Made by a program: the position numbers and the translations under genes
Shown here: positions 1-64,000 of the stretch, one piece after another
Layout of the letters: each line of letters begins with the position of its first letter
Position numbering within the stretch: the first letter of the stretch is position 1
Notes under the pieces: generated by a model
What the model was told of the DNA's origin: nothing
The model's input: the letters and a program-made list of their open reading frames with translations, nothing else
The model's database searches: none
Origin: Chthonomonas calidirosea T49
GTDB lineage: Bacteria; Armatimonadota; Chthonomonadetes; Chthonomonadales; Chthonomonadaceae
Assembly: GCF_000427095.1 (NCBI RefSeq)
Contig: NC_021487.1
Span: 3,271,241-3,335,240, forward strand
DNA length: 64,000 bases
Direction: 5' to 3'

Positions 1-63
1 GGAACCTCAGTAAGCGCGTTGGGCGTAAGGGAAATGAACGGCAATAATAACGAGGGAGAAGAG

Positions 64-576
64 ATGCGAAAACGTTTCGGAACGATCTTCGCGTTGGCTT
101 TCGGCATGGCACTGCATGCGAACGCTCAGTTGGCACAGCCCCATTTTGTGAAGGTATCGGTGCAAAACCCAAAAACCGCGGCCGTCCATAAGGTCTTTCA
201 GGTGAAAGTGCAGGTCATTATCGCTCCACCCTATCATATTCAGGCCCACTCGCCGGCACCCAATTTCATTCCCACCGTTCTCACGGTGAAAACGCCACCG
301 TACCTGCATGTGGAGAAGATCCTCTATCCGCCAGCAAAGTCCATCCGGTTTGCCGGTCAGCAGATACCGGTCTACGAAGGCACGATCACGGTGGAGGCTC
401 TGCTAAAGGCCGATCGCCCCGGCACATTTCTTCTCCCAATCGTTTTGCGGTATCAGGGCTGCAACGAAAGCACCTGCTATCCGCCCACGGAGCTGCAAAC
501 CAAGACCAAGATCGTGGTGGGGGCGACAAAAGTCTCCCTAAAGGCGTCTAGCGGCCTGGAAAGGGGACTAAAATGA
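64..576 (+). CDS. Secreted DsbD N-terminal-domain-like protein
   Basis: This is a 170-residue secreted protein resembling the N-terminal periplasmic domain of DsbD, without the membrane or thioredoxin parts. The ATG at 64 follows GAGGGAGAA at 52-60; an in-frame TTG at 19 lacks a comparable site. Residues 1-20 form a signal peptide ending in NAQ. The Cys pair in GCNESTC near the C-terminus matches the place where nDsbD carries its redox pair. Its stop overlaps the ATG of the full-length DsbD gene by 4 bases, so the two are translationally coupled. Likely role (inference): periplasmic thiol-disulfide exchange, perhaps as an extra electron acceptor of DsbD. Confidence 0.8.
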   Translation: MRKRFGTIFALAFGMALHANAQLAQPHFVKVSVQNPKTAAVHKVFQVKVQVIIAPPYHIQAHSPAPNFIPTVLTVKTPPYLHVEKILYPPAKSIRFAGQQIPVYEGTITVEALLKADRPGTFLLPIVLRYQGCNESTCYPPTELQTKTKIVVGATKVSLKASSGLERGLK

Positions 577-2507
577 GGCGCGTTTTTGGAGAGCTAATCG
601 TTATTGGGCTCCTTATAGGCGCTTTTCTACCGGCCTTCGGGCAGCTGGGAGGGGCGACGCATATCGCGTTCCAAGCGACCCTTGTTCCGCCGGATGCCAG
701 GGCGGGTGAGGGCGCCCAGATTGTGCTGACCGCCAAAATAGATCCCGGCTATCATCTGTACTCGCTGACGCAGCCGGAGGGGGGGCCGGTACGCACGACG
801 ATCACGGTGCCTGCTGGTGGCCCGTTTGCGTTTGTGGGAAAGGCGGTTCAGCCTCCCTTCCGGTCGGTTTTCGACCCAGGGTTTCAAATAACCGATCAGG
901 AGTACGAGGGGGCGGTTGCCTTTGGCATCCCCGTGAAGCTGCGTTCAGGGATAGCGGGGGCGCAAAAGGCTCTTATCGAGGTGCACTATCAGCTTTGCAC
1001 CGATAGGAACTGTCTCATCCCTACAACGGTATCGGTGCCGTTGAGCTTTCGCGTGGCGCCAGGCCCACCACGTCCCGACCATCTGCAGCCGATCACCTCG
1101 GTGCCGCCGCAGCCTGCGGGCGCTGCAACGGGTAGCCCTCCTTCAACCACGATGGAGCAAACGGCCGCCTCACCGCCGATCAGCGATTCCACCCGTCGCT
1201 CCATTGCTTTAGCAGAACATCGAGGTCTGTTGAGCTTCTTGCTTCTCTCGATGGGGGCTGGGTTCTTAGCGTTGCTTACCCCTTGCGTCTTCCCGATGGT
1301 GCCCATCACCGTGAGCTTCTTTTCCAAGCGGCGTCAGCAGAAGACGTGGGAAGGTATTCGTGATGCCTTAGCCTACTGTTTTGGTATTATAGCGACGTTC
1401 ACGTTTTTGGGGGTTGCAGCGGCGGTGCTCTTTAAGGCCACGGGCATTCGCGCCATCGCCAACAATCCTTTTGTGAACCTTGCTTTGGCCGTTCTGTTCA
1501 TTGCGCTGGGCATCAATCTCATGGGTGGATTTGAGATCGCGTTGCCAGCAGGTTTGGCCAACCGCTTTGCTGCGGGCGCGCAGAAAGCGGGGGTTTTGGG
1601 GCCGTTTTTCATGGGGCTTACCTTTACGCTCACCACATTCACCTGCACCGTGGCCTTTGTAGGCACGTTGTTGGCTGCCGCAGCGGAGGGCGATCTTTTC
1701 TATCCCATTGTGGGCATGTTGGGGTTTAGTGTGGCCTTCGCCCTGCCTTTCTTCCTGCTGGCCCTTTTTCCACAGTATGTTGCCCGACTGCCGCATTCAG
1801 GCTCGTGGCTTACCACCGTCAAGGCCTATCTAGGCTTTGTGGAGTTGGCTGCTGCCGTGAAGTTTCTTTCCAATGCCGACCTCGTATGGAGTTTAGGTTG
1901 GCTTACCCGCCCCGTTTTCTTGGCGATCTGGGCGGCTATCGCGCTGATCGCGGGCTGCTATCTGATGGGCTGGTTGCTTCTGCCTCACGATACCACGGCA
2001 ACGGTAGGTAAGGTTCGGCGCGGCTTCGGCTTGCTAACTCTTGTGGCTTGTGTCTACCTCTACGCCGGAATAAACCATGCTCCGCTGGGAACGTTAGCGG
2101 CCTTCTTGCCTCCCGATCCCTATCCGGGTCAAGCGGAAATGGAGCGTGGTGGGCTGAACTGGCTGCACAGCTATACCGAGGCGCTCGCCCTTGCTAAGCA
2201 AGAAAACCGTCCGGTGTTTGTTAACTTCACCGGCGTCAACTGCACGAACTGCAGGGATATGGAGCAGAACGTATTTCCTCGCCCTGAGGTGGCTGCTGAA
2301 CTGAGGAAGTTTGTCCTTGTGGAGCTTTACACCGATCGAGACAGGGAGGAAGACCGCCAGAACGCCCGGCTGCTTCAGAAGCTTGCTGGTGTTGCCACCC
2401 TGCCAACCTATGTGGTTGTTGGCCCGGACGGGCGGGTGCGCGCCGTTTTACAAGACCGAAGGCCACCTCAGGTTTTCTTGCGGTTCTTGGAAGCTAACGA
2501 ACGATAG
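573..2507 (+). CDS. dsbD: Thiol:disulfide interchange protein DsbD
   Basis: This 644-residue protein has the full DsbD order: signal peptide, periplasmic nDsbD domain with the pair C142/C147 (CTDRNC), about eight membrane helices with the CcdA-type motifs TPCVFPMVPI and TFTCTV, and a C-terminal thioredoxin-like domain with CTNC (C557/C560). The family passes electrons from cytosolic thioredoxin to the periplasm for disulfide isomerisation or cytochrome c maturation. A low-complexity Pro/Ala/Ser linker near residues 165-205 joins the periplasmic domain to the membrane core. The start is fixed by the ATGA overlap with the upstream gene. Confidence 0.95.
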   Translation: MRRVFGELIVIGLLIGAFLPAFGQLGGATHIAFQATLVPPDARAGEGAQIVLTAKIDPGYHLYSLTQPEGGPVRTTITVPAGGPFAFVGKAVQPPFRSVFDPGFQITDQEYEGAVAFGIPVKLRSGIAGAQKALIEVHYQLCTDRNCLIPTTVSVPLSFRVAPGPPRPDHLQPITSVPPQPAGAATGSPPSTTMEQTAASPPISDSTRRSIALAEHRGLLSFLLLSMGAGFLALLTPCVFPMVPITVSFFSKRRQQKTWEGIRDALAYCFGIIATFTFLGVAAAVLFKATGIRAIANNPFVNLALAVLFIALGINLMGGFEIALPAGLANRFAAGAQKAGVLGPFFMGLTFTLTTFTCTVAFVGTLLAAAAEGDLFYPIVGMLGFSVAFALPFFLLALFPQYVARLPHSGSWLTTVKAYLGFVELAAAVKFLSNADLVWSLGWLTRPVFLAIWAAIALIAGCYLMGWLLLPHDTTATVGKVRRGFGLLTLVACVYLYAGINHAPLGTLAAFLPPDPYPGQAEMERGGLNWLHSYTEALALAKQENRPVFVNFTGVNCTNCRDMEQNVFPRPEVAAELRKFVLVELYTDRDREEDRQNARLLQKLAGVATLPTYVVVGPDGRVRAVLQDRRPPQVFLRFLEANER

Positions 2508-2585
2508 CGAAGTGCTGGCAAGGCGCAGTTTCTCATCCGTAAGGTACAATTTCTGAAGTTTGCGGGAGCTTTGTGGAGTAAGAGG

Positions 2586-3515
2586 ATGAACTCAAGATTG
2601 CCGGATTGGTTAAAAAAGCGAGTGCCTAGCCCGGAGACGGTGGCATTAGTGGAGAGAATGATGCGTGAAAGCCACCTTCACACGGTTTGTGAGAGCGCTC
2701 GCTGCCCTAATTTGGGCGAGTGTTGGTCGAAGAAAACCGCCACCTTTATGATCCTTGGGGATATTTGCACGCGCAACTGTGGTTTTTGTGCGATTAAAGT
2801 GGGCCGGCCATTGCAGGTAGATCCGGAAGAGCCGAGGCGGCTTGCGGAAACAGCCAAGGCGATGGGCTTGAAACATGTGGTGGTGACGTCGGTGGCCCGG
2901 GATGACCTGCCTGATGAGGGAGCCGGCCATTTTGCGAACACCATTCGGGCCCTTCGTGAGGTCATTCCTGGCGTTATTGTGGAGGTGCTTACCCCCGATT
3001 TTAAGGGCAAGGTCTGGTGCATTCGCCAGGTTGTGGAGGCCAAGCCAGATATCTACAACCATAACATCGAGACGGTGGAGCGGCTTTCTCCTATGGTGAG
3101 GCCGCAGGCAAAGTATCGGCGCACTCTCGAGGTGCTGCGCACGGTGAAGCGGCTCGATCCCTCCATCCACACCAAATCGGGGTTGATGCTAGGTTTAGGC
3201 GAAACGCATGAAGAGGTTGTGCAGACCCTGCGCGATCTACGGGAGGTAGGCGTAAGCGCGGTGACGATCGGGCAGTATTTGCGACCAACGACGACACGCC
3301 ATTTGCCGGTGGTGGAGTATGTTCATCCCGATAGGTTTGCGGAGTACGAGCGGATAGGAAAAGAGATGGGTTTTCTGTTTGTGGCCTCTGCCCCGTTTGT
3401 GCGCTCGTCTTACAACGCTCAGGCCTTTTCCGAACAGCTGCTTGCCGAGCGGCTAGCCCGCGTGGGAAAAGAGCCGCCATCGCCATCTGAAGAGCCGCTT
3501 CCTGCTATGGTCTGA
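2586..3515 (+). CDS. lipA: Lipoyl synthase
   Basis: This radical-SAM enzyme inserts two sulfurs into protein-bound octanoyl groups to make lipoate for 2-oxoacid dehydrogenases. Of its 309 residues, both iron-sulfur motifs are intact: the auxiliary cluster CESARCPNLGEC (C35, C40, C46) and the radical-SAM cluster CTRNCGFC (C61, C65, C68). The C-terminal RSSY that closes the auxiliary cluster is also present. ATG 2586 follows GGAG at 2575-2578; an in-frame TTG at 2571 would overlap that site. The gene sits 78 bp after dsbD and may have its own promoter there. No lipB is nearby. Confidence 0.96.
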   Translation: MNSRLPDWLKKRVPSPETVALVERMMRESHLHTVCESARCPNLGECWSKKTATFMILGDICTRNCGFCAIKVGRPLQVDPEEPRRLAETAKAMGLKHVVVTSVARDDLPDEGAGHFANTIRALREVIPGVIVEVLTPDFKGKVWCIRQVVEAKPDIYNHNIETVERLSPMVRPQAKYRRTLEVLRTVKRLDPSIHTKSGLMLGLGETHEEVVQTLRDLREVGVSAVTIGQYLRPTTTRHLPVVEYVHPDRFAEYERIGKEMGFLFVASAPFVRSSYNAQAFSEQLLAERLARVGKEPPSPSEEPLPAMV

Positions 3516-3674
3516 GCGCGGCTTAAGCAGGAAATTTGCCAAAAACGTTAAATTTTTTGTGAAAGAGAATGGCTCCTCTTGCACCAGCGAGGAGGGGGAG
3601 TCTTTTTATACGCAAAGGGCCAAAAGCTTATAGAGGAGGTTGCGGCTTACAGAGCCGTACAAGAGGATATCACT

Positions 3675-6600
3675 ATGAAACAACACGGCTACTATCGTTT
3701 CCCTACGATACACAACCATCGCGTGGTGTTTGTATCGGAAGACGATTTGTGGAGCGTCTCCACAGAGGGTGGAACTGCCCACCGGTTGACGGCGAATCTC
3801 GCCGCGCTGAGCTTTCCCTGCTTCTCGCCCGACGGCAAGAAATTGGCCTTCACCGGTCGTGAGGAGGGACACAATGAAGTCTATGTGATGGATAGCGAGG
3901 GCGGCCCTCTGCAGCGTTTAACCTATCTTGGTGTCACAAGCACCGTGTTGGGATGGACGCCAGACGGGCAGAAGGTGCTCTTCGCCACCGATAGTGGACG
4001 TCCCTTCGACCGCATCGGCTTTGTTCAGGCGGTTGGACTGGACGGCGGCCTACCGGAGCCGTTTCCGGTGGGACATGCGGTGAGCCTCTCCATCGCGCCG
4101 GACGGGCGAGTGGTGTTGGCACGAAACAATAACGACCCAGCCCGATGGAAGCGCTATCGCGGAGGAACCGCAGGCGACATCTGGATTGACGCCAACGGCG
4201 ACGGCAACTTTCGACGACTTCTGACGTTGGAGGGGAATCTCACCTGCCCGCTGTGGATAGGCGATCGCATCTACTTCCTTTCGGATCATGAGGGGGTAGG
4301 CAACCTCTACTCTTGCACGATCGCCGGCGAGGACTTGCAGCGCCACACCAACCATAAGGATTTTTACGTGCGCTTTCCCAAAACCGATGGATCGCGAATC
4401 GTCTATCAAGCGGGGGCCGATCTCTATGTATACGAGCCGAAAGAGGATCGCTCTCGGAAAATCGCGATTACCTACGCCAGTCCGCGTGTGCAGCGCCAAC
4501 GCAAGTTCGTGGAGATAATGGACTATCTGGAGAGCTATGAGCCGCATCCTAGTAAGGAACAGGTGGCATTAACGGGGCGCGGAAAGAGCTTTACCTTGGG
4601 CTGCTTTGAAGGGCCGGTAACAGCTCAAGAGAACGCTAAGGGGGCGATAAGACTGCGCCTTGCCCGCTGGCTTAACGACGGAGAGCGCGTGGTGGTGGTG
4701 GCGAATGTGGATGGCCGTGAGGTTTTAGAGGTTCATCATACGCTTGATCTGGAACCGGTCAAGCGCTTTGATGCGCTCGATATCGGCCGCCCCTATGAGA
4801 TGATCGTCTCTCCTAAAGAAGATGTGGTTGCCATTGCCAACCATCGTAACGAGCTGCTTTGTGTGCAGCTGGAAGACGGCACGTTGACCCTCTGCGATCG
4901 CAGCGACTATGGGGCGGTGCGCGGCATGGATTGGTCTCCGGACGGCAAGTGGCTTGCCTATGGGCTGCCTATTAGCCCTTACCGCAGCGCGGTTCGGCTT
5001 TGGAATAAAGAGGAGAAGACCATCCACGAGGTCACCGACCCCACGCTAGCAGCCGATAGCAATCCGTCGTTCGACCCAGATGGCAAGTTCCTCTACTTTA
5101 TCAGTGCGCGCGAGTTTACGCCGGTACCGGATTCGCTTCAGTTCGAGCTGAGCTTTCCGATGGGTATGCGCCCCTACTTGGTGACGCTGCAGGCCGATAG
5201 GTTCTCGCCGTTTTGGGAGCCGCTTTCCGAACCTGAAGAGAAAAGGGAAAAGGAAGAGACAAAGGAAGCGGGAGAATCCGCCTCTTCGGAGGCGTCCATG
5301 CCGCTACGTATAGACCTAGAGGGCATTCAAACGCGCGTTATCCCCTTCCCCGTGCCAGAAGGCATTTACGGAACGATTGTCGGCATTACCGGCAAAGTTC
5401 TTTTTCTAAGCTATCCTGTGGTTGGAGAGCAGGTGCCCGATTCGGAAGAGCGAATCGGATCTCTGGAGTGTTACGATTTCAAAACGCTAAAAAAGGAGAC
5501 CCTGTTAGGGGGGGTAAAGAGCTTCCGGCCGTCGCGCGATAGAAAGCGGATTTTGGTGCATACCGGCAAGTCGCTTCGGTTACTGAAGGCGGGCGAGAAG
5601 CCGGATGAGAAGGCAGGAGCGGAACCCGGATGGCAGAGCGGCATTCTTGCCTTAAATCGCGTGAGGTTGGAGGTCGACCCCCCCACAGAGTGGCGCCAGA
5701 TGCTGCGCGAGGCCTGGCAGCTGCAGAAAGAGTTCTTCTGGACGGAAGACCTTTCTGGAGTGGAATGGGACCGTGTTTGGGAGCGCTATGCGCCCCTTGT
5801 GGATCGGGTGGGAACGCGTGGCGAGCTTTCTGACCTCATCTGGGAGATGCAGGGCGAGCTTGGCACATCACACGCTTATGAGTTTGGCGGAGACTACCGT
5901 AAGGGGCCGGAGTATCCCATCGGATTTCTTGGAGCCGACTTTCGTTACGATCCTGAACACGATGCCTATCGCATCGTGCATATCGTACGAGGGACGGCAG
6001 GCGACCCAAAGCGCGACTCGCCCTTACGGGCCAGCGGGGTAAATATTCGTGAGGGCGACCTCCTGATAGCGATTGATGGACAGCGTTTAAGCGCGCAGCT
6101 TCAGCCCAACCAGGCGCTGGTGCATCGAGCCGATAGCGATGTGGTGCTTACGGTGCAGAATACTGATGGCGAGCGGCGCAACGTGCGCGTGCACACGCTG
6201 CGTTCGGAGTTTCCAGCAAGGTATCGAGAGTGGGTCGAGGCCAATCGTCGGCGAGTCCATGAGGCCACGAACGGACGAGTGGGCTATGTGCATATCCCCG
6301 ACATGGGACTGCGGGGCTTTGCGGAGTTTCACCGGCTCTATTTGGTGGAGGTGGAGAGAGACGGGCTGATTGTTGACGTTCGTTTTAACCGGGGAGGTTT
6401 CGTCTCGCAGCTCATCATCGAGAAGCTGGCCCGCAAACGCGTTGGGTATGATCTGCAGCGTTGGGGCGCGCCGGAGCCTTATCCCCAGCACTCGGTTGCT
6501 GGGCCGATAGTAGCGCTCACCAACCAATGGGCCGGTTCAGATGGCGATATTTTTAGCCATGTGTTCAAGCTGATGAAGCTGGGGCCTCTGATCGGAAAGC

Positions 6601-6884
6601 GAACTTGGGGAGGCGTCATCGGTATTTGGCCCCGTATGCCTTTAGCAGACGGCACGATTACCACCCAACCGGAGTTTTCGTTCTGGTTTCAGGATGTGGG
6701 CTGGCGTGTGGAAAACTACGGCACCGATCCCGATATCGAGGTGGATGTTACGCCGCAAGACTATGTGCAGGGCAAAGACCCTCAACTGGAGAAGGGAATC
6801 GAGGTCATCTTGAAGCGTCTTGAGGAATCGCCTCCAATTCGACCCGATTTCAAGGACAAGCCGAAGCTGCCCTTGCCCTCCTGA
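3675..6884 (+). CDS. Tricorn-type protease (S41 family)
   Basis: This 1069-residue protein has the architecture of tricorn protease: two N-terminal beta-propellers (WD40-like DGK repeats, roughly 1-330 and 330-650), a helical C1 region, a PDZ domain (near 740-850) and a C-terminal S41 catalytic domain. Ser732-His733 (TSH) matches the tricorn Ser/His pair, Ser955-Asp956 (AGSDG) the nucleophile, and Glu1013 (VEN) the residue equivalent to E1023. The family is a cytosolic, often self-assembling peptidase acting downstream of the proteasome or Clp proteases. There is no signal peptide. ATG 3675 follows AAGAGGAT; the reading frame is open back to 3579, but that part has no family similarity. A charged Glu/Lys insert lies near residues 520-545. 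Confidence 0.93.
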   Translation: MKQHGYYRFPTIHNHRVVFVSEDDLWSVSTEGGTAHRLTANLAALSFPCFSPDGKKLAFTGREEGHNEVYVMDSEGGPLQRLTYLGVTSTVLGWTPDGQKVLFATDSGRPFDRIGFVQAVGLDGGLPEPFPVGHAVSLSIAPDGRVVLARNNNDPARWKRYRGGTAGDIWIDANGDGNFRRLLTLEGNLTCPLWIGDRIYFLSDHEGVGNLYSCTIAGEDLQRHTNHKDFYVRFPKTDGSRIVYQAGADLYVYEPKEDRSRKIAITYASPRVQRQRKFVEIMDYLESYEPHPSKEQVALTGRGKSFTLGCFEGPVTAQENAKGAIRLRLARWLNDGERVVVVANVDGREVLEVHHTLDLEPVKRFDALDIGRPYEMIVSPKEDVVAIANHRNELLCVQLEDGTLTLCDRSDYGAVRGMDWSPDGKWLAYGLPISPYRSAVRLWNKEEKTIHEVTDPTLAADSNPSFDPDGKFLYFISAREFTPVPDSLQFELSFPMGMRPYLVTLQADRFSPFWEPLSEPEEKREKEETKEAGESASSEASMPLRIDLEGIQTRVIPFPVPEGIYGTIVGITGKVLFLSYPVVGEQVPDSEERIGSLECYDFKTLKKETLLGGVKSFRPSRDRKRILVHTGKSLRLLKAGEKPDEKAGAEPGWQSGILALNRVRLEVDPPTEWRQMLREAWQLQKEFFWTEDLSGVEWDRVWERYAPLVDRVGTRGELSDLIWEMQGELGTSHAYEFGGDYRKGPEYPIGFLGADFRYDPEHDAYRIVHIVRGTAGDPKRDSPLRASGVNIREGDLLIAIDGQRLSAQLQPNQALVHRADSDVVLTVQNTDGERRNVRVHTLRSEFPARYREWVEANRRRVHEATNGRVGYVHIPDMGLRGFAEFHRLYLVEVERDGLIVDVRFNRGGFVSQLIIEKLARKRVGYDLQRWGAPEPYPQHSVAGPIVALTNQWAGSDGDIFSHVFKLMKLGPLIGKRTWGGVIGIWPRMPLADGTITTQPEFSFWFQDVGWRVENYGTDPDIEVDVTPQDYVQGKDPQLEKGIEVILKRLEESPPIRPDFKDKPKLPLPS

Positions 6885-6917
6885 GCAAAAAGGTGCAACG
6901 AGGCGTTTTTCAGCGGA

Positions 6918-6953
6918 CAAACACCCCCAACAACGCCCTTGTTGGGGCGTTTG
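6918..6953. terminator. Hairpin between convergent genes
   Basis: A perfect 9-bp stem, CCCCAACAA (6925-6933) with TTGTTGGGG (6939-6947), has a 5-base loop and an outer CAAAC/GTTTG pairing. It lies between the tricorn gene and the convergent small gene at 7027 and could end transcription on either strand. The T-run is short on both sides, so it is a weak intrinsic terminator at best. Confidence 0.5.
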
Positions 6954-7026
6954 CATCGGCAGAGCATGATGACCAACTACTTAGCGCTGATAGCAAGCCT
7001 CTCGTTTCGCTTGTTCGGGTGCTCCT

Positions 7027-7269
7027 TTAGTCGCGCACGGTGACGTCCCATATCACCTCACGCAGACCCGGCTGCTGCCGAACAATATGGGTAATATGCT
7101 CCATCTCGGCCCGAAGGTCGATATCCGGATGGTTCCGAAGATGTCGGAGCACCCCGGTGAAGTGAACGGTCCCTCCGATAACGTGAATGTTTAACAGTGA
7201 GGCGTCCACATAGCGCCGATTCACGAGGGCACGAACCCTCAACATCGCTTCTTTATTAACTGCAGGCAT
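7027..7269 (-). CDS. Small BON-like domain protein
   Basis: This is an 80-residue soluble protein with no signal peptide. Its pattern (an N-terminal helix, a strand pair around HVIGGTVHFTGV, then a helix ending in GLREVIWDVTV) looks like a single BON domain, a fold usually involved in membrane or phospholipid association. ATG at 7269 is preceded on the minus strand by an AAAGGGGGG ribosome-binding stretch. The gene stands alone, divergent from the GNAT gene. Family assignment is by eye, and no function can be given. Confidence 0.7.
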   Translation of the reverse strand: MPAVNKEAMLRVRALVNRRYVDASLLNIHVIGGTVHFTGVLRHLRNHPDIDLRAEMEHITHIVRQQPGLREVIWDVTVRD

Positions 7270-7375
7270 AAGAACCCCCCTTTCGAGGTCTTAGCCTACG
7301 CTTCGGCAACGCGCATAGATATTTTATTCTAAAACACGGGCCATTCCTGCTTATCATGCTCTGGGAGGCAACTTT

Positions 7376-8179
7376 GTGAGACAAATTCGGAACCATTTGG
7401 GTCAGCCAATAGGTGAGGAAGTACCGCAATGGAAGCCACGGCCACGACCGGAACGGGTCTATTTGGAGGGCAACTACGCCCGCCTAGAGCCTCTGCAGGC
7501 CTCGAAACATGCCGACGCACTCTACAGAGCCAACTCGCTTGACGCTCAGCAGGCGTTATGGACCTATCTGCCTTACGGTCCCTTTCCAAATCAAGAAAGC
7601 TACTTCGGTTGGGTAAAGGAGATGAGTGAGAGGCAAGACCCCCTCTTCTTTGCCGTTGTAGATCGGGAGATCAGCCGAGCGGTTGGGGTGGCGGCCTACC
7701 TGCGAATCGAGCCTGAACATGGGTGCCTTGAGGTTGGACATATCTGTTATTCTCCCTTGTTACAAGACAGGCCGGCGGGAACGGAGGCGATGTATCTCCT
7801 GATGCGCTACGTTTTTGAGGAGCTAGCCTATCGGCGGTATGAGTGGAAATGCGATGCTCTTAATGAACCCTCACGCCGAGCGGCGCAACGCCTCGGATTC
7901 TCTTTTGAAGGAGTGTTTCGGCAAGCCTGCGTGGTGAAGGGGCGCAATAGAGATACGGCTTGGTACGCGATGATAGATAAGGACTGGCCGGCGCTGAAAA
8001 CGGCGTATGAACGCTGGCTAAGCCCAGACAACTTCGACGCCAATGGAGTTCAGAAGGAGCGGCTTTCTCTGTTAACGGCACCTCTGTTGCGGCGGGATAT
8101 ACAAGAGCTCTCTGAAGAGTTATCGTGCAGCAGACTTAGTGCAGCAAAACATCGAGCAGCACGAAACCGAACAAAGTGA
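7376..8179 (+). CDS. GNAT family N-acetyltransferase (RimJ/RimL type)
   Basis: This 267-residue cytosolic protein has the acetyltransferase fold from about residue 30 to 200: an N-terminal YLEGNYARLEPL strand, a central strand pair, and the RRAAQRLGFSFEGVFRQ segment that RimJ/RimL-like enzymes carry near the acetyl-CoA site. The substrate is unknown; relatives acetylate protein N-termini, spermidine or small amines. The start is GTG at 7376 with GGGAGG at 7363-7368, seven bases upstream. Its last 44 bp overlap the 3' end of the convergent ubiA-like gene, so its C-terminal tail of about 15 residues is probably not functional sequence. Confidence 0.88.
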   Translation: MRQIRNHLGQPIGEEVPQWKPRPRPERVYLEGNYARLEPLQASKHADALYRANSLDAQQALWTYLPYGPFPNQESYFGWVKEMSERQDPLFFAVVDREISRAVGVAAYLRIEPEHGCLEVGHICYSPLLQDRPAGTEAMYLLMRYVFEELAYRRYEWKCDALNEPSRRAAQRLGFSFEGVFRQACVVKGRNRDTAWYAMIDKDWPALKTAYERWLSPDNFDANGVQKERLSLLTAPLLRRDIQELSEELSCSRLSAAKHRAARNRTK

Positions 8180-9008
8180 CGCTTACCCAACCGTTGAGAG
8201 TAAAGAAGGCCAAATTCACACGACGAATGTCGTCTGGTTTTACCAAGCTCTGTTCGTAGAAAATAAGAGCAGCCACAACGATCAGCCCTAAGAAGTAGAG
8301 GAGGTGGAGGCCACAAAGACGGCCTACCACAAGCAAGAGCAGCAGCATGGTGGCGTGCATAAGGCGAGAAACCGTGAGGGCGCCGGCTTTGCCGATGCGT
8401 TTTGGTAGGGAGTGAAGCGGGGCTTGAAGGTCAAACTCGTAGTCTTGGAGGGCGTAGATAATATCAAAGCCGCCGATCCAGAGCATCACCGTGAGCCATA
8501 GGAGGATAGGGGGCCAGGCAAAGGAGCCGGTTACAGCGAGCCATGCGCCGATAGGTGCGATGCCGGTGGCCATGCCCAGAAAAAAGTGGCAGAGGGAGGT
8601 GAAGCGTTTGGTATAGGAGTATCCTAACGTGAAGAGGAGGGCGACGGGAGAGAGCAGGAGGCAAAGGCGATTAAGCTGTGCGGCTGCTAGTACGAAAAGG
8701 CTTATGGTGAGCAGAAGAAAGACGACGACTTGGGCGTGCGAAAGCAGCCCTCGCGGTAGATGCCGATTGGCCGTGCGAGGGTTTTGAGCATCGAAGTCGG
8801 CATCTACAAGCCGGTTGAAGGCCATGGCGGCGCTGCGGGCTCCTACCATGGCCACCAAAATCCATAGGATGGTATGGGCCGATAGACCTGAGCGGGTTTG
8901 GTGAGCGGCCAACAGCATGCCGATAAGCGCGAACGGCAGTGCGAAGATGGTATGTTCGAACTTAACAAGTTCAAGATAGAGCTTGGCACGGTGGAAAAGG
9001 GCGGTCAT
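8136..9008 (-). CDS. ubiA: UbiA-family polyprenyltransferase
   Basis: This 290-residue membrane protein has about nine helices and both Asp-rich motifs: N65-x3-D69-x3-D73 and D189YEFD193. It attaches a polyprenyl chain to an aromatic acid, such as 4-hydroxybenzoate for ubiquinone or a naphthoate for menaquinone by the futalosine route (MqnP). The start is ATG at 9008, 7 bp after the ubiX stop. It is the last gene of the operon ubiD-nudix-ubiX-ubiA, which supplies prenylation, the prenyl-FMN cofactor and decarboxylation together. Which quinone it makes cannot be read from this window. Confidence 0.93.
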   Translation of the reverse strand: MTALFHRAKLYLELVKFEHTIFALPFALIGMLLAAHQTRSGLSAHTILWILVAMVGARSAAMAFNRLVDADFDAQNPRTANRHLPRGLLSHAQVVVFLLLTISLFVLAAAQLNRLCLLLSPVALLFTLGYSYTKRFTSLCHFFLGMATGIAPIGAWLAVTGSFAWPPILLWLTVMLWIGGFDIIYALQDYEFDLQAPLHSLPKRIGKAGALTVSRLMHATMLLLLLVVGRLCGLHLLYFLGLIVVAALIFYEQSLVKPDDIRRVNLAFFTLNGWVSVTLFGFVLLDVLLH

Positions 9009-9015
9009 GGATGAA

Positions 9016-9630
9016 CTACTCCTCCACAAGCTGCCATTGCGGCACGATATCTTGATCGATTCCGAGTTGCTGGAGGATGCGCGCCACCACGAAGTCGGCA
9101 AGCTCCTCCACGGTTTTCGGATGGTGGTAGAAGCCGGGGGCTGCTGGCAAAACCACCGCGCCGGCCTCGGCTAACTGGGTAAAGGTGCGTAGATGAACGA
9201 GTGACCAAGGCGTTTCACGCGGCACAAGAACGAGCTTTCGCCGCTCTTTCAGGCACACATCGGCGGCGCGCGTCAGCAGATCGTCGCTAATGCCGTGGGC
9301 GATGCGTGCCGCGGTTCCCATGGAGCAGGGCACGATGACCATGCCGTCGTGGCGAAAAGAGCCGCTGGCCGGTGGGCTAAAGTACTCTTTAGGGGAAAGC
9401 AGCTGCAGCACCTTGGCGGAAGCCTTTGGAAAGAGGGCTGCAAACTCTTGCGCATTCGAGAAATGAAGATCCATCTCCACAGCCATGATCTGACGGGCCT
9501 GTTCCGATAGAATAACGTAGATCCTCTCATAATGTCGGATGGCCTCACAGAGAAAGCGATAGGCATAAATGGCGCCACTCGCCCCGGTAATTCCCACGAC
9601 AAGCTTTTTGGTAGAGAACGTTGGGTTCAC
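9016..9630 (-). CDS. ubiX: UbiX flavin prenyltransferase
   Basis: This 204-residue flavoprotein makes prenylated FMN from FMN and dimethylallyl phosphate, the cofactor of UbiD decarboxylases. The FMN-binding GITGASGA (residues 13-20) and the conserved VPRETPWS and PAAPGFYHHPKTVEEL segments are present. Its ATG overlaps the stop of the upstream Nudix gene by 4 bases and it is followed 7 bp later by ubiA, so all three are co-translated. The pairing with ubiD two genes upstream supports the assignment. Confidence 0.95.
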   Translation of the reverse strand: MNPTFSTKKLVVGITGASGAIYAYRFLCEAIRHYERIYVILSEQARQIMAVEMDLHFSNAQEFAALFPKASAKVLQLLSPKEYFSPPASGSFRHDGMVIVPCSMGTAARIAHGISDDLLTRAADVCLKERRKLVLVPRETPWSLVHLRTFTQLAEAGAVVLPAAPGFYHHPKTVEELADFVVARILQQLGIDQDIVPQWQLVEE

Positions 9631-10235
9631 TTGACGGCGCCACCCCGTAGACGCTGATAGGCTTCACGAGCGCGTTGAGGGTCGCATCCAAGAAAGGCGC
9701 GTACGATGCGTTGTCCCCCTTTACGGTGCGCGATGGTGCGGATGGCCTCACAAAGGAGGATGCGGTCGTGCAACACGAGGCGGCGTTCGCAGTCCTCACA
9801 GGTAAAAAGTGAGCGTGAGGCCACAATGCCCGCTGGATCTCGGCGTATAGGGTCAAGAGCACGTACGGTTCCTGTGTAAAGGGCTACGTAGGTATAGGGA
9901 TAGGGGTAGCTCCGCCCCGGTAGTTTTTCTGTGCACTCGATGCGGATGCCGGCAAATAGCTCGAAGTCTGGGTTCAAATGGGCACAAGCCTCCTCATAAG
10001 CTTCCCGTAGCATGGCCTGATCCAGCGTCTCGTCGGGTTCAAGCCGACCTCCAGGAAATCCGAAGACGCCGCGGCGATCACAGACTACGAGCACACGGCC
10101 ACCGTGAAACGCCACAAAGTGTACCGAGGTAACAGGGGCATCCATCGGCAGTTGGCAGCATTGAAAAGCGGTGAGGCGCACAGGCTGTGCTCCCCACTTT
10201 GTCTCAATTTCAAAAAGGGTTCTTCTCTCCTCCAT
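9627..10235 (-). CDS. Nudix hydrolase
   Basis: This is a 202-residue Nudix protein with the box G63-x5-E69-x7-R77-E78-x2-E81-E82. The conserved Gly near the end of the box is replaced by Cys84, a mild deviation. The family hydrolyses nucleoside diphosphates linked to another group; the substrate is unknown here. It lies between ubiD (5-bp gap) and ubiX (4-bp overlap) in the quinone operon. One may guess a role in prenyl-diphosphate or flavin-nucleotide handling, but nothing in the sequence shows it. Confidence 0.87.
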   Translation of the reverse strand: MEERRTLFEIETKWGAQPVRLTAFQCCQLPMDAPVTSVHFVAFHGGRVLVVCDRRGVFGFPGGRLEPDETLDQAMLREAYEEACAHLNPDFELFAGIRIECTEKLPGRSYPYPYTYVALYTGTVRALDPIRRDPAGIVASRSLFTCEDCERRLVLHDRILLCEAIRTIAHRKGGQRIVRAFLGCDPQRAREAYQRLRGGAVK

Positions 10236-10240
10236 CTTAC

Positions 10241-11698
10241 TTAAAGTCCTAATTTAGGCCAGAGCGCGTCTATCTGCGCTTTTATCTCTTGGCTCATCTC
10301 GATGACATCGGGCCATTCGCGATGAAACCCTTCCTGAGGTCCCTTGCGCGTGCAGTCGAATCCGATTTTCGAGCCGAACCCTAAAGCGCGAGAGGCATGG
10401 TCGAGAACGTCCACCGGCCCACGCACGAGACACATGTCACGCTCGGGGTCTATATTGTTGCCAATTCTCCAAAGGCATTCGCTGATGTCTTGCACGTTGA
10501 CATCGGCATCGAAGACAAAGATCATCTTCGTAAACATCGCCTGTCCTAGCCCCCAGAGGGCATGCATCACCTTGAAGGCATGTCCAGGGTAGCGCTTGCG
10601 GATGGACACGAAGGCTATGTTATGAAATACGCCTTCCACAGGCAGGTTGATATCAACAATTTCCGGCAGGTTTAGGCGCAGCAGGGGCAAGAAAAGACGC
10701 TCTGTGGCTTTGCCGAGCCAAGCATCCTCTTTCGGTGGGCGTCCAACTACGGTACATGGATAGACCGGGTTCCTTCGATGGGTAATGGCGGTGACATGAA
10801 ACACCGGATAGAGATCGGCCAAAGAGTAGTAGCCTGTGTGGTCGCCGAAAGGGCCTTCCATACGCCTCTCTTGAGGGTCAATCCAACCTTCGATCACGAT
10901 CTCTGCATCTTCTGGCACCTCAAGAGCGACGGTTTTTGCGGGCACCAAGGTAACCGGCTTTTTCCGGAGGAACCCGGCAAAAAGGAGCTCATCTAGGCCT
11001 GGAGGCAGAGGGGCTGTGGCCGCGTAGGTGAGGGCTGGGTCTCCGCCAAGCACTACGGCTGCCTGGATAGGGCGCTTCTGGAGGGCAGCAGCACGTTCAT
11101 GCTCCGCGCCCACTTTATGCATCTGCCAATGCATGCCGGTGGTGCAACGGTCGTAGACCTGTACACGATACATGCCCACGTTGCGGCGGCCTGTTTGTGG
11201 ATCGTGGGTGAAGACCAGCGGTAAGGTAATGGTGCGCCCGCCATCTTGGGGCCAACAGTGCAGAATAGGTAGGCGAAAAAGGTCTACCTGATCGCCCGTT
11301 GTGACGACCTCTTGGCAACGCCCAGGCCCTTTGGCATGTCGAGGCGGAATTTTGGCCAGCACACCCAATTTGGGGGCCAGCTCTCGCATGGCCTGCAGTT
11401 TACCGCTGGGCACCTCCGTTTTTAGGAGGGCTTCGATCTCGCAGGCGATATCCTCCAGGTCGGCGGCCCCTAGCGCCAGCGACATGCGTTTTCGCGAGCC
11501 GAAAACGTTGATAGCTACCGGAATATCGCTGCCAACAGGGTTTTCGATGAGAAGCGCAGGCCCGCCACCGGGTTGACGCATAACGCGATCGGCTACCTCG
11601 GTGATCTGCAGGTAGGGATCGAGAGGCTCCTTTATGCGTTTAAGTTCACCCATCTTTTCGAGGTAGGCAAGAAAGTCTTGAAAATCGGTGTAGGCCAC
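10241..11698 (-). CDS. ubiD: UbiD-family prenyl-FMN-dependent decarboxylase
   Basis: This 485-residue enzyme removes the ring carboxyl group after prenylation in quinone synthesis. Family segments include GMYRVQVYDRCTTGMHWQ (residues 175-192) and EGPFGDHTGYY (281-291), which holds acidic active-site residues. It is the first gene of the minus-strand operon with Nudix, ubiX and ubiA. A TATAAT box lies on the minus strand at 11755-11750. In genomes using futalosine, the homologue is MqnL; the neighbouring ubiX and ubiA types fit either pathway. Confidence 0.95.
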   Translation of the reverse strand: MAYTDFQDFLAYLEKMGELKRIKEPLDPYLQITEVADRVMRQPGGGPALLIENPVGSDIPVAINVFGSRKRMSLALGAADLEDIACEIEALLKTEVPSGKLQAMRELAPKLGVLAKIPPRHAKGPGRCQEVVTTGDQVDLFRLPILHCWPQDGGRTITLPLVFTHDPQTGRRNVGMYRVQVYDRCTTGMHWQMHKVGAEHERAAALQKRPIQAAVVLGGDPALTYAATAPLPPGLDELLFAGFLRKKPVTLVPAKTVALEVPEDAEIVIEGWIDPQERRMEGPFGDHTGYYSLADLYPVFHVTAITHRRNPVYPCTVVGRPPKEDAWLGKATERLFLPLLRLNLPEIVDINLPVEGVFHNIAFVSIRKRYPGHAFKVMHALWGLGQAMFTKMIFVFDADVNVQDISECLWRIGNNIDPERDMCLVRGPVDVLDHASRALGFGSKIGFDCTRKGPQEGFHREWPDVIEMSQEIKAQIDALWPKLGL

Positions 11699-11749
11699 CC
11701 CTCTATCCCCCTTATATGTCAGTCGCTAATGTTATATACGTTTATCGAA

Positions 11750-11755
11750 ATTATA
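11750..11755 (-). promoter_or_regulatory. Probable -10 box of the ubiD operon
   Basis: TATAAT is preceded by AGGG on the minus strand, about 52 bp upstream of the ubiD start. No good -35 hexamer is found at the usual spacing, as for several other promoters here. Confidence 0.4.
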
Positions 11756-11863
11756 CCCTGTCCCCTTGCTCGAACTTTTTAGAGGGAAAATCGAATTTGA
11801 AGCAGAAACTAACGTAGAGATGGGCAACCAAGCCCACTCGTTTTAGAAAAGGTGAACTTCCAG

Positions 11864-13459
11864 ATGTCGACAGAAGATAGTTTCAGACAGTTCCTTCAAC
11901 AGCATCTTGTCGTGATAGAACCTCTCTCCTGTGAGGCCGCGAGAGCCTCTTGGGAGATGCAGACGACGGGAAGTCCAGAAGCCATGGAGCGTGCCCGCAA
12001 GCTGCGCACAGAGCTGGCGTTGATCTACGCCGATAAAGAGACCTATCGCTATCTCAAAGAGCTACCGGTGGAGGCACTCTCCGACCCGCTTCTGAAACGT
12101 CAGCATACGCTACTGCTTCACGCCTATCTCAGTCGGCAAGGCGATGAGGAGACTTTGAAGGAGATCGTGGCTTTAGAGGTCGAGATAGCGGACATTTATA
12201 ACCACCATCGGGCACGGCTGCGTGGACAAGAGGTGAGCGATAATGAGTTAGAGCAGATCCTGATTCACTCGCGAGATGAGGCGCTTCGCAAAGAGGCCTG
12301 GGAAGCCAGTAAACAGGTTGGCGCTGCAGTGGCCGACCGGATTCGCCGGCTAGTGGCTCTCCGCAACCAAGAGGCTCAAAAGCTGGGCTACCCAAACTAT
12401 TACACGTTGCGCATCGAGTTACAGGAGATCGATTTGCAGTGGCTCGATGCGTTAATGGAGGAGCTAACCCGTCTTTCCGAGCCGCTTTGGAACCTCTACC
12501 GCGACGCGCTCGATGAGCAACTGGCAAAGCGTTACGGCGTTCCTCCTGAAGCGATTCGCCCGTGGCATCACGCGAACCGTTTCTTTCAGGCGCCAGAGCC
12601 TAGCGGTTTAAACCTAGACCCCTATTTTGCCGACAAGAACTTGGAGGCGATCACAGCGCGCTTTTATGCCGATATCGGGTTGCCAATCGAAGACATCTTG
12701 GCACGCTCCGATCTCTATGAACGTGCAGGAAAATGCCAACACGCTTTCTGCACGGATATCGATCGGCGTGGCGATATCCGTGTGTTATGCAATTGCCGGC
12801 CTAATGCACGATGGATGAACACCATGTTGCACGAATTCGGCCATGCCGCTTACGATAAATATATCTCTCCGGAGCTGCCCTACCTGTTGCGACGCCCTGC
12901 GCACACCATGACCACCGAAGCGATGGCGCTGTGGGCGGGAAGCAGAATCCATCAGCCGGAATGGCTCACGACGTATGCAAATGTGCCGGTGCAGACGGCA
13001 GAGACCATAGGCCAAAATGCCCGCATCTATGAGGCTCAGAGCCTGTTGGTGTTTATGCGTTGGTGTTTGGTGATGTATCACTTTGAGCGAGCCCTTTATG
13101 AAAACCCAGAGGGCGATCTGAACACGCTTTGGTGGGATTTAGTAGAGCGATATCAGCGCGTGAGGCGGCCGGAGGGACGCGATGCACCAGATTGGGCGGC
13201 GAAAATTCATGTCGCTACCGCCTCTGTTTACTATCATAACTACCTTTTAGGGCATCTCATTGCAGCACAGGTGGAGAAGCAACTGGAGGAGCTGGGCTGT
13301 GCCTCTACGTTCAATCCGGCGTTAGGAGACTACCTACGAGAGAGACTCTTTGCGCCGGGAGCGCTCTGGCCATGGGAAGAGTGGCTTCGAAGGGCGACAG
13401 GTGAACCTCTGAATCCTCACTACTTTGTGCAACAGTTACAGGAGGCTATTCAAAATTGA
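11864..13459 (+). CDS. Zinc metallopeptidase (M2/M3-like gluzincin)
   Basis: This 531-residue, mostly helical cytosolic peptidase has the gluzincin zinc site: H323-E324-F-G-H327 and a third ligand E352 in TTEAMALW, 25 residues on. The RNQEAQKLGYPNYYTLRIE segment resembles the M2 (angiotensin-converting-enzyme-like) and M3 (oligoendopeptidase F) families; which one is not settled by eye. It should cut oligopeptides. ATG 11864 is preceded by AAAGGTG; an in-frame GTG at 11852 overlaps that site. Its TGA overlaps the TTG start of the next gene, so the two are coupled, although no functional link is obvious. Confidence 0.88.
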   Translation: MSTEDSFRQFLQQHLVVIEPLSCEAARASWEMQTTGSPEAMERARKLRTELALIYADKETYRYLKELPVEALSDPLLKRQHTLLLHAYLSRQGDEETLKEIVALEVEIADIYNHHRARLRGQEVSDNELEQILIHSRDEALRKEAWEASKQVGAAVADRIRRLVALRNQEAQKLGYPNYYTLRIELQEIDLQWLDALMEELTRLSEPLWNLYRDALDEQLAKRYGVPPEAIRPWHHANRFFQAPEPSGLNLDPYFADKNLEAITARFYADIGLPIEDILARSDLYERAGKCQHAFCTDIDRRGDIRVLCNCRPNARWMNTMLHEFGHAAYDKYISPELPYLLRRPAHTMTTEAMALWAGSRIHQPEWLTTYANVPVQTAETIGQNARIYEAQSLLVFMRWCLVMYHFERALYENPEGDLNTLWWDLVERYQRVRRPEGRDAPDWAAKIHVATASVYYHNYLLGHLIAAQVEKQLEELGCASTFNPALGDYLRERLFAPGALWPWEEWLRRATGEPLNPHYFVQQLQEAIQN

Positions 13460-14580
13460 AGATCACGCAGATAAGCACCTATCTCACGGAGCCACGCTGG
13501 GTTTTTGTGAAGGTCTCGACGGATGAAGGGATTGAAGGGTGGGGAGAGTGTTTGGGCGATAAGGCCTTTGTGGTGGCTGAGGCCGTCCGTAGTTACGAAC
13601 ATGCGCTGATCGGTCAAGACCCCTTCCGGATCACCCATCATTGGCAGAGCCTCTATCGAGGGGCCTTTTGGCGGGGTGGCCCCATCCTTTGCGCGGCCAT
13701 TTCGGGTCTTGAAATGGCTTTGTGGGATATTTTGGGGAAGGCGCTGAACGTGCCGGTTTGGCAGCTGCTTGGAGGAGCGGTACGCGACAGGATACGAATG
13801 TACAGTCGACCGCATGGCGCAACACCGGAGCAGTTGGCCAAAAGTGCAAAGGATGTGGTAGCGCGCGGATATACCGCCATGAAGTTCTGCCCTTTCGAGA
13901 AGGTACATGTGCTAGATCACTATCAGTTAGTGGAAGAGGCGGCGGCGCGCGTTCAGGCGGTGCGCGAGGCCGTAGGAGACAGCATAGATATTTTGCTGGA
14001 CTTTCATGGAAGGGTAAGTCCAGCCATGGCTGTGCTGATGGAGGAGGCCATGCGTCCGTATCATCCGCTGTTTATTGAGGAGCCTGTTTTGCCGGAAAAT
14101 GTGGACGCGTTGGCGCGGGTGGCAGCGCAATGCAAGACACCCATCGCGACCGGCGAGCGGCTTTTCACGCGTTGGGGTTTTCGGGAGGTATTGGAGAAAG
14201 GGGCTGCTGCCGTGTTGCAGCCAGATCCCTGCATCTGCGGCGGCCTTTGGGAGACACGCCAGATTGGGAGTATGGCGGAGGTCTACTATGCCGCCCTAGC
14301 TCCCCATAATCCCTACGGCCCACTTAACCTTGCAGCGAGCCTGCAGGTAGATGCTTGCACTCCTAACTTTCTTGTGCAGGAGTTCGTAGACTCCATTGGG
14401 TTAGGTGCGGGGGTGTTGAAGCAGCCTTTTATCGTAGAGAACGGGTACATCGCCGTGCCTCAAGGCCCCGGCTTGGGCGTGGAGCCGGACGAGGAGTGGT
14501 TACGGATGCATCCTCTTAAGCCAAAGCCGGACCCAGGCCGATGGTTTCATGAGGATGATGGCTCTATGGCCGACTGGTAG
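13456..14580 (+). CDS. Enolase-superfamily sugar-acid dehydratase (galactonate dehydratase-like)
   Basis: This 374-residue protein of the mandelate-racemase/enolase superfamily removes water from aldonic acids. Metal and catalytic residues line up with D-galactonate dehydratase: D182 and H184 (LDFHGR), E208 (IEEP), E234 (TGERLFTRW) and H284 (APHNPYGP). These pairs sit one residue before the E. coli DgoD positions as I recall them. The start is TTG at 13456 inside a TTGA overlap, with AGGAGG at 13440. The product, 2-keto-3-deoxygalactonate, would enter sugar breakdown, but no other genes of that path are nearby. Confidence 0.88.
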   Translation: MKITQISTYLTEPRWVFVKVSTDEGIEGWGECLGDKAFVVAEAVRSYEHALIGQDPFRITHHWQSLYRGAFWRGGPILCAAISGLEMALWDILGKALNVPVWQLLGGAVRDRIRMYSRPHGATPEQLAKSAKDVVARGYTAMKFCPFEKVHVLDHYQLVEEAAARVQAVREAVGDSIDILLDFHGRVSPAMAVLMEEAMRPYHPLFIEEPVLPENVDALARVAAQCKTPIATGERLFTRWGFREVLEKGAAAVLQPDPCICGGLWETRQIGSMAEVYYAALAPHNPYGPLNLAASLQVDACTPNFLVQEFVDSIGLGAGVLKQPFIVENGYIAVPQGPGLGVEPDEEWLRMHPLKPKPDPGRWFHEDDGSMADW

Positions 14581-14605
14581 TAATATCTCCGGCAACGGTT
14601 CCCTT

Positions 14606-15838
14606 TCAGGATGGATTGGAGGCGGACGAGTCGGCCGATGGAGAGGCTGATGCTAATTCGCGGGCGAGGTTATCGGCAAGATGTCGCCATTGGCTGTGCG
14701 GATAGCGCTGCTGAAACAGGGCAATGAGCTGCTGTGCCTCCTCATGGTGGTGGAGATAGCGAGCACAGAGGGCTGCAGCTTTCAGCAGTGCCGTCTCTGC
14801 CTCAGGGCTATGGAGATTCTCTTGGGCCACCTGGCGAAAAAGCGTTAGGGCCTCCGTAAGGTGCTCTCCCTCCTCGAGGGCGCAGGCCAGAAAATACCGT
14901 TGTGCTGGAGATAAGGCCACCTGTGTGATGTGATGCGATTGCATCTCTAAGTAGAGCTTCACGGCCATCGAGCGCATTCTCATCTTTAGGTAGATATCGA
15001 GCGCGGTGTTGAAGTGGATCGCGGCTTGTTCCTGGTCACCCATGATCTCCCATGCACGAGCTAGCTCAGCGTGAGCGTTCGCATCGTCGGGGTGTTTTTG
15101 AAGCACGGCCTCCCAGCGAGGAATGGCCGCGCCGGGGCGATTCTGCTCCAGAGCCTGCTCTGCATCTCTGGTAAGATAGGCCATCTGAGCCTTCTGGGGA
15201 AGACGAAGCAGGTAGGCTGCGGTAAGACCCGTGACAAAGCCGCCTATATGCGCCCAGTGGGCTACTCCATAGGCGGTATCTCCCACCCAAAGTCGCCACA
15301 AGCCGCTGCCTATTTCCCCTGCTAGAAAGATTGCCACCACCAGCACAACGTGGGGGCGAATGGGCAACAGGGCAAAGGAGATGCGCGCTCGGTAATAGCG
15401 CACGGCGTAGACGCCGACAACCCCCGCGCAGGCAGCAGAGGCCCCGATGATCGGCACACGGGCGATATCAGGGGGTAGGAGGGTAAGAATAATAAGGCAC
15501 TGCAACCAGCCGCCAATCGCGCCAGATAAAAGGTAAAGGGCTAGTAGCTTGCCTCCGCCTATGGCGCTCTCTACTCCCGTTCCAAACACCCACAGGAAAA
15601 AAAGATTAAGGAGAAGATGTGCCGGGTCGGCATGTAGAAAAGAGTAGGTTAAGAGGCTCAAGAGATGAAGATGGGCGGGCACAAGCCCATAACGATAGAG
15701 TAGGGTGTTTACATCCAGCGGCCAGAAATGAGCGCTTAGAAGGAGACACAGGGTAATGAGCCCCTGCAAGATAGCAAGGGCCAGTGTCATCCACGGTCTT
15801 CTCTCCGTCGGTTGATCGGTAGCATAAGGTAGGAACAT
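14606..15838 (-). CDS. Rhomboid-family intramembrane protease with TPR tail
   Basis: This 410-residue protein has a six-helix rhomboid domain (about residues 15-220) and a cytosolic tail of tetratricopeptide-like helices (220-400). The catalytic pair is present: S134 in GASAACAG and H197 in AHIGGF, plus the HADPAHLLLN motif after the first helix. It cleaves membrane proteins within or near the bilayer. The TPR tail may recruit substrates (inference). ATG 15838 follows GGGGAGA on the minus strand. It ends 25 bp from the convergent dehydratase gene. Confidence 0.9.
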   Translation of the reverse strand: MFLPYATDQPTERRPWMTLALAILQGLITLCLLLSAHFWPLDVNTLLYRYGLVPAHLHLLSLLTYSFLHADPAHLLLNLFFLWVFGTGVESAIGGGKLLALYLLSGAIGGWLQCLIILTLLPPDIARVPIIGASAACAGVVGVYAVRYYRARISFALLPIRPHVVLVVAIFLAGEIGSGLWRLWVGDTAYGVAHWAHIGGFVTGLTAAYLLRLPQKAQMAYLTRDAEQALEQNRPGAAIPRWEAVLQKHPDDANAHAELARAWEIMGDQEQAAIHFNTALDIYLKMRMRSMAVKLYLEMQSHHITQVALSPAQRYFLACALEEGEHLTEALTLFRQVAQENLHSPEAETALLKAAALCARYLHHHEEAQQLIALFQQRYPHSQWRHLADNLARELASASPSADSSASNPS

Positions 15839-16217
15839 CCGTTCTCCCCGTAAAGACGTTACGGTATCTTTTCCCCTTTTATTTCAACGTCTATATTATG
15901 GCTTCTCGCAGGCGGTAAGGCTCATAGTTGTGGCTCGGAGTGGTTTTGGTGGATAGGTTTTGCCATCGGGGCGTTGTCCTTTTGTGAGAGCGTGGCTACC
16001 AGAAAATGTGTTGGCAAGTTGTCCTCTGGATAGACAGCACGAGGGCTGTCGTATCTGGGGGTAGAGTCGGCTGGGGAGTCGCTAGGGCGCACATGGGTCG
16101 CTTTTCGGGCATCCGCCCGATCGTGAAGGTGAGTGACACAGTTAAACGTGTAATAAGGTGGGTTTTGTAGAAGCTTTGCGGGCAGCGATCGTTCCTCTTA
16201 GAGCCTCCTTCTTTCAT
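15839..16217. other. Intergenic region without a supported gene
   Basis: This 379-bp gap separates the BTAD regulator end from the rhomboid start, both on the minus strand. It holds two short hairpins, GACAGC/GCTGTC at about 16032-16049 and CGGGC/GCCCG at about 16106-16120, neither followed by a T-run. A 73-codon open frame on the minus strand starts directly after the regulator stop, but it has no ribosome-binding site and no recognisable protein character. The AT-rich stretch near 15880-15900 probably carries the rhomboid promoter. Confidence 0.5.
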
Positions 16218-19200
16218 TCAGTCGTGTGATTGAAGCAACTTCAACGCATGGTGGCCGGCATCGAGGAGAGCCATCTCTTTGCCTTGAGCGTAGCACTCCT
16301 CCCAATCTGCTTCGGTGTGTCTACGCTTTCTTTGGGTGATGTTCTCGCTCCTTGCCCTCTGTTTGGTTGGGTCAAGAACCAAGCCGGTGGTATCTTGATG
16401 ATGTTCGAGCGCACCCCAGAGTCGAGCGGCCTCGAGATCGTCGTGCGGTGGCAAACAAAGAGCGGCGGTTGCCAACGCTTCGACCAGAAGAATGGCGTTA
16501 GGTGCTAGAGTTAACAAAGTCAACGCTTCTTGTAGAGGCGGAATGACGGCGGTAAACTCTGCTTTGGTGCTGTGCAAGAGTTTTGCTTTTAAGGTGTACA
16601 ACATAGGAAGGAGCGCCCGCTCTTCGGAGCGACATGCCAACTGAATGGCCTCTTCGAGGTAAGCTTGTGCCGCATCCATTTGGGCTTGTTCCAGTGCGAT
16701 AGCGCTAAGTTCATGGAGGGCATAGGCGATGGCACGTGTCTCTTGCGTTTGGCGCGCAAGAGTTAGGCTTTGTTGGCAAAGGGCGTGGGCATCTTCGCAA
16801 TTTTGCTGGAGGCGAGCCAACCTGCCGAGATTAAGTAGGATGAAGGCGATGCCACCCACATCTTCCCATTTTTGAAAATGCTCCAAAGCCTCTTGTTGCA
16901 GCGCGGCAGCTTCCTGGTAATTTCCTAGATATAGCTCCACAATGCCCAGGTTTCCCAAAGCAAAGCCTAGCACCCGATCGCCGAGTTCCCGAAGTTTATG
17001 AGCGCTCTGTTGCAAATAGGTTCTTGCCGCTTGAAGGTCACCTCGTTCTAGCGACACGATGCCCATCATGCCCAACACACCACATGCCCTATCCTGGGTA
17101 CCTATAGAACCATGGACGTCCCAGGCTTGCTGCAGCAACATCCATGCTTTTGTGAGATCTCCGTTTACCCATGCCAGCTGCGCGCATTGACGCAGTGCTG
17201 AAGCGAGATAGGCTTTATTGCCCAGTTGTTCAAAGAGAACACAGCACTCTTCCAAACAGGTACGTGCTGTGGCATAATCTCCTGCGTCGAACGAGAGCCA
17301 ACCAAGTCCGTTAAGTGCCTTTGCATAGGTCAAGTCGCGTTGAGGGTAACAGGCTAGCGCTTTCGATAGCCAGCTACGACCTTCTTTATAGGCACCGCGT
17401 ACCATCCAGTAGAGGGTAAGCGCCTCTGCGAAGATTGCACCTTTCTGCGGTTCCTTTGCAAAACACCAGTCTAAAGCGGCCCGCACATTGGCATCGTTTG
17501 TTTTTAGGTAGGACAACCACTCTCGTCTGTGCAGTTCGCTTTCGCTCTGTTGCCCGGAGAGCACTTTCTGAAAGAAGAAGTGATAATGGAGGTCACACAA
17601 CCTATTTCTTTCCTCATCCCGTAGGTAACGCGCCGCGTACTCTCGAATCACCTCCAGCATTCGATAGCGGGTCTCTCCTTCCTGTTCCACCTCTATAAGC
17701 GAGTTGGTGCGAAGCGTTTCCAATGCCTGCATGGTCTCTAAAAGGCTCTCCCCGTCGAAACAGACCTTACAAGCGGCCTCAGCGTCCCAACCTCCTTGGA
17801 AAACCGATAGGCTCGCAAAAAGCTTTCGTAGGCGTATGGGAAGGAGATGATAACTCGTATCGAGAACCCTTTGAAGGGAACCCTGTCGATCGCCTTTCTC
17901 AAGAGAGGAGGTATCTACCGTCCAGTTGAGACGATGGGTAAATTGGGCTCGCATTTGGGCGGGGGAGAGCATTTGGGCGTGACTACTGACCAGCTCGATC
18001 GCAAGAGGATGTCCCTCGATCCATTGGCAAATCCAGGCCACGTCGTTGCGGTTACGCTCGTTCAAAAGAAATTTACGATTATGGCTTTGCAATCTATCTA
18101 TAAACAGGGCTACGCTAGGGCACTGCAGCAGTTCGTTAAGCCCCATATTTGCGCTAGGAGTAGGCAACGGCTTTAGCCAAAGCTCCCGGTCTCCCCGAAT
18201 GCCGAGCCTCTTTCGAGAGGTCACAAGGCAACACAGATGAGGTAGCCGTTCCAAAAGGTGCTGGATAGTGGCGGCTGCTTCGGGTAGCAGGTGTTCTATG
18301 TTGTCAAGAATCAGTAGACAATCCCCCTTTGCCTCCATAGCCTGAATGAGGTGTTCGAGAGGCTCTTGATGGTGCCCTTGTGAGATATCCAAGGCGTCCA
18401 TAATCTCATCTCCAATGAGGGCTGAGTTGGAGAGACTAGCAAATGGAATAAACCAGACACCCCCACCAAAACAGTCTTGTACCCTTTCGGCTGCTTCAAT
18501 AGCAAGGCGTGTTTTTCCGATGCCGCCTGTTCCAAGAAGGCTGATAAGCCGATACTGATGCGAGCTAGGAACGAGGTGCTGTTGGATCCACTCTAGCTCC
18601 TCTTCTCGTCCAAAAAACCGTGTAAGGCGTGGAGGGATGGATTGTCTTTGCTGAGGAGACTTTGGTACTTCGGTTGCGATTAGAATTGGAAGGACATTCT
18701 GAGCGGTCTGCTTCTTGTTGCCCAGATGCCCGAGTTGTGCTTGGAGTTGCTGTGCGAGCGCTTTTACTTTTGGGGAAGGCGCAGCGCCTAACTCTTGGCG
18801 AAAAAGTGCTTCAAGCTGTTGATAGTGGCGTAGAGCGGTAGAAGGCTGGGCGGTTAGGCTGTAGAGCTGAATAAGCTCGTAGTGGGCCTCTTCGTCCAGA
18901 GGCTCCGCGTAGACGGCTTTTTGGGCGTACTCTATGGCTTGCTGGAAGTCTCTATTCTGCTTTAACAGAGTGGTCAGTTTACGCAGTGTGTGATAGTAAA
19001 CCTCGGAGAGATACTGTCGCTGTGCAAGCACCCACTCCTCCTCATTCCCCGGCAGTAGCTCGCCTTTATAGAGAGCGACCGCCTCTTTTAGAGCGGCGAT
19101 ACATTCTTGCTCGTTCGGAGCATTATCGGCCCATTTGATCTTATAGAGCATATCGAGTACATCGGAGGTAAAGGCATGAGGGTGCAGGCTCACGCTTAGA

Positions 19201-19481
19201 CGGTTGCTCTGCAGAATAAGCCCGCGTTTGGTGCCCGGCGGTTCGAGATGATAACGCAGGGATGTTAGCATGACACGCAGCCGATTTTTTGCGACCTCCG
19301 GCTCCTCTTCCGGCCAGAGGAGCGCAAGAAGTTCTTCGCGGGGAGCGGAGTGGGAGCTATGCAGAATGAGATAGGCTAATAGCGCTCCCATCTTGCGGGT
19401 AGGTAGTCGGAAGTGAGTTTTATTATCTAGATAGGCCCTTAATCCGCCCAATAGCTCGATACGCCAAGCTTGGTTCATCAT
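16218..19481 (-). CDS. BTAD/SARP-type regulator with NB-ARC ATPase and TPR repeats
   Basis: This 1087-residue regulator of the AfsR/SARP architecture has an OmpR-like winged helix (about 5-95), a bacterial transcriptional activation domain (about 95-245), an NB-ARC-type P-loop ATPase with GTGGIGKTR near residue 320, and about ten TPR-like repeats (600-1000). Such proteins are ATP-dependent transcriptional activators that respond to partner binding. ATG 19481 follows GTGAGG at the proper distance; a GTG at 19496 is in frame but contains that site. It lies downstream of, and is separated by a terminator from, the secreted-protein operon, which makes it a candidate regulator of that operon (inference only). 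Confidence 0.88.
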   Translation of the reverse strand: MMNQAWRIELLGGLRAYLDNKTHFRLPTRKMGALLAYLILHSSHSAPREELLALLWPEEEPEVAKNRLRVMLTSLRYHLEPPGTKRGLILQSNRLSVSLHPHAFTSDVLDMLYKIKWADNAPNEQECIAALKEAVALYKGELLPGNEEEWVLAQRQYLSEVYYHTLRKLTTLLKQNRDFQQAIEYAQKAVYAEPLDEEAHYELIQLYSLTAQPSTALRHYQQLEALFRQELGAAPSPKVKALAQQLQAQLGHLGNKKQTAQNVLPILIATEVPKSPQQRQSIPPRLTRFFGREEELEWIQQHLVPSSHQYRLISLLGTGGIGKTRLAIEAAERVQDCFGGGVWFIPFASLSNSALIGDEIMDALDISQGHHQEPLEHLIQAMEAKGDCLLILDNIEHLLPEAAATIQHLLERLPHLCCLVTSRKRLGIRGDRELWLKPLPTPSANMGLNELLQCPSVALFIDRLQSHNRKFLLNERNRNDVAWICQWIEGHPLAIELVSSHAQMLSPAQMRAQFTHRLNWTVDTSSLEKGDRQGSLQRVLDTSYHLLPIRLRKLFASLSVFQGGWDAEAACKVCFDGESLLETMQALETLRTNSLIEVEQEGETRYRMLEVIREYAARYLRDEERNRLCDLHYHFFFQKVLSGQQSESELHRREWLSYLKTNDANVRAALDWCFAKEPQKGAIFAEALTLYWMVRGAYKEGRSWLSKALACYPQRDLTYAKALNGLGWLSFDAGDYATARTCLEECCVLFEQLGNKAYLASALRQCAQLAWVNGDLTKAWMLLQQAWDVHGSIGTQDRACGVLGMMGIVSLERGDLQAARTYLQQSAHKLRELGDRVLGFALGNLGIVELYLGNYQEAAALQQEALEHFQKWEDVGGIAFILLNLGRLARLQQNCEDAHALCQQSLTLARQTQETRAIAYALHELSAIALEQAQMDAAQAYLEEAIQLACRSEERALLPMLYTLKAKLLHSTKAEFTAVIPPLQEALTLLTLAPNAILLVEALATAALCLPPHDDLEAARLWGALEHHQDTTGLVLDPTKQRARSENITQRKRRHTEADWEECYAQGKEMALLDAGHHALKLLQSHD

Positions 19482-19519
19482 CGTTGTTTGCCTCACGACA
19501 ATCTAAAGATCTCTCTAAA

Positions 19520-19540
19520 ACAACTACTACAACAACTACT
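19520..19540. repeat. Short tandem repeat in the regulator leader
   Basis: ACAACTACT occurs at 19520-19528 and 19532-19540, a period of 12, in the 5' leader of the BTAD gene. It could be a protein-binding site or chance low complexity. Confidence 0.3.
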
Positions 19541-19583
19541 CGAAAGAGCCTTGTCAAAAGCAAACAAGCACTCTTATTTAATT

Positions 19584-19589
19584 ATTATA
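19584..19589 (-). promoter_or_regulatory. Probable -10 box of the BTAD regulator
   Basis: TATAAT lies on the minus strand about 100 bp upstream of the start, just after the terminator of the upstream operon. No convincing -35 is seen. It implies an untranslated leader of roughly 95 bases. Confidence 0.4.
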
Positions 19590-19626
19590 GCCTAAGTGAG
19601 AAAGAAATAGATAGAGCGTCAAAACC

Positions 19627-19669
19627 TAAAAAACGCCCTGCTTCGCAGGGCCATACGGCGAAGCAGGGC
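19627..19669 (-). terminator. Rho-independent terminator of the secreted-protein operon
   Basis: A perfect 12-bp stem, GCCCTGCTTCGC (19635-19646) with GCGAAGCAGGGC (19658-19669), has an 11-base loop. On the minus strand it is followed by GTTTTTTAGG. It lies 46 bp past the stop of the GloVer protein gene. An alternative small hairpin CCCTGC-TTC-GCAGGG can form inside it. Confidence 0.9.
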
Positions 19670-19714
19670 AAAGCGAAAGCGTTATGGAGTTTTAGACAAG
19701 AGGGCCTAAGATTC

Positions 19715-21622
19715 TTATGGGATGTTGACTCGGAATGAACTTCCGAAGCTACCTTGTGTGTAGGTGCCCGCGATGCGCAGCAGACCTCTCCCTGAGACCA
19801 CGGAAGCAGGGAAGGTGAGACTGACCGTGACGCTGCTTCCTGAGGGAAGGTTGCCGATGGCTCCTGTTCCGGCAGTGGCCATAACGGTGTTTCTGCTGCT
19901 ATCCGTGAGCTTGGCGGAGGCCAAGTTAAGGTTGCTGACGGGAGCTCCTCCAGTGCTGACAAACGTGAGCTGTACGATCACGTTGTTGCTTTGGTCGCGT
20001 GCGACGGAGGTGAGATGGACTTGAAGTTGGGGCTGCCCTATAAGGAAAATAAGCGGTGAGGTCGTCGCCCCAATGATACCATCGTAGACCTGAACCGTGG
20101 CCGAACCGGGGCTGGCAAGCCAGGAGGCCGGAATGGTAGCTTGGAGTTGCTGAGGGCTGAGCTTTTTTGTTGCAACAAATTGTCCGTTCCATAACACATG
20201 CGAGAAATCCGTAAACCCCGTTCCTTGTAGGGTTAAGGTGAGATCGGAGGAGCCGGCTGGGGCGCTATTGGGGCTAAGGGCTAGCAGCTTTGAACCATAG
20301 CGGAAGACCACACCCGTGCCGTTGCTACCGCCTGAGCCTGTAGTGCCATAGAGTTCACCATCGGGGCCAAGGGTGAGGCCGCCAGCCGGACCACCTCCGT
20401 TATTGGGGTCCTGCCCAAAGTCGAAGGAGTGAATTTCGAAGAGGTACTCTGGGTTGGTGGAAGCGTAGGTAGGTATTGTGTAGAGCACTCCTCCTCCGTT
20501 GGATGATCCTCCATTGATACAGGTGCCATAGATTTGATCACCCTTAAGAACCAGTTGTCCTGATGGAATAGAGGCGATCGGCTGTAGTAAGAACTCTGGA
20601 CCTCCAAATTCGTGAAGCAGCGTGTAGTTGCTTCCGTCAGTCTGTATTTTGAAAAGCACTCCTCCACCGTACGTGCCTCCATCCAGTGTGGTGCCGTAGA
20701 GAGTGCCGGACTGGTCTTGCACGAGATAGGTGTAGGGTTCTGCGCCGCCAGCATTCACATAGGAGTTAGAGGTATAGCCGGGTGCGTTAAAGTTGTGGAT
20801 TACCGTGAAACCGCTGCCATCGGGAAGCAGCTTGTACAGGTCGCCACCCCCATTTGCGCCACTGTCCCGACAAGCACCGTAGAGCGCTCCACCCATGCCT
20901 TGCAGTAGACCTATGGGACTGGCTCCGTCGGTGCCCGAGAAGGTATGGAGAACGGTGAAGGTTCCATCTAACTGCAGTCGAAAGACGACCCCACCTCCAA
21001 AGGCCCCGCCTTCAAGCGCAGTGCCGTAGAGCGCGTGGTCAGCTCCTTGGATAAGACCATAGGGAGCAACACCATCTGCATTGTAGGGGTAAGGCAGAGG
21101 GGTGATAACGATCCAGGCGGCAAAGTTGTGCACCACCTGGAACTGAGTTCCATCTGGGTTTACTCTATAAACGACGCCGGTTCCGTTCGTACCTCCTCCT
21201 GACGCCGTGCCAAACAGCGTGCCATCGGGGAGCTGAATGATGCTAACTGGATAGCCCCCATCGTTCCCTCCGGTGAAGGTATGGAGTACCTGGAAGTTGC
21301 TGCCATCAGAGTCTACGGAAAAAAGGACGCCTGCGCCATCCACTCCTCCAAATGCAGCTGTACCAAAGACCCGTCCGTCAGGCCCTACAACCACTGGGTT
21401 TTGTGGATATGCCCCATCCGCGTTAGAATACATAGAGTCTGACGAAAAGCTATGTAGCACGGCGATGGGCTGAGAAATATAAATAGGAACTGCATTGGGC
21501 CGGAAAGTCTGCCCCCTTCCTATCGTCGGATACGCTAGACCGAGGAGCAGTGCAAAAATGAAGAGAAGCTCTCGGTGCCGCCTGATCGAACCTAAAGGCT
21601 GTAGTGTAGCGTTTTTATGCAT
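19715..21622 (-). CDS. Secreted GloVer-repeat (TIGR03803-type) propeller protein
   Basis: This 635-residue secreted protein has a signal-like N-terminus, then about ten repeats of the form LYGTxxxGGxxGxGVLFK-DGS-xxLHxF (residues 50-440). This is the Gloeobacter/Verrucomicrobia repeat, expected to build a beta-propeller. An IPT/TIG-like domain follows (about 440-525) and a C-terminal beta-rich module (530-635) ending in FRVNIP. That last module resembles the end of the lectin-like protein two genes upstream. ATG 21622 follows AAAGGAGAG. It is the last gene of a three-gene operon. Its function is unknown; the cell surface or exterior is the likely location. Confidence 0.88.
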   Translation of the reverse strand: MHKNATLQPLGSIRRHRELLFIFALLLGLAYPTIGRGQTFRPNAVPIYISQPIAVLHSFSSDSMYSNADGAYPQNPVVVGPDGRVFGTAAFGGVDGAGVLFSVDSDGSNFQVLHTFTGGNDGGYPVSIIQLPDGTLFGTASGGGTNGTGVVYRVNPDGTQFQVVHNFAAWIVITPLPYPYNADGVAPYGLIQGADHALYGTALEGGAFGGGVVFRLQLDGTFTVLHTFSGTDGASPIGLLQGMGGALYGACRDSGANGGGDLYKLLPDGSGFTVIHNFNAPGYTSNSYVNAGGAEPYTYLVQDQSGTLYGTTLDGGTYGGGVLFKIQTDGSNYTLLHEFGGPEFLLQPIASIPSGQLVLKGDQIYGTCINGGSSNGGGVLYTIPTYASTNPEYLFEIHSFDFGQDPNNGGGPAGGLTLGPDGELYGTTGSGGSNGTGVVFRYGSKLLALSPNSAPAGSSDLTLTLQGTGFTDFSHVLWNGQFVATKKLSPQQLQATIPASWLASPGSATVQVYDGIIGATTSPLIFLIGQPQLQVHLTSVARDQSNNVIVQLTFVSTGGAPVSNLNLASAKLTDSSRNTVMATAGTGAIGNLPSGSSVTVSLTFPASVVSGRGLLRIAGTYTQGSFGSSFRVNIP

Positions 21623-21637
21623 TATGGTGCTCTCCTT

Positions 21638-22186
21638 TCAAAGCTCTCGGATGGCCTGTCTTCTGCTTCGGGCGCGATATAGAGATAGGGCTGCGACCAG
21701 CATAAAGAGCAGGGTTAAGCTTGCAAGCGATCCCATCTCCGGGGTTGTGGCCGAGGAGGTGAGAGTCACTTGAAACGGCTCGCTTGCCAAGACGTTTGTA
21801 TCCGAAGCGGTGGCACCCCCCAAAATAGAGTAGGTACCGACGTAGTTTCCGGCAGGTGCGCTCTGCGGATTGGTGGCTGTGAACAGGGCGATCAAGCCGG
21901 TAGTATCTCCTGGGTTAAGAGAGGGGGGGGCGTTGTTGAAGAAGTCGGTGTCATCAAGCGTCCAACCCGTTGCAGCAAACGAGAAGTTGTCGGCGTTTAG
22001 AAAAACGGTAGAGGTTCCGTTGTTGGTTATCGTGCCGATAAAGGTAAAGAGGTTGCTTGTTCCGGCAGGCCCCGATTGAAGAGCGGGGCTAAGCGTCAGG
22101 GAGATTTGGGCCTGCGCTTTTCCAAGCCCACCCCAAATGACCAATAGCAGTACAGTGAGAAGTAGAGGCGATTTCACTGTTTTCAT
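21638..22186 (-). CDS. Secreted protein with PEP-CTERM-like C-terminus
   Basis: This 182-residue protein has a signal peptide (cleavage near AQA), a beta-sandwich body rich in Asn/Thr/Gly, and a C-terminal TPEMGSLASL segment followed by a hydrophobic helix and RARSRR. That layout is the PEP-CTERM sorting signal recognised by exosortase, which cuts and anchors or releases the protein. The motif is a variant (TPE rather than VPEP). ATG 22186 is chosen because the signal peptide starts there and AAAGGAG precedes it; the frame is open to 22231. It is the middle gene of the secreted-protein operon. Confidence 0.75.
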   Translation of the reverse strand: MKTVKSPLLLTVLLLVIWGGLGKAQAQISLTLSPALQSGPAGTSNLFTFIGTITNNGTSTVFLNADNFSFAATGWTLDDTDFFNNAPPSLNPGDTTGLIALFTATNPQSAPAGNYVGTYSILGGATASDTNVLASEPFQVTLTSSATTPEMGSLASLTLLFMLVAALSLYRARSRRQAIREL

Positions 22187-22247
22187 GTTTGTTCTTTCTC
22201 CTTTGATAGTTTTAGAAGACTGGTATTTCACCTAAGTTTGTTTCGTT

Positions 22248-23633
22248 TCATGGCAGCACAACCCGCCAGGACTGTTGAAAAGCTCCTGAGTTTTGATTGC
22301 CGCCTACAGAGAGTCGCACCGTCTTCCCGCTTTGGCCCGCCGAGCTGGGGAAGGTGAAGGTAAAGGAGGTGCTTTGAGCCGAGTTCAGACTCATTGCTGC
22401 GGTGGGAAGAGAGGGAGAGAGAGGAGAACCGGCAGCACCTAACTGCGCCATGGTGAGGGAGACGCCGTTGACGGGTGTCGGGCCAACGTTGGTTACCTGT
22501 ATTGTGACCGAGTAGGTGCCATTAGCATTCTTCTGCAGATTAGCGTAGGAGAGTTGCAGTGCGGAGGCCGTACCGGTAACGAAGACCGAGCTGGCACTCT
22601 GTGTGGTTCCTAAGGTAGGGTTTTGAGCGAGGACATGGAAGTGATAGACCTGATTGGGAATGGTCGGGATCGTGACGGAGTGGTTAATTCCCATTGTTGT
22701 ATCTGAGAAAGAAGGGCCATTTGGTTCCAGAACAACACTGCCAGTGGAGGGTTCATCCGTCGTCCAGGTGATTTGGGCAGAAGTTCCCGTGGCGTTCACG
22801 ATGACAGAGACATTGCCGATGTGAAACAGGGAGGTTCGGTAGTTCCAGCTCAGAATGTCGTGGTTTTCCCATGCGGCTCCTGTGGCGGAGGTTAGACCTA
22901 CCCAAGCCAGTCCGCCCGGTAGACCAAGCGCCTGTTGAAGGTCAACGGGCACAGAGAGAACCTGCACTCCATCTAAGGAGACCGTCATGTTCCCTGGGGC
23001 TCCGGGCAGGTATTTTATCTCGGCGGTATGCACATTTCCATCCGCCATCCGCACCGGAAGGTTAGGATTATCTCCCAGGATCAGGGTGCCATTCTGACCG
23101 TCAGGAGAGTTAGGCCCGATGCCGTGCGTGTGGATGGCGATATGGTTATTGTTGGGATCCGGGGGAACGTACCACCAGTTCCAAAAGGTATCGAACTCTA
23201 CCGCGAGACTATGGGTAATACCCACATATCCGATATCCCCACCATTACCGCCGATTGCTGAGGTGCCCGCCGGGTCATCTTGAATAACGAAGGCGATTCC
23301 ATCGGCACCGGGGGTCACTCCAGGAAACGAACCTAGGTCAGTGATCTGGAACTGGAAGGTGCTGTCGAACCCCCCTTGTACGTAGAGCTGTGCGCTGAAC
23401 CAAGCCGCGCCATCTTGGAAGTCGGTGGCTGGTGTCAGACGCAGCCGATTGTTGAAGAAGCTGGCATCACCCACTAGCGACAAGGTAAACGGGGCATTTG
23501 CCGCCAGGGAGCTACTGCTGAAATCAGGGTAATTGAAGATGGATTCGGTTTGTGCTTGAGCTGAACAGAAGCCGCTCAGCAAAAGCAAAGCTAGCACTAC
23601 CCATGCAAGTGAAGCGATCCGATGGCTTTTCAT
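22248..23633 (-). CDS. Secreted L-type lectin-domain protein
   Basis: This 461-residue secreted protein has a signal peptide (1-28) and an L-type (legume-like) lectin domain at about 32-265, with the hallmarks ADGIAFVIQ, an HSLAVEFDTFWN strand and a DILSWNYR ending. A fibronectin-III-like domain follows (about 270-350), then a C-terminal beta module (355-461) ending in WRVVLP. L-type lectins bind sugars with Ca2+; here the EFDTF and NNNHIAIH stretches fit the metal loop. It is the first gene of the three-gene operon, about 57 bases downstream of the inferred start of transcription. Confidence 0.85.
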   Translation of the reverse strand: MKSHRIASLAWVVLALLLLSGFCSAQAQTESIFNYPDFSSSSLAANAPFTLSLVGDASFFNNRLRLTPATDFQDGAAWFSAQLYVQGGFDSTFQFQITDLGSFPGVTPGADGIAFVIQDDPAGTSAIGGNGGDIGYVGITHSLAVEFDTFWNWWYVPPDPNNNHIAIHTHGIGPNSPDGQNGTLILGDNPNLPVRMADGNVHTAEIKYLPGAPGNMTVSLDGVQVLSVPVDLQQALGLPGGLAWVGLTSATGAAWENHDILSWNYRTSLFHIGNVSVIVNATGTSAQITWTTDEPSTGSVVLEPNGPSFSDTTMGINHSVTIPTIPNQVYHFHVLAQNPTLGTTQSASSVFVTGTASALQLSYANLQKNANGTYSVTIQVTNVGPTPVNGVSLTMAQLGAAGSPLSPSLPTAAMSLNSAQSTSFTFTFPSSAGQSGKTVRLSVGGNQNSGAFQQSWRVVLP

Positions 23634-23696
23634 TCTAAAGCCTCCTTGTTTAGATTTGAGTGTTGTGGAAAGGCTTTTGAAGCCCTTTCAATTCTC

Positions 23697-23741
23697 ACTA
23701 TAACAGGCCATCATTAGCCCATCATTAGCTCGTTCATTAGC
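23697..23741 (-). promoter_or_regulatory. Promoter of the lectin operon with three direct repeats
   Basis: On the minus strand an extended -10 (TGT before TATAGT, 23702-23697) is preceded by three copies of GCTAATG at 23741-23735, 23729-23723 and 23718-23712. The spacings are 12 and 11 bp, and the last copy ends 9 bp before the -10. Helical-phase direct repeats in the -35 position are typical of OmpR/PhoB-type activators. The activator is not identified. Confidence 0.6.
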
Positions 23742-23790
23742 TCAGAGATGTATTTGAGAGAGGATTGGATGTTGCTTGGGGATAGGGGGC

Positions 23791-23810
23791 AAAAAATTTT
23801 TAATTTTTTT
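23791..23810. other. A/T-tract between divergent promoters
   Basis: An A6-T5-A2-T7 run lies midway between the lectin-operon promoter and the pst promoter. Phased A/T tracts bend DNA and can act as UP-like or nucleoid-protein sites. No hairpin with flanking GC is attached, so it is not a terminator. Confidence 0.4.
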
Positions 23811-23891
23811 CGAAGGTGGCGTCGGCGTACATGGCGAGAAACCATTAGGCAGGCCTGTGTACCGCACGAGGTGCCTGAGGGTGCACCGCGT

Positions 23892-23925
23892 CTTAACATT
23901 CTCTTAATATTTTGCGGGTTATAAT
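23892..23925 (+). promoter_or_regulatory. Pho-box-like promoter of the pst operon
   Basis: Two direct repeats, CTTAACAT (23892-23899) and CTTAATAT (23903-23910), are 11 bp apart and replace the -35 box. TATAAT follows at 23920-23925 after 9 bp. PhoB/PhoP/SphR boxes have this design, and the downstream genes are the phosphate transporter. This strongly suggests activation under phosphate limitation. Confidence 0.75.
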
Positions 23926-24003
23926 CGTTGATCGGAAGCAAAAGAGGTTTGGGCATCGTCTGACGAGCTCAATAAAGCCGAAGGAGGCCGAGAAAGAAAG
24001 GAT

Positions 24004-25053
24004 ATGAATTTCAGGAGGTACCTGAGACAAGCAGGAAGTGTGGGGTTGTTGCTGCTGATGGTTTCTGGATATGCGCTTGCACAGAGTGTTACCTTGCGAG
24101 GGGCGGGCAGCACCTTTGCAGCGCCGATCTATACGCAGTGGTTTGCAGAGTATAAAAAGGAGACAGGGGTCTCTGTGGACTACCAGGCGGTGGGGTCGGG
24201 TGCCGGAATCAACGCGCTAAAGAATCGTACCGTAGATTTTGGAGCAACGGACGCACCCTTAACCGATTCCGACCTCAAGCAGATGCCTTTTCCCGTGGTG
24301 CAGATTCCCACTTTGGGAGGAGCTGTGGTAATGACCTACAACCTGCCGGGGGTTGGGTCAGGCCTGCGGCTCACCCCAGAGATCATCGCCGATATCTACA
24401 TGGGCAAGATCAAAAAGTGGAACGACCCACGTATCTTGGCCATCAACTTTATTAAGAACCTACCCGATCTGCCTATCCATCCCGTTCACCGCTCCGATGC
24501 TTCGGGAACAACCTATATTTTCACAAGCTTTCTCACGAAAGCCGTTCCCGAATGGGCAAAACAGATAGGCTCGGGAAAGTCGGTGAGCTGGCCGGTTGGA
24601 ATCGGCGGCCAGGGTAATCCTGGAGTAACAGCCAACATTATGCGCACCAAGGGAGGGTTCGGTTATGTGGAGCTAGCTTATGCCATCCAGAACCATCTGC
24701 CGCTAGCCTCCGTGCGGAATGCTGCCGGGAACTTCGTTACCCCCAGCGTTACCACCACCAACATCGCTATTGGACAGTATATCGGCGCTCTGAAAAAGGA
24801 CATTCGCACTCCCACCGTCTATGCTCCCGGCGTCAATAGCTATCCCATATGCGGGCTGACCTATGTGCTGATCTACCAGCACGGGGGAAGCAATCCAGGA
24901 CCGGTAACTAAGCTGTTCAGTTGGGCGATGGGCGAGAAAGCTCAGGAAATGGGAGAGAAGCTTTACTATGCTCCTCTACCACCCTCCTTAATAAAGCTGA
25001 ATTTGGCGGCCCTTAAAACCGTGCAAGGTGCCCAAGTGGCGATAGGGCCTTAA
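24004..25053 (+). CDS. pstS: Phosphate ABC transporter, substrate-binding protein
   Basis: This 349-residue periplasmic phosphate-binding protein has a signal peptide (1-27, ending ALAQS). Conserved ligand segments are GAGSTFAAPIY (residues 31-41), a YQAVGSGAGI loop, DFGATDAPL and HRSDASGTTYIFT. The ATG at 24004 follows GAAAGGAT. It is the first gene of the pst operon, 14 bp before the fused permease gene, and lies behind the Pho-box-like promoter. Confidence 0.96.
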   Translation: MNFRRYLRQAGSVGLLLLMVSGYALAQSVTLRGAGSTFAAPIYTQWFAEYKKETGVSVDYQAVGSGAGINALKNRTVDFGATDAPLTDSDLKQMPFPVVQIPTLGGAVVMTYNLPGVGSGLRLTPEIIADIYMGKIKKWNDPRILAINFIKNLPDLPIHPVHRSDASGTTYIFTSFLTKAVPEWAKQIGSGKSVSWPVGIGGQGNPGVTANIMRTKGGFGYVELAYAIQNHLPLASVRNAAGNFVTPSVTTTNIAIGQYIGALKKDIRTPTVYAPGVNSYPICGLTYVLIYQHGGSNPGPVTKLFSWAMGEKAQEMGEKLYYAPLPPSLIKLNLAALKTVQGAQVAIGP

Positions 25054-25066
25054 TAACTCAGGAACG

Positions 25067-27142
25067 ATGGCGCAAATTTCATTGGCAAAAGAACCTCTTC
25101 CGAAGCCGCGTGGGCTAGGTGAACGGAGGATTTGGGCCTTTCTTGTCGATCGTCTTTTCCGCGGAACCGCCCTGCTTTTCGCCCTATCAACGGTTGTGAT
25201 TATTCTAGGCATTGCCCTCTCGCTGGTGCTTGCCTCCCAACAAAACTTTCACCACTCCGGGCTTCGCTTTTTCTTGGGCGATCGGTGGATACCCAACCCA
25301 CCTACGGCAGAAAAGCCCATTGGAAACGTTTTCGGCGTGCTGCCCTTCGTGTACGGCACGTTTGTGACCTCGGCTCTAGCGCTGCTTTTGGCTGTGCCTA
25401 TAGGGGTTGGCAGCGCCATCTTCTTGGCGGAGCTGGCACCGCATCGGGTCAACAAGACGCTCTCCTTCTTCATCGAGATGCTTGCTGCGGTGCCCAGCAT
25501 TGTGTACGGCTACTGGGGCCTGCTCTATCTCGTTCCCATTTTACAAAACCGCGTAGAGGTATGGCTGAACTCTCATTTCGGCAGCATCCCCTTTTTCGCT
25601 TCTTACTACGATACGGGCACCGGCATGGATTTTCTTGCAGCCGGTGTTGTGCTCTCTCTTATGATTCTGCCCTACGTCACGGCGGTATCACGTGATGTGC
25701 TGATGGCCGTTCCACGGGTACAGCGAGAGGCCGCCTATGGTCTTGGTGCCACACCGTGGGAGGCCACGAAGCAGGTGGTTTTGCGCTACGCAAGCAGCGG
25801 GATCATCGGGGCCGTTATGTTGGCGTTAGGTCGGGCCTTGGGGGAAACTATGGCGGTGACCATGGTCATTGGCGCTAAAGTGACCATAGCCCATTTAAAA
25901 GACCCCGCGAGCTTTTCCCTCTTACGCTCCGGCTATACGATGACCTCTGTGCTGGTCGATCAGTATAACGGACCTAACTCTCCCTTGCACGCGAGCGCTC
26001 TCACCGAGATCGCGCTGACGCTGTTTCTCATTACCATTGTCGTGAATGGAGTGGCTCGCTTGCTCGTTTGGCTTACGGCGAGCGGAGGTGGGGGATCGCG
26101 CCGCACGGTAGCGTTACGTGGTCATCTAATGGGCTTCCTACGTATCTTGCTTAGCCTGTTAGTGGCCGTGGTACTGCTTTATCAGATCGCGCATGATCTG
26201 CGATCGCAGGGCTTGCAAGGGCTTTTCGGTCCGGCGGAGTTGCTCGCGATATCTCTCCTGCTCCTTTGGGGCATTAACCGATGGGCGCCCCATACGCGCT
26301 TTTTCCAGATATGGCGACGCATCGGCAGTATCGGCGGTAATGTCGCCTGTTTTCTGTGTGCGCTGCTGGGGGCTACAGCGCTTGTTTGGCTTTTCCAGTA
26401 TGTATTTCGAGCTGGCGTTCCCGCCCTGAACGCGCAGTTTTTCCGCCTTCCAAACCCGGCAAATCCGGAGGCGGGAGGCATGTTGCATGCCATTGTAGGC
26501 ACGGGTATTTTAGTGGCGATGGCCTCGGCCGTGGGCATACCTGTGGGTATTTTAGGCGGCATCTATCTGTCGGAGTTTGGCAAAGGCCGATTGGGCTTCT
26601 GGATTCGGTTTTTTACAGATCTCCTTAACGGCGTGCCTTCCATCGTTGTTGGCATCTTCGTCTATAATATTCTGGTGGTTCCGACTCACGAAAACTTTGG
26701 ATATGCCGGCGGCATTGCTTTGGGCATTTTGATGATCCCAACCGTAATGCGCACAACGGAAGAGCTACTAAAAGTGGTGCCTGTCTCTTTACGGGAAGCC
26801 TCACTTGCCCTTGGGGCCACCTATGCCCGAACGGTATGGAAGGTGGTGCTGCCAGCTGCCCGCGGAGGCATTCTCACCGGCATTCTCTTGGCAGTGGCTC
26901 GTGTGGCTGGGGAGACGGCCCCGCTGCTCATCGTGCTCTGTAGCATTAACCTATGGTCGGTGAACCCACAAAAGCCTTTACCTTCTCTACCGGTGCAGAT
27001 ATATCTCCTGAGAAACGATAACGACCCTGTGGCGCTTTCACAAGCATGGGGCGCAGCTTTGGTGCTTGTGCTCCTCGTTATCGTGACGAGCTTGCTAGCG
27101 CGCATCGTCTCCGCACGCGGAGAGATGCGAGCGATAAACTAA
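25067..27142 (+). CDS. Fused phosphate permease PstC-PstA
   Basis: This single 691-residue protein carries both permease subunits of the phosphate ABC transporter. Residues about 30-335 are PstC-like and 420-690 PstA-like, joined by a stretch holding two additional hydrophobic segments (about 350-420). Each half has its own EAA coupling loop (EAAYGLGATPWEATKQV and EASLALGATYARTVWKV), which would contact the two PstB copies. PstC and PstA are normally separate proteins of about 300 residues each. There is no stop or frameshift between the halves. ATG 25067 follows AGGA. Confidence 0.93.
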   Translation: MAQISLAKEPLPKPRGLGERRIWAFLVDRLFRGTALLFALSTVVIILGIALSLVLASQQNFHHSGLRFFLGDRWIPNPPTAEKPIGNVFGVLPFVYGTFVTSALALLLAVPIGVGSAIFLAELAPHRVNKTLSFFIEMLAAVPSIVYGYWGLLYLVPILQNRVEVWLNSHFGSIPFFASYYDTGTGMDFLAAGVVLSLMILPYVTAVSRDVLMAVPRVQREAAYGLGATPWEATKQVVLRYASSGIIGAVMLALGRALGETMAVTMVIGAKVTIAHLKDPASFSLLRSGYTMTSVLVDQYNGPNSPLHASALTEIALTLFLITIVVNGVARLLVWLTASGGGGSRRTVALRGHLMGFLRILLSLLVAVVLLYQIAHDLRSQGLQGLFGPAELLAISLLLLWGINRWAPHTRFFQIWRRIGSIGGNVACFLCALLGATALVWLFQYVFRAGVPALNAQFFRLPNPANPEAGGMLHAIVGTGILVAMASAVGIPVGILGGIYLSEFGKGRLGFWIRFFTDLLNGVPSIVVGIFVYNILVVPTHENFGYAGGIALGILMIPTVMRTTEELLKVVPVSLREASLALGATYARTVWKVVLPAARGGILTGILLAVARVAGETAPLLIVLCSINLWSVNPQKPLPSLPVQIYLLRNDNDPVALSQAWGAALVLVLLVIVTSLLARIVSARGEMRAIN

Positions 27143-27170
27143 ACTTTTGAAAAGGAATGAACGATCGAAT

Positions 27171-27554
27171 ATGCGACAGAGAGCTTATGGATTGTTGGGG
27201 ATTGTCGGCTTGGCCGTGGCGCTGAGCGGCTGCTCTGCTAAGACGCCATCAGAAGGCACTAGTTCCGGCCAGGGGACGTTGAACAACGCCAGCAAGGATG
27301 CTCAGATCGAGGCCGATGTGAAGGCGGCACTTGCAGCCGATCCGGCGTTGAAGGGCGAGAAAATCACTGTCTCTGTTAAGGATGCCCAAGTAAGCTTGGA
27401 TGGTACGGTAAAATCTATTGCGGCACATGATGAGGCCGAGAAGGATGTAGACCAGGTAGTTCAAAAGTACGCTAGCGTTAATGCAGGAGTGATCAACAAC
27501 CTTTTGGTGGCAAGTGACCGCACGGCCATTTCCCAAAACGGGGAAGGGCGCTAG
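27171..27554 (+). CDS. BON-domain lipoprotein in the pst operon
   Basis: This 127-residue lipoprotein has a signal peptide with lipobox LSGC, a short Ser/Gly/Thr linker and one BON domain (about 45-115, core VSVKDAQVSLDGTVKS). BON domains bind phospholipid or cell-envelope surfaces. It sits between the permease and pstB genes with short gaps, so it is transcribed with phosphate uptake, although it is not a known transporter part. The start is ATG 27171; a TTG at 27147 is in frame but has no ribosome-binding site. Confidence 0.82.
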   Translation: MRQRAYGLLGIVGLAVALSGCSAKTPSEGTSSGQGTLNNASKDAQIEADVKAALAADPALKGEKITVSVKDAQVSLDGTVKSIAAHDEAEKDVDQVVQKYASVNAGVINNLLVASDRTAISQNGEGR

Positions 27555-27575
27555 TTGCGAGGAGGGAATCCTCTG

Positions 27576-28406
27576 ATGGAAACAACGGAACGCGGGGTGC
27601 CGCTCTCTTTGGAAGAGAGCGTGGTTGCTGGAGCCTCGAACGGGAAGAAAGAGGTTGTTCGCATCTCGGTGCGGCATCTTGACTTCTTTTACGGAAAGTT
27701 TCAAGCGCTACACGATATCAATCTCGACATTTTGCGTAATCAGGTAACCGCCCTTATAGGCCCTTCGGGGTGTGGGAAATCTACGTTTCTTCGCACCCTA
27801 AACCGAATGAACGACATCATTCCAGGTGCCCGCTTAAGCGGTCAGGTGTTGCTAGATGGAGAGGATATCTACGATAAGGGCGTGGATGTCATTGCGCTGC
27901 GGCGGCGTGTTGGCATGGTGTTTCAGAAGCCAAACCCTTTTCGGATGTCAATTCGAGAAAACGTAGAGTACGGGCCGCGCCTGCACGGTATTCGAGATAA
28001 GAAACGCCTTGCCGAAATTGTGGAACGCTCGCTGAAACAGGCTGCCTTGTGGGATGAGGTGAAGGATAACCTCAATAAGTCGGCGGAAGAGCTTTCGGGA
28101 GGCCAGCAGCAACGGCTCTGTATTGCGCGTACACTGGCGGTAGACCCGGAGGTTATTCTTATGGATGAACCCTGCTCCGCGCTCGATCCGGCCTCCACTT
28201 ATCGTATTGAGCAGCTTATGGACGAAATGCGCGCGAACTACACGATTGTTATTGTAACACACAATATGCAACAAGCGGCCCGTGTTTCACAACGCACGGC
28301 CTTCTTCTTAAAAGGGGAACTTATTGAGGTGGGAAATACAGAGGATATCTTCTCTCGACCACGCGACAAGCGCACGGAAGATTACATTCAAGGCCGATTC
28401 GGATAA
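27576..28406 (+). CDS. pstB: Phosphate ABC transporter ATPase
   Basis: This 276-residue ATPase energises phosphate import. It has Walker [10 protein letters not shown] (62-70), a Q-loop VFQKPNPF, the signature LSGGQQQR, Walker B VILMDEP and the switch His in THNMQQ. An N-terminal extension of about 28 residues precedes the ATPase core. ATG 27576 follows GAGGAGGG. It is the last pst gene here, and no phoU follows. Confidence 0.96.
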
Positions 28407-28497
28407 AAGATCCTATCTGATTACGTAGGGTATTGTTTAGGTAGGCAAGAGATCGCTACACTACGGTAACTCAGGCTCCCTCGTTCGTATGCCTCTC

Positions 28498-28527
28498 TTG
28501 ACAAAAGTTTGGCAAAAAAGATACAAT
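28498..28527 (+). promoter_or_regulatory. Promoter of the tRNA-Glu/tRNA-Leu unit
   Basis: A consensus TTGACA (28498-28503) and TACAAT (28522-28527) are separated by 18 bp. Transcription should start near 28534, about 16 bp before tRNA-Glu. Confidence 0.8.
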
Positions 28528-28549
28528 ACACTGTAAACGAATGGCTTCC

Positions 28550-28621
28550 GGGGATATCGTCTAGAGGTTAGGACGAGGGATTTTCAGTCCCTAAACCGGG
28601 GTTCGATTCCCCGTATCCCTA
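28550..28621 (+). tRNA. tRNA-Glu (anticodon TTC)
   Basis: This 72-base cloverleaf has acceptor GGGGATA/TATCCCT (first pair G-U), a D-arm GTCTAGAGGTTAGGAC, anticodon stem AGGGA/TCCCT with loop TTTTCAG, and T-arm CGGGG-TTCGATT-CCCCG. Anticodon positions 34-36 read TTC. The CCA end is not encoded. Confidence 0.95.
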
Positions 28622-28640
28622 TTGACAAAACGAGTTGCTT

Positions 28641-28722
28641 GCCGAGGTGGTGGAACTGGTAGACACGTACGCTTGAGGTGCGTATGCCGAAAGGCTTGCA
28701 GGTTCGAGTCCTGTCCTCGGCA
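28641..28722 (+). tRNA. tRNA-Leu (anticodon GAG)
   Basis: This 82-base class II tRNA has acceptor GCCGAGG/CCTCGGC, anticodon stem TACGC/GCGTA around TTGAGGT (anticodon GAG), a long variable arm TGCCGAAAGGCT, and T-loop TTCGAGT. It is co-transcribed with tRNA-Glu, 19 bp apart. CCA is not encoded. Confidence 0.95.
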
Positions 28723-28735
28723 CTCTCGAATGGTG

Positions 28736-28776
28736 GAGGGGCTTACCTTAAGGTAAGCCCCTCTTGTGTTGTTGTT
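28736..28776 (+). terminator. Terminator of the tRNA unit
   Basis: The perfect 14-bp inverted repeat GAGGGGCTTACCTT/AAGGTAAGCCCCTC (28736-28763) is followed by a T-rich tail (TTGTGTTGTTGTTT), 13 bp after tRNA-Leu. Confidence 0.85.
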
Positions 28777-28835
28777 TCGACCTCAAAGACTTGGAAGGCT
28801 TTCTGTGAGGGAGATGAGAAATCCCGTTGATACTT

Positions 28836-28867
28836 CGCAGTAGCATACGGGAAGCGAATCTACTGCG
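28836..28867. repeat. Inverted repeat downstream of the ClC gene
   Basis: CGCAGTAG (28836-28843) pairs with CTACTGCG (28860-28867) over a 16-base loop. It lies just past the 3' end of the minus-strand ClC gene. No T-run follows on that strand, so it may stabilise the mRNA end rather than terminate it. Confidence 0.45.
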
Positions 28868-28895
28868 ATACAACAATCTCCTCAGGCAGCGATAC

Positions 28896-30437
28896 CTAGT
28901 TGTCTTCTTTTCCGTGTCGTTTTTGAAGAGCGCGCTCGAGGCGTTTTATGAAACTGTTTTCGTGGAGTTGGATGTCGGAAGGAACGATCTTGCCGATAGG
29001 TACGTCGAGCGTTGGCAGCAGTCCAGCTGCCTTAGAATAGCCAAGATACTGGCTTGAGAACACGCTGCGGTGCCCTACAATGAGAAAAGCCGTACAGGCG
29101 CAGAGGGCTGCTTCGACTCCAAAATGGCCTCCTAGCAGTTCGAGAGCCATTACTGAGGCGGCGATAGGAGTGTTGGCAGCGGCAGCAAGGACGGCAACAA
29201 AGCCGAAACGGGCGAAGAGCGGAACAGGCAGATGCAGAATCTGCGCCATCGCAGCGCCGGCGGTTGAGCCGATGAAGAAAAGAGGGGTGACGATGCCACC
29301 GGCACCCCCTGTTTTTAAGCTGAGTGAGGTAGCGATAATCTTTACCAGAAAAGCGAGAAGCATGATTCTCGCCGTTCCCTCCAGAGCCGATCGAATCAGG
29401 GGTTCGCTCAGGTCTGCATATCCTGAACCGGCAAGTTGGTAAAGCACAGCGAGAGCTGTTCCGCCGAATACTGCGACCCAAAAGGGATGGGATGCAAAGC
29501 GCCGTAGCTGCTGATCGAGAAAGCGCATTGTCTCAATAAGCAGCATCGCCACAAGACCAAAGAACACCCCGGAAAGCAGACTCAACAGTACAAGCATCGG
29601 CTGAGATAGTTGATGGGCGTGTCCGTTCCCAGGAACCAGCACGGGCACGGGAGGCGATGCGCCACAGGCAAGATGACCCACGATACCGGCTACAATGCAG
29701 GGAAAAAGCACCGGATATTCCAACCTACCCAGGTAAAGCACCTCTACGCCAAAGAGCGCGCCGGAGATAGGGGTTCCAAAGACGGCGGCAAAACCAGCGC
29801 TCACCCCGCAGATCACAAGACGACGGCGGTCTTCATCTGAAAGGCGCAGAAGGTCGGAAAGCAGGCTGGAGAACAGGGCTCCGATCTGGGCTGCCGGCCC
29901 CTCCTTTCCTACCGAGCCTCCGCCGAACAGGGTGAGAATGCTGAGAAAGAGGCGCACGGGGATAGCGAACGGATCGAGGCGACCACTACGGGTATGAATA
30001 GCCTCGATCACAGCATCAGTGCCCTCCTGCGATTCCAGGTCGTCGTGCGCTTTTTGGCGTGTGGTAATATGGGCTAAGAGCACACAAAGCGGAAGGATTA
30101 GCGGAAGGAGCCAAAAGTGTGGAATGCCAAAGCGATCAAGCGCATGCCCGAACCCAATGGCGTGGTTGAGAATGTAAAGATACAGGCGAACCCCAAGACC
30201 GGCCAAGATGCCAACCGCCGTTCCAAGTACCGCCCATTTGAACGTATTGACAAGCAGTGTCGCCTGCTCTAGGTACCACCGATAGGCTGCATATGTCTCT
30301 GTAGGCGCATCTGGCGGTAATGGGTTATAGGTTTCAACACCAGAGACGGCTACAGTAGGGCGTTCTTGAGGCTTTACATCGGATTTTGTAGAGGAGGATG
30401 CTGTCTCTTGAGACAAGGGGTTATCGGGTAGCGACAT
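28896..30437 (-). CDS. ClC-family chloride channel/antiporter
   Basis: This 513-residue membrane protein of the ClC family has about ten or more hydrophobic helices. The gating-glutamate motif is present as GSVGKEGPAAQIG and the third filter motif as GGIVTP. The usual first filter motif GSGIP is replaced by EGTDAVIEA, as in a divergent group of bacterial ClC proteins. The ion and the transport mode are therefore open. ATG 30437 overlaps the arsR 3' end by 17 bp; an in-frame ATG at 30500 would extend the overlap. Neither has a clear ribosome-binding site, so translation is probably coupled to arsR. Confidence 0.87.
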   Translation of the reverse strand: MSLPDNPLSQETASSSTKSDVKPQERPTVAVSGVETYNPLPPDAPTETYAAYRWYLEQATLLVNTFKWAVLGTAVGILAGLGVRLYLYILNHAIGFGHALDRFGIPHFWLLPLILPLCVLLAHITTRQKAHDDLESQEGTDAVIEAIHTRSGRLDPFAIPVRLFLSILTLFGGGSVGKEGPAAQIGALFSSLLSDLLRLSDEDRRRLVICGVSAGFAAVFGTPISGALFGVEVLYLGRLEYPVLFPCIVAGIVGHLACGASPPVPVLVPGNGHAHQLSQPMLVLLSLLSGVFFGLVAMLLIETMRFLDQQLRRFASHPFWVAVFGGTALAVLYQLAGSGYADLSEPLIRSALEGTARIMLLAFLVKIIATSLSLKTGGAGGIVTPLFFIGSTAGAAMAQILHLPVPLFARFGFVAVLAAAANTPIAASVMALELLGGHFGVEAALCACTAFLIVGHRSVFSSQYLGYSKAAGLLPTLDVPIGKIVPSDIQLHENSFIKRLERALQKRHGKEDN

Positions 30438-30834
30438 GGGGTTGAACCGGCGTTTCTTGAAGTTGTTCTGGAGTAAAGCTTGCGTCCTCGCTAAGCTCAT
30501 GCACGCGACAGAACTCCTCTAAGAGAGTGAGCATAAGGGCGATGCGCGGGCCTCGAAGGCGATATAGACGTTGTGTGCCTTGGGCTTCGGCCACCACGAG
30601 ACCTACCTGGTTGAGAACGGCCAGGTTTTGAGAGATTGTCGGTTGGGCAACGCCAAGCTCTCGCGCGAGCGCGTTCACCGTGCACGGCTGTTGGCAAAGC
30701 CGTCTAACGATCTGCAGGCGCACCGGATGCGACAGAGCCGCAAAGATTTTACAGATGGGCGCGAGGTGGCTCTGCGCTCCGCTCCTGGCATACGAGCTGA
30801 CACTTCTGGGCTGGCTATTCTTCATAGGGAGCAT
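30421..30834 (-). CDS. ArsR-family winged-helix regulator
   Basis: This 137-residue protein has an ArsR-type winged helix (about 25-105): ALSHPVRLQIVRRL, then the recognition helix VAQPTISQNLAVLNQVGLV and a wing around QGTQRLYRL. The typical metal-binding CxC of helix 3 is absent; the Cys residues in LCQQPC could serve, but this is uncertain. It probably represses its own operon with the ClC gene. A near-perfect palindrome lies immediately upstream. The start at 30834 has no ribosome-binding site; a Met at 30825 is an alternative. Confidence 0.85.
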   Translation of the reverse strand: MLPMKNSQPRSVSSYARSGAQSHLAPICKIFAALSHPVRLQIVRRLCQQPCTVNALARELGVAQPTISQNLAVLNQVGLVVAEAQGTQRLYRLRGPRIALMLTLLEEFCRVHELSEDASFTPEQLQETPVQPHVATR

Positions 30835-30840
30835 TCCATA

Positions 30841-30860
30841 ATATGCAAAATTTTGAATAT
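30841..30860. promoter_or_regulatory. Palindromic operator between arsR and the DUF2156 gene
   Basis: The halves ATATGCAAAA and TTTTGAATAT form a 20-bp palindrome with one mismatched position per half. It lies just downstream of the arsR -10 (TATAAT, minus strand 30876-30871) and overlaps a CATAAT element (30837-30842) that could be the plus-strand -10. ArsR-family repressors bind AT-rich palindromes of this size, so it probably controls both directions. Confidence 0.6.
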
Positions 30861-30870
30861 TTCGGGTAAG

Positions 30871-30876
30871 ATTATA
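30871..30876 (-). promoter_or_regulatory. Probable -10 box of the arsR-ClC operon
   Basis: TATAAT on the minus strand, preceded by GGG, places the start of transcription near 30864, so the palindrome occupies about +4 to +24. Confidence 0.45.
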
Positions 30877-30888
30877 CCCAACTCTATC

Positions 30889-32031
30889 ATGTCATCGGCC
30901 TTTTTAAGACAAGAGGTAGAGGCTCTGCCGACATGCCAACTTATGGATGTGCACCAATGGGCGCACACGATGGTTCGGCGCTACGGCAGGCAGTCTATTG
31001 CCTATCAGACATTGCTACCGGGAGTTGTGCTACGGGCTTATCCTCAGTTGCCAGCTTTGGTGGGGTATGTTGAGCGCTGGCATGCGCGCGTTGTTGTAGG
31101 GTTGCCGATCACGCCTTTAGAAAGTCTGCAAGAGTCTATGGCGATATTTGAACGAGAGGCTGCCGAAGCGGGACGTTCCGTCTGTTATTTTGGGGTAGAG
31201 GAAGGGGATGCGGCGTGTTTGGGCCGTAGGGGACGAATGCGGATCGGCGCACAGCCCATATGGATCCCGGGTCGTTGGGCGCAGACGTTGAAGCAACATC
31301 CTTCGATCCATGCGCAGATTCGTCGGGCGCGCAACAAGGGGGTTGAGGTTCACGAATGGCCTTTAGGGTGTGTTAGCGAAAGTAGGGCGTTAAGGGCTTG
31401 TCTAAGAGATTGGATAAGCCACCATAGGCTTCCTCCCATGCATTTTCTTGCCGAGCCGGATATTTTAGCCCATCTTTACGACCGCCGAGTGTTCGTGGCA
31501 GAGCGTGAGGGCGTTCCTGTTGCCTTCCTCATTGCAACCCCGATCCCGAAGAGGAAGGGGTGGCTGGTCGAGCAGTTAATACGCGGATCATCGGCGCCAA
31601 ACGGCACAAGCGAGCTGTTACTGGACGCCCTAATGGGTGCTGTAAGGGGCGCTGAGATGGTATCGCTTGGCCTAACGCCGCTGACACTTCAGGGCAAAGA
31701 GGAGGGGGTGGAAGCCTTATGGCTACGACTAGTTGTGCGGTGGGCACGCATGCACGGAAGACGGTTTTATAACTTTCACGGCATCGAGGCCTTTCGAGCA
31801 CGACTTGCCCCTGACCGTTGGGAAAACGTATATGCCGTGGTAAATGCCCCCCAATTCACCCAGAAGGATCTATTTGCCATTATCGCTGCGTTCACACAAG
31901 AGCCCGTGAGTATCTACCTCATGCGCGCTTTGTTTCGCGCTGCCCAATGGGAATGGAGGCGAGGACAGGAAGTCGTAACAAGGTTGTCCTCGCTTTTGTC
32001 TATTCTCAAGAATCGCGGAAAGGGCTGCTGA
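30889..32031 (+). CDS. DUF2156-family protein
   Basis: This 380-residue protein has no signal peptide or membrane helices and contains the DUF2156 domain (GNAT-related, like the C-terminal part of lysyl-phosphatidylglycerol synthases). Recognisable parts are FVAEREGVPVAFLIATPI, the GWLVEQLIR strand, the APNGTSELLLDALM helix, and WENVYAVVN near the end. Members may transfer aminoacyl groups to lipids, but the activity here is unknown. The frame is open upstream into arsR antisense, so ATG 30889 is an estimate; it would be almost leaderless. It diverges from arsR across a shared palindrome. Confidence 0.75.
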   Translation: MSSAFLRQEVEALPTCQLMDVHQWAHTMVRRYGRQSIAYQTLLPGVVLRAYPQLPALVGYVERWHARVVVGLPITPLESLQESMAIFEREAAEAGRSVCYFGVEEGDAACLGRRGRMRIGAQPIWIPGRWAQTLKQHPSIHAQIRRARNKGVEVHEWPLGCVSESRALRACLRDWISHHRLPPMHFLAEPDILAHLYDRRVFVAEREGVPVAFLIATPIPKRKGWLVEQLIRGSSAPNGTSELLLDALMGAVRGAEMVSLGLTPLTLQGKEEGVEALWLRLVVRWARMHGRRFYNFHGIEAFRARLAPDRWENVYAVVNAPQFTQKDLFAIIAAFTQEPVSIYLMRALFRAAQWEWRRGQEVVTRLSSLLSILKNRGKGC

Positions 32032-32078
32032 GTCCGTAGACTTGTCTACACCTTCCTAGTAAAGCGGAGCTCAAAGGA

Positions 32079-32114
32079 ACGTTTTGGAATAGATTCATTG
32101 AAGACGTTTTGGAA
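32079..32114. repeat. Direct repeat of 11 bp
   Basis: ACGTTTTGGAA occurs at 32079-32089 and 32104-32114, 25 bp apart. It lies between the DUF2156 gene and tRNA-Thr. A small GTAGAC/GTCTAC hairpin precedes it near 32037-32050. No function is evident. Confidence 0.35.
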
Positions 32115-32175
32115 AAGTGGGTTTGATAGACCGTTCTGCGAAGTACCAAAAGATTGGACGGCAGAATGTTGAAAA

Positions 32176-32247
32176 AGCCGACGGTCGGATTCGAACCGAC
32201 GACCGACGGTTTACGAAACCGTTGCGCTACCGCTGCGCCACGTCGGC
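32176..32247 (-). tRNA. tRNA-Thr (anticodon CGT)
   Basis: This 72-base cloverleaf lies on the minus strand: acceptor GCCGACG/CGTCGGC, D-arm GCGCAGCGGTAGCGC, anticodon stem ACGGT/ACCGT around TTCGTAA (anticodon CGT), T-arm GTCGG-TTCGAAT-CCGAC. TTTTT follows directly and may end transcription. CCA is not encoded. Confidence 0.95.
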
Positions 32248-32261
32248 ACGTATCGTTCAGC

Positions 32262-32291
32262 AGTATACTGCGCAGACCGCACAAATGTCAA
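32262..32291 (-). promoter_or_regulatory. Promoter of tRNA-Thr
   Basis: On the minus strand, TTGACA (32291-32286) and TATACT (32267-32262) are separated by 18 bp. The predicted start lies about 9 bp before the tRNA. Confidence 0.8.
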
Positions 32292-32324
32292 GCCGAGGAG
32301 GAACCCGCAGGTTGCTTCCTAGGG

Positions 32325-32330
32325 TATAAT
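32325..32330 (+). promoter_or_regulatory. Probable -10 box of tatC
   Basis: TATAAT is preceded by AGGG, about 103 bp upstream of the tatC start. No matching -35 is seen. Confidence 0.4.
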
Positions 32331-32433
32331 CGCAGAAGAGAGATAGAAGATCACGTTTTTTCAGGAATAGAACGCTTATCTCCGTATAGGGGAGAATGTT
32401 AAGGAAGGCCTTTTGAGGTGAAGGTAACGGCAT

Positions 32434-33399
32434 ATGGCCAAAACACCGCACTATGATGAAAAGCGAATGGAGCTTACAGAGCATCTTGCGGAGCTGCGGA
32501 TGCGCATTATCCGCTCGCTCTTTTATGTGCTTGTGGGTGCCATTTTGGCCTATCAGGTGTTCACTCCCATCTATAACTTCCTTTACCAACCCTTGGCCAA
32601 ACAGATCGATCGGCTCGATAAGCAGCGCATTATTGCCAACACCACGTCGGCTAACAAGATCGTTTTTGGATCGGACGGTCATATCTATCTGCCACCCCTT
32701 CACAACCCGCCGACGTATCAGGATATCGAGAACCTGCGGGAGTTGGTGATTTGGGGTCTGCAGCACCCCGGTCAAAAGCCGGTAATAGGCGACGTATTTC
32801 GCAATTTCCATGAGATGTTTCTCGTGCGCCTTAAACTGAGCCTGCTTTTTGGCTTTATTCTCGTTATTCCCTTCGTTCTTTGGGAAGCGGCGGCTTTCGT
32901 GCTACCTGCTCTCACTCCGCAGGAGCGGCGGCCTTTACGGCTTATGTTTCCTATCTCGGTGTTTCTTCTGCTTTTCGGCGTGGTGGTGGCCTACATCACC
33001 ATGTTCTATGCGATGGGCTGGTTTTTGTCCTACTTAAGCGATTTTCCTCCCGGCGCCACGCTGATGCAAGACCCTAACGACTACATCGTGTTCATGGTAA
33101 AGATGATGGCGGCCTTTGGGGTAGCCTTTCAACTGCCGGTCGTGCTGATGGCGGGTACCTACTTGGGCATTGTTAATTCAAAAAGCCTTATCAAGCAATG
33201 GCGCTGGGGTGTGCTCATTGCGGTGGTAGGTGGCCTGCTGACCCCTTCTAACGACATCATCTCGTGGACGCTCATGGTCATACCTCTGCTCGTGCTCTAC
33301 TTCGGCAGCTACTTCTTGGTACGCCTCGTAGAGTGGATTAAAATACGCGATCAAGCGAGGGCGGCGCGCTCTCAACAGCCACGCCCAGGAACCGCCTAA
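32434..33399 (+). CDS. tatC: Sec-independent translocase subunit TatC
   Basis: This 321-residue polytopic protein is the signal-peptide receptor of the twin-arginine pathway, which exports folded proteins. It has six membrane helices and the family segments LTEHLAELRMRI at the N-terminus, FRNFHEMFLVRLKLS, PFVLWEAAAFVLPALTPQERR, and the conserved FGVAFQLPVVL. The first periplasmic loop (about 50-120) is longer than in E. coli TatC. ATG 32434 follows GAGGTGAAGG. No tatA or tatB is in the window. The following four genes on the plus strand are closely spaced and may form one transcript. Confidence 0.95.
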   Translation: MAKTPHYDEKRMELTEHLAELRMRIIRSLFYVLVGAILAYQVFTPIYNFLYQPLAKQIDRLDKQRIIANTTSANKIVFGSDGHIYLPPLHNPPTYQDIENLRELVIWGLQHPGQKPVIGDVFRNFHEMFLVRLKLSLLFGFILVIPFVLWEAAAFVLPALTPQERRPLRLMFPISVFLLLFGVVVAYITMFYAMGWFLSYLSDFPPGATLMQDPNDYIVFMVKMMAAFGVAFQLPVVLMAGTYLGIVNSKSLIKQWRWGVLIAVVGGLLTPSNDIISWTLMVIPLLVLYFGSYFLVRLVEWIKIRDQARAARSQQPRPGTA

Positions 33400-33421
33400 C
33401 ATTGAGAAAGGAGCATTCTGT

Positions 33422-34231
33422 ATGTCACTGCGAACTGTTTGTCTCGGTATGGCTTTAAGTTGCTTAATCGGCACTACCGCACTTGTGGCGCGAGCTCAAG
33501 ACACCTCGCAAACTCAGGGAGCCGGAGACCAGATGGTGACGCTGGCCTACAAGTTTGAAAAAGGGGCGACGGTAACAATGAAAACGGTTGCCCATGTGAT
33601 GGCAGCCGATGGTTCGTCGCAGGTCACCTATACCACAACGGCTCAGCGTGTTGTAAAGGAGGTAAAGCCGGACGGCTCAGTTGTTATCACGGTTACCCCC
33701 GGAAGCGCCTCGGTGGATTTGGGATCGGGGCCCCAGCCCACCCCTCCACCCCCGCCCTTCTCGGTCACTTTCGATAAACAGGGACGCTTGGTGATGGTAG
33801 GCGAAAAGAAAGAGGACGACACATCGCCTATAGTGCCCCAAGCGGCAGCTCTCCTAGAGGCTTCGGTGCATGTGGTTCTGCCGGATCACCCCGTCAAGCC
33901 GGGCGATACCTGGCAGTCTACCTTTGATAACCCGCTTGTCAAGGGTAAACAGGTCACTCTAAAGGATACCTATGACGGTATGGTGGTCTATCAAGGGCGG
34001 AACTGCTGGAAGGTTGAGCAGACCCTGGAGGCCGCTACCGATGACATGGGCACGATGATGACGGTGAAAACGACGGTCTATATGAACCCGACAGATGGCT
34101 CCACGGTCTACGCGAAGTCCAGCTTGAAAAACCTGCCCACTCTAAACTACGGTCCGATCAGTTGGGAATCGGAGACGACCTTGGTAGCGGATACAGGTAA
34201 CAAGAATGCCGATGGTTCTGCAAAGCCTTGA
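33422..34231 (+). CDS. Secreted protein of unknown function
   Basis: This 269-residue protein has a signal peptide (1-25, ending ARAQD) and a mixed beta body. Features are a proline run (PPPPP) near residue 113, then GDTWQSTFDNPLVKGKQVTLKDTY and WKVEQTLEAA. The form resembles secreted DUF6263-like proteins with repeated beta strands, but this is not certain. It begins 22 bp after tatC with a good GAAAGGAG site. No export-dependence or function can be inferred. Confidence 0.75.
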   Translation: MSLRTVCLGMALSCLIGTTALVARAQDTSQTQGAGDQMVTLAYKFEKGATVTMKTVAHVMAADGSSQVTYTTTAQRVVKEVKPDGSVVITVTPGSASVDLGSGPQPTPPPPPFSVTFDKQGRLVMVGEKKEDDTSPIVPQAAALLEASVHVVLPDHPVKPGDTWQSTFDNPLVKGKQVTLKDTYDGMVVYQGRNCWKVEQTLEAATDDMGTMMTVKTTVYMNPTDGSTVYAKSSLKNLPTLNYGPISWESETTLVADTGNKNADGSAKP

Positions 34232-35217
34232 GTCTGCATGATGCAATGGATTTTGATGGCTATCTTCAAGACCTGCGTCGTTCGGAATCCTATCGAGGCC
34301 AGATAGCGCATATCGAGCGTATACCTGGCCAATCGGCCTGCTATGGGGAAGTACGAACAGGTTCGGAACCTGCCTCTTCGGTGCGCGCGCTCCATCCGGA
34401 TCTGGAGCGCGCCTTGCGTTCTCAGGGAATAGGGCGGTTCTACAGCCATCAGGCCGATGCTATCACCGCCGCACTCGAGGGGAAACATGTCACCGTGGTG
34501 ACCTCCACGGCGAGCGGCAAAACGCTCTGTTATAATGTGCCGGTTATCCAAACGGTGCTCGAGCAACCAACAGCGCGCGCCTTTTACCTTTTTCCGACGA
34601 AGGCTTTGACACAAGATCAGCTCGGCAAGCTGAACGCGTTAGGGCTGTTTCCCACAGTGCGTTTCGCCTCCTACGATGGCGATACCTCTGCTGAAGAGCG
34701 CCGAGCGGTTCGTCGGTCCGCCCACATCGTGCTTACGAACCCCGACATGTTGCATCGTGCCATTCTGCCCAACCATATCCAGTGGGGAAGCGCTCTTGCA
34801 AACCTGCGCTATGTGGTGATAGATGAGATGCATGTCTATCGAGGGGTATTTGGTGCCCACGTAGCTCATGTACTGCGCCGATTACGTCGCCTCTGTCGTC
34901 ACTATGGGTCGAACCCTCAATTTCTCTGTTGTTCTGCCACCATTGCAAATCCTAAGGAGCTGACCGAGCGGCTTACCGGCGTGTGCGAACCGGTGATCAT
35001 AGACAAGGATGGAGCGCCAGCCGGCCGAAGAACGTTCGTTTTTTGGAACCCTCCTCTTATCGAACAGGACGACAATACGCGAAGCAGTACCCACACCGAG
35101 GCCACGAAGTTGTTCTGTGATCTGGTTTCTCAGGGGGTGCGTACCATTGTTTTTACCAAGGCACGCAAGGAGCGCCGAGCTTATTCTCCGCTATGCTCGC
35201 GATCTGTTGCAGGCTAG
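34228..35217 (+). CDS. MrfA-like helicase, N-terminal part (frameshifted)
   Basis: These 329 codons encode the first RecA-like domain of a DExH helicase of the MrfA/YprA type: Walker A TSTASGKT (92-99), DEMH (motif II), and CSATIANP (motif III). The family unwinds DNA during repair of damage such as crosslinks. The frame ends early at 35217: after IVFTKARK, similarity continues in the next frame. Removing one G near 35167-35170 would restore a single protein ending at 36580. The start may be the TTG at 34228 (overlapping the previous stop) or ATG 34246; neither has a clear ribosome-binding site. Confidence 0.8.
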   Translation: MSLHDAMDFDGYLQDLRRSESYRGQIAHIERIPGQSACYGEVRTGSEPASSVRALHPDLERALRSQGIGRFYSHQADAITAALEGKHVTVVTSTASGKTLCYNVPVIQTVLEQPTARAFYLFPTKALTQDQLGKLNALGLFPTVRFASYDGDTSAEERRAVRRSAHIVLTNPDMLHRAILPNHIQWGSALANLRYVVIDEMHVYRGVFGAHVAHVLRRLRRLCRHYGSNPQFLCCSATIANPKELTERLTGVCEPVIIDKDGAPAGRRTFVFWNPPLIEQDDNTRSSTHTEATKLFCDLVSQGVRTIVFTKARKERRAYSPLCSRSVAG

Positions 35218-36580
35218 AGCGCCCGAACTTGTCGATCGAATCGCAGCCTACAGAGCCGGCTATACTTTGAAGGAGCGCCGCCGTGTGGAGGAACAGTTGT
35301 TCTCCGGGCAGTTATTGGGGGTAACATCCACCAACGCCCTAGAGCTTGGCATTGACATTGGGGGACTGCAGGCGTCCATACTTACCGGTTATCCAGGCTC
35401 AGTGGCCTCCACATGGCAGCAGGCGGGACGCGCCGGTAGGGGCGAAGAACCCGCTTTAAGTGTGTTGGTTGCCTACAATAGCCCTCTAGATCAGTTCCTT
35501 ATGAACAATCCCGACTATTTCTTCAAGAAAACCTGCGAGCACGTGGCGTTGAATCCCGACAATCGGCGCATTCTGCGAGCACATCTGTTATGTGCGGCTT
35601 ACGAGAAAGCTCTCTCCGAAGAGGATTTGGCGCTGCTCGGGCCGGCCACAGAGAGCTGCATCAAAGTGCTTGAGGAGGAGGGCACTTTGGTACGCCACGG
35701 TGGCCGCTGGCTCTATAACGCTGGGGACAATCCGGCTGCATGGGTAAGCATACGCTCTGCCGGTGGGGCGCCTTTCCGCATCGAGGACGTCTTTGGCAAA
35801 CTGATCGGCACGGAAGAACCGGCAAGCGCTTTTCGGACGCTCCATCCAGGAGCGATCTATCTTCATATGGGGGAGACCTACCTGGTGCAGGAGTTAGATA
35901 TAGAAGGGCGCCGGGCCATTGTAAGTCCTGCAACGGTTAACTACTATACGCGTTCCAGCAGCACCACGGACGTGATCATACTGCGGGCACGGAGTTCACA
36001 GGACTATGAGCATTTTACCGCTCACTTCGGAGAGGTAGTGGTTACCAACAGAGTGGTGTCGTATCAACGCATAAAACTGTACACCGAGGAGGTGTTAAGT
36101 ATCGAGCCGTTAGACTTGCCGGAGCAGACCTACGAGACCGAAGCGGTGTGGTTCACAGTGCCCGCCTCGCTTTGTCAGCAGCTGGCCGGGTTTACCCAAG
36201 ATCTGATGGGTAGCCTGCACGCTCTAGAGCACGCGGCTATCGGCCTCCTACCTCTGTTAAGTGGTACCGATCCAGATGATGTGGGAGGAGTCTCTTACTT
36301 CCAGCATCCGGATACTGCTTTGCCGAGCGTCTTTATCTACGATGGATATCCTGGTGGGGTGGGCCTTTCGGAGTTGGCCTACGCGAACTTACTGTTTTTA
36401 TTGGAGGCAACCCGTTCTCTACTCCAACAATGCCCCTGCCGGGAAGGGTGCCCGTCTTGTGTGCAATCGCCTCTGTGTGGAAATAACAACCAGCCGCTGG
36501 ATAAACGGGGAGCTTTGGCGCTGCTGAATCTGCTGCTGGGAGAGAAGCGACCTGCTGTGGAGGCGAGCGTACAGCGGTGA
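35009..36580 (+). CDS. MrfA-like helicase, C-terminal part (frameshifted)
   Basis: This is the second half of the helicase, in the +1 frame. The real similarity starts at about 35171 with SAELILRYARDLLQ; the first 54 codons are out-of-frame noise. It carries motif V (NALELGIDIGG), motif VI (QQAGRAGRGE) and the C-terminal DUF1998 region with the cysteine cluster CPCREGCPSCVQSPLCGNN. This cluster binds a metal in MrfA relatives. All motifs are intact. The stop overlaps the GTG of the small membrane protein gene. Confidence 0.8.
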   Translation: MERQPAEERSFFGTLLLSNRTTIREAVPTPRPRSCSVIWFLRGCVPLFLPRHARSAELILRYARDLLQARAPELVDRIAAYRAGYTLKERRRVEEQLFSGQLLGVTSTNALELGIDIGGLQASILTGYPGSVASTWQQAGRAGRGEEPALSVLVAYNSPLDQFLMNNPDYFFKKTCEHVALNPDNRRILRAHLLCAAYEKALSEEDLALLGPATESCIKVLEEEGTLVRHGGRWLYNAGDNPAAWVSIRSAGGAPFRIEDVFGKLIGTEEPASAFRTLHPGAIYLHMGETYLVQELDIEGRRAIVSPATVNYYTRSSSTTDVIILRARSSQDYEHFTAHFGEVVVTNRVVSYQRIKLYTEEVLSIEPLDLPEQTYETEAVWFTVPASLCQQLAGFTQDLMGSLHALEHAAIGLLPLLSGTDPDDVGGVSYFQHPDTALPSVFIYDGYPGGVGLSELAYANLLFLLEATRSLLQQCPCREGCPSCVQSPLCGNNNQPLDKRGALALLNLLLGEKRPAVEASVQR

Positions 36581-36750
36581 AGCCAAAGGTTGAAAAGACT
36601 TACCTAGCGCAACGACGAGCACGTGCCCGTCGTGCTTTCTGGTTGAGAATCGTGCTCTTGGTACTGCTTATGATCGGAGTAGCCTATGTAGCTTGGTTTG
36701 CTCCGTACGCGCTCCATCCGAAACCGGCTCGTATTGTGCTGCAACCTTGA
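36577..36750 (+). CDS. Small single-span membrane protein
   Basis: This 57-residue protein has a strongly basic N-terminus (KPKVEKTYLAQRRARARR), one hydrophobic helix (LRIVLLVLLMIGVAYVAWF) and a short tail ending in VLQP. The start is a GTG inside a GTGA overlap with the helicase stop, so translation is coupled. The positive N-terminus predicts an inside-to-outside orientation. The sequence is not recognised. It is followed 9 bp later by the GT39-type gene, and may partner with it (inference). Confidence 0.65.
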   Translation: MKPKVEKTYLAQRRARARRAFWLRIVLLVLLMIGVAYVAWFAPYALHPKPARIVLQP

Positions 36751-36759
36751 AAGGAAAGA

Positions 36760-38466
36760 GTGAGGTTGGAGGTCGAGGAACCTGTTGGTGCAGAAGCGTT
36801 GCCGAGTGGCAAGAAAGCCTCTGTGCTTGGGCTTTCTTGGGAAACCATACGAGCCGTTGGCTTCATAACGCTGTTAGGGTTCTTGCTGCGTCTGTTTGGT
36901 ATTACATGGAGCTTGCCAAATGCCCATCATCCTTTTGCAACCTATCATCCCGATGAGCTTATCAACTTAAGTGCAGCGCTTCAGGCAGATATTCCCCATC
37001 TCAAGCTCGACATAGGGTTTTATAACTACGGTACTTTCTATTTCTACCTAGTAAGTTTAGCTGAGACGATAGCGGCGGGCTATGGTCTGCTACCGTCCCC
37101 TCAAACACCCAACGCGGCGCATCAAGCTGCTCTCTTTCTTGTGGGCCGTCTTGTGACCGTGCTGATGGGTACGCTCACCATCCCCGTGGTCTTTGCCTTA
37201 GGCAGGCGCCTCTATGGAGCGCGTATCGGTTGGTGGGCTGGCCTCTTTTATGCGGTGGCGCCTTTAGCTGTGGTCTACGGCCATTTCCTGGCAGTGGATG
37301 TGCCGGCAAATCTCTTTGTGGCGCTTGCGCTCTTATGGAGCGCTCGGCTGATAGAGAGCGATAGCGCGCGAGATGGACTGTTGGCCGGAATTTGGGTTGG
37401 GCTGGCAGCGGCAACAAAATATACCGCTGGGGTAGTGATTGTAGCCCCCCTCATAGCCCTCTGTTGGGCTAAAAGCCCGCACAGGCTGAGGACAGCCGTG
37501 CTTGTAGGACTGGGCGTGCTGCTGGCGTTCTTTGTGGGGTGCCCTGGCCCTCTGGTGAACTGGAATGTCTTTTGGAATGGCCTTCCCGGTTATCCCGGTT
37601 CTGGGGTCTACTACGAGCTTTTTGTTCACTCACGTCAGGGGCACGGGCTTTTGTTTGTCCACACGGGACCTGGGTGGTGGTACCACCTCATCATCTCCTT
37701 TCCGTGGGGGCTAGGGCTTCCCCTCTACGCCGCGGCTTTATGGGGAGTAGGGGTGGCCGGTAGGAGGCGCACGATAGGCGATAGACTGCTGCTGCTGTTT
37801 ACTGCCCTCTATTTTCTTATCATTGGGTTCTCTGCGGTACGGTTTGCGCGCTATACCCTGCCGCTTTTTATTCCACTTGCTGTACTTACGGCGCGGGGGT
37901 TAGAGGAGGTGCATGGGAACAGAGCCAGGGAGCGGTTGCGGCAAGGCCTCTTAACCGTGGTAGCGTTGCTTACATTGTTACTATCTGTAGGATGGGTTCG
38001 AAGGATGGTGGCACTCACACCCCAAGATCGGGCTGCAGCCTATCTTTGGCACGTGTTGCCTCCAGGTGCCTCCGTTGCGTTTCCAACGATTCCCTGGTTC
38101 TACTCGCCCCCGCTATCTCCGCTCTTTGGGTTGCCTTCACCCGTTCAACGGGCGAAAGCAGCCCAAGAGGACACGCGATTTCGTCTGCGCATTCCTTCTA
38201 GGGAATGGGATCGGTCTGTACTATCTCCACTGCCCGATGCCGTAGTGTTTTCCAATTTTGAGACAATGCATCCGTTGCGGCTCGCATTGCCCTCTGCCCG
38301 ACGTTTTCTTGCCGCTCTGCCAAGAGATTATAAGCGGGTTTATTTTGGCTCTGGGCCACCCTTGGGCGCACCCCCTTGGCAGACCATCATTCCCGACGAT
38401 TTTCTCTACGTATGTCCGAAGATAACCGTCTGTATAGCGCCCAAGTACGCCTTAGCACCAGAGTAA
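36760..38466 (+). CDS. GT39-type membrane glycosyltransferase
   Basis: This 568-residue polytopic protein has about eleven membrane helices and the GT39/ArnT-like first-loop catalytic motif H63-P-D65-E66. Such enzymes take sugars from a polyprenyl-phosphate donor and transfer them to proteins or lipids outside the membrane. The GTG start at 36760 follows AAGGAAAGA. The C-terminal soluble domain (about 420-568) is Pro-rich. The sugar and acceptor are unknown. It ends 6 bp from convergent trpC. Confidence 0.85.
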   Translation: MRLEVEEPVGAEALPSGKKASVLGLSWETIRAVGFITLLGFLLRLFGITWSLPNAHHPFATYHPDELINLSAALQADIPHLKLDIGFYNYGTFYFYLVSLAETIAAGYGLLPSPQTPNAAHQAALFLVGRLVTVLMGTLTIPVVFALGRRLYGARIGWWAGLFYAVAPLAVVYGHFLAVDVPANLFVALALLWSARLIESDSARDGLLAGIWVGLAAATKYTAGVVIVAPLIALCWAKSPHRLRTAVLVGLGVLLAFFVGCPGPLVNWNVFWNGLPGYPGSGVYYELFVHSRQGHGLLFVHTGPGWWYHLIISFPWGLGLPLYAAALWGVGVAGRRRTIGDRLLLLFTALYFLIIGFSAVRFARYTLPLFIPLAVLTARGLEEVHGNRARERLRQGLLTVVALLTLLLSVGWVRRMVALTPQDRAAAYLWHVLPPGASVAFPTIPWFYSPPLSPLFGLPSPVQRAKAAQEDTRFRLRIPSREWDRSVLSPLPDAVVFSNFETMHPLRLALPSARRFLAALPRDYKRVYFGSGPPLGAPPWQTIIPDDFLYVCPKITVCIAPKYALAPE

Positions 38467-38472
38467 GCGGAG

Positions 38473-39258
38473 CTAACGGCCGAGAATTTCTCGCACTTTG
38501 GCCCCTACATCGGCCTCTCGCATGAGCGCTTCACCGATGAGCACGGAGTGAACGCCGGCCTGTCCTAATCGCAGGACGTCGTCATGGGTAAAGATACCGC
38601 TCTCGCTGACGATAGTTCGGTTGGGATCGGGGGGTAGCTCTGCCAGCAGGTCGAAGGTAACGTTAAGTGAGGTCTGGAAGGTGTGGAGATCGCGGTTATT
38701 GATGCCAATAAGGCTAGCGCCAGCGTCGAGAGCCTCGTGTAACTCTTCTCGGTCGTGGACTTCAACAAGGGCGGCCATGCCGTACTCTTGAGAGAGATGG
38801 AGAAGATCGCGTAGCAGGCAAGGCGAGAGGGCTGCCACAATAAGCAGGATGGCATCGGCGCCGGCGGCGCGACTCTCCGCGATCTGCCATGGATCTATGA
38901 TAAAGTCTTTTCTCAGGAGAGGCAGAGAAACGACCTCACGTATGCTGGTAAGATAGTCGAGTTTTCCTTGAAAATAGGGCTCATCGGTGAGCACCGAGAG
39001 GCAGGCGGCGCCGTTTGCCTCATAGGCTTTCGCAATGGCAATGGGATCGAAGTCGGCTCGAATGACGCCTTTCGACGGCGAGGCTTTTTTCACCTCAGCA
39101 ATAAGAGTTGGGCCTGGAAGTTGACGAAGCGCCTTCACGAAGTCACGGGGAGGAGGAGCGTCAATAAGGCGCTCTTGGAGGAGTTGTAGAGGGGTATGTT
39201 CTGCGCGGTAGGCCACTTCTGTGCGTTTCGTGGCCAGTATCTCTGAAAGCATGCTCAT
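38473..39258 (-). CDS. trpC: Indole-3-glycerol phosphate synthase
   Basis: This 261-residue TIM-barrel enzyme closes the indole ring in tryptophan synthesis. It has EVKKASPSKG (55-64), LLRKDFIIDPWQI, GADAILLI, GINNRDL and VSESGI, all in order. ATG 39258 is preceded by AGGACG. It lies 146 bp downstream of trpD on the same strand; the gap shows no clear terminator. Confidence 0.96.
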   Translation of the reverse strand: MSMLSEILATKRTEVAYRAEHTPLQLLQERLIDAPPPRDFVKALRQLPGPTLIAEVKKASPSKGVIRADFDPIAIAKAYEANGAACLSVLTDEPYFQGKLDYLTSIREVVSLPLLRKDFIIDPWQIAESRAAGADAILLIVAALSPCLLRDLLHLSQEYGMAALVEVHDREELHEALDAGASLIGINNRDLHTFQTSLNVTFDLLAELPPDPNRTIVSESGIFTHDDVLRLGQAGVHSVLIGEALMREADVGAKVREILGR

Positions 39259-39404
39259 GGGTTTCGTCCTCGTTTTGGTATCCTAATTTCTCGTTGTAGG
39301 GCAGGACCTCTTTGATGATAGCGTATGGGCTACAGGGTCAGTCTATGATTCTATTGCGTAAAAGTCTGTTTTCGCTTTCTGTCGCATAGATAACTAGGAG
39401 CGGC

Positions 39405-40442
39405 CTAGAACTTTCGGGTGAATGCTACAAAGCGCTCAAGGGTCTCTAAGGGCTTACAGGAGGCGATAAGGTCTTGAGCCATTTGGTAGGCATCTTGCCA
39501 GTCTTCCACATAACCGCAGACTCGCAGGGCTGCAGCAGCGTTGACGGCTACCAGCTCGCGTTTAGCGCGTGTTCCAGTATCGTCGTGTTGGGGGGTGAAA
39601 ACACGACGAAGGAGCGCCGCGTTGGCTTCGGGCGTAGCTTCGGGCATGAGGTCTTCTAAGCGCGGCTCTTGCGATGGAAGTCCAAAGTCACGTCGGGTGA
39701 GGGTGTAGGTATCAACGTGCCCCTCTCTCAACTCCGCAATAAGGGTGGTGCCCACGGTGGCGATCTCCCCGACGCCGATATGACCATGAGCTACGATGGC
39801 GCTTGTGGTGCCAAGCGCATGCAGGGCCTCTGCGGCCGTTCGACAAAGGCTTTCATCGTAGATGCCCATAAGGCGGAGGGTCGCCCCCGCCGGGTTGACT
39901 AGCGGCCCAAGGAGATTAAAGACGGTGCGAATGCCCAATTCGCGTCGAGGTCCGCCCACATGTCGGAGAGCTGGATGGTGAAGCGGAGCAAAGAGGAAAC
40001 CCACGCCGACTTCATCTATACATCGGGCACACTGCTCGGGGCTGAGGTCAATGCGCGCACCAAGGGCTTCTAGAACATCTGCACTTCCACACGTGCCAGA
40101 TACTGCACGATTTCCGTGTTTCGCCACATAGGTTCCGGCGGCGGCAAGCACAAAGGCGACAGCTGTCGAGACGTTAAATACTCGAAAGCGCCCTCCACCG
40201 GTTCCGCAAGTATCCAGCAGGGGGGTGCTTTGTGGGTGGACCGGCTGGAGGCGAGTGCGCATGGCTTGGGCAAAACCAGTGATCTCCTCTACGGTTTCGC
40301 CTTTCATTCGCAAGGCCACCAACAGCCCCCCTACTTGCGCTGGGGTCGCTTCGCCCTCCATTAGCAGCTGCATGAGCTGAGCGGCCTGTTCGCGGGTGAG
40401 GTTTTTGCCTAATACAAGCTCATTCAAGATCTGTTTTAACAT
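39405..40442 (-). CDS. trpD: Anthranilate phosphoribosyltransferase
   Basis: This 345-residue enzyme transfers phosphoribose to anthranilate. It has the phosphate-binding DTCGTGG (77-83), the KHGNRAVSG segment and GIRTVFNLLGPLVNP. Its ATG lies 2 bp after the stop of the DUF1444 gene, so the two are co-translated. No trpE, trpG, trpF, trpB or trpA is in the window, so the pathway genes are split. Confidence 0.96.
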   Translation of the reverse strand: MLKQILNELVLGKNLTREQAAQLMQLLMEGEATPAQVGGLLVALRMKGETVEEITGFAQAMRTRLQPVHPQSTPLLDTCGTGGGRFRVFNVSTAVAFVLAAAGTYVAKHGNRAVSGTCGSADVLEALGARIDLSPEQCARCIDEVGVGFLFAPLHHPALRHVGGPRRELGIRTVFNLLGPLVNPAGATLRLMGIYDESLCRTAAEALHALGTTSAIVAHGHIGVGEIATVGTTLIAELREGHVDTYTLTRRDFGLPSQEPRLEDLMPEATPEANAALLRRVFTPQHDDTGTRAKRELVAVNAAAALRVCGYVEDWQDAYQMAQDLIASCKPLETLERFVAFTRKF

Positions 40443-40444
40443 GG

Positions 40445-41449
40445 TTAGACCGATTCTTCGGTAGGTTCGCTAAAACTTTCCCAAGGGTTCAGGAGGGTGG
40501 CCTGCGGAAGCCCCTGAGCCGCTTGCGATAGACTGGGCAAGGAGGAATTTTGCCATACAGCCCCAGCGAAGGGGCTATCTGGCGAGAGCTTTTCCCCCTC
40601 GCCCTGAGGTTGATAGATCGAGACAATACCGCCTGTGGCCCGAATATCCACATGGTAGAGCTGATTCGTGAGCGGATAGGGCTGGAGGTGAAAATTTCGA
40701 TTAGCCTGTTGCACGCTGGCGATCAGGGAAGGCATATCGTCGCGGACCACAATCAGGCGACTTCGATTCGGCACGGCGATCACGAAGTTGCTTTGTAGCC
40801 GCTGCCCCACGTAATTGCGGAATCGTTCGAAAAGAATCCAGCTCGATGTAAGGTAGTTTCCTTCAAACACAAAGCCGGCTTCCAGATTTAGCGGTCCTCC
40901 CTGCATCACGCTCACGATGTTGGGAAACGCCATGATACTCATATTGTTCATGGCCTGTTCTAGGGCCTGTTCCACGGTTACACCCCATCCGTCCAAAAGG
41001 TTTTGGGTAACCGCCCATATACGGCTGCGATGTTCGGCCATGACAATGACGTAAAGCTCTCCGAGAAAATGAACGGCGGGGAGGCTGTCGGGCACTTTTT
41101 GGCGTTGAAGGCTGCGTTGGGCATCGGCAAGAAATTCGCGACTGCGTAGTGAGGGACGCAGCATCGGCAGGGTATCGTACCAGGTTCCCGCGGGTGCTTC
41201 CGTTTCTAAGGAATCGAGAAACTCTGTGATGAGGGCGTCTCGCTTATGTGGCTCTTTGCAGTAGGCCGCATAAAGCCCGCGCAGGTTGCAGGTCTGCATG
41301 CGGCCATCGAGCACAATCGTGAAGCCGTTGGCTGCCGGGGCAAACTTTGCCGCCGGATGGGCCTCTTGCGCTGCACGCCGAATGCGATCGCAAAAATCTG
41401 AAAAGGAAAGCAGCTTATCTTTACCAATGTGAAGGCCAAGGATTCGCAT
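40445..41449 (-). CDS. DUF1444-family protein
   Basis: This 334-residue cytosolic protein resembles the DUF1444 (YtpQ) family: WGVTVEQALEQAMNNM, then FVIAVPNRSRLIVVRDD near residue 240. No catalytic motif is known. ATG 41449 follows GGAGAG; the frame stays open to 41539 without a start site. It is the first gene of an operon with trpD and trpC, although the family has no known link to tryptophan. Confidence 0.8.
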   Translation of the reverse strand: MRILGLHIGKDKLLSFSDFCDRIRRAAQEAHPAAKFAPAANGFTIVLDGRMQTCNLRGLYAAYCKEPHKRDALITEFLDSLETEAPAGTWYDTLPMLRPSLRSREFLADAQRSLQRQKVPDSLPAVHFLGELYVIVMAEHRSRIWAVTQNLLDGWGVTVEQALEQAMNNMSIMAFPNIVSVMQGGPLNLEAGFVFEGNYLTSSWILFERFRNYVGQRLQSNFVIAVPNRSRLIVVRDDMPSLIASVQQANRNFHLQPYPLTNQLYHVDIRATGGIVSIYQPQGEGEKLSPDSPFAGAVWQNSSLPSLSQAAQGLPQATLLNPWESFSEPTEESV

Positions 41450-41471
41450 CGTAGCTCTCCGTTGCAAAAGC

Positions 41472-41500
41472 AGTATCAATTTACCATAAATCTCCCACAA
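41472..41500 (-). promoter_or_regulatory. Promoter of the DUF1444-trpDC operon
   Basis: On the minus strand TTGTGG (41500-41495) and GATACT (41477-41472) are 17 bp apart, each with 4 of 6 consensus bases. Transcription would start about 16 bp before the gene. Confidence 0.45.
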
Positions 41501-41558
41501 CACCAAAACATGGGGTCTGGAGAGCCGATGTCGCGGCATTCACGGCTAGGCGGACGTC

Positions 41559-41675
41559 CTTAATAAAAAATAGAAAGGCTGTATTCCATGCTCGAAACCG
41601 TTCGGTTCGCACATAACAGAACGGAATGGCAGGATATACAGCCCTCGACAGAGATCGTTTGTTATTTCGGAAAAC
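41559..41675 (-). ncRNA. Candidate small RNA upstream of DUF1444-trpDC
   Basis: A free-standing unit is predicted on the minus strand. An extended -10 promoter lies at 41690-41682. Transcription would start near 41675. The RNA ends in a long hairpin whose outer stem is GGCTGTAT/ATACAGCC (41643-41636 with 41584-41577) and whose inner stem is CCGTTC/GAACGG, followed by TTTCTATTTTTT. Its length would be about 115 bases. It does not match 6S, SRP, tmRNA or T-box signatures known to me. It could also act as a leader, but the downstream operon has its own promoter. Confidence 0.45.
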
Positions 41676-41681
41676 CTCACC

Positions 41682-41707
41682 ATTATATCAGGGCGTTTTT
41701 TTGTCAA
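41682..41707 (-). promoter_or_regulatory. Extended -10 promoter of the candidate small RNA
   Basis: On the minus strand TTGACA (41707-41702) is followed 14 bp later by TATAAT (41687-41682), with TGA immediately before it. The -35 spacing is short, but the TGn element makes the -10 strong by itself. Confidence 0.5.
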
Positions 41708-41797
41708 GGATATCTTGTGGGCTCAGCTGCCTGTTGAGGAAGATGACAGGGTTTTGGACGCATGACAATTGAAAACCGGATTTAGCGGAAAAGGCGG

Positions 41798-41803
41798 TAT
41801 AAT
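41798..41803 (+). promoter_or_regulatory. -10 box of the M16 peptidase operon (near-leaderless)
   Basis: TATAAT ends 9 bp before the ATG at 41813, so transcription starts only about 3 bases before it. There is no room for a ribosome-binding site. Confidence 0.45.
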
Positions 41804-41812
41804 GCGGGCAAG

Positions 41813-43138
41813 ATGAAGCCGCGCGTGATGAGTGTCCTCCTCTGCTCTATGCTGAGTCTTCTGACTTGGCAAAGCTGTAAGGCCGAAAGTGGCCCTCTGT
41901 TCCTCACCCACCTCTCGAACGGGCTAACCGTGGTGGTGAAGGAACGGCATTCTGTGCCTCTGGTTGCAATAGACCTATGGATGCGGGCTGGAGCAAGGGA
42001 AGAGCATCGTGATGAAGATGGAACGGCGCACTTTTTAGAGCATATGTTGTTTCGAGGGACTACCGAGCGGCCGGGCGAGGAGGCCGATATCTCCGCCGAG
42101 CGTTTTGGAGCGAGCCTCGATGCGGAGACCGGTCCCGATGCTTTGCACATCTACACCACCGTGGAGGCAGTCCATTTCGCGCCGGTATTGCAGATTATTG
42201 GGGATGTTGCACAACATGCCTTGCTGCCCGATTCGGCTATGGAAAAGGAGCGAGGAGTTATTTTAGACGAGCTTGCCCGTCGTGATGCAGACCCCATAAA
42301 TCGCCTTATCACGTTGCTCTACGCACATACTTATTCTGACAGTGCCCCCTATCACCGTTCTCCTGGGGGCACACCGGAGGGAATTGCCTTGCGGGCACGA
42401 GATACCCTCATGGCCTTCTACCAGCGTTGCTGTAGGCCTGATCGCTCCGCGCTCGTGCTCGTTGGGGACGTGACGCCAAAACAGGTTCTGCCGGAAGTAG
42501 TGCAGGTTTTCGGCGGTTGGCAGGCTGTTGGCACTACAACACCACAACCCATCGTGAATCAGGAGCCGCAGTGGCCGGAGACTTCTCTTTTAACGGTGAA
42601 AGGCGACGCTGCACAATGGATCGCCGCTGTGGCGCTTCGGGCACCTAGAGCGGCTAATAAAACCATGGTGGCCGCAGGTTTTGTGCTGGCGGATCTCCTT
42701 CAAAGTGCTTTTGCCGATCACGACTCCGAGGCCGATCTGCAGGTGCATTTCTCTCCTCGGCGCGATCCAAGTTTGTATGTGATCACCTTTCGTGCTGAAT
42801 CACAGGAACAACTAAGGCGGAGAGGGCAGGAGCTGCTCCATCTCCTTCAACAGCTGCAACTGTCCGTGCCACAGGATCTGTTTCTGGAGGCGAGGCAGCG
42901 CGCTATCGGTCGGTTGGACTATCAGACGGAGACCGATGAGGGCTACGCCACGGCCATAGGGGAGGCCCTTACAACAGGTGGAGACTTACCAGATCAGCTA
43001 CGGGAACGCCTACAAAACCTTACCTCGCAGGATGCGGAGCTGTTTCTGAGCCGCTATCTACGAACCCAGGATGCCTTCACGGTCGTAATGGAACCTGCAC
43101 TAACTTCCAAAGTGTCGGGGGAGAGCCTACGGCCTTGA
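41813..43138 (+). CDS. M16-family zinc peptidase (catalytic subunit)
   Basis: This 441-residue secreted peptidase has a signal-like N-terminus (1-24) and the inverted zinc motif H73-F-L-E76-H77 with a distal glutamate in the MEKERGVILDELARR helix. The family (processing peptidases, PqqL-like) forms pairs of one catalytic and one non-catalytic half. The start is leaderless, since the -10 box is 10 bp upstream. Its TGA overlaps the TTG start of the second M16 gene, which supports a heterodimer. Confidence 0.9.
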   Translation: MKPRVMSVLLCSMLSLLTWQSCKAESGPLFLTHLSNGLTVVVKERHSVPLVAIDLWMRAGAREEHRDEDGTAHFLEHMLFRGTTERPGEEADISAERFGASLDAETGPDALHIYTTVEAVHFAPVLQIIGDVAQHALLPDSAMEKERGVILDELARRDADPINRLITLLYAHTYSDSAPYHRSPGGTPEGIALRARDTLMAFYQRCCRPDRSALVLVGDVTPKQVLPEVVQVFGGWQAVGTTTPQPIVNQEPQWPETSLLTVKGDAAQWIAAVALRAPRAANKTMVAAGFVLADLLQSAFADHDSEADLQVHFSPRRDPSLYVITFRAESQEQLRRRGQELLHLLQQLQLSVPQDLFLEARQRAIGRLDYQTETDEGYATAIGEALTTGGDLPDQLRERLQNLTSQDAELFLSRYLRTQDAFTVVMEPALTSKVSGESLRP

Positions 43139-44457
43139 GGAGAGCCTTCCATGTATGGGTCGCTTTCGGGCTTGGCGTCTCCCTTGTGCAGGTCTCCCTT
43201 GCCCAGGGCACGCCAGTCCAGACAATGACGCTCGCTAACGGCATGCACGTCCTATTGCAGCCCGATCCATCCTCGCATTTTGTGGCCGTCAGCCTTTTTG
43301 TACGAACGCCTCGTGAGAGCTTGCCTTTACGTCAGGCGGAGGGACTGATGGTTGCACACGCTCTGATCTATGGCAGCTCCGAGCGGACGGCGGATAAAGT
43401 AAAGATGCTCTTTCAAAGAACGGGTGGTGTGTTGAACGTGCTCTGCACTCCAGATTACGTGGCGTTAAGCTGTCTAACCGATCGTGCCGAGCTTGACAAT
43501 GTGGCAGACATGCTGGGAAACATTCTGTTTCATGCCGATTTTCCGCCGTCCGCTTTACAGAAGGCCTTGCAAGATATCCTAAGGGAAAGGCAAAAGCGGA
43601 CGAGTGATCCCTACGCATCGGCTATAGCGGCGGCGCAAGGTGCGCTGGGCTTTGCGGTTGAGCCTTCCAAAGCGCTGCTTGAACAGGTGACTCCAGATCG
43701 GGCGAAACGCTATTTTTTGGAGCACTATCAGCCATCGACCATCTTTATTGCCGTCGCCGGCGACTTTGCTCTCCAACAGGCACAGACCGACTTTGAGGCC
43801 TTTCTAGACGAGCCTATGCAAAGCGCCCCTTTGCCGGCAGCGGCCTATGTCGCGCCTCTGCCTCAAACTCCACCAAGCAAGCTTCTTCATGTGCGAGCCG
43901 CTGGGCCGGCAGCCTATGCAATGGTGGTGACAGCGGCGCCAAGGGCAGACAGCCCGGACTATCCGGCCTTTCTCGTGCTGCAGGCTTTGCTGGGACTAGG
44001 CCATGCTTCGCGTCTTTTTATGCAGTTGCGCGGTCACCTTGGAATAGGGTATCAGGTAGGAGCCGACTATTTAGCTGCGACCTCCGGCCCTTTTGTGCTC
44101 TACGCAGAGTGGGATGCTGCAAGAGAGCAAGCGGGCAGCCCCATCAAGGCCGAGCAGATGCTCGATCTTCTTCACACACAGCTGCAGACTCTCTTCACAA
44201 AACCGCCGTCGGAGGCGGAGATGGAAAGGGCGCGCAATATGGCCATCGCGCGTGCAGAACTTGCGCTGGAGCGAGTAAGCGATAGGGCGTTTTTGCTGGG
44301 GTGGTATGCCTCCATGGGCTTGGGGGCGGACTATCTGCAGCATCTGCCGGAGCGTATTCACGCGGTAACTGCCGACGAGCTGCTGGATGTGGCAAAGAGA
44401 TATTTCGCCGATCAAGTAGCGGTGCTTGCGGTGCCTTCGTCGGAGAAAGAGCACTGA
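43135..44457 (+). CDS. M16-family peptidase-like protein (non-catalytic subunit)
   Basis: This 440-residue secreted M16 homologue has a signal peptide (1-22, ending LAQG). Where the catalytic subunit has HFLEH, this protein has MVAHALIYG, so zinc ligands are missing. The C-terminal half keeps the substrate-clamp segment SRLFMQLRGHLGIGYQV. It likely partners the upstream peptidase. The TTG start at 43135 lies in a TTGA overlap, with GGGGGAGAG just upstream. Confidence 0.9.
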   Translation: MRRAFHVWVAFGLGVSLVQVSLAQGTPVQTMTLANGMHVLLQPDPSSHFVAVSLFVRTPRESLPLRQAEGLMVAHALIYGSSERTADKVKMLFQRTGGVLNVLCTPDYVALSCLTDRAELDNVADMLGNILFHADFPPSALQKALQDILRERQKRTSDPYASAIAAAQGALGFAVEPSKALLEQVTPDRAKRYFLEHYQPSTIFIAVAGDFALQQAQTDFEAFLDEPMQSAPLPAAAYVAPLPQTPPSKLLHVRAAGPAAYAMVVTAAPRADSPDYPAFLVLQALLGLGHASRLFMQLRGHLGIGYQVGADYLAATSGPFVLYAEWDAAREQAGSPIKAEQMLDLLHTQLQTLFTKPPSEAEMERARNMAIARAELALERVSDRAFLLGWYASMGLGADYLQHLPERIHAVTADELLDVAKRYFADQVAVLAVPSSEKEH

Positions 44458-44514
44458 GCAGGAGAGCCGTTTTCTGTGAATAAAATAAAGAGGATACAGC
44501 TCAAATTAGGACTT

Positions 44515-44543
44515 TTGAGCGAACGCTTCACATGGCGTATAAA
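44515..44543 (+). promoter_or_regulatory. Promoter of the GxGYxYP gene
   Basis: TTGAGC (44515-44520) and TATAAA (44538-44543) are exactly 17 bp apart. Transcription would start near 44550, about 78 bases before the GTG start. Confidence 0.55.
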
Positions 44544-44627
44544 ACCGTTGCTCCGTGCAGCAGGAGTATCTGCACACCGGTAACCCTGTACGAAAGAAGA
44601 GGAAAATCTGCAAGGAAGGAGGAAGCG

Positions 44628-47087
44628 GTGTTTCTCCCCGCCCTGGTGGATGGGGTTCTCACTGCGACTTTTATGAAGTTTCAAAGGGCTTCGATGTTTC
44701 TCTGTGGAATGGTTCTAGCGCTCAGTCTGCATGGCTATGCAAGAGCGCAATCGGCGCCGCGTGTGGCTGTATACGAACAGCGTGGATTTCCTTACTACAT
44801 GGTATCCATTGCCACATCGCCCGCCCATGTTGTGGCCGATCTGCGTCGCGTGGGCATTGCCGCGGAGAGCCTTGATACGGCTGCGCTGGCCGATCCGGCT
44901 CGTTTTAATATCCATCGGTATGCAGCGTTGGTTCTGCCTTATGGAAACACCTATCCAGCGAGCGCATTTGCTAACATTCGTGCCTTCCACCAGGCCGGGG
45001 GCTGTCTCATCCTATCCGGCGTGCCGTTCACCCATGCGGTTATCTACGATGCAAAAAGAGGGTGGGTGGATGAAGGGCACGACAGTGCCCCAGCGCTTTT
45101 CGGCCCGCAGGGGATGGGGGTAGGTGGATTTAAAGATGGGCCGCAGGCGCCGCTGCGCCTGGCTCCACAAGACCCGCTCGGTTTGGGGGCGCTCCATCGG
45201 AATTGGGAGCAGACTTCCCATGCTCAGACGCTTGATGTCTCTACCTTGCCCCCAGAAGATCACGTCATCCCTATTTTGGTGGAAGGAGAGGAGCCTGTTG
45301 CAGCGATCATCATCCATCATGACTCCGCTTTCAATGGGGCGGTGGATGTGTGGACCCATCTTCCCGAAAATAGGGATGACTCTGCCTGGGATACGGAGCA
45401 GATGTTAGCGCGCGGTACCCTAGTCGCCCTTGTCGAAAAGCACCTTTTAACGCCACAGCAGATGCGAAAGGCCTTTGCCGTGCTCGATCGTCTGCCGCCT
45501 CCGCCCATTTACCGCGATGTGGTACTGCCCAATCCTCCAAGACCTTATCCCACGCTGCAACCGAAAATGCCGCCGCCCGCCGAGCATCTTTATGTGGCGG
45601 AGATAGGGAATCTGCCATTTGCTCAAAAGGTGCTGCTCTACTCGCTGCAGGGGATTGTTAACCGAAAGAAACCACGTATCTACTTGATCGCACAGGATTC
45701 CGATAGGTTTTGGTTGCAGGAGATGCAAAAGCAGAACGAGACCGGAACGCCTATCATGGTGAACGATCCATTATCGCTCGTCAGCCGGTTCCGGTCCGAG
45801 ATAAACGGTGTCGTTGTACCCGATCCGAAGGTCTACGTAAGTCCGGATATCGCAGTAAATATTGCGGCGATAGATAATTTGGTGGTGGCGACCCCGCAGC
45901 TGGCCAAGCAGTTGCATCTGCCGATACGCCAAGACCTACGTGGCCGATTTAAGAACGATGCCGACGCGCTGCACTATCTAAATAGGCAGCTGCTGCCGCA
46001 TCTTAACCCCTATCTCGCGCTCTGCTTAGACCCCTCTATTCTCGACAGTGGTGCGATTGACTATATCATTGCAGCCAAAGGCATCACCTTTTGGATTACA
46101 GGGCCGCGTGCGCAAAATTTGCCTGGGGCCGATATGGGAGCGGAATTGGAGCAGGTCAAATACCTTTTTGCTCACATGCCGCTGAATGCGGTGGTACACG
46201 GGTTTTACTGGCATGGCGAGGGAATCGGTATTGATGAAGGCCCTGGAGTGGCTCTGGCCAGCCGCTTTGGTAAGATTACCACTGTGAGCGACTATGTAGC
46301 CAACTTTTCGGTTTACAGTGGGGTGCGACTTGCGAGGGTGCAGCAGCCTCATCCGTCTGCGCCGCCCCCGCTTGATCGCTCGAAGGTCTATCTGTCCATC
46401 ACGATGTCGGACGGCGATAACTTGTGTACTTGGCGCGATTTCTTCCGACGTTACTTCGAGGACCCGCTACACGGGTCCATTCCCATCGGTTGGGGCATGG
46501 GGCCAACACTGATTGATTGTGCCCCAACTTGGGTGCAGTGGTACTATCAACATGCCACACCAAACGATGAGTTTCTTTGTGACGTGTCGGGCGTAGGCTA
46601 CATCTATCCCCCGGATTGGGCGATGGCTCTCAAAAATCGGGATGCAGCCTTTCGCTCCTTCTACGACCTCACATGGCAGTATATGAGACGCATGGACATG
46701 CATACGTTGCGATTGATGGGAGTCGATGCAGATGCCATAGCGAAGGTCGCAAGCTACTTGCCGCAGGTCTCTTTCATCATGGCGGACTACGGTTATCAGG
46801 GAGAGCGTTCTTATGACCAGCTGACGTATCGGCTGCCAAGCGGTCAAGAAGTGTTTCGGGCCGTTACAAGTGGAGGCAGCGGAGAGACGCTCGCCAATGA
46901 GATACGCCAACGTATAGGCAATGTGCGCCCAGCTTTCATCAACGTGTTTGTGATGAACTGGAGCACGAAGCTGGAGGACTTGCGCGATATGCTGAAGATT
47001 TTGGGGCCAGACTACGTAGCGGTGACGCCCTCGCAACTGGCCGCACTATATCGCGAAAGCATCACCACAACGACCTCCGCACGTTAG
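44628..47087 (+). CDS. GxGYxYP-domain secreted protein
   Basis: This 819-residue secreted protein carries the GxGYxYP domains: the N-terminal part near 325-560 and the C-terminal part near 570-810, with the name motif GVGYIYP (655-661) and TMSDGDNL. The family is a putative glycoside hydrolase with unproven activity. Residues about 45-300 form an extra N-terminal domain with VLPYGNTYP and LSGVPFTH, resembling a glutamine-amidotransferase/ThuA-like fold. GTG 44628 has AAGGAGG 4 bases before it; ATG 44673 starts closer to the signal peptide but lacks a site. The gene has its own promoter. Confidence 0.83.
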   Translation: MFLPALVDGVLTATFMKFQRASMFLCGMVLALSLHGYARAQSAPRVAVYEQRGFPYYMVSIATSPAHVVADLRRVGIAAESLDTAALADPARFNIHRYAALVLPYGNTYPASAFANIRAFHQAGGCLILSGVPFTHAVIYDAKRGWVDEGHDSAPALFGPQGMGVGGFKDGPQAPLRLAPQDPLGLGALHRNWEQTSHAQTLDVSTLPPEDHVIPILVEGEEPVAAIIIHHDSAFNGAVDVWTHLPENRDDSAWDTEQMLARGTLVALVEKHLLTPQQMRKAFAVLDRLPPPPIYRDVVLPNPPRPYPTLQPKMPPPAEHLYVAEIGNLPFAQKVLLYSLQGIVNRKKPRIYLIAQDSDRFWLQEMQKQNETGTPIMVNDPLSLVSRFRSEINGVVVPDPKVYVSPDIAVNIAAIDNLVVATPQLAKQLHLPIRQDLRGRFKNDADALHYLNRQLLPHLNPYLALCLDPSILDSGAIDYIIAAKGITFWITGPRAQNLPGADMGAELEQVKYLFAHMPLNAVVHGFYWHGEGIGIDEGPGVALASRFGKITTVSDYVANFSVYSGVRLARVQQPHPSAPPPLDRSKVYLSITMSDGDNLCTWRDFFRRYFEDPLHGSIPIGWGMGPTLIDCAPTWVQWYYQHATPNDEFLCDVSGVGYIYPPDWAMALKNRDAAFRSFYDLTWQYMRRMDMHTLRLMGVDADAIAKVASYLPQVSFIMADYGYQGERSYDQLTYRLPSGQEVFRAVTSGGSGETLANEIRQRIGNVRPAFINVFVMNWSTKLEDLRDMLKILGPDYVAVTPSQLAALYRESITTTTSAR

Positions 47088-47137
47088 CATAGGTAAGGAG
47101 GATGGAAACGGAAGCTTGCGCGATGGAGTAGTAGTAT

Positions 47138-47683
47138 ATGAAGGAGAGAACAAGCGAGGTGGTAGCCTATCTCGGCTTAGGGTCGAGCTTAGGCGATCGC
47201 CTGCAGAATTTACAAAAAGCTCTTCAGCGGCTGACCAAAACAGGCGATATAACCATAGAGAAGGTCTCTCCGGTTTACGAATCGCCCCACCTCGGTAGAG
47301 AGCCGGAAGATGCGTGGCGTTACCCGCCGCATCTCAATGCGGTAGTAAAAATACGCACGTGTCTTACACCCGTGGCGCTACTTGAGCGAATACAGTATGT
47401 TGAGGCCGAGGGAGGCAGAGAGCGGAACATCTCTTGGGGGCCACGCACCATAGATATAGATATTCTGCTCTACGCGGACGAAGAGATAAGGACCGATCAG
47501 TTGAAGATCCCTCATCCGGAGATAGCGAATCGTGCTTTCGTGATAGTCCCTCTGTGGGATATCGCAGCCGATCTCCTTCTGCCAGACGGACGTCGGCTTG
47601 GACAGCTGATGGCTAGCGAATGCATTCAACGCCAAACACTGCGCCGTTGTGCACAGACGTTGGCAGGGTGGCAAGGAGCTTAG
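47138..47683 (+). CDS. folK: Dihydropterin pyrophosphokinase (HPPK)
   Basis: This 181-residue enzyme activates 6-hydroxymethyl-7,8-dihydropterin in folate synthesis. It has GLGSSLGDR (13-21), SPVYESPHLG, and WGPRTIDIDILLY, which holds the Mg2+-binding Asp pair, followed by IPHPEIANRAFV. It stands alone from other folate genes, overlapping the ribosome-binding site of the following type II secretion F gene. Confidence 0.94.
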   Translation: MKERTSEVVAYLGLGSSLGDRLQNLQKALQRLTKTGDITIEKVSPVYESPHLGREPEDAWRYPPHLNAVVKIRTCLTPVALLERIQYVEAEGGRERNISWGPRTIDIDILLYADEEIRTDQLKIPHPEIANRAFVIVPLWDIAADLLLPDGRRLGQLMASECIQRQTLRRCAQTLAGWQGA

Positions 47684-47688
47684 AGAGA

Positions 47689-49083
47689 ATGCAGCAGTTT
47701 TTTTATGAGGCCGTTGACGCGACGGGCAAGACCGTTGTGGGCAAGATAGAGGGCAAGGATGCTTCTGAGGTACATCGGCGACTACAGCAGCAAGGCTATC
47801 GGCCTATCTCATTAGCACCGGCATCTCCGAACAGTAGCCTATCAAGTGCTTTAGATGCCAGCCAGCTTGTGGGTTTGGGGACGGCGCCTGTGTCGCTGTC
47901 GCAGGAGAGCAATGCGCCTTTTGTGCCCAGAGCGTCGGCCTCAACGCACATGCAAGGGGTCGGTAACGCCTCTCATAAGGTCGTGTTCACGGGCAATGCA
48001 GGACGCCTACAGGCATCGGCCAAATCGCCTGCAGTTCGTCCATCCTCTTCAAGCGGCTCGAAGCTCGGCGGGGTCAGCACCCACGATCTGCTTGTGTTCT
48101 TCCAGCAGTTCGCGACGCTGGTTCTTAGTGGCTACACGCTTTACAATGCGTTGGAAGAGTTGGGGCGGCGCACTCCCAACAAACACCTAGGCCAGGTTAT
48201 TAGGGAGATGATGATGGCAACGCAGGCCGGAAGGCCTATCTCTGAGGTCATGAAGCGCTACCCGCGCATTTTTCCTGAGCATGTGACGGGAGCGGTGGCT
48301 GCTGGGGAGCTGGGCGGTTTCCTGGATGTGATGCTGCCAGAGATAGCGCAAACCTACGAACAGAATATCGCCCTCTATCGCGGCTCGTGGTTGCCGAAGT
48401 TGCTCGTGATCAGCGCCCTGTTTTCTGTGGCCATTGTCATCCCCTTTTTTCCATCGCTCTTCAGCAGCATGGATTATAAAGTCGGGCTCGCTCTCTATCT
48501 TAAGCGTTTAGCTTTCCTCTATTTGCCGGCCGCTGTGGGCCTGTTGCTGCTTGCCGTCAGCATAGGGCGTTGGATGCAGCTACCGGAGTATCGTCGTTAT
48601 CTCGATGCGCTGGCCTTGAGAACACCGCCTTTTGGGCTGTTGCAACGGCAGTTTAGCCTAGCCTGTTTCACGCGTACGTTGCGCCGGCTCTATCATGCGG
48701 GGGTAGCGCCGGGAACCGCGTGGGAGAGCGCAGCGGCGGCCACTCCCAACGCCATTATTCGCGAACGCCTTCTTCAGGCTGCCGCCCTTATGCAACGCGG
48801 AGCCGCGTTTCCCGACGCCTTTCAGGCAACGCGCCTCTTTACGGGGCAAATCGAAAATCTGATTCTCACCGGTCATCAGGCCGGACGGGTGCCGGAAAGC
48901 CTCGATCAGGTGGCCGATTACTACCAAAATCTGGTGCTTGACAGCACCGGTAAGGTGCGCCATGCCATGCTTCATATCGGCATAACCGCCATGCTGGTGT
49001 TGGGTGGAGGCGCCTTTCTCTGGTTTGTCTACTCCTATTTTAATGGAATGTTCCACTTCGTGGACAAGTATTTCGGGAGCTAG
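47689..49083 (+). CDS. Type II secretion F/PilC-like membrane protein (first copy)
   Basis: This 464-residue inner-membrane platform protein has two F domains (about 145-265 and 345-460), each ending in paired membrane helices; the recurring motif is LxxAxRxGxxxxxAL-like. A small N-terminal domain (1-45) resembles the start of PilC/GspF (YEAVDATGKTVVGKIEGKD). It is separated by a Ser/Ala-rich linker of about 100 residues. ATG 47689 follows AAGGAG in the folK end. A second copy follows directly. No secretion ATPase is nearby. Confidence 0.85.
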   Translation: MQQFFYEAVDATGKTVVGKIEGKDASEVHRRLQQQGYRPISLAPASPNSSLSSALDASQLVGLGTAPVSLSQESNAPFVPRASASTHMQGVGNASHKVVFTGNAGRLQASAKSPAVRPSSSSGSKLGGVSTHDLLVFFQQFATLVLSGYTLYNALEELGRRTPNKHLGQVIREMMMATQAGRPISEVMKRYPRIFPEHVTGAVAAGELGGFLDVMLPEIAQTYEQNIALYRGSWLPKLLVISALFSVAIVIPFFPSLFSSMDYKVGLALYLKRLAFLYLPAAVGLLLLAVSIGRWMQLPEYRRYLDALALRTPPFGLLQRQFSLACFTRTLRRLYHAGVAPGTAWESAAAATPNAIIRERLLQAAALMQRGAAFPDAFQATRLFTGQIENLILTGHQAGRVPESLDQVADYYQNLVLDSTGKVRHAMLHIGITAMLVLGGGAFLWFVYSYFNGMFHFVDKYFGS

Positions 49084-49109
49084 AGGTCTTCCGAAGAGGA
49101 GGCATTAGA

Positions 49110-50627
49110 ATGCCGACATATACCTATCAGGCCAAGGACGGATATGGCCGTATACTGGATGGCACTTTAGAGGCCGAAAACCTTGCGGTGGCTGCGGAGA
49201 GGCTGCGGCAGATGGGCTATACGCCAACGCGGCTGGAGCTGTTACAAGCTCCTGCACCGTCTCCAACGCTGGAACTTGCTGGTTCTTGGAGCGCTCAACC
49301 CACGCCGTTAGCGCCCCTCGCCGAGCCAGAGCCAACGCCAGACTCACCTATACAGCCCTGGGAGCGTGGCGGACCGGTGGCTCCCGCAAATCCGGTGGTT
49401 GCGGAACCGACTCAATCTGTAGCAACGTCGACGATTTCCATGAACGCCCCCCAAGGTCAGCGCTATGCGGCAACCATAGCCTCGACTTCCTATTCAGCGC
49501 GTGAGCGAGGCGCTGCAGAACACTCCGGAGCAACAAAAGGTTTTTCTCTGTATCAGAGGTTCCTGGAAACCTGCATCTATCCGGTTTGGAGCGGCGTTTT
49601 CCTGGGGAACATGGTGGAGTTTTACCGCCAATTCGCGGCGCTTATCAACGCAGGCATGTCTCTCTATCAGGCGCTAAGCGCCTTGGAGGCCAATACGAAA
49701 AATGGACAGTTAAAAAAGGTGATTCGCGACATGAAGTTGCGGGCCGAACGCGGTGGGAGACTGTCGGAGGTTATGGCGCGTTACCCATGGGTGTTTCCAC
49801 CGATGCATGTGGCGATGGTACACGCTGCAGAGCAAGGGGGCATGCTTGATGACGTGTTTCGCCAGCTTGCGGAGTATGTGGAGCATGAGGTGGCGTTGCG
49901 GCGGGTGCTGCGTATGGAGACCTTCTATCCGAAACTCGTAATTTTTGTCGCTTTTATGATACTCGGCCGCGGCTTTCTGGGATCCAATATGCCGGCAATT
50001 TCCGAGCTTGTGCTGAGCGGGCTTGGCAAGGCACAGTATTCGCTGCTGCAGTATCTTAACGACACGCTCGTCTTTGGGTTGGAGTTGCTTCTGCCCTTCT
50101 TGGCGCTAGTGGTGATCTTTCGGCTTTTTCTGTTCAACATCAAGGGCGTTCGAGAGACGTACGACACCCTTAAAACGAGCTTGCCTGGGCTTGGCAAGCT
50201 GGTGAAGACGTTTGCGACGGCTAAGTTTCTCCGAACCTATGCGGCTCTCTACCACGCCGGTTTTCCTATGTCGGAGACCGTACGCATTGCCGGCGAGGCC
50301 AGCGGAAACGTTCTATTAAGAAACGCCGCCTTGCAGGCCATGAGTCAAGCCCAGTGGGGAGGAGCCGTCTCCGATGCTTTGTATCGTTCAGGGTTTCTAG
50401 ATCCGGTGGCGCTGAACATGCTCCGTACCGGTGAGATGAGTGGAAATTTGGAGGAGATTCTACAGAAAACCGCCGATTATTACGAGCAAGAGGGGCAGGT
50501 TAAAGCAAGGCAATGGGCGATCGCTGTAGGGGTCATCGTGTTTCTTTTCGTGGCGATCGTGGTGGCCATGTTCATTGTCCGATTCTACAGTGGGTATGCT
50601 GCCAGTGTAACCTCTGCGGGAGGCTAA
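49110..50627 (+). CDS. Type II secretion F/PilC-like membrane protein (second copy)
   Basis: This 505-residue homologue of the preceding gene has an N-terminal YTYQAKDGYGRILDGTLEAE domain, a Pro/Ala/Thr-rich linker (about 55-155), then two F domains (about 170-295 and 370-490) with membrane helices. The second helix pair is near the C-terminus. ATG 49110 follows GAGGAGG. The two copies are a diverged pair and may form a heteromeric platform (inference). Confidence 0.87.
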   Translation: MPTYTYQAKDGYGRILDGTLEAENLAVAAERLRQMGYTPTRLELLQAPAPSPTLELAGSWSAQPTPLAPLAEPEPTPDSPIQPWERGGPVAPANPVVAEPTQSVATSTISMNAPQGQRYAATIASTSYSARERGAAEHSGATKGFSLYQRFLETCIYPVWSGVFLGNMVEFYRQFAALINAGMSLYQALSALEANTKNGQLKKVIRDMKLRAERGGRLSEVMARYPWVFPPMHVAMVHAAEQGGMLDDVFRQLAEYVEHEVALRRVLRMETFYPKLVIFVAFMILGRGFLGSNMPAISELVLSGLGKAQYSLLQYLNDTLVFGLELLLPFLALVVIFRLFLFNIKGVRETYDTLKTSLPGLGKLVKTFATAKFLRTYAALYHAGFPMSETVRIAGEASGNVLLRNAALQAMSQAQWGGAVSDALYRSGFLDPVALNMLRTGEMSGNLEEILQKTADYYEQEGQVKARQWAIAVGVIVFLFVAIVVAMFIVRFYSGYAASVTSAGG

Positions 50628-50642
50628 GGTAAGTGGAGGGGC

Positions 50643-51926
50643 ATGGAGAGTTCATCTAAAGACTACTACGCCATTTTAGGTGTAGCGCCTTCGGCCGATC
50701 TCAAAGAGATCAAACGGCGCTACCGCGAGTTGGCACTGCGTTATCACCCCGACGTAAATCCAACTCCGGAGGCGGCTCGGAAGATCACCGAGATCAATGA
50801 GGCCTACGACGTGCTAAGCGATCCCGAAAGGCGTTCTCGTTACGACACGGAGCGTCTGTTCATGGCCACACGTCTTCAACACTCTACTCCCACTTCCCCC
50901 AAATCTCGCACGACTTCGTCGCAAAAACCCTCCGCTCCTACCTCACAGCCGAAAGTGGATTTTAACGGCTTTGGGCGTGTGGTGCAAGAAGAGACCCCCT
51001 CACGTCCACGACAGGCACCTTTCGCTTCGCAAACAACGACCGCAAGCCGTTCGGCCAGAGCGGAGAAGTTTCTGCACGAGGCTCAGTTGGCGTTCTACAC
51101 ACGGCGCTATGCGGAGGCAGAACGTCTCTGTCGGCAGGCCATCGCGCTGAACGTCACGCTATCGCCCGCCCATGAGCTGCTTGGCGATCTCTTGGCACGG
51201 CGAGGCGATAAGGAAAACGCTATAGCTGCCTACTCCTACGCCGTGCAGTTTAATCCCAACAACTACCAGGCGCAAGCCAAGCTCGAGCGTCTTACCATCA
51301 AGGAGCGTTCACAGAGGGCGCGACCCCATGTGACGCTCTCGCAGTCGCATAAGGTCTCCTTGTGGGAAGCCTTATATGGCATGGAGCGCGAGATATTTTT
51401 AGCAATCATTGCAGCTGCAGCCGCTTTTGCGCTCGCTTGCGTCTTCGCCCTGCTCTATCTTTTTCCGGGCGAACGGCTGGTTGCCGACATCTCTTTTAAC
51501 CTTATTTTCGCTCTGATATTCGGAGGTTTTCTCTCTGGGTTGCTGCTTTCCCTATACGGACGACTCCATCCGCTTTCTCAGTGTGCTCAAATTTACGTGA
51601 GCCGCCACAAGAAGCTGCCGATAGCGGCGCTGCTTGCTTTCTTGGCCCTTTTGTGGATCGGATTATCGCTTCTGGTCTATCTGCTGGGGGCGACGTGGCA
51701 GTGGGTTCGATTTCGCAAGCGTTTGTCGCGCTCGTTACTAATGGTGTATGGTTGCGCGTTTCTGTTGTCGGTGCTCTTTTGGCTGATCTATCGTCCCAGC
51801 GGTTCATCTGGGGGAGCCAGCTCGCTAACGCTTCTTAGTGCCGGCAACTTCCTTTTGCCAACGCTTTTGGCCGGCTGGAAGATAGGAGATCGTTTGCGCC
51901 TTTACAGCCGAATATCGGGGGTTTAA
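50643..51926 (+). CDS. DnaJ-domain protein with TPR and membrane helices
   Basis: This 427-residue protein has an N-terminal J domain (8-72) with the HPD motif at 35-37, a Ser/Thr/Pro-rich linker, a short TPR region (about 140-210) and four to five membrane helices (about 240-420). It would recruit DnaK to the membrane. ATG 50643 follows GTGGAGGGG and is 15 bp after the second PilC-like gene, so it may be part of that operon. Confidence 0.87.
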
Positions 51927-52004
51927 AGATGGCTGTCTAAAGTAGTCTTGGCTGCAAAAAAATAGGAGCGTGGGCTTTTATCGCTAGAGTTGAGGAGCAT
52001 TGGC

Positions 52005-53018
52005 ATGTCACTAAGAATGGGCAAGCAGTTTGGAGCGGTTCCCCTCTTTGATCCGAAGGAGGGAATCGTGGTGCGCTCACCCCAACAAAGAGGAAAGGGC
52101 TGGTGGGTGGGCGCGCCCTCATCCGTATTCGACCCGACGACAGATACGTTTTATCTGGTCTATCGCGTACGTCGCCCTCCCGAACTTGGGCGTGGAGTGG
52201 AGTGTCGCATCGCTGCTAGCAGCAATGGAGTGACTTTTGAGGATATTGGGACGATCTCTAAGGACTCTCTCGATGCGCTGTCCGTGGAGCGAGGCTCGCT
52301 GATACAGGCACCGGATGGCCGTTGGTTACTCTACTTAAGCTATGCCTCTGCTGCCGATGGGCGCTGGTACGTGGGACGTGCCGAAGCCGATGCTCCTGAA
52401 AAATTTGAGGCGGACTGTGTATCGGTTTTGTTCTCTCCAGACGACCTGGCATGTGAGGGGGTTAAAGACCCCTGTGCTTTTCTTATAGGGCGTATGATCT
52501 ATCTGTTACTGAGTTATGCCGTCACCTTACCGAACCTCACGGAAGAGCAGAAAGCCGTGCGCCATGCTACGGGCGATATCTACAATACGGGGCTTACCGA
52601 ATCGCGAAGCGCAGCCGCCATAAGTGGAGATGGACGCGTGTTTCAGTGGCTGGGAGATGTATCACCACAACACGCGCCCCTGCTGCCGCTGAACTCGGAG
52701 AAAACGCAGCGATGGGATGGCTATTGCCGCCGGCTCGGTGCCTTGCTGCCCTTAGAGGATGGAGGTTTTCTCGCTTTTTACGATGGGAGCGCTTCTGTGG
52801 AGGGCAACTATGAGGAGCAAACCGGTTTGGCAATCACGTTCGACCTTCAGCATTATCATTCCCTCTCTCCGCACGGCCCTATTCTGCGCTCTCCCTACGG
52901 CAGCGGCTCCCTGCGTTATGTGGACGTTCTTCCAGTGGGAAATGAGCTTTTCTACTACTATGAAATGGCATGCGCAGATGGGAGCCATGAACTGCGCGTG
53001 AGCGTGGTGGAACGATAG
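52005..53018 (+). CDS. Five-bladed-propeller glycosidase-like protein
   Basis: This 337-residue cytosolic protein resembles the five-bladed beta-propeller glycosidases (GH32/43/68/130-like): WVGAPSSVFDPTTDTFYLVYRVR, LIQAPDGRWLLYLSYA, GVKDPCAFLIGRMIYLLLSYA, and DGGFLAFYDGSA. No signal peptide is seen, so it would act in the cytosol. The exact family and substrate are not settled. ATG 52005 follows GAGGAG; the frame is open to 51990. Confidence 0.7.
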   Translation: MSLRMGKQFGAVPLFDPKEGIVVRSPQQRGKGWWVGAPSSVFDPTTDTFYLVYRVRRPPELGRGVECRIAASSNGVTFEDIGTISKDSLDALSVERGSLIQAPDGRWLLYLSYASAADGRWYVGRAEADAPEKFEADCVSVLFSPDDLACEGVKDPCAFLIGRMIYLLLSYAVTLPNLTEEQKAVRHATGDIYNTGLTESRSAAAISGDGRVFQWLGDVSPQHAPLLPLNSEKTQRWDGYCRRLGALLPLEDGGFLAFYDGSASVEGNYEEQTGLAITFDLQHYHSLSPHGPILRSPYGSGSLRYVDVLPVGNELFYYYEMACADGSHELRVSVVER

Positions 53019-53033
53019 CTTGGAAAAACCTGG

Positions 53034-53039
53034 TATACT
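53034..53039 (+). promoter_or_regulatory. Extended -10 box upstream of the LolA-like lipoprotein
   Basis: TATACT is preceded by TGG, an extended -10, about 40 bp before the ATG at 53079. No -35 is apparent. Confidence 0.4.
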
Positions 53040-53078
53040 AAAATCTGTTTTTGCGACATTAGGAGAAACCGTCTAAAG

Positions 53079-53897
53079 ATGAACCTGTCTGTTTTGCGTT
53101 CCCATGTGGAACTAAGAATGTCTAAGTGCCTCGGTGTTGCCTGCGGCCTGGCCGGGATCGTTTTACCCATCGGCTGCTCGGCCGCACCGCCGAAACCAGC
53201 CGCCGTTTTGCAGAAGATGTTCGATCTCTACAAAAATGCGCATAGCCTTGCCATCACGGCGCGAACCTATCAAAAAAGCCTGTCGGCTCAGCAGAAAGTG
53301 GCTACTTTCACGGTGGTTCGAGAGATAAAAGCGACGCTACCCAATCGCTTCTATGAGCATTCCACCATTAGTGGCTCTCTGATGCCCCATAACACGAATG
53401 TGGTGCGCATTATCTGCTCTGATGGCAAGCTGACGACCCTTTACGATAGCGTACAGAACGTGTACATGCAACAGCCTGCAGGGCCTCAGGTGCCGCCGGC
53501 CTTTGTGTTTCTTCGTAGCATCGATCCGTTGTTGACGAGTGTTGACCTCAAAACCGCTCGAATAACGAAGACGCTACAGTATCATGGACAAAATGCCTAT
53601 GTGATACAGGTAAGTTTAGTACTGCCTCCAGGTGTAAGCGCGGCAGTGCGAGCGAAGGTGAAACCTTTAGAGCTTACTGTGTCTCAGGGCAGCTACCGCT
53701 TGATGCGTATTGTGGATGCTAACCAGCTAAATCCTACCATTCTCGGGCTGGATACGGAAATTTTGGATCAGCAGATAGGGGCGAATATCCCTGAGTCGGT
53801 ATTTCGATTTGTGCCCCCAAAGGGCGCGCGTCTGCTTAAGCCGCCCGCTCCTGCGGCCGGAGGTGTCCCTAGCAGCCCATCAAAACCCAATCCTTAA
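53079..53897 (+). CDS. LolA/DUF2092-like lipoprotein (copy 1)
   Basis: This 272-residue protein has a long signal region and a Cys in LPIGCSAAP near residue 33, a possible lipobox. The rest looks like LolA or DUF2092 beta-sheet proteins that bind lipid chains: QKMFDLYKNAHSLAITART, then FVFLRSIDPLL and FRFVPPKGARLL. A Pro/Ala-rich tail ends it. A similar protein lies at 59198-60028. ATG 53079 follows AGGAG but is 13 bases away; an in-frame ATG at 53118 is possible. Confidence 0.75.
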   Translation: MNLSVLRSHVELRMSKCLGVACGLAGIVLPIGCSAAPPKPAAVLQKMFDLYKNAHSLAITARTYQKSLSAQQKVATFTVVREIKATLPNRFYEHSTISGSLMPHNTNVVRIICSDGKLTTLYDSVQNVYMQQPAGPQVPPAFVFLRSIDPLLTSVDLKTARITKTLQYHGQNAYVIQVSLVLPPGVSAAVRAKVKPLELTVSQGSYRLMRIVDANQLNPTILGLDTEILDQQIGANIPESVFRFVPPKGARLLKPPAPAAGGVPSSPSKPNP

Positions 53898-53914
53898 CGA
53901 CGAGGGCATATAGA

Positions 53915-54556
53915 GTGTCAGAAGGACGCCTGCGCCTCTATATCGTACGGCACGGCCAGACTATCTGGAATGAGGAAGGGCGCATGCAAGGGCATACCGA
54001 TGTTCCGCTTGACGCAGAGGGGCATCGACAGGCGGAGCGTATAGCCGATCGTCTTTCGGCCCTTCCTCAACCTCTGCAAGCCGTTTGGTCTAGCGATCTG
54101 CAACGTGCTCGGGTGACGGCGGAGGTCATCGCACGCCGTTTCAGCTTACCCGTGCAGGCTACGCCGCTACTGAGAGAAACGATGTTGGGCGATTGGGAGG
54201 GGCTAACGCGTGCCGAGATTGTAGCCCGAGGGGATAAGGCCCTTCTTGAAGCCTACGACCGCGATTCCTTTCACAATCGCCCCCCCAACAGTGAACCACT
54301 TGCGCATGTTTGGCAGCGTATGCTACAGGTGCTACACACCATTCGCTCGGCTTTTCCTACCGGGCAGGTCGCCATCGTGGGGCATGGCAGTAGCCTGCGA
54401 GTTCTCTTTTGTAACGCATTACAAGCGCCTATGGAGTCTATGCCGCGGGTCTGGGTAGATAACGCCTCTCTGAGCCTGATAGAAGAGGAGCCGCGCGAAC
54501 CCGAGCCATTTGCTCGGCTGCTTTTGCTCAACGATACGTCCCATTTAGTAAAATGA
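53915..54556 (+). CDS. Histidine phosphatase-family protein (phosphoglycerate-mutase-like)
   Basis: This 213-residue protein has the catalytic R12-H13-G in VRHGQT, the second-shell RETMLGDWEG segment and the second His in VGHGSSLR. It belongs to the GpmB/CobC-like group, whose members are often general phosphatases rather than true mutases. The start is GTG at 53915 with GAGGG upstream. It overlaps the following permease gene by 4 bases. Confidence 0.88.
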   Translation: MSEGRLRLYIVRHGQTIWNEEGRMQGHTDVPLDAEGHRQAERIADRLSALPQPLQAVWSSDLQRARVTAEVIARRFSLPVQATPLLRETMLGDWEGLTRAEIVARGDKALLEAYDRDSFHNRPPNSEPLAHVWQRMLQVLHTIRSAFPTGQVAIVGHGSSLRVLFCNALQAPMESMPRVWVDNASLSLIEEEPREPEPFARLLLLNDTSHLVK

Positions 54557-55689
54557 TACGCCCACTGCACCCGCTGATCTACTTTCGGCGTAATCCGGCG
54601 AGGGTGGCGCCTTTGGTTTTTGTGATCATGCTTGCCGTGATGCTGGTGGCTTGTGTGGTCACCATTGTCGACTCGATCCGGTTGACCATCTATACGCTTT
54701 ATGGATATAATCGCTATTTAACGGGACTAACGCCTCGCAATGCCCTTGACATTCCTTCGGATCAAGTAGAGCGCATCCGCAAACTGCCCCAACTTGGGGC
54801 GCTTTATCCGGCTCACTCTTATCAGGTGCTCATTAAAACCATTTTCGGCAAAATGCCTTTTCCCATTTTTGGGCTCAGTCCAGAAGGACGCCAGATGCTT
54901 TTGGAGCGGAGCCATGTTCGGTTGATAGCAGGTCGAATGCCAAGAGAGGGGCAGCCTGAGGCGGCGATATCGGATGATGTTGCCCGTAACCTGAAAGTCC
55001 CTTTGGGCGGTGTGCTTGCCAACCCGAACTCTCTAGATGACTACACACCCGTTCCGATTCGCTTGGTAGGGCTGCTACACGGCCCGGTATGGCTTGGCAT
55101 CACTTCCAAATCCGAGGTAGATAAAACGTCTCCCTACAGTTTCATTGGGTATTTGGCCTTTGCCCCGAACGCCTCACCGAACGCTCAGAGAGCCTTAGAT
55201 AGGGCTATCGAGCGAGCGGTTGATCATACACAGGTGCGGGTTTGGCGCTTCGCCGATTTAGTTCATGAGACGGAGAGCGCGCTCTCTAATCTCTATCTTA
55301 TTCTCAATCTGGCCATTGGCATCATCGTATTTGCCATTGCTTTCGTTTGTGGGCTTTTAGCCAACATCTATTTTTCGCAGCGCTTGCCGGAGGTTGCCAT
55401 GTTGGCAGCGATAGGCTATCATCGTGGGTTCTTGCTAAGGCGGGCGCTTGGAGAGGTGTGTCTTTACTGTGCATGCGGCTGGATTTTGGGGGGCCTGCTG
55501 ACGATCGGCACACTCTGGGTGATTCGTGCGGTTTTCCTTGCTCCTAAAGGCCTTCTTCTGGATATCTTCGACCCCACAGCTTTTATGTTCACGTTGCCGT
55601 TGCCCCTTACCATTGCGCTCTTCGCTTTAGCCACAATCGCCTTCCGTTTGGCGTCGTTAGACCCCGTAAGCATCATCGAGCGTCGCTAG
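54553..55689 (+). CDS. FtsX/MacB-like ABC permease
   Basis: This 378-residue permease has one N-terminal helix, a large extracytoplasmic domain (about 40-235) and three C-terminal helices (235-370) of the FtsX kind, with YFSQRLPEVAMLAAIGYHRGFLLRRALGE as the coupling region. No ATPase gene adjoins it, so the partner must lie elsewhere. Its ATGA overlap links it to the phosphatase. Its stop shares CTAG with the convergent amidohydrolase gene. Confidence 0.85.
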   Translation: MIRPLHPLIYFRRNPARVAPLVFVIMLAVMLVACVVTIVDSIRLTIYTLYGYNRYLTGLTPRNALDIPSDQVERIRKLPQLGALYPAHSYQVLIKTIFGKMPFPIFGLSPEGRQMLLERSHVRLIAGRMPREGQPEAAISDDVARNLKVPLGGVLANPNSLDDYTPVPIRLVGLLHGPVWLGITSKSEVDKTSPYSFIGYLAFAPNASPNAQRALDRAIERAVDHTQVRVWRFADLVHETESALSNLYLILNLAIGIIVFAIAFVCGLLANIYFSQRLPEVAMLAAIGYHRGFLLRRALGEVCLYCACGWILGGLLTIGTLWVIRAVFLAPKGLLLDIFDPTAFMFTLPLPLTIALFALATIAFRLASLDPVSIIERR

Positions 55690-57305
55690 CGGGATTCGCG
55701 GTTGTTGGCACGAAGCACCTTGCCGGCTAGGGCGTTAGTAAGCCTGCCGTTTTCTAGAGCGACAGTGCCGTTAACCAGAACCCATTCGATGCCGATGGGG
55801 TAGGCATGGGGATGTTCAAAGGTAGCAGTATCTATCACCGTTTGCGGATTGTAGATGGTGATATCTGCATAGCAACCTGCTCGCAGAAATCCCCGATCGG
55901 TAAGACCCATTCGCTGTGCCGGAAGACCTGTCATTTTGTAGATAGCTTCCGCTTCAGAGAGCACCTGTTGTTGGCGCACGTAGCGCCCCAGTACCCGTGG
56001 AAACGTGCCGTAGACACGAGGATGAATCTGATCTTGTAAAGAACGCTCGTTTACTTGGGAGGCGACGGCATCGGAGCCGATGGCTGTGTAGGGATGTTGC
56101 ATAACGCGCACGATATCTTCTTCACCGATCGAAAAATTGATAGCGCTTACAAAGCCCTCGGTCTCAATGATCAGATCGAGTACATACTCGACAGGATGTT
56201 TTTGGGCTTCCTGGGCGAGCTCCGCCACAGAGCGCCCCTGAAGTTCCGGTTTGCCGCGGCAGACGCCGATAAGGATATTTTGCCAAGGCTCTAAGTCGTT
56301 CCATTCCGGATGGGCCGCAAGAATTTCGTGAACGATTTGACAGCGAAATTGCGCGTTTTTGAGACGGTCGGCCATCTCTTCGTTGGTGCCCTGTTGAGCG
56401 GAACGTGGTAACGTTTGCACCACCAAAGAGGTCATGAAGGCGGGGTAGGGATACTGATCGAGTTGAACATCTAGTCCTTCCGCGCGCGCTCTATCCACCA
56501 TTGCCAAGGTGATCTTGGTTTTGCCCCAGTTTTTCGTTCCCTCTGCCTTATGGTGAGATAGCTGGAGTGGAACCTGTGCTTTAGATGCAACTTCCAGGGC
56601 CTCCTGTACCGATTCGACAAGGGTATCGCCTTCATTGCGGAGGTGAGTGGCATAGATGCCATTGTATCTGCGTACAAGGCTACAAAGAGTGGCGAGTTCG
56701 TTCACATCGGCGTAACCGGAGGGAAGGTACTCCAGGCCGGAGGAGAGCCCCCAAGCGCCGGCCTCCAACGCTTCTTCAAGGAGGCGACTCATGGCATGCA
56801 GCTCCTCCTCCGTAGGAAGTCTATCGGCCATACCCATCACACGTTTGCGAAGGGTACCATGTCCGACTAAAGGAAGAAAGTTTGTGCCGATGCCCTGCTC
56901 TTCCAGGTAGAGGAGAAATTCGTTAAAGTTGCTCCATTCAATAGACTTGCCGTAGGCGGCAAGCCAGCGCTGTTCAAAGGCAAAGAGAGGATCATGAAGC
57001 GCTAGGCCGAGAGAGATGCCGCAGTTACCAACGACTTGGGAGGTGACCCCCATGGCGATAGCGCTGGACTGCCACGGATTGAAAGGAGCTGAGATATCGG
57101 AATGGGTGTGGATATCTATAAAGCCAGGCGCCACATGCAGATCTTTTGCGACGATAATACGCCGTGCTTTCGCTTGCGAGAGGTCGCCAATAGCTACAAT
57201 ACGCTCACCTAGAATACCGACATCTGCTTGAAAAGGCGGGGCGCCGGTTCCGTCAAAAAGCGTACCACGGGTGATAACGATGTCGAATTGCGGCTCTGTT
57301 GGCAT
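55686..57305 (-). CDS. N-acyl-D-amino-acid deacylase-like amidohydrolase
   Basis: This 539-residue amidohydrolase removes acyl groups from N-acyl-D-amino acids. It has the metal motif D64-I-H66-T-H68-S-D70, C95 in GNCGISLG (the D-aminoacylase metal ligand), the LSHHKAEG segment and the C-terminal ITIYNPQTVID. It is a cytosolic enzyme with no signal peptide. It lies 21 bp downstream of rpiA and ends head-on with the FtsX gene. Confidence 0.9.
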   Translation of the reverse strand: MPTEPQFDIVITRGTLFDGTGAPPFQADVGILGERIVAIGDLSQAKARRIIVAKDLHVAPGFIDIHTHSDISAPFNPWQSSAIAMGVTSQVVGNCGISLGLALHDPLFAFEQRWLAAYGKSIEWSNFNEFLLYLEEQGIGTNFLPLVGHGTLRKRVMGMADRLPTEEELHAMSRLLEEALEAGAWGLSSGLEYLPSGYADVNELATLCSLVRRYNGIYATHLRNEGDTLVESVQEALEVASKAQVPLQLSHHKAEGTKNWGKTKITLAMVDRARAEGLDVQLDQYPYPAFMTSLVVQTLPRSAQQGTNEEMADRLKNAQFRCQIVHEILAAHPEWNDLEPWQNILIGVCRGKPELQGRSVAELAQEAQKHPVEYVLDLIIETEGFVSAINFSIGEEDIVRVMQHPYTAIGSDAVASQVNERSLQDQIHPRVYGTFPRVLGRYVRQQQVLSEAEAIYKMTGLPAQRMGLTDRGFLRAGCYADITIYNPQTVIDTATFEHPHAYPIGIEWVLVNGTVALENGRLTNALAGKVLRANNRESR

Positions 57306-57326
57306 GCGGCTACCTCAAAAAGCAGA

Positions 57327-58028
57327 TTAGAGACGGGCGGAATGCTCGGGAAGGAGCTCTTCGACGTGCCCATCATGGAAGCCGAAGAGCACGCGAGAGG
57401 CCAGCCCATTGAACAAACCGACCTCTACTACTCCTACGATCTGCTTAAGCCTTTGTTCCAATTGAGGCGGGTCGGCGATCGTCTCCATGTGCATGTCATA
57501 GATGTAGAGACCATCGTCGGTAAGGTAGGGTTCAGGGCTGTCAGGCGCTTTGGGGCGTAGCAACACCTTCTGGCAGAATCGTTCGAGGCGACGGCGTGTA
57601 AGAGTATGCCCAAAAGGAACAACGGCCACAGGAAGGGGATGCTGACCAAAAGGCATCTGGCGTTTCGTCTCGTCACAAATGATGATGAGTTCACGGCTTG
57701 CTTGCGCCACGATCTTCTCTCGAAGGAGCGCGCCTCCGCCTCCTTTAATCAGAGAGAGATTCGGTCCCACCTGATCGGCACCGTCTATGGTGAGATCTAG
57801 AGCCTCCACCTCGCAGAGATCTATCAGAGGAATGCCCCATTCAGCGGCCATTTCCCTGGAACGGGAGGAGGTGGCGACGGCTCGCACATGGAGACCCTCC
57901 AATTTAACGCGCTCTCCGATCGCCCGAATAGCGAAAGCCGCGGTTGAGCCGGTTCCAATTCCAATAGTCATCCCATCTTTCACGGCTTTCACCGCCTCGC
58001 GGGCTGCCACCTCTTTGGGGTCTAACAA
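57327..58028 (-). CDS. rpiA: Ribose-5-phosphate isomerase A
   Basis: This 233-residue enzyme interconverts ribose 5-phosphate and ribulose 5-phosphate. It has GIGTGSTAAF near residue 23-32, DGADQVGPNLSLIKGGGGALLREKI, and the catalytic acid within it. The start is TTG at 58028, with AAAAGGAG nine bases upstream. A TATAAT lies 38 bp upstream (58071-58066). Confidence 0.95.
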   Translation of the reverse strand: MLDPKEVAAREAVKAVKDGMTIGIGTGSTAAFAIRAIGERVKLEGLHVRAVATSSRSREMAAEWGIPLIDLCEVEALDLTIDGADQVGPNLSLIKGGGGALLREKIVAQASRELIIICDETKRQMPFGQHPLPVAVVPFGHTLTRRRLERFCQKVLLRPKAPDSPEPYLTDDGLYIYDMHMETIADPPQLEQRLKQIVGVVEVGLFNGLASRVLFGFHDGHVEELLPEHSARL

Positions 58029-58065
58029 AACTCGTGACTCCTTTTTATTTTATCCGTCCTATGAG

Positions 58066-58071
58066 ATTATA
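58066..58071 (-). promoter_or_regulatory. Probable -10 box of rpiA
   Basis: TATAAT on the minus strand, preceded by AGG, lies 38 bp upstream of the TTG start. Confidence 0.4.
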
Positions 58072-58147
58072 CCTGCACCTTTCACTCTAGCGAGAGATCC
58101 CTTGCAGATGGTGCGTACGTAACTGTTTCTCTACTGCTAGCTCGAAA

Positions 58148-59179
58148 TTAGTGGGCACGCATGATCTGAAAGAGGGCATAAGCCGAGAGGCAGAGCAATA
58201 AGGTGAGACCATAAAGGAAGTAGGTGACTTGAGTTTGCGACCAACCGCGAGCCAGCAGAAGATGGTGAAGATGGCGTTTATCGGCTCGGGTAAGAGGAGC
58301 ACGGGCAAGCACCCTTCGGGTAACTACATGCACATAGTCGAAAATAGGCACGCCAAGCACCAGAATAGGCACGATGACGGAAACGGCCGTCGCCACTTTG
58401 AAGGCGCCCAGAATCGAGATGGCAGCCAGCGCTGTGCCGAGCACCCAAGCCCCTACCGTTCCCATAATGATACGAGCAGGGTGATGATTGTGGCGCAGAA
58501 AACCGATGCAGGCCCCAACGATGGCTGAGGCCAAAAGGGCTAACGTGGGGCCGTCGTACTTTTGAAGAGTGGGGCCATCGGAGGGATGAAGCTGTGCCGA
58601 CATAAGGGCTAACGTCGCCGCGGAAATAGCGCATACGCCGGCGGCAAGACCGTCTACGCCGTCAATAGCATCTACCGTTTTCACTACGGTGAACACCCAA
58701 ACAATGGTGAGGAAAATGGAGGTCGCCAAGCCGATAGGGTGCCAATTGACGGTGGGGTTGTAAGAGCCGTTGATGGGAGTAAAAGGATTGGATACCCCTT
58801 CAATGCGCACGCCCATAAGAAACAAGAGCAGCCCAAGGCCGATCAGTGCGAGGGCTTGCCACTTTGCTGGCAGATCGTAGAGGTCGTCAATAAGGCCGAG
58901 GAGGGCTGCTGCGGTGACGGCAACAAGAACGCCGAAGATGGAGAATGTCCAGTCGTGTTTGCCACTAGAAAGCTGGCGGGCGGTAATGGCAAGCACGGCC
59001 GCTATAAGAAACCCAATAAAGATAGCAATACCACCTGCTCGCGGCAGAGGCGTTTTGTTAATGCGCCGCGCTTCGGGATGATCTACCACACCACGGTGAA
59101 CAGCCCACTCTTTCACTTTCGGTGTTAACCAAGTGGTGATAAGGAGGGCGATTAGCGCGGCGGCGGTCATTGCCAACAT
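58148..59179 (-). CDS. WecA/MraY-family phosphoglycosyltransferase
   Basis: This 343-residue, ten-helix protein transfers an amino-sugar phosphate from a UDP-sugar to undecaprenyl phosphate. It has the Mg2+ motif GLIDDLYD (D98, D99), the D173-G-V-D176-G segment and the C-terminal HLHHLLL. The Asn that normally opens the second motif is Asp170 here. ATG 59179 follows AAGGAAGG. The group includes WecA and TagO, so it would start synthesis of a surface polymer. Confidence 0.88.
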   Translation of the reverse strand: MLAMTAAALIALLITTWLTPKVKEWAVHRGVVDHPEARRINKTPLPRAGGIAIFIGFLIAAVLAITARQLSSGKHDWTFSIFGVLVAVTAAALLGLIDDLYDLPAKWQALALIGLGLLLFLMGVRIEGVSNPFTPINGSYNPTVNWHPIGLATSIFLTIVWVFTVVKTVDAIDGVDGLAAGVCAISAATLALMSAQLHPSDGPTLQKYDGPTLALLASAIVGACIGFLRHNHHPARIIMGTVGAWVLGTALAAISILGAFKVATAVSVIVPILVLGVPIFDYVHVVTRRVLARAPLTRADKRHLHHLLLARGWSQTQVTYFLYGLTLLLCLSAYALFQIMRAH

Positions 59180-59197
59180 AGCATTACATTTCCTTCC

Positions 59198-60028
59198 TTA
59201 TTTTGACAAGCGTTGCGGCGCTTGGGGAACGGTTGATCCCTTTTTCGGGGTCGCCCCACGCGGCGGATGAAAACGGAAGTCTCTTTCTGCTATCTCCGGG
59301 TCTATCTGCTCCTGCAATATCCGATATTCGATACGTAAAATCACCTTTGTTGGTTCAGGCTGTGGATGCCCCGGCAGACGAACCCTCAGCAGGGCCGGCT
59401 CAGATACCCCTTCAAGCCGCCATATCCAGCCGGTTCGTTTATCAATATACCACTTCCAGCGAACGGATACTGTTTGGCGTCCTAAAGGAGAGGGCGTAGA
59501 TGGAGCGAGAGCGGAAATGACCCGACAGGCATGGCCATCTACTGCCTGATCCTCCTCTTGGCGGAAGTTCTGAAAAGAGGAGAGCAGGCTTGGATCGGCG
59601 AACAGATAGAGAGGACTTGGCACAAAGTTAATCTGGGCTCTCTTATGGAGAAGGGGCAGCAGTTGCGCGAAGGTTGGAGCTGTTGGGATAGAAAAGTACT
59701 GATTGGTGCCGGAGCTGTAGACGGTTAGCGTGTTGCCATCGCTGTAGACGGCCTGATAGGCAGACCGGTTTGACATGTTGATCACCATGCTCAGAAGGTT
59801 AGGGCGCTTGGCAGAGAGGACGATCCCCTCCACAAAGCGTTCTAGCGTGGTGCTACCGCTCTGTAATGAGGCTTCAACCGTCGCCCGCTCCGTGTAGCTA
59901 TGAAGGTTCGAGTAGAGATTGACGGTATAACGTAAAGCGTCCGGTAGATCGACGGCGTTTGCCGAAGTGGGCAGCGCAAGCAAAAACAGTAGCGTGCAGC
60001 CGGATAGTAGAGAAAGTCGCTTCACCAT
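59198..60028 (-). CDS. LolA/DUF2092-like secreted protein (copy 2)
   Basis: This 276-residue protein has a signal peptide (1-25, ending ANA) and a LolA/DUF2092-like beta body (YTVNLYSNLHSYTERATV, YSDGNTLTVYSS). It ends with FRFHPPRGATPKKG, which parallels FRFVPPKGARLL of the protein at 53079. It has no lipobox Cys. The gene lies just upstream of the WecA-like gene on the same strand, 18 bp apart. Confidence 0.78.
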   Translation of the reverse strand: MVKRLSLLSGCTLLFLLALPTSANAVDLPDALRYTVNLYSNLHSYTERATVEASLQSGSTTLERFVEGIVLSAKRPNLLSMVINMSNRSAYQAVYSDGNTLTVYSSGTNQYFSIPTAPTFAQLLPLLHKRAQINFVPSPLYLFADPSLLSSFQNFRQEEDQAVDGHACRVISALAPSTPSPLGRQTVSVRWKWYIDKRTGWIWRLEGVSEPALLRVRLPGHPQPEPTKVILRIEYRILQEQIDPEIAERDFRFHPPRGATPKKGSTVPQAPQRLSK

Positions 60029-60061
60029 AAAAAGGGCACCAATGCAAACATAGGCTACTGT

Positions 60062-60067
60062 AGTATA
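60062..60067 (-). promoter_or_regulatory. Probable -10 box of the LolA-like gene
   Basis: TATACT on the minus strand, about 34 bp upstream of the ATG at 60028. Confidence 0.35.
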
Positions 60068-60164
60068 CCTCTCGCTTGCTTTCTACGACTTGTTAGATCG
60101 TCGCATTGGCCTAAGAGCATGTCAAGAGGTGGCTTTCCGCCAAGAGGAATGTTGTGGGCAGTGT

Positions 60165-60170
60165 TATAAT
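60165..60170 (+). promoter_or_regulatory. Extended -10 box of sbcD
   Basis: TATAAT is preceded by TGT, an extended -10, 41 bp before the sbcD ATG. No -35 is apparent. Confidence 0.45.
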
Positions 60171-60211
60171 GTTAGAAGATACCATAGCGGACGCCAGGGG
60201 GACATAAAAAC

Positions 60212-61480
60212 ATGGGCGACACCATTCGAGTTATGCATTTTGCGGATACCCATTTTGGCGTCGAGCAGTATGGCAAGCTCGACGCTGCAACCGGCCTAAA
60301 CTCACGTCTGTTGGATTTTAAAACGTCGCTTCTGCGCGCCATAGACCGCGCGATCGAAGAGGATGTAGACATCGCAATTTTTACCGGCGATGCCTACAAG
60401 GCGCGCGACCCTCGTCAGACGGAGCAGCGTGAGTTTGCCGAATGTATTCGCCGCCTTTCCGAGAAGAATATTCCTGTGGTGCTGCTAACCGGCAATCACG
60501 ACCTACCCGTAATGAAGGGACGTGCCAACGCTATTGAAATTTATAAAACTCTTGGCGTTGAAAAGGTCTATGTGTTTAGCCGCCCTGATGTTGAGTGCAT
60601 CCCCACAAAGCGCGGTACGCTGCTGCGTGTTGCCGCCATGCCCTATCTAGCGAAAGGGGTGCTCATTGGGCGTGAGGAGTTGAAACACTTCAGCTTAGAT
60701 GAAACACGCCGCTATGTGGAGGAACGTTACTGTTTCTACATCGAGGGGTTGGCAAAGCAGGTAGAGGAGGCAAAGGACGATATTCCCACGGTGCTTATGG
60801 GGCATTTCTGGGTAAGCGGTGCCAAACTTTCGAGTTGGCAGCAGGGCTATCTAGGAAACTCCAACGAGCCACAGGTACCCCTCTCCGTGCTGACGAACCC
60901 CGCCTTCGATTACGTGGCGCTAGGGCACATACACCGTTTTCAAGATCTTCATCCGCAAGGGCAGCCCCATGTGGTCTACTGTGGGAGCCCCGACCGCATA
61001 GACTTCGGGGAGCGCGAGGAGGAGAAGGGGTTTGTGATCGCCGACGTGTACAAGGGAGGGGCCGATTATCGGTTTATTCCTGTGCAAGTGGCCCGTGAGA
61101 TGGTGGAGATCGAGGTGGATGCCGATTGTGATGACCCTACTGCGGCCATCCTCGCTGCGATCAGGCTTCACCCGATTCGAGATAACATCGTACGACTAAT
61201 CTATCACATTGAGGCCGATCGCGACCCTTTGGTGGATCAACGCCTTATCGAGGAGGCCTTATCTCCGGCGCTTGTGCGCATCGTGCGCCGCGCTATCCGT
61301 CGCAACATCCATACGCGCAACAGCGCATTAACCGAAAATCGTCAGCCACGTGAGGCATTAGCCCTCTACATCGAAACACAGGACAAACTCAAACCACTAA
61401 AAGACCGTCTACTTGAGGCTGCTGAACCGCTCTTTCAGATCTTAGAACAGGAAGAGAAGGAGCTTACTACTTCTCTCTAA
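60212..61480 (+). CDS. sbcD: DNA double-strand-break nuclease subunit SbcD
   Basis: This 422-residue Mre11-type nuclease works with SbcC to process DNA ends. It has the phosphoesterase motifs D12-x-H14 in FADTHFG, FTGDAYK, TGNHDLP, MGHFWVSG and LGHIHR, in order. ATG 60212 follows AGGGGGAC. sbcC starts 15 bp downstream, so they form an operon. Confidence 0.95.
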   Translation: MGDTIRVMHFADTHFGVEQYGKLDAATGLNSRLLDFKTSLLRAIDRAIEEDVDIAIFTGDAYKARDPRQTEQREFAECIRRLSEKNIPVVLLTGNHDLPVMKGRANAIEIYKTLGVEKVYVFSRPDVECIPTKRGTLLRVAAMPYLAKGVLIGREELKHFSLDETRRYVEERYCFYIEGLAKQVEEAKDDIPTVLMGHFWVSGAKLSSWQQGYLGNSNEPQVPLSVLTNPAFDYVALGHIHRFQDLHPQGQPHVVYCGSPDRIDFGEREEEKGFVIADVYKGGADYRFIPVQVAREMVEIEVDADCDDPTAAILAAIRLHPIRDNIVRLIYHIEADRDPLVDQRLIEEALSPALVRIVRRAIRRNIHTRNSALTENRQPREALALYIETQDKLKPLKDRLLEAAEPLFQILEQEEKELTTSL

Positions 61481-61495
61481 GAATGAGGTGACAGG

Positions 61496-64000
61496 ATGAT
61501 CCCGATTCGGTTGAGTCTGAAAAACTTTATGAGCTATGGGGAGACGCCGGAAACGTTGAACTTCGAGGGGCTTCATGTGGCCTGTCTATCCGGTGAAAAC
61601 GGCAATGGGAAAAGCGCCTTACTCGATGCCATTACCTGGGCACTTTGGGGGCGCACGCGCATTGCCTCGCAGGGGGTAAGCGAGGACGATCTCATTCGGC
61701 TGGGCGCTCAAGATATGGAGGTGCTCTTTGAATTCGAGTTAAATGGGCAGCGCTATAAGGTGACCAAAAAGCGTAAGCGTGGCGGTGGCAGCGAATGGCA
61801 TCTTGCCGGTTGGAGTGGAAATGACTGGATATCGCTTAGCGGAACCTCTCAAAGGGAGACAGAAAAGCGCCTCACCCAGCTGCTTAGCATGGAGTATGAG
61901 ACGTTTTTGAATTCGGCCTATTTGCAGCAGGGGCGCGCAGAGGAGTTTACCCGGCAGACTCCCGACAAGCGCAAGCAGGTGCTAGGGCAGATCCTTGGCC
62001 TCGAGCGGTACGACCGGCTCCAAGAGTTGGCACGCGAGCAGGTGCGGGATGCAAAAGCCCAGATACAGGAGATCGAGGGGGAGATAAATGTCTTAAAGCT
62101 CGAGGCGAACGATCTGCAGCGACGGAAGGAGCAGTTGCAAGAGGTACAAGCCAGCCTGGAAAGGTTGCGAGAGGAGCTGGCCCAAAAAGAGCGAGAACAT
62201 GCGCAGCTGCAAACGAAGCTTATGGAGTTGCAGACTTTGGCCACGCAGGTCAGAGAGCAGGCGAGAACACTTGCCGAGCAGAGGGCCGATTTGCAAACGC
62301 GAAGGGCTGAGCTTGCCAAAGTCGAAAACCAAATTGAAGAGATGGAGACTATCTTAGGGCAGAGCGAAGCGATCGTGCGCGACTACCAGTCGTGGCAAAG
62401 TATGAAGCAGAAGGCCGATTCCCTTGAACCACAAATCAAAGCATATTATGAGACCAGCAACGAGAAGCTGCGACTAGAGGCCGAGCTAGCGCATGAGGAG
62501 CAAGAGTTGCGACATAGTATTGACGCGAAGGGGCGTGAGATAGAGCAGCTCGAAAAGGAGATCGAACAGAGGAATCGATTGGTGGCCGAAATTCAAAATT
62601 TAAACGCTTGGATCGAGTCGAACAAGGATGTGCTGGTGCGCTACGATCAGCTTGTTCAACTGCAGCAAAAGCTGGAGCGACAAGAAGAGGCTCTACAGGC
62701 CGAGTGCGACGCGATCAAGCAGCTTGAAAGTGACTACAATTTGGCACGACAGGACCTGCAACACCAGATAGCCTCGAAGCGACGAGAGCTTGCCCAACTG
62801 CAAAAGAGCCTCGATGCTCGCAATAGGATTCTTGCCGACATCGCAAATTTGAAACAACAGTTAGCTCAAGAAGAGCAGCTTGAAGCGAAGTTTCAGGAGG
62901 TGCGGAAGGCGCTTGAGGAGGCAACGGAAAAATATCAGATGCTAAAGTCGCAACGCGATCGTTTAAATCAGAATATAAAAGAGATTAATGAGATATTGCC
63001 TATCCTGCAACAAGCTGGAGCCAGTTGTCCGGTATGCGCTTCGGAGCTGAATGAGGAGAAGCGGGCGCGACTCGTGGCTTCACAGGAGGCAAAATCGAAG
63101 CAGTATGCGGAGGAACTCAAATCAGTGCTCCAACAGGGCACTGAGCTGAAAGAGAGAAAAAAGCAGCTTGAGGAGACACAACAACACCTCGAGGGGCAGA
63201 GACGCCAGCTCATTGAGCAGAAGGCGCGCCTACAGGAGCTGCAAGAGCAACAAAGGCAGTACGCCACCATAGAAGAAGAGATACAGAAAGCACAGACGGA
63301 GTTGGCCGATCTTGAGGCGACGGAAGCAGATGACGCCCTGCGTCCTCTGTTTTCACGGCTTGAGAATGCGCAGGAACTTTTGCAGCGCCTCGCCCGTTTC
63401 GACATCCTTACTGCGAGGGAACTAGTTGCACGTCGTCAAGCGGTGGAAAAGAAACTTGACGAACTACGACAACAGGAGAGAGAGAACCGAGAGGTGATAG
63501 AGGCACTGCAGAAGCAGAAGGAGGAGTACGCAAAACGTGCCGCTACTTTGGACTCCTTGCAGGCGCGTTTGAAGGACTACCATGAGGTAGATGCGAAGTT
63601 GAAGCAGGCACGCGATGAACGCAACAGCTTGCAACAAAAGCTCGAAAAGGGAGATTTTGGTCATCCCATTCGGGCGAAGTTAACAATCGCACAAAGCGAG
63701 CTTGCCCGACTGAAGAAAGTCCATGAGGAGTACGAACAAGTGAAGCGACAGGTGGAAGCTTTGGAGCCGGCCCGTGAACGTTTTCGCTTGTTGGAATCCG
63801 CACGTGCCGAGATTGAACCGATGCGGAAGGAGCGGCAGCGGCTAAACCATCTTATCGCTGAGAAGCAGAAGCAGGTGCAGGATTTGGAGGCAGAGCATGC
63901 CAAAAAATGCCTCCTGTTGGAACAGATTGAGGATGTGCAACGCCAGTGCGAGGCCGCTAGGCTAGCGCTGGACGAGGTTCGCCAACGTTCTGAAGAGCGA
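61496..64000 (+). CDS. sbcC: SbcC/Rad50-type ATPase (incomplete at the window end)
   Basis: The frame stays open for 835 codons to the end of the window, so the C-terminal ATPase half is missing. Visible parts are Walker A GENGNGKS (33-40) and long coiled coil (about 175-500 and 530-835). The zinc-hook motif CPVC (C511, C514) lies between the coil arms. SbcC holds DNA ends for SbcD. ATG 61496 follows GAGGTGACAGG. No interruptions are seen. Confidence 0.95.
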   Translation, partial: MIPIRLSLKNFMSYGETPETLNFEGLHVACLSGENGNGKSALLDAITWALWGRTRIASQGVSEDDLIRLGAQDMEVLFEFELNGQRYKVTKKRKRGGGSEWHLAGWSGNDWISLSGTSQRETEKRLTQLLSMEYETFLNSAYLQQGRAEEFTRQTPDKRKQVLGQILGLERYDRLQELAREQVRDAKAQIQEIEGEINVLKLEANDLQRRKEQLQEVQASLERLREELAQKEREHAQLQTKLMELQTLATQVREQARTLAEQRADLQTRRAELAKVENQIEEMETILGQSEAIVRDYQSWQSMKQKADSLEPQIKAYYETSNEKLRLEAELAHEEQELRHSIDAKGREIEQLEKEIEQRNRLVAEIQNLNAWIESNKDVLVRYDQLVQLQQKLERQEEALQAECDAIKQLESDYNLARQDLQHQIASKRRELAQLQKSLDARNRILADIANLKQQLAQEEQLEAKFQEVRKALEEATEKYQMLKSQRDRLNQNIKEINEILPILQQAGASCPVCASELNEEKRARLVASQEAKSKQYAEELKSVLQQGTELKERKKQLEETQQHLEGQRRQLIEQKARLQELQEQQRQYATIEEEIQKAQTELADLEATEADDALRPLFSRLENAQELLQRLARFDILTARELVARRQAVEKKLDELRQQERENREVIEALQKQKEEYAKRAATLDSLQARLKDYHEVDAKLKQARDERNSLQQKLEKGDFGHPIRAKLTIAQSELARLKKVHEEYEQVKRQVEALEPARERFRLLESARAEIEPMRKERQRLNHLIAEKQKQVQDLEAEHAKKCLLLEQIEDVQRQCEAARLALDEVRQRSEER

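Follow-up and report, generated by a model that had tools for sequence, protein, structure and literature searches.

In the csc/WxL clusters of Gram-positive bacteria, operons made up only of secreted proteins combine large cargo proteins with a common C-terminal domain, some of them ConA/legume-lectin-like, with a very small sortase-anchored protein, and a surface complex of these products has been proposed (Siezen et al. 2006, PMC1534035). The PEP-CTERM/exosortase system joins an exosortase to proteins bearing PE-hydrophobic-basic tails, and dedicated regulation accompanies its substrates, by PrsK/PrsR/sigma-54 in Proteobacteria (Haft et al. 2006, PMC1569441). One small PEP-CTERM protein, the flocculation protein PepA (model NF033554), is under sigma-54 control and has been tied to keeping exopolysaccharide on cells (PMC9850573). 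The function of exosortase substrates, and their control outside Proteobacteria, are largely an open field, on which the locus described here bears. Large SARP/AfsR regulators have the domain order DBD-BTAD-NB-ARC-TPR, and those reviewed govern Streptomyces secondary metabolism; SARPs are reported to bind direct heptamer repeats near promoters, with a classical period of 11 bp (PMC10972967, PMC5930380).

We analyzed a 64,000-nucleotide stretch of the genome of the hot-soil bacterium Chthonomonas calidirosea T49 (positions 3271241-3335240; hereafter the window, whose coordinates are used below). At 19.6-23.7 kb, three secreted-protein genes lie head to tail on the minus strand, in the 5' to 3' order lectin (23633-22248), small protein (22186-21638) and GloVer protein (21622-19715). 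The intergenic gaps are 61 bp and 15 bp, an AGGAG-type ribosome site stands at the start of each gene, and by inspection all three N-termini are signal-peptide-like. The first-pass annotation had read the trio as a self-contained operon closed by a strong terminator, and a predicted intrinsic terminator does follow on the same strand at 19628-19669, with a GC-rich stem, a T-run and a fold of -27.9 kcal/mol (z -2.66). Beyond it, again on the minus strand, is the BTAD/NB-ARC regulator gene (19496-16218) that the annotation had also noted, with its Pfam domains over cut-off. C. calidirosea is reported to have many functionally related genes scattered rather than in operons (PMC4959169), and because of this dispersal the tight putative operon of the trio stands out.

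The first gene encodes a 461-residue secreted L-type (legume) lectin protein (22248-23633) in which a signal peptide is followed by a lectin domain (residues 49-259; 22857-23489), an Fn3-like domain and a C-terminal domain, CTD. Both legume lectin profiles are passed, PF18483 with E 1.7e-29 (103.7 bits against a cut-off of 78.3) and PF00139 with E 5.4e-21 (75.7 bits against 26.3), and lectins in the PDB match at E 5.4e-13. The E-x-D...N...H and ADG motifs, whose E-x-D, N, H and ADG aspartate we take to have metal- and sugar-site roles, align with those of solved legume lectins (pea lectin, 7elv), so the predicted sugar site looks intact. A single-sequence AF2 model of the full lectin protein was poor (pLDDT 43.9) and was left uninterpreted. 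The third gene encodes a 635-residue secreted protein (19715-21622) with GloVer repeats in seven stretches (TIGR03803, E 1.9e-82; 270.8 bits against a cut-off of 44) and a CoaZ (IPT/TIG-like) repeat domain at 20045-20287 (NF058597, E 7e-22). The GloVer family is named for variable C-terminal anchors ('choice of anchor'), whereas this member ends in a domain covered by no library model. A related-locus search seeded with this protein returned a single locus, from Aequorivita.

That terminal domain is common to both large proteins: their last ~105 residues are homologous (BLASTP, 32% identity, E 1e-5). The trio had been described as three proteins of very different fold, which therefore does not hold between the lectin and GloVer proteins at their C-termini. 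The lectin CTD occupies 22248-22565 and the GloVer CTD, also found by the CTD profile, 19715-20032, both on the minus strand; in each protein the CTD is the end of the chain, without a membrane tail. Two further GloVer proteins of the C. calidirosea genome finish in the same way. AF2 predictions for the two window CTD sequences are all-beta and Ig-like, a beta-sandwich, at pLDDT 86.8. Comparison with the PDB gave, among the matches listed, a best Z of 11.8, for a WxLIP domain level with many unrelated Ig-like folds, and no family was assigned from it. No curated family in Pfam or NCBIfam reached its cut-off. Judged against these profile libraries and the open-licence literature, the CTD appears to be a domain family not yet described.

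Between the two cargo genes lies that of a small secreted Ig-like protein of 182 residues (21638-22186). Its start is probably the ATG at 22186, which is likelier than the listed GTG at 22231 because AGGAG precedes it. The first-pass annotation had called this protein PEP-CTERM-like, a label that its homologues support. Its own C-terminus is a variant: the tail (21638-21745) reads TPEMGS-hydrophobic-RARSRR, in which TPEM, a hydrophobic stretch and a basic cluster follow one another but the third motif residue is M instead of P, and TIGR02595 and PF07589 give no match to the protein at E<=1. Membership of the PEP-CTERM family thus rests on the homologues: C. calidirosea has three copies, and nine further genomes of Armatimonadota contain relatives, several with canonical PEP-CTERM tails such as VPEPGTLSLLGLGLGGVVMAARRRRR. 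Tested relatives from loci L080, L083, L162 and L165 pass TIGR02595, and so does the locus of one of the paralogues in the C. calidirosea genome. PEP-CTERM scans of the C. calidirosea genome returned two small-protein paralogues and one short ORF, and a related-locus search seeded with the small protein returned no relative; the PEP-family alignment proved too variable to seed such a search. An exosortase elsewhere in the genome had been suggested as a check, and there is one, adjoining EpsI (PF09721, E 1e-55; TIGR02602 and, for EpsI, TIGR02914 over cut-off); among the 291 Armatimonadota genomes searched, 240 have an exosortase. Open-licence literature on Armatimonadota and PEP-CTERM yielded, by title, only work on LuxI/LuxR homologues. 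We consider that the small protein is probably processed by the genome's single exosortase and linked to the envelope or EPS.

The locus thus resembles the PEP-CTERM/exosortase system in its single exosortase with EpsI, its family with PE-hydrophobic-basic tails and its accompanying regulator, but differs from it in the tail-less cargo with a common CTD, the variant TPEM tail and the large SARP as neighbor. The closest analogue is the csc/WxL cluster, with the difference that here an exosortase takes the place of the sortase. The WxL domain, DUF916 and the small LPXTG protein have no Pfam match in the three trio proteins, and we regard the two systems as analogous, homology being supported by none of the tests run.

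The exact lectin/PEP/GloVer trio, whose conservation had been proposed as a check, was not found across the 291 Armatimonadota genomes. What recurs in relatives is a CTD-tipped cargo with a small PEP-CTERM-family protein, the cargo changing from locus to locus among Vps10/BNR, NHL, kelch, SBBP, TIG and Big_7 N-terminal parts. When a CTD profile and a PEP-family profile were run over these genomes, 12 pairs lay within 1 kb on the same strand against about 0.02 expected, and 48 of the 60 CTD matches compared were more than 1 kb from any PEP-family match. Because some members of the CTD profile had been picked beside PEP genes, we ran the comparison again, this time using a CTD model derived from this genome only. 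Among 158 ORFs at loci fetched solely for their PEP gene, this model found seven matches, every one in the gene adjoining the PEP gene or one further. These comparisons show a recurrent pairing of predicted CTD and PEP-family genes, far above chance. The pairing is not obligatory, since two small-protein paralogues in the C. calidirosea genome have no CTD gene and two of its CTD-bearing GloVer proteins no PEP gene. Even so qualified, it backs the earlier reading of the locus as a candidate surface or matrix module. One open reading frame, L160_6, appears to join a PEP domain and a cargo, but we did not count it in favor of interaction, since an internal, second signal-peptide-like stretch suggests two genes in frame.

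The regulator gene (16218-19496) encodes a predicted large SARP/AfsR-like protein with the matching order of N-terminal DNA-binding and BTAD domains, NB-ARC and C-terminal TPR (PF00486, 1e-06; PF03704, 3.2e-18; PF00931, 5.1e-07; TPR_12, 1.1e-24; all over cut-off). It is not AfsR itself: the NF053617 equivalog model scores 103 bits against a cut-off of 1430. Large SARP genes also adjoin CTD/PEP genes at G046:C574, G044:C166 and, beside a CTD gene, G044:C588, and at G008:C4 one gene intervenes. In the f19 genomes G180, G181, G183 and G184 the order is SARP, CTD cargo, PEP, and the one strong BTAD match that each contains is that SARP. Several other CTD/PEP loci lack SARP adjacency. In one relative, G044, canonical PEP-CTERM genes, as detected by a home-made rule, are immediate neighbors of 13 of the 28 large SARPs, against 3 of 116 ORFs at greater distance, counts that include one contig twice and two loci chosen for their PEP/CTD genes and that give a Fisher P of 2e-4 without those; the SARPs tested in two further genomes, G008 and G034, had no PEP-CTERM neighbor. 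Taken as gene neighborhoods, these data show a link between large SARPs and CTD/PEP genes.

The annotation had placed a distinct promoter ahead of the trio. A promoter scan found no consensus sigma-70 promoter before the lectin gene, and what stands there is a predicted SARP-box-like operator and promoter (23697-23741, minus strand), in which direct repeats of GCTAATGA, spaced by 12 and 11 bp, end 8 bp ahead of TATAGT. The sequence reads GCTAATGAACGA GCTAATGATGG GCTAATGATGG CCTGT TATAGT, the last two copies forming a perfect 11-bp tandem of GCTAATGATGG. Such a repeat run was reached in 3 of 20000 shuffles, and the exact pattern occurs once in the window and once in the whole genome. Being present in exact form only once, it was discarded as a regulon marker. 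The direct heptamer repeats, their 11-bp period and their position near a promoter agree with large-SARP operators, although the repeat sequence differs, as does the setting, a surface-protein operon in Armatimonadota. Most likely, the large SARP binds these repeats just upstream of the -10 element and switches the operon on. The suggestion that the BTAD protein controls the trio is thus probably right, given both this putative operator and the recurrence of such regulators beside CTD/PEP loci.

From family knowledge and gene context, we infer the following model, to which we assign a probability of about 0.5. The NB-ARC/TPR part of the SARP would respond to a signal, and the SARP would then activate the trio operon. 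Sec would export all three products, and the exosortase would process the small protein, leaving it tethered to the envelope or EPS. The CTDs of the lectin and GloVer proteins would most likely dock on this small partner and so keep the cargo at the surface or in the matrix, where it may bind glycans or matrix, with a possible role in EPS or sugar binding and aggregation.

The most serious competitor, to which we give somewhat less credence than to CTD docking, is that the small PEP-CTERM protein is itself a matrix protein, as floc PepA is, and that the CTD proteins are co-regulated neighbors that bind sugars or matrix independently, the CTD being a mere spacer or stabilizing Ig domain. CTD proteins and PEP-family proteins are indeed also found alone, beta-sandwiches like that of the CTD are common, and NF033554 matches some relatives of the small protein, the best being that from L080 (E 8.8e-11), weakly and below cut-off. 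A spacer would, however, leave unexplained why one CTD family tips unrelated cargos beside one PEP family, and why, in G038 and G136, two homologues of the lectin end in a PEP-CTERM tail of their own in place of the CTD. The tails of these homologues are our main argument that the CTD and its partner may replace such a tail. A different function for the CTD, as a secretion or sorting signal for another machine in the manner of the Ig domain at the C-terminus of type IX cargo, with the PEP protein a separate exosortase substrate, would fit its place at the extreme C-terminus of variable cargos, which often close in ...(L/I/V)P. We consider this unlikely, as no type IX sorting-domain profile in Pfam or NCBIfam matches the CTD and the adjacency of the PEP family would go unexplained.

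It is less probable still that the trio is an ordinary cluster of genes for secreted proteins that happens to lie near a regulator. The absence of the exact trio from the relatives searched speaks for such a view, but CTD/PEP pairs and SARP adjacency recur far above chance, the SARP-box-like operator is unique in the genome, and a tight operon is unusual given the dispersed related genes of C. calidirosea (PMC4959169). Docking of CTD cargo on an exosortase-sorted partner under SARP control remains the reading that we prefer.

At a broader level, the Armatimonadota pairing of predicted CTD and PEP-family genes suggests an undescribed way of keeping proteins at the cell surface, and it could explain the surface retention of secreted proteins that have no tail. 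We tentatively propose, with less confidence than for the C. calidirosea locus, anchoring in trans: many different cargos would bear, at the C-terminus, an Ig-like address domain that docks on a small exosortase-sorted partner, and a dedicated large SARP would act as the switch, so that diderms would have their own counterpart of the csc/WxL clusters. PepA, also a small PEP-CTERM protein, differs from the partner proposed here in its sigma-54 control. Large SARPs, known mainly from antibiotic clusters, would thereby gain a role in controlling surface proteins, and the operators predicted for them are directly testable. In the f19 genomes, the gap between SARP and cargo contains TTGTAACG-type repeats at lag 11, then CATACT or TAGACT; at G044:C166, the repeats are of TGGTAACG, at lag 12, and GATACT follows. 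We also counted exact heptamer repeats, deduplicated, in intergenic regions picked by distance to SARP genes and not for repeats: near these genes there are 10 at lag 11, 14 at lag 12 and 1-4 at other lags. Compared with distant intergenic DNA, this peak has a Poisson P of 2.5e-5; the repeat was already known from the window and a few relatives when this test was devised, and its regions include the loci of those relatives.

Lectin homologues from other Armatimonadota (L049, L055, L058 and L059) terminate in what appear by eye to be dockerin-like repeats, which would represent a third kind of C-terminal attachment. The Ig-like C-terminal domain (CTD) common to the window's lectin and GloVer proteins also occurs in other genomes. 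In L160, a single 902-aa frame (6586-9294, G048:C71) encodes a full protein of the small secreted PEP family, followed by a second signal-peptide-like stretch, BNR-like cargo and a weak CTD. By itself, the CTD makes up a 101-aa ORF in L079 (8347-8652, G044:C111), which overlaps the stop of the PEP gene; this ORF may be a gene that has been truncated, or it may encode a CTD that exists as a protein in its own right.

Upstream of a further C. calidirosea GloVer-CTD gene (L092, 6558-9599; G000:C1, ~1.90 Mb), TTTCACG-ATAA-TTTCACG is followed after 9 bp by TAGAAT, an element that is SARP-box-like by sequence, yet no SARP gene is adjacent. SARP-type regulators are greatly expanded in the 7.4-Mb relative G044 (36 BTAD matches), where almost half of those examined adjoin PEP-CTERM genes and certain members have C-terminal ends that, by eye, are not TPR-like.

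Elsewhere in the window, a phosphate-type ABC operon (24004-28406, plus strand) combines both permease domains in a single 691-aa protein (two BPD_transp_1 stretches) and carries a BON-domain lipoprotein-like gene between its permease and ATPase genes; a tricorn-type protease gene lies at 3579-6884, also on the plus strand.

Follow-up and report, generated by a model that had tools for sequence, protein, structure and literature searches.

SARPs are a kind of regulator known from the control of antibiotic production in Streptomyces, and to our knowledge they have been studied almost exclusively as activators of antibiotic clusters in actinomycetes. A search of the literature available without subscription found no study of such regulators in the little-studied phylum Armatimonadota. 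Described SARP sites consist of heptads or octamers repeated directly every 11 or 22 bp, with approximately 8 bp between the final repeat and the -10 element (PMC10936776). When AfsR is bound, it makes contacts to the leading 8 bp of each 11-bp repeat and leaves the final 3 bp free, and the box is centred at -29.5 (PMC10936776). Sites composed of three heptads are known for PimR and others (PMC5930380, PMC3367932, PMC10972967), and the heptads of the PimR site are separated by 4-bp spacers (PMC5930380, PMC3367932). In Streptomyces, the sites of AfsR and PhoP overlap at afsS, AfsR also binds pstS and phoRP, and the two regulators compete at some promoters (PMC10972967).

The locus described here lies within a 64-kb window, the whole stretch of DNA that was analysed, and its features are listed in Table 1. 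The GCTAATG triple in front of the lectin operon is predicted to be the operator of the large AfsR-type SARP activator encoded behind that operon, a reading to which we give a probability of roughly 0.83 on the sequence evidence. The SARP is proposed as the ligand because its gene adjoins the operon, the geometry fits that of SARP sites, the arrangement recurs elsewhere in the phylum, and repeats and recognition helices covary. The mechanism, SARP activation through phased repeats, is a known one, and its targets and phylum are apparently unreported.

AfsR of Streptomyces coelicolor and the window SARP exhibit the same order of wHTH, BTAD, NB-ARC and TPR domains (PDB 8hvr, 8jke, 8k60; PMC10936776). 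The afs box resembles the window site in having 11-bp direct repeats of 8 bases over the -35 region, approximately 8 bp from the -10, but it differs in repeat sequence, and the window site contains three repeats, one of them spaced 12 bp. The target of AfsR is afsS, whereas the predicted target of the window SARP is an operon for exported proteins. The PimR-pimM operator is also composed of three heptads with spacers of about 4 bp, and its regulator gene stands beside a single target, as is predicted for that of the window (PMC3367932, PMC5930380). PimR, a SARP-LAL, differs in that its site is clear of the -35 box, its target regulates pimaricin synthesis and its C-terminal half is unlike that of the window SARP.

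Table 1. Features of the lectin operon, its promoter, the SARP gene and the divergent pst promoter (window coordinates)
Feature	Coordinates	Strand	Basis
Large SARP, 1092 aa: OmpR-type wHTH (aa 33-92), BTAD (129-251), NB-ARC (298-428), TPRs	16218..19496	-	Pfam; AfsR PDB 8hvr 1.8e-10; NCBIfam AfsR 8.5e-30, below cut-off
Intrinsic terminator between lectin operon and regulator gene	19635..19651	-	Sequence
Operon gene 3: exported GloVer-repeat (choice-of-anchor) protein, 635 aa	19715..21622	-	TIGR03803 1.9e-82
Operon gene 2: exported protein, 197 aa, C-terminal hydrophobic anchor	21638..22231	-	Sequence; no family
Operon gene 1: exported L-type (legume-type) lectin, 461 aa	22248..23633	-	PF18483 1.7e-29, PF00139 5.4e-21; signal peptide by inspection
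Extended -10 TGTTATAGT, without a sigma-70 -35 match upstream	23697..23705	-	Promoter role predicted from sequence
Repeat 3, GCTAATG(A), 11 bp from repeat 2, 9 nt from -10	23712..23718	-	Sequence
Repeat 2, GCTAATG(A), 12 bp from repeat 1	23723..23729	-	Sequence
Repeat 1, GCTAATG(A), distal	23735..23741	-	Sequence
Pho-box-like pair CTTAAC/CTTAAT, 11 bp period, divergent pst promoter (separate system)	23892..23908	+	Sequence
pst -10, TATAAT	23920..23925	+	Sequence
pstS, first gene of pst operon	24004..25053	+	TIGR00975 5.3e-97

The lectin operon and its promoter

The three genes of the lectin operon are separated by intergenic gaps of 16 and 15 bases. The gene product of the second gene (21638-22231) did not match any Pfam or NCBIfam family; its C-terminal hydrophobic stretch is followed by a basic tail and resembles a sorting signal. 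The 30 nearest genomes lack a close relative of the first gene, and the best relative of the lectin, with 41% identity, comes from another family of the same order. The operon is not conserved, hence the GCTAATG site lacks an evolutionary footprint, a point against the SARP reading.

A motif search placed the three GCTAATG copies of the lectin promoter on the minus strand, with spacings of 12 and 11 bp. An earlier interpretation of the locus, referred to here as the sequence-only reading, had described three exact copies that end 9 bp before an extended -10, and these positions were borne out. The core common to all three repeats is eight bases long, the octamer GCTAATGA, and not just the heptad. 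The -10 hexamer is TATAGT (23697-23702), which a TG extension turns into an extended -10. Between the last heptad and TATAGT lie nine bases (ATGGCCTGT); counted from the last octamer on the minus strand, the sequence continues with TGGCCTGT and then TATAGT, a gap of 8 nt. No sigma-70-like -35/-10 pair was found in the lectin-pst intergenic region. Each repeat is laid out as 8 conserved and 3-4 variable bp, with 8-9 nt to the -10, and the centre of the last two repeats would fall near -28.5 if transcription begins 7 nt past the -10. As in SARP operators, with their direct repeats spaced 11 or 22 bp, the three copies of GCTAATGA are spaced 12 and 11 bp, and the last of them precedes the -10 at the expected distance of approximately 8 bp (9 nt if measured from the heptad, 8 from the octamer) over a poor or absent -35. 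The 12-bp spacing is one off the published 11-bp rule and recurs at a SARP locus of another genome (L087). The proposal of a helical-phase operator that replaces the -35 and drives a secreted-protein operon is held to be correct.

The GCTAATG triple occurs once in the 3.44 Mb genome, and the window holds no other exact heptad triple at 10-12 bp spacing. The absence of a second close GCTAATGA operator elsewhere in the genome counts against the SARP reading. The sequence-only reading had looked to conservation of the triple in related genomes, and this was not found, as the triple is absent from 250 other Armatimonadota genomes; since the lectin has no close relative in the nearest genomes, the missing conservation of the triple says little.

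The least probable of the explanations considered is that the triple is a chance tandem repeat without a regulatory role, in front of a constitutive extended -10 promoter. Lone copies of GCTAATG are about as frequent in the window as chance predicts (9 seen, 8.5 expected), as that explanation would have it, and the triple is present in at least 118 stretches in species genomes of other bacteria; among the matches listed these are mostly of 12/12 spacing and, judged by spacing alone, look like tandem repeats within genes. The triple studied here, however, is noncoding, phased 12/11 and positioned as SARP sites are, and the same layout is found beside SARP genes in other genomes. Only one exact phased heptad triple was found in total in 60 Markov sequences of 64 kb with the dinucleotide make-up of the window, so approximately 0.02 are expected per window even before a -10 or a gene is required.

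The SARP regulator

The SARP gene begins approximately 219 bp past the end of the lectin operon and has the same orientation; its real start may be an ATG 15 bases downstream of the start given in Table 1. The N-terminal wHTH is followed by a BTAD, with PF00486 at 29.2 bits (cut-off 26.2) and PF03704 at 66.9 bits (cut-off 22.1), and the NB-ARC and TPR domains of a large SARP are identified by PF00931 at 29.6 bits (cut-off 23.5) and PF13424 at 86.8 bits (cut-off 30.1). The N-terminal 260 residues match the solved AfsR structures PDB 8hvr, 8jke and 8k60, and in the alignment the recognition helix AKNRLRVMLTSLRYHL falls on that of AfsR. Residues W74, E76, E77, P79, R87 and R94 of AfsR, described as making contacts to DNA or RNA polymerase (PMC10936776), are kept in the window SARP. 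The protein is AfsR-like and not AfsR itself, as it scores 103 bits against NF053617, the curated AfsR equivalog model, for which the cut-off is 1430.

In the predicted mechanism, SARP protomers would lie side by side over the missing -35 box, one for each 11-12 bp repeat, and the bound SARP would bring RNA polymerase to the extended -10. A signal would switch on the NB-ARC/TPR half of the protein, upon which the lectin, anchor and GloVer-repeat proteins would be made. Of the prediction of an OmpR/PhoB-type regulator, recognition by an OmpR-type winged helix, that of the adjacent SARP, is probable; a shared PhoB regulator is unsupported. Against the SARP reading counts the lack of such phased repeats before the window's own SARP gene and, as judged by eye, before the other two SARP genes of the genome.

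Those two distant SARPs (L029, L030) and the OmpR-type response regulators at L033 and L034 all carry a Trans_reg_C domain, and any of them might bind the triple in place of the adjacent SARP. They are encoded far from the lectin operon, however, the neighbourhood of L034 has another phased repeat (AAACCTT), and elsewhere in Armatimonadota the phased repeats adjoin SARP genes. Binding by one of these regulators is accordingly judged very unlikely, if a little less so than a chance origin of the repeats.

The pst promoter and its Pho-type box

The sequence-only reading had also noted repeats of 11 bp period at the divergent pst promoter, which were found as CTTAAC/CTTAAT before TATAAT, and had proposed a single regulator for this promoter and that of the lectin operon. 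In its most specific form, a PhoB-like regulator would bind both the pst box and the GCTAATG triple, and the lectin operon would belong to the phosphate-starvation regulon. Both sites are 11-bp-period direct repeats with a TAAT/TAAC core just before a -10, as expected for the OmpR-type winged helix of PhoB/PhoP on a pho box and, putatively, of the SARP on its own site. The shared core is real but short, and the distance to the -10, which had been described as the same, is so only approximately: it measures 10 nt from TAAT in front of the lectin operon, against 11 nt at pst. The genome does encode a PhoB-like regulator (L032; TIGR02154 at 267 bits, below the cut-off of 296) that pairs with a PhoR/PnpS-like kinase, and the overlap of AfsR and PhoP at afsS, with AfsR on pstS and phoRP, offers a precedent in Streptomyces (PMC10972967).

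The Pho-type units of this genome, however, form a series of their own. CTTAAY-N5-CTTAAY was found seven times at six places, and the reversed control gave zero. The six places are pst, three prepilin-like genes with a DUF1559-type N-terminus, a gene for a possible outer-membrane protein and a sixth site with no clear target. Units in these promoters beyond those that the search required are YTTAAY and never GCTAAT. The lectin repeats and the Pho units are alike at no more than 4.5 of 11 positions on average, against 7.3 among the Pho units, a figure that is inflated by the use of CTTAAY as the search term. The YTTAAY units at 11 bp, which define the Pho box at pst and the other promoters, are not matched by the lectin repeats. 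By this comparison, the CTTAAY pair looks like a genuine Pho-type box that is served by the PhoB-like regulator at L032. Nothing in the results requires a regulator common to the two promoters; with the pst box in a separate series, the PhoB-like/PhoR-like pair encoded elsewhere and the SARP adjoining the operon, the proposal of one shared regulator is unsupported and its PhoB form improbable, though the least so of the alternatives.

The CTTAAC repeats outside pst (L143, L144, L146, L147) precede three prepilin-like genes of the H-X9-DG/DUF1559 type and the possible outer-membrane protein gene, which suggests a link between these pseudopilin-like proteins and phosphate starvation.

Phased repeats at other SARP genes

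Comparison with other genomes lends good support to the predicted assignment of the GCTAATG site to the adjacent SARP. Neighbourhoods of SARP genes from related Armatimonadota genomes were scanned for phased repeats before a -10. Since a first scan for triple repeats gave few events, pairs were used instead, defined as 8-mer pairs at 11 bp lying 6-9 nt before TAnnnT, with the window promoter left out. A 'LuxR-like' control set proved to be contaminated, with SARPs at 9 of its 20 loci, and the comparison class was therefore made up of the SARP-distant genes of all sets and random regions. Repeat pairs were present upstream of 12/53 SARP-adjacent signal-peptide genes, as called by a crude hydropathy rule, versus 3/458 distant genes (p=2e-10), one of the latter being the window's own pst box. 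Off-phase spacings in the SARP-adjacent class averaged approximately 0.06 each. The other 41 of the 53 genes have no detectable pair, which counts against the SARP reading. As the pair definition had been chosen after earlier scans of the data, the same script was run on a hold-out set of genomes, where pairs were found for 5/72 of all SARP neighbours versus 0/321 distant genes (p=1.8e-4). Signal-peptide neighbours formed a small class in this set (2/11). The hold-out genomes therefore replicate the association with SARP neighbours more firmly than that with exported proteins.

The combination of a SARP, repeats and an adjacent gene, in many cases one for a secreted protein, is encountered repeatedly in Armatimonadota. 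At L088, GAAGAGT is repeated three times at 11/11 bp, 7 nt before TAGAAT; this occurs twice, each time before an exported-protein gene that adjoins a SARP gene. The repeats TGTAACG/TGTCACG/TGTAACG at L087 have the same 12/11/9 layout as the window, and L152 contains four heptads, the last of which lies 8 nt before TATACT.

Among 20 SARP-repeat pairs, the window included, repeat similarity tracks that of the recognition helix (Mantel r=0.355, p=2e-4; partial p=1e-4) and does not track the BTAD (p=0.24). TAAYG repeats lie near 7/16 of the SARPs whose residues at AfsR positions 87-88 are Arg-Val, versus 2/117 of the others (p=3e-6), a p-value that is optimistic because the helix classes were defined after the window and the first matches had been seen. 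The window SARP has Arg-Val at these positions, and the adjoining GCTAATGA repeats fit TAAYG. Ser at position 87 goes with GGAG/AGAG-type repeats (9/33 versus 7/100), and these counts serve as guides. Related SARP sequences are not fully independent in any of these statistics. The nearest match to the window operator comes from one of the seven Arg-Val cases with TAAYG repeats, in a hold-out genome (L358:1699-1740), where two copies of GTTAATG precede a prepilin-like gene and adjoin an Arg-Val SARP.

A wider proposal, which we put forward tentatively and at somewhat less than even odds, is that the large SARPs of Armatimonadota act as dedicated local switches, each beside its target gene, often for an exported protein, and each with its own phased repeats, whose sequence would be set by a few helix residues (Arg or Ser at 87 and the residue at 88). 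If true, this would provide a readable protein-DNA code and many insulated cassettes of one regulator and one target. The results presented here link the SARP protein and operator layout to exported proteins outside the phylum of the actinomycetes. With a SARP beside its probable target, the repeats can be read from the DNA and matched to recognition helices, so that the sequence specificity of SARPs is open to direct testing.

Phased repeats were also observed in other settings. GTCCGTG runs at 10-bp spacing are present at L100 and L208, some by a SARP gene and some within a reading frame. In the genome of the window, a probable second GloVer-type exported protein gene (L032:14058-17099) is preceded by two copies of TTTCACG at 11 bp, immediately upstream of TAGAAT, and is not adjoined by a SARP gene; it may be the target of one of the two distant SARPs. 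The AAACCTT repeats (L034:12087-12130) have a period of approximately 11 bp and lie before an exported-protein gene near the third OmpR-type regulator.
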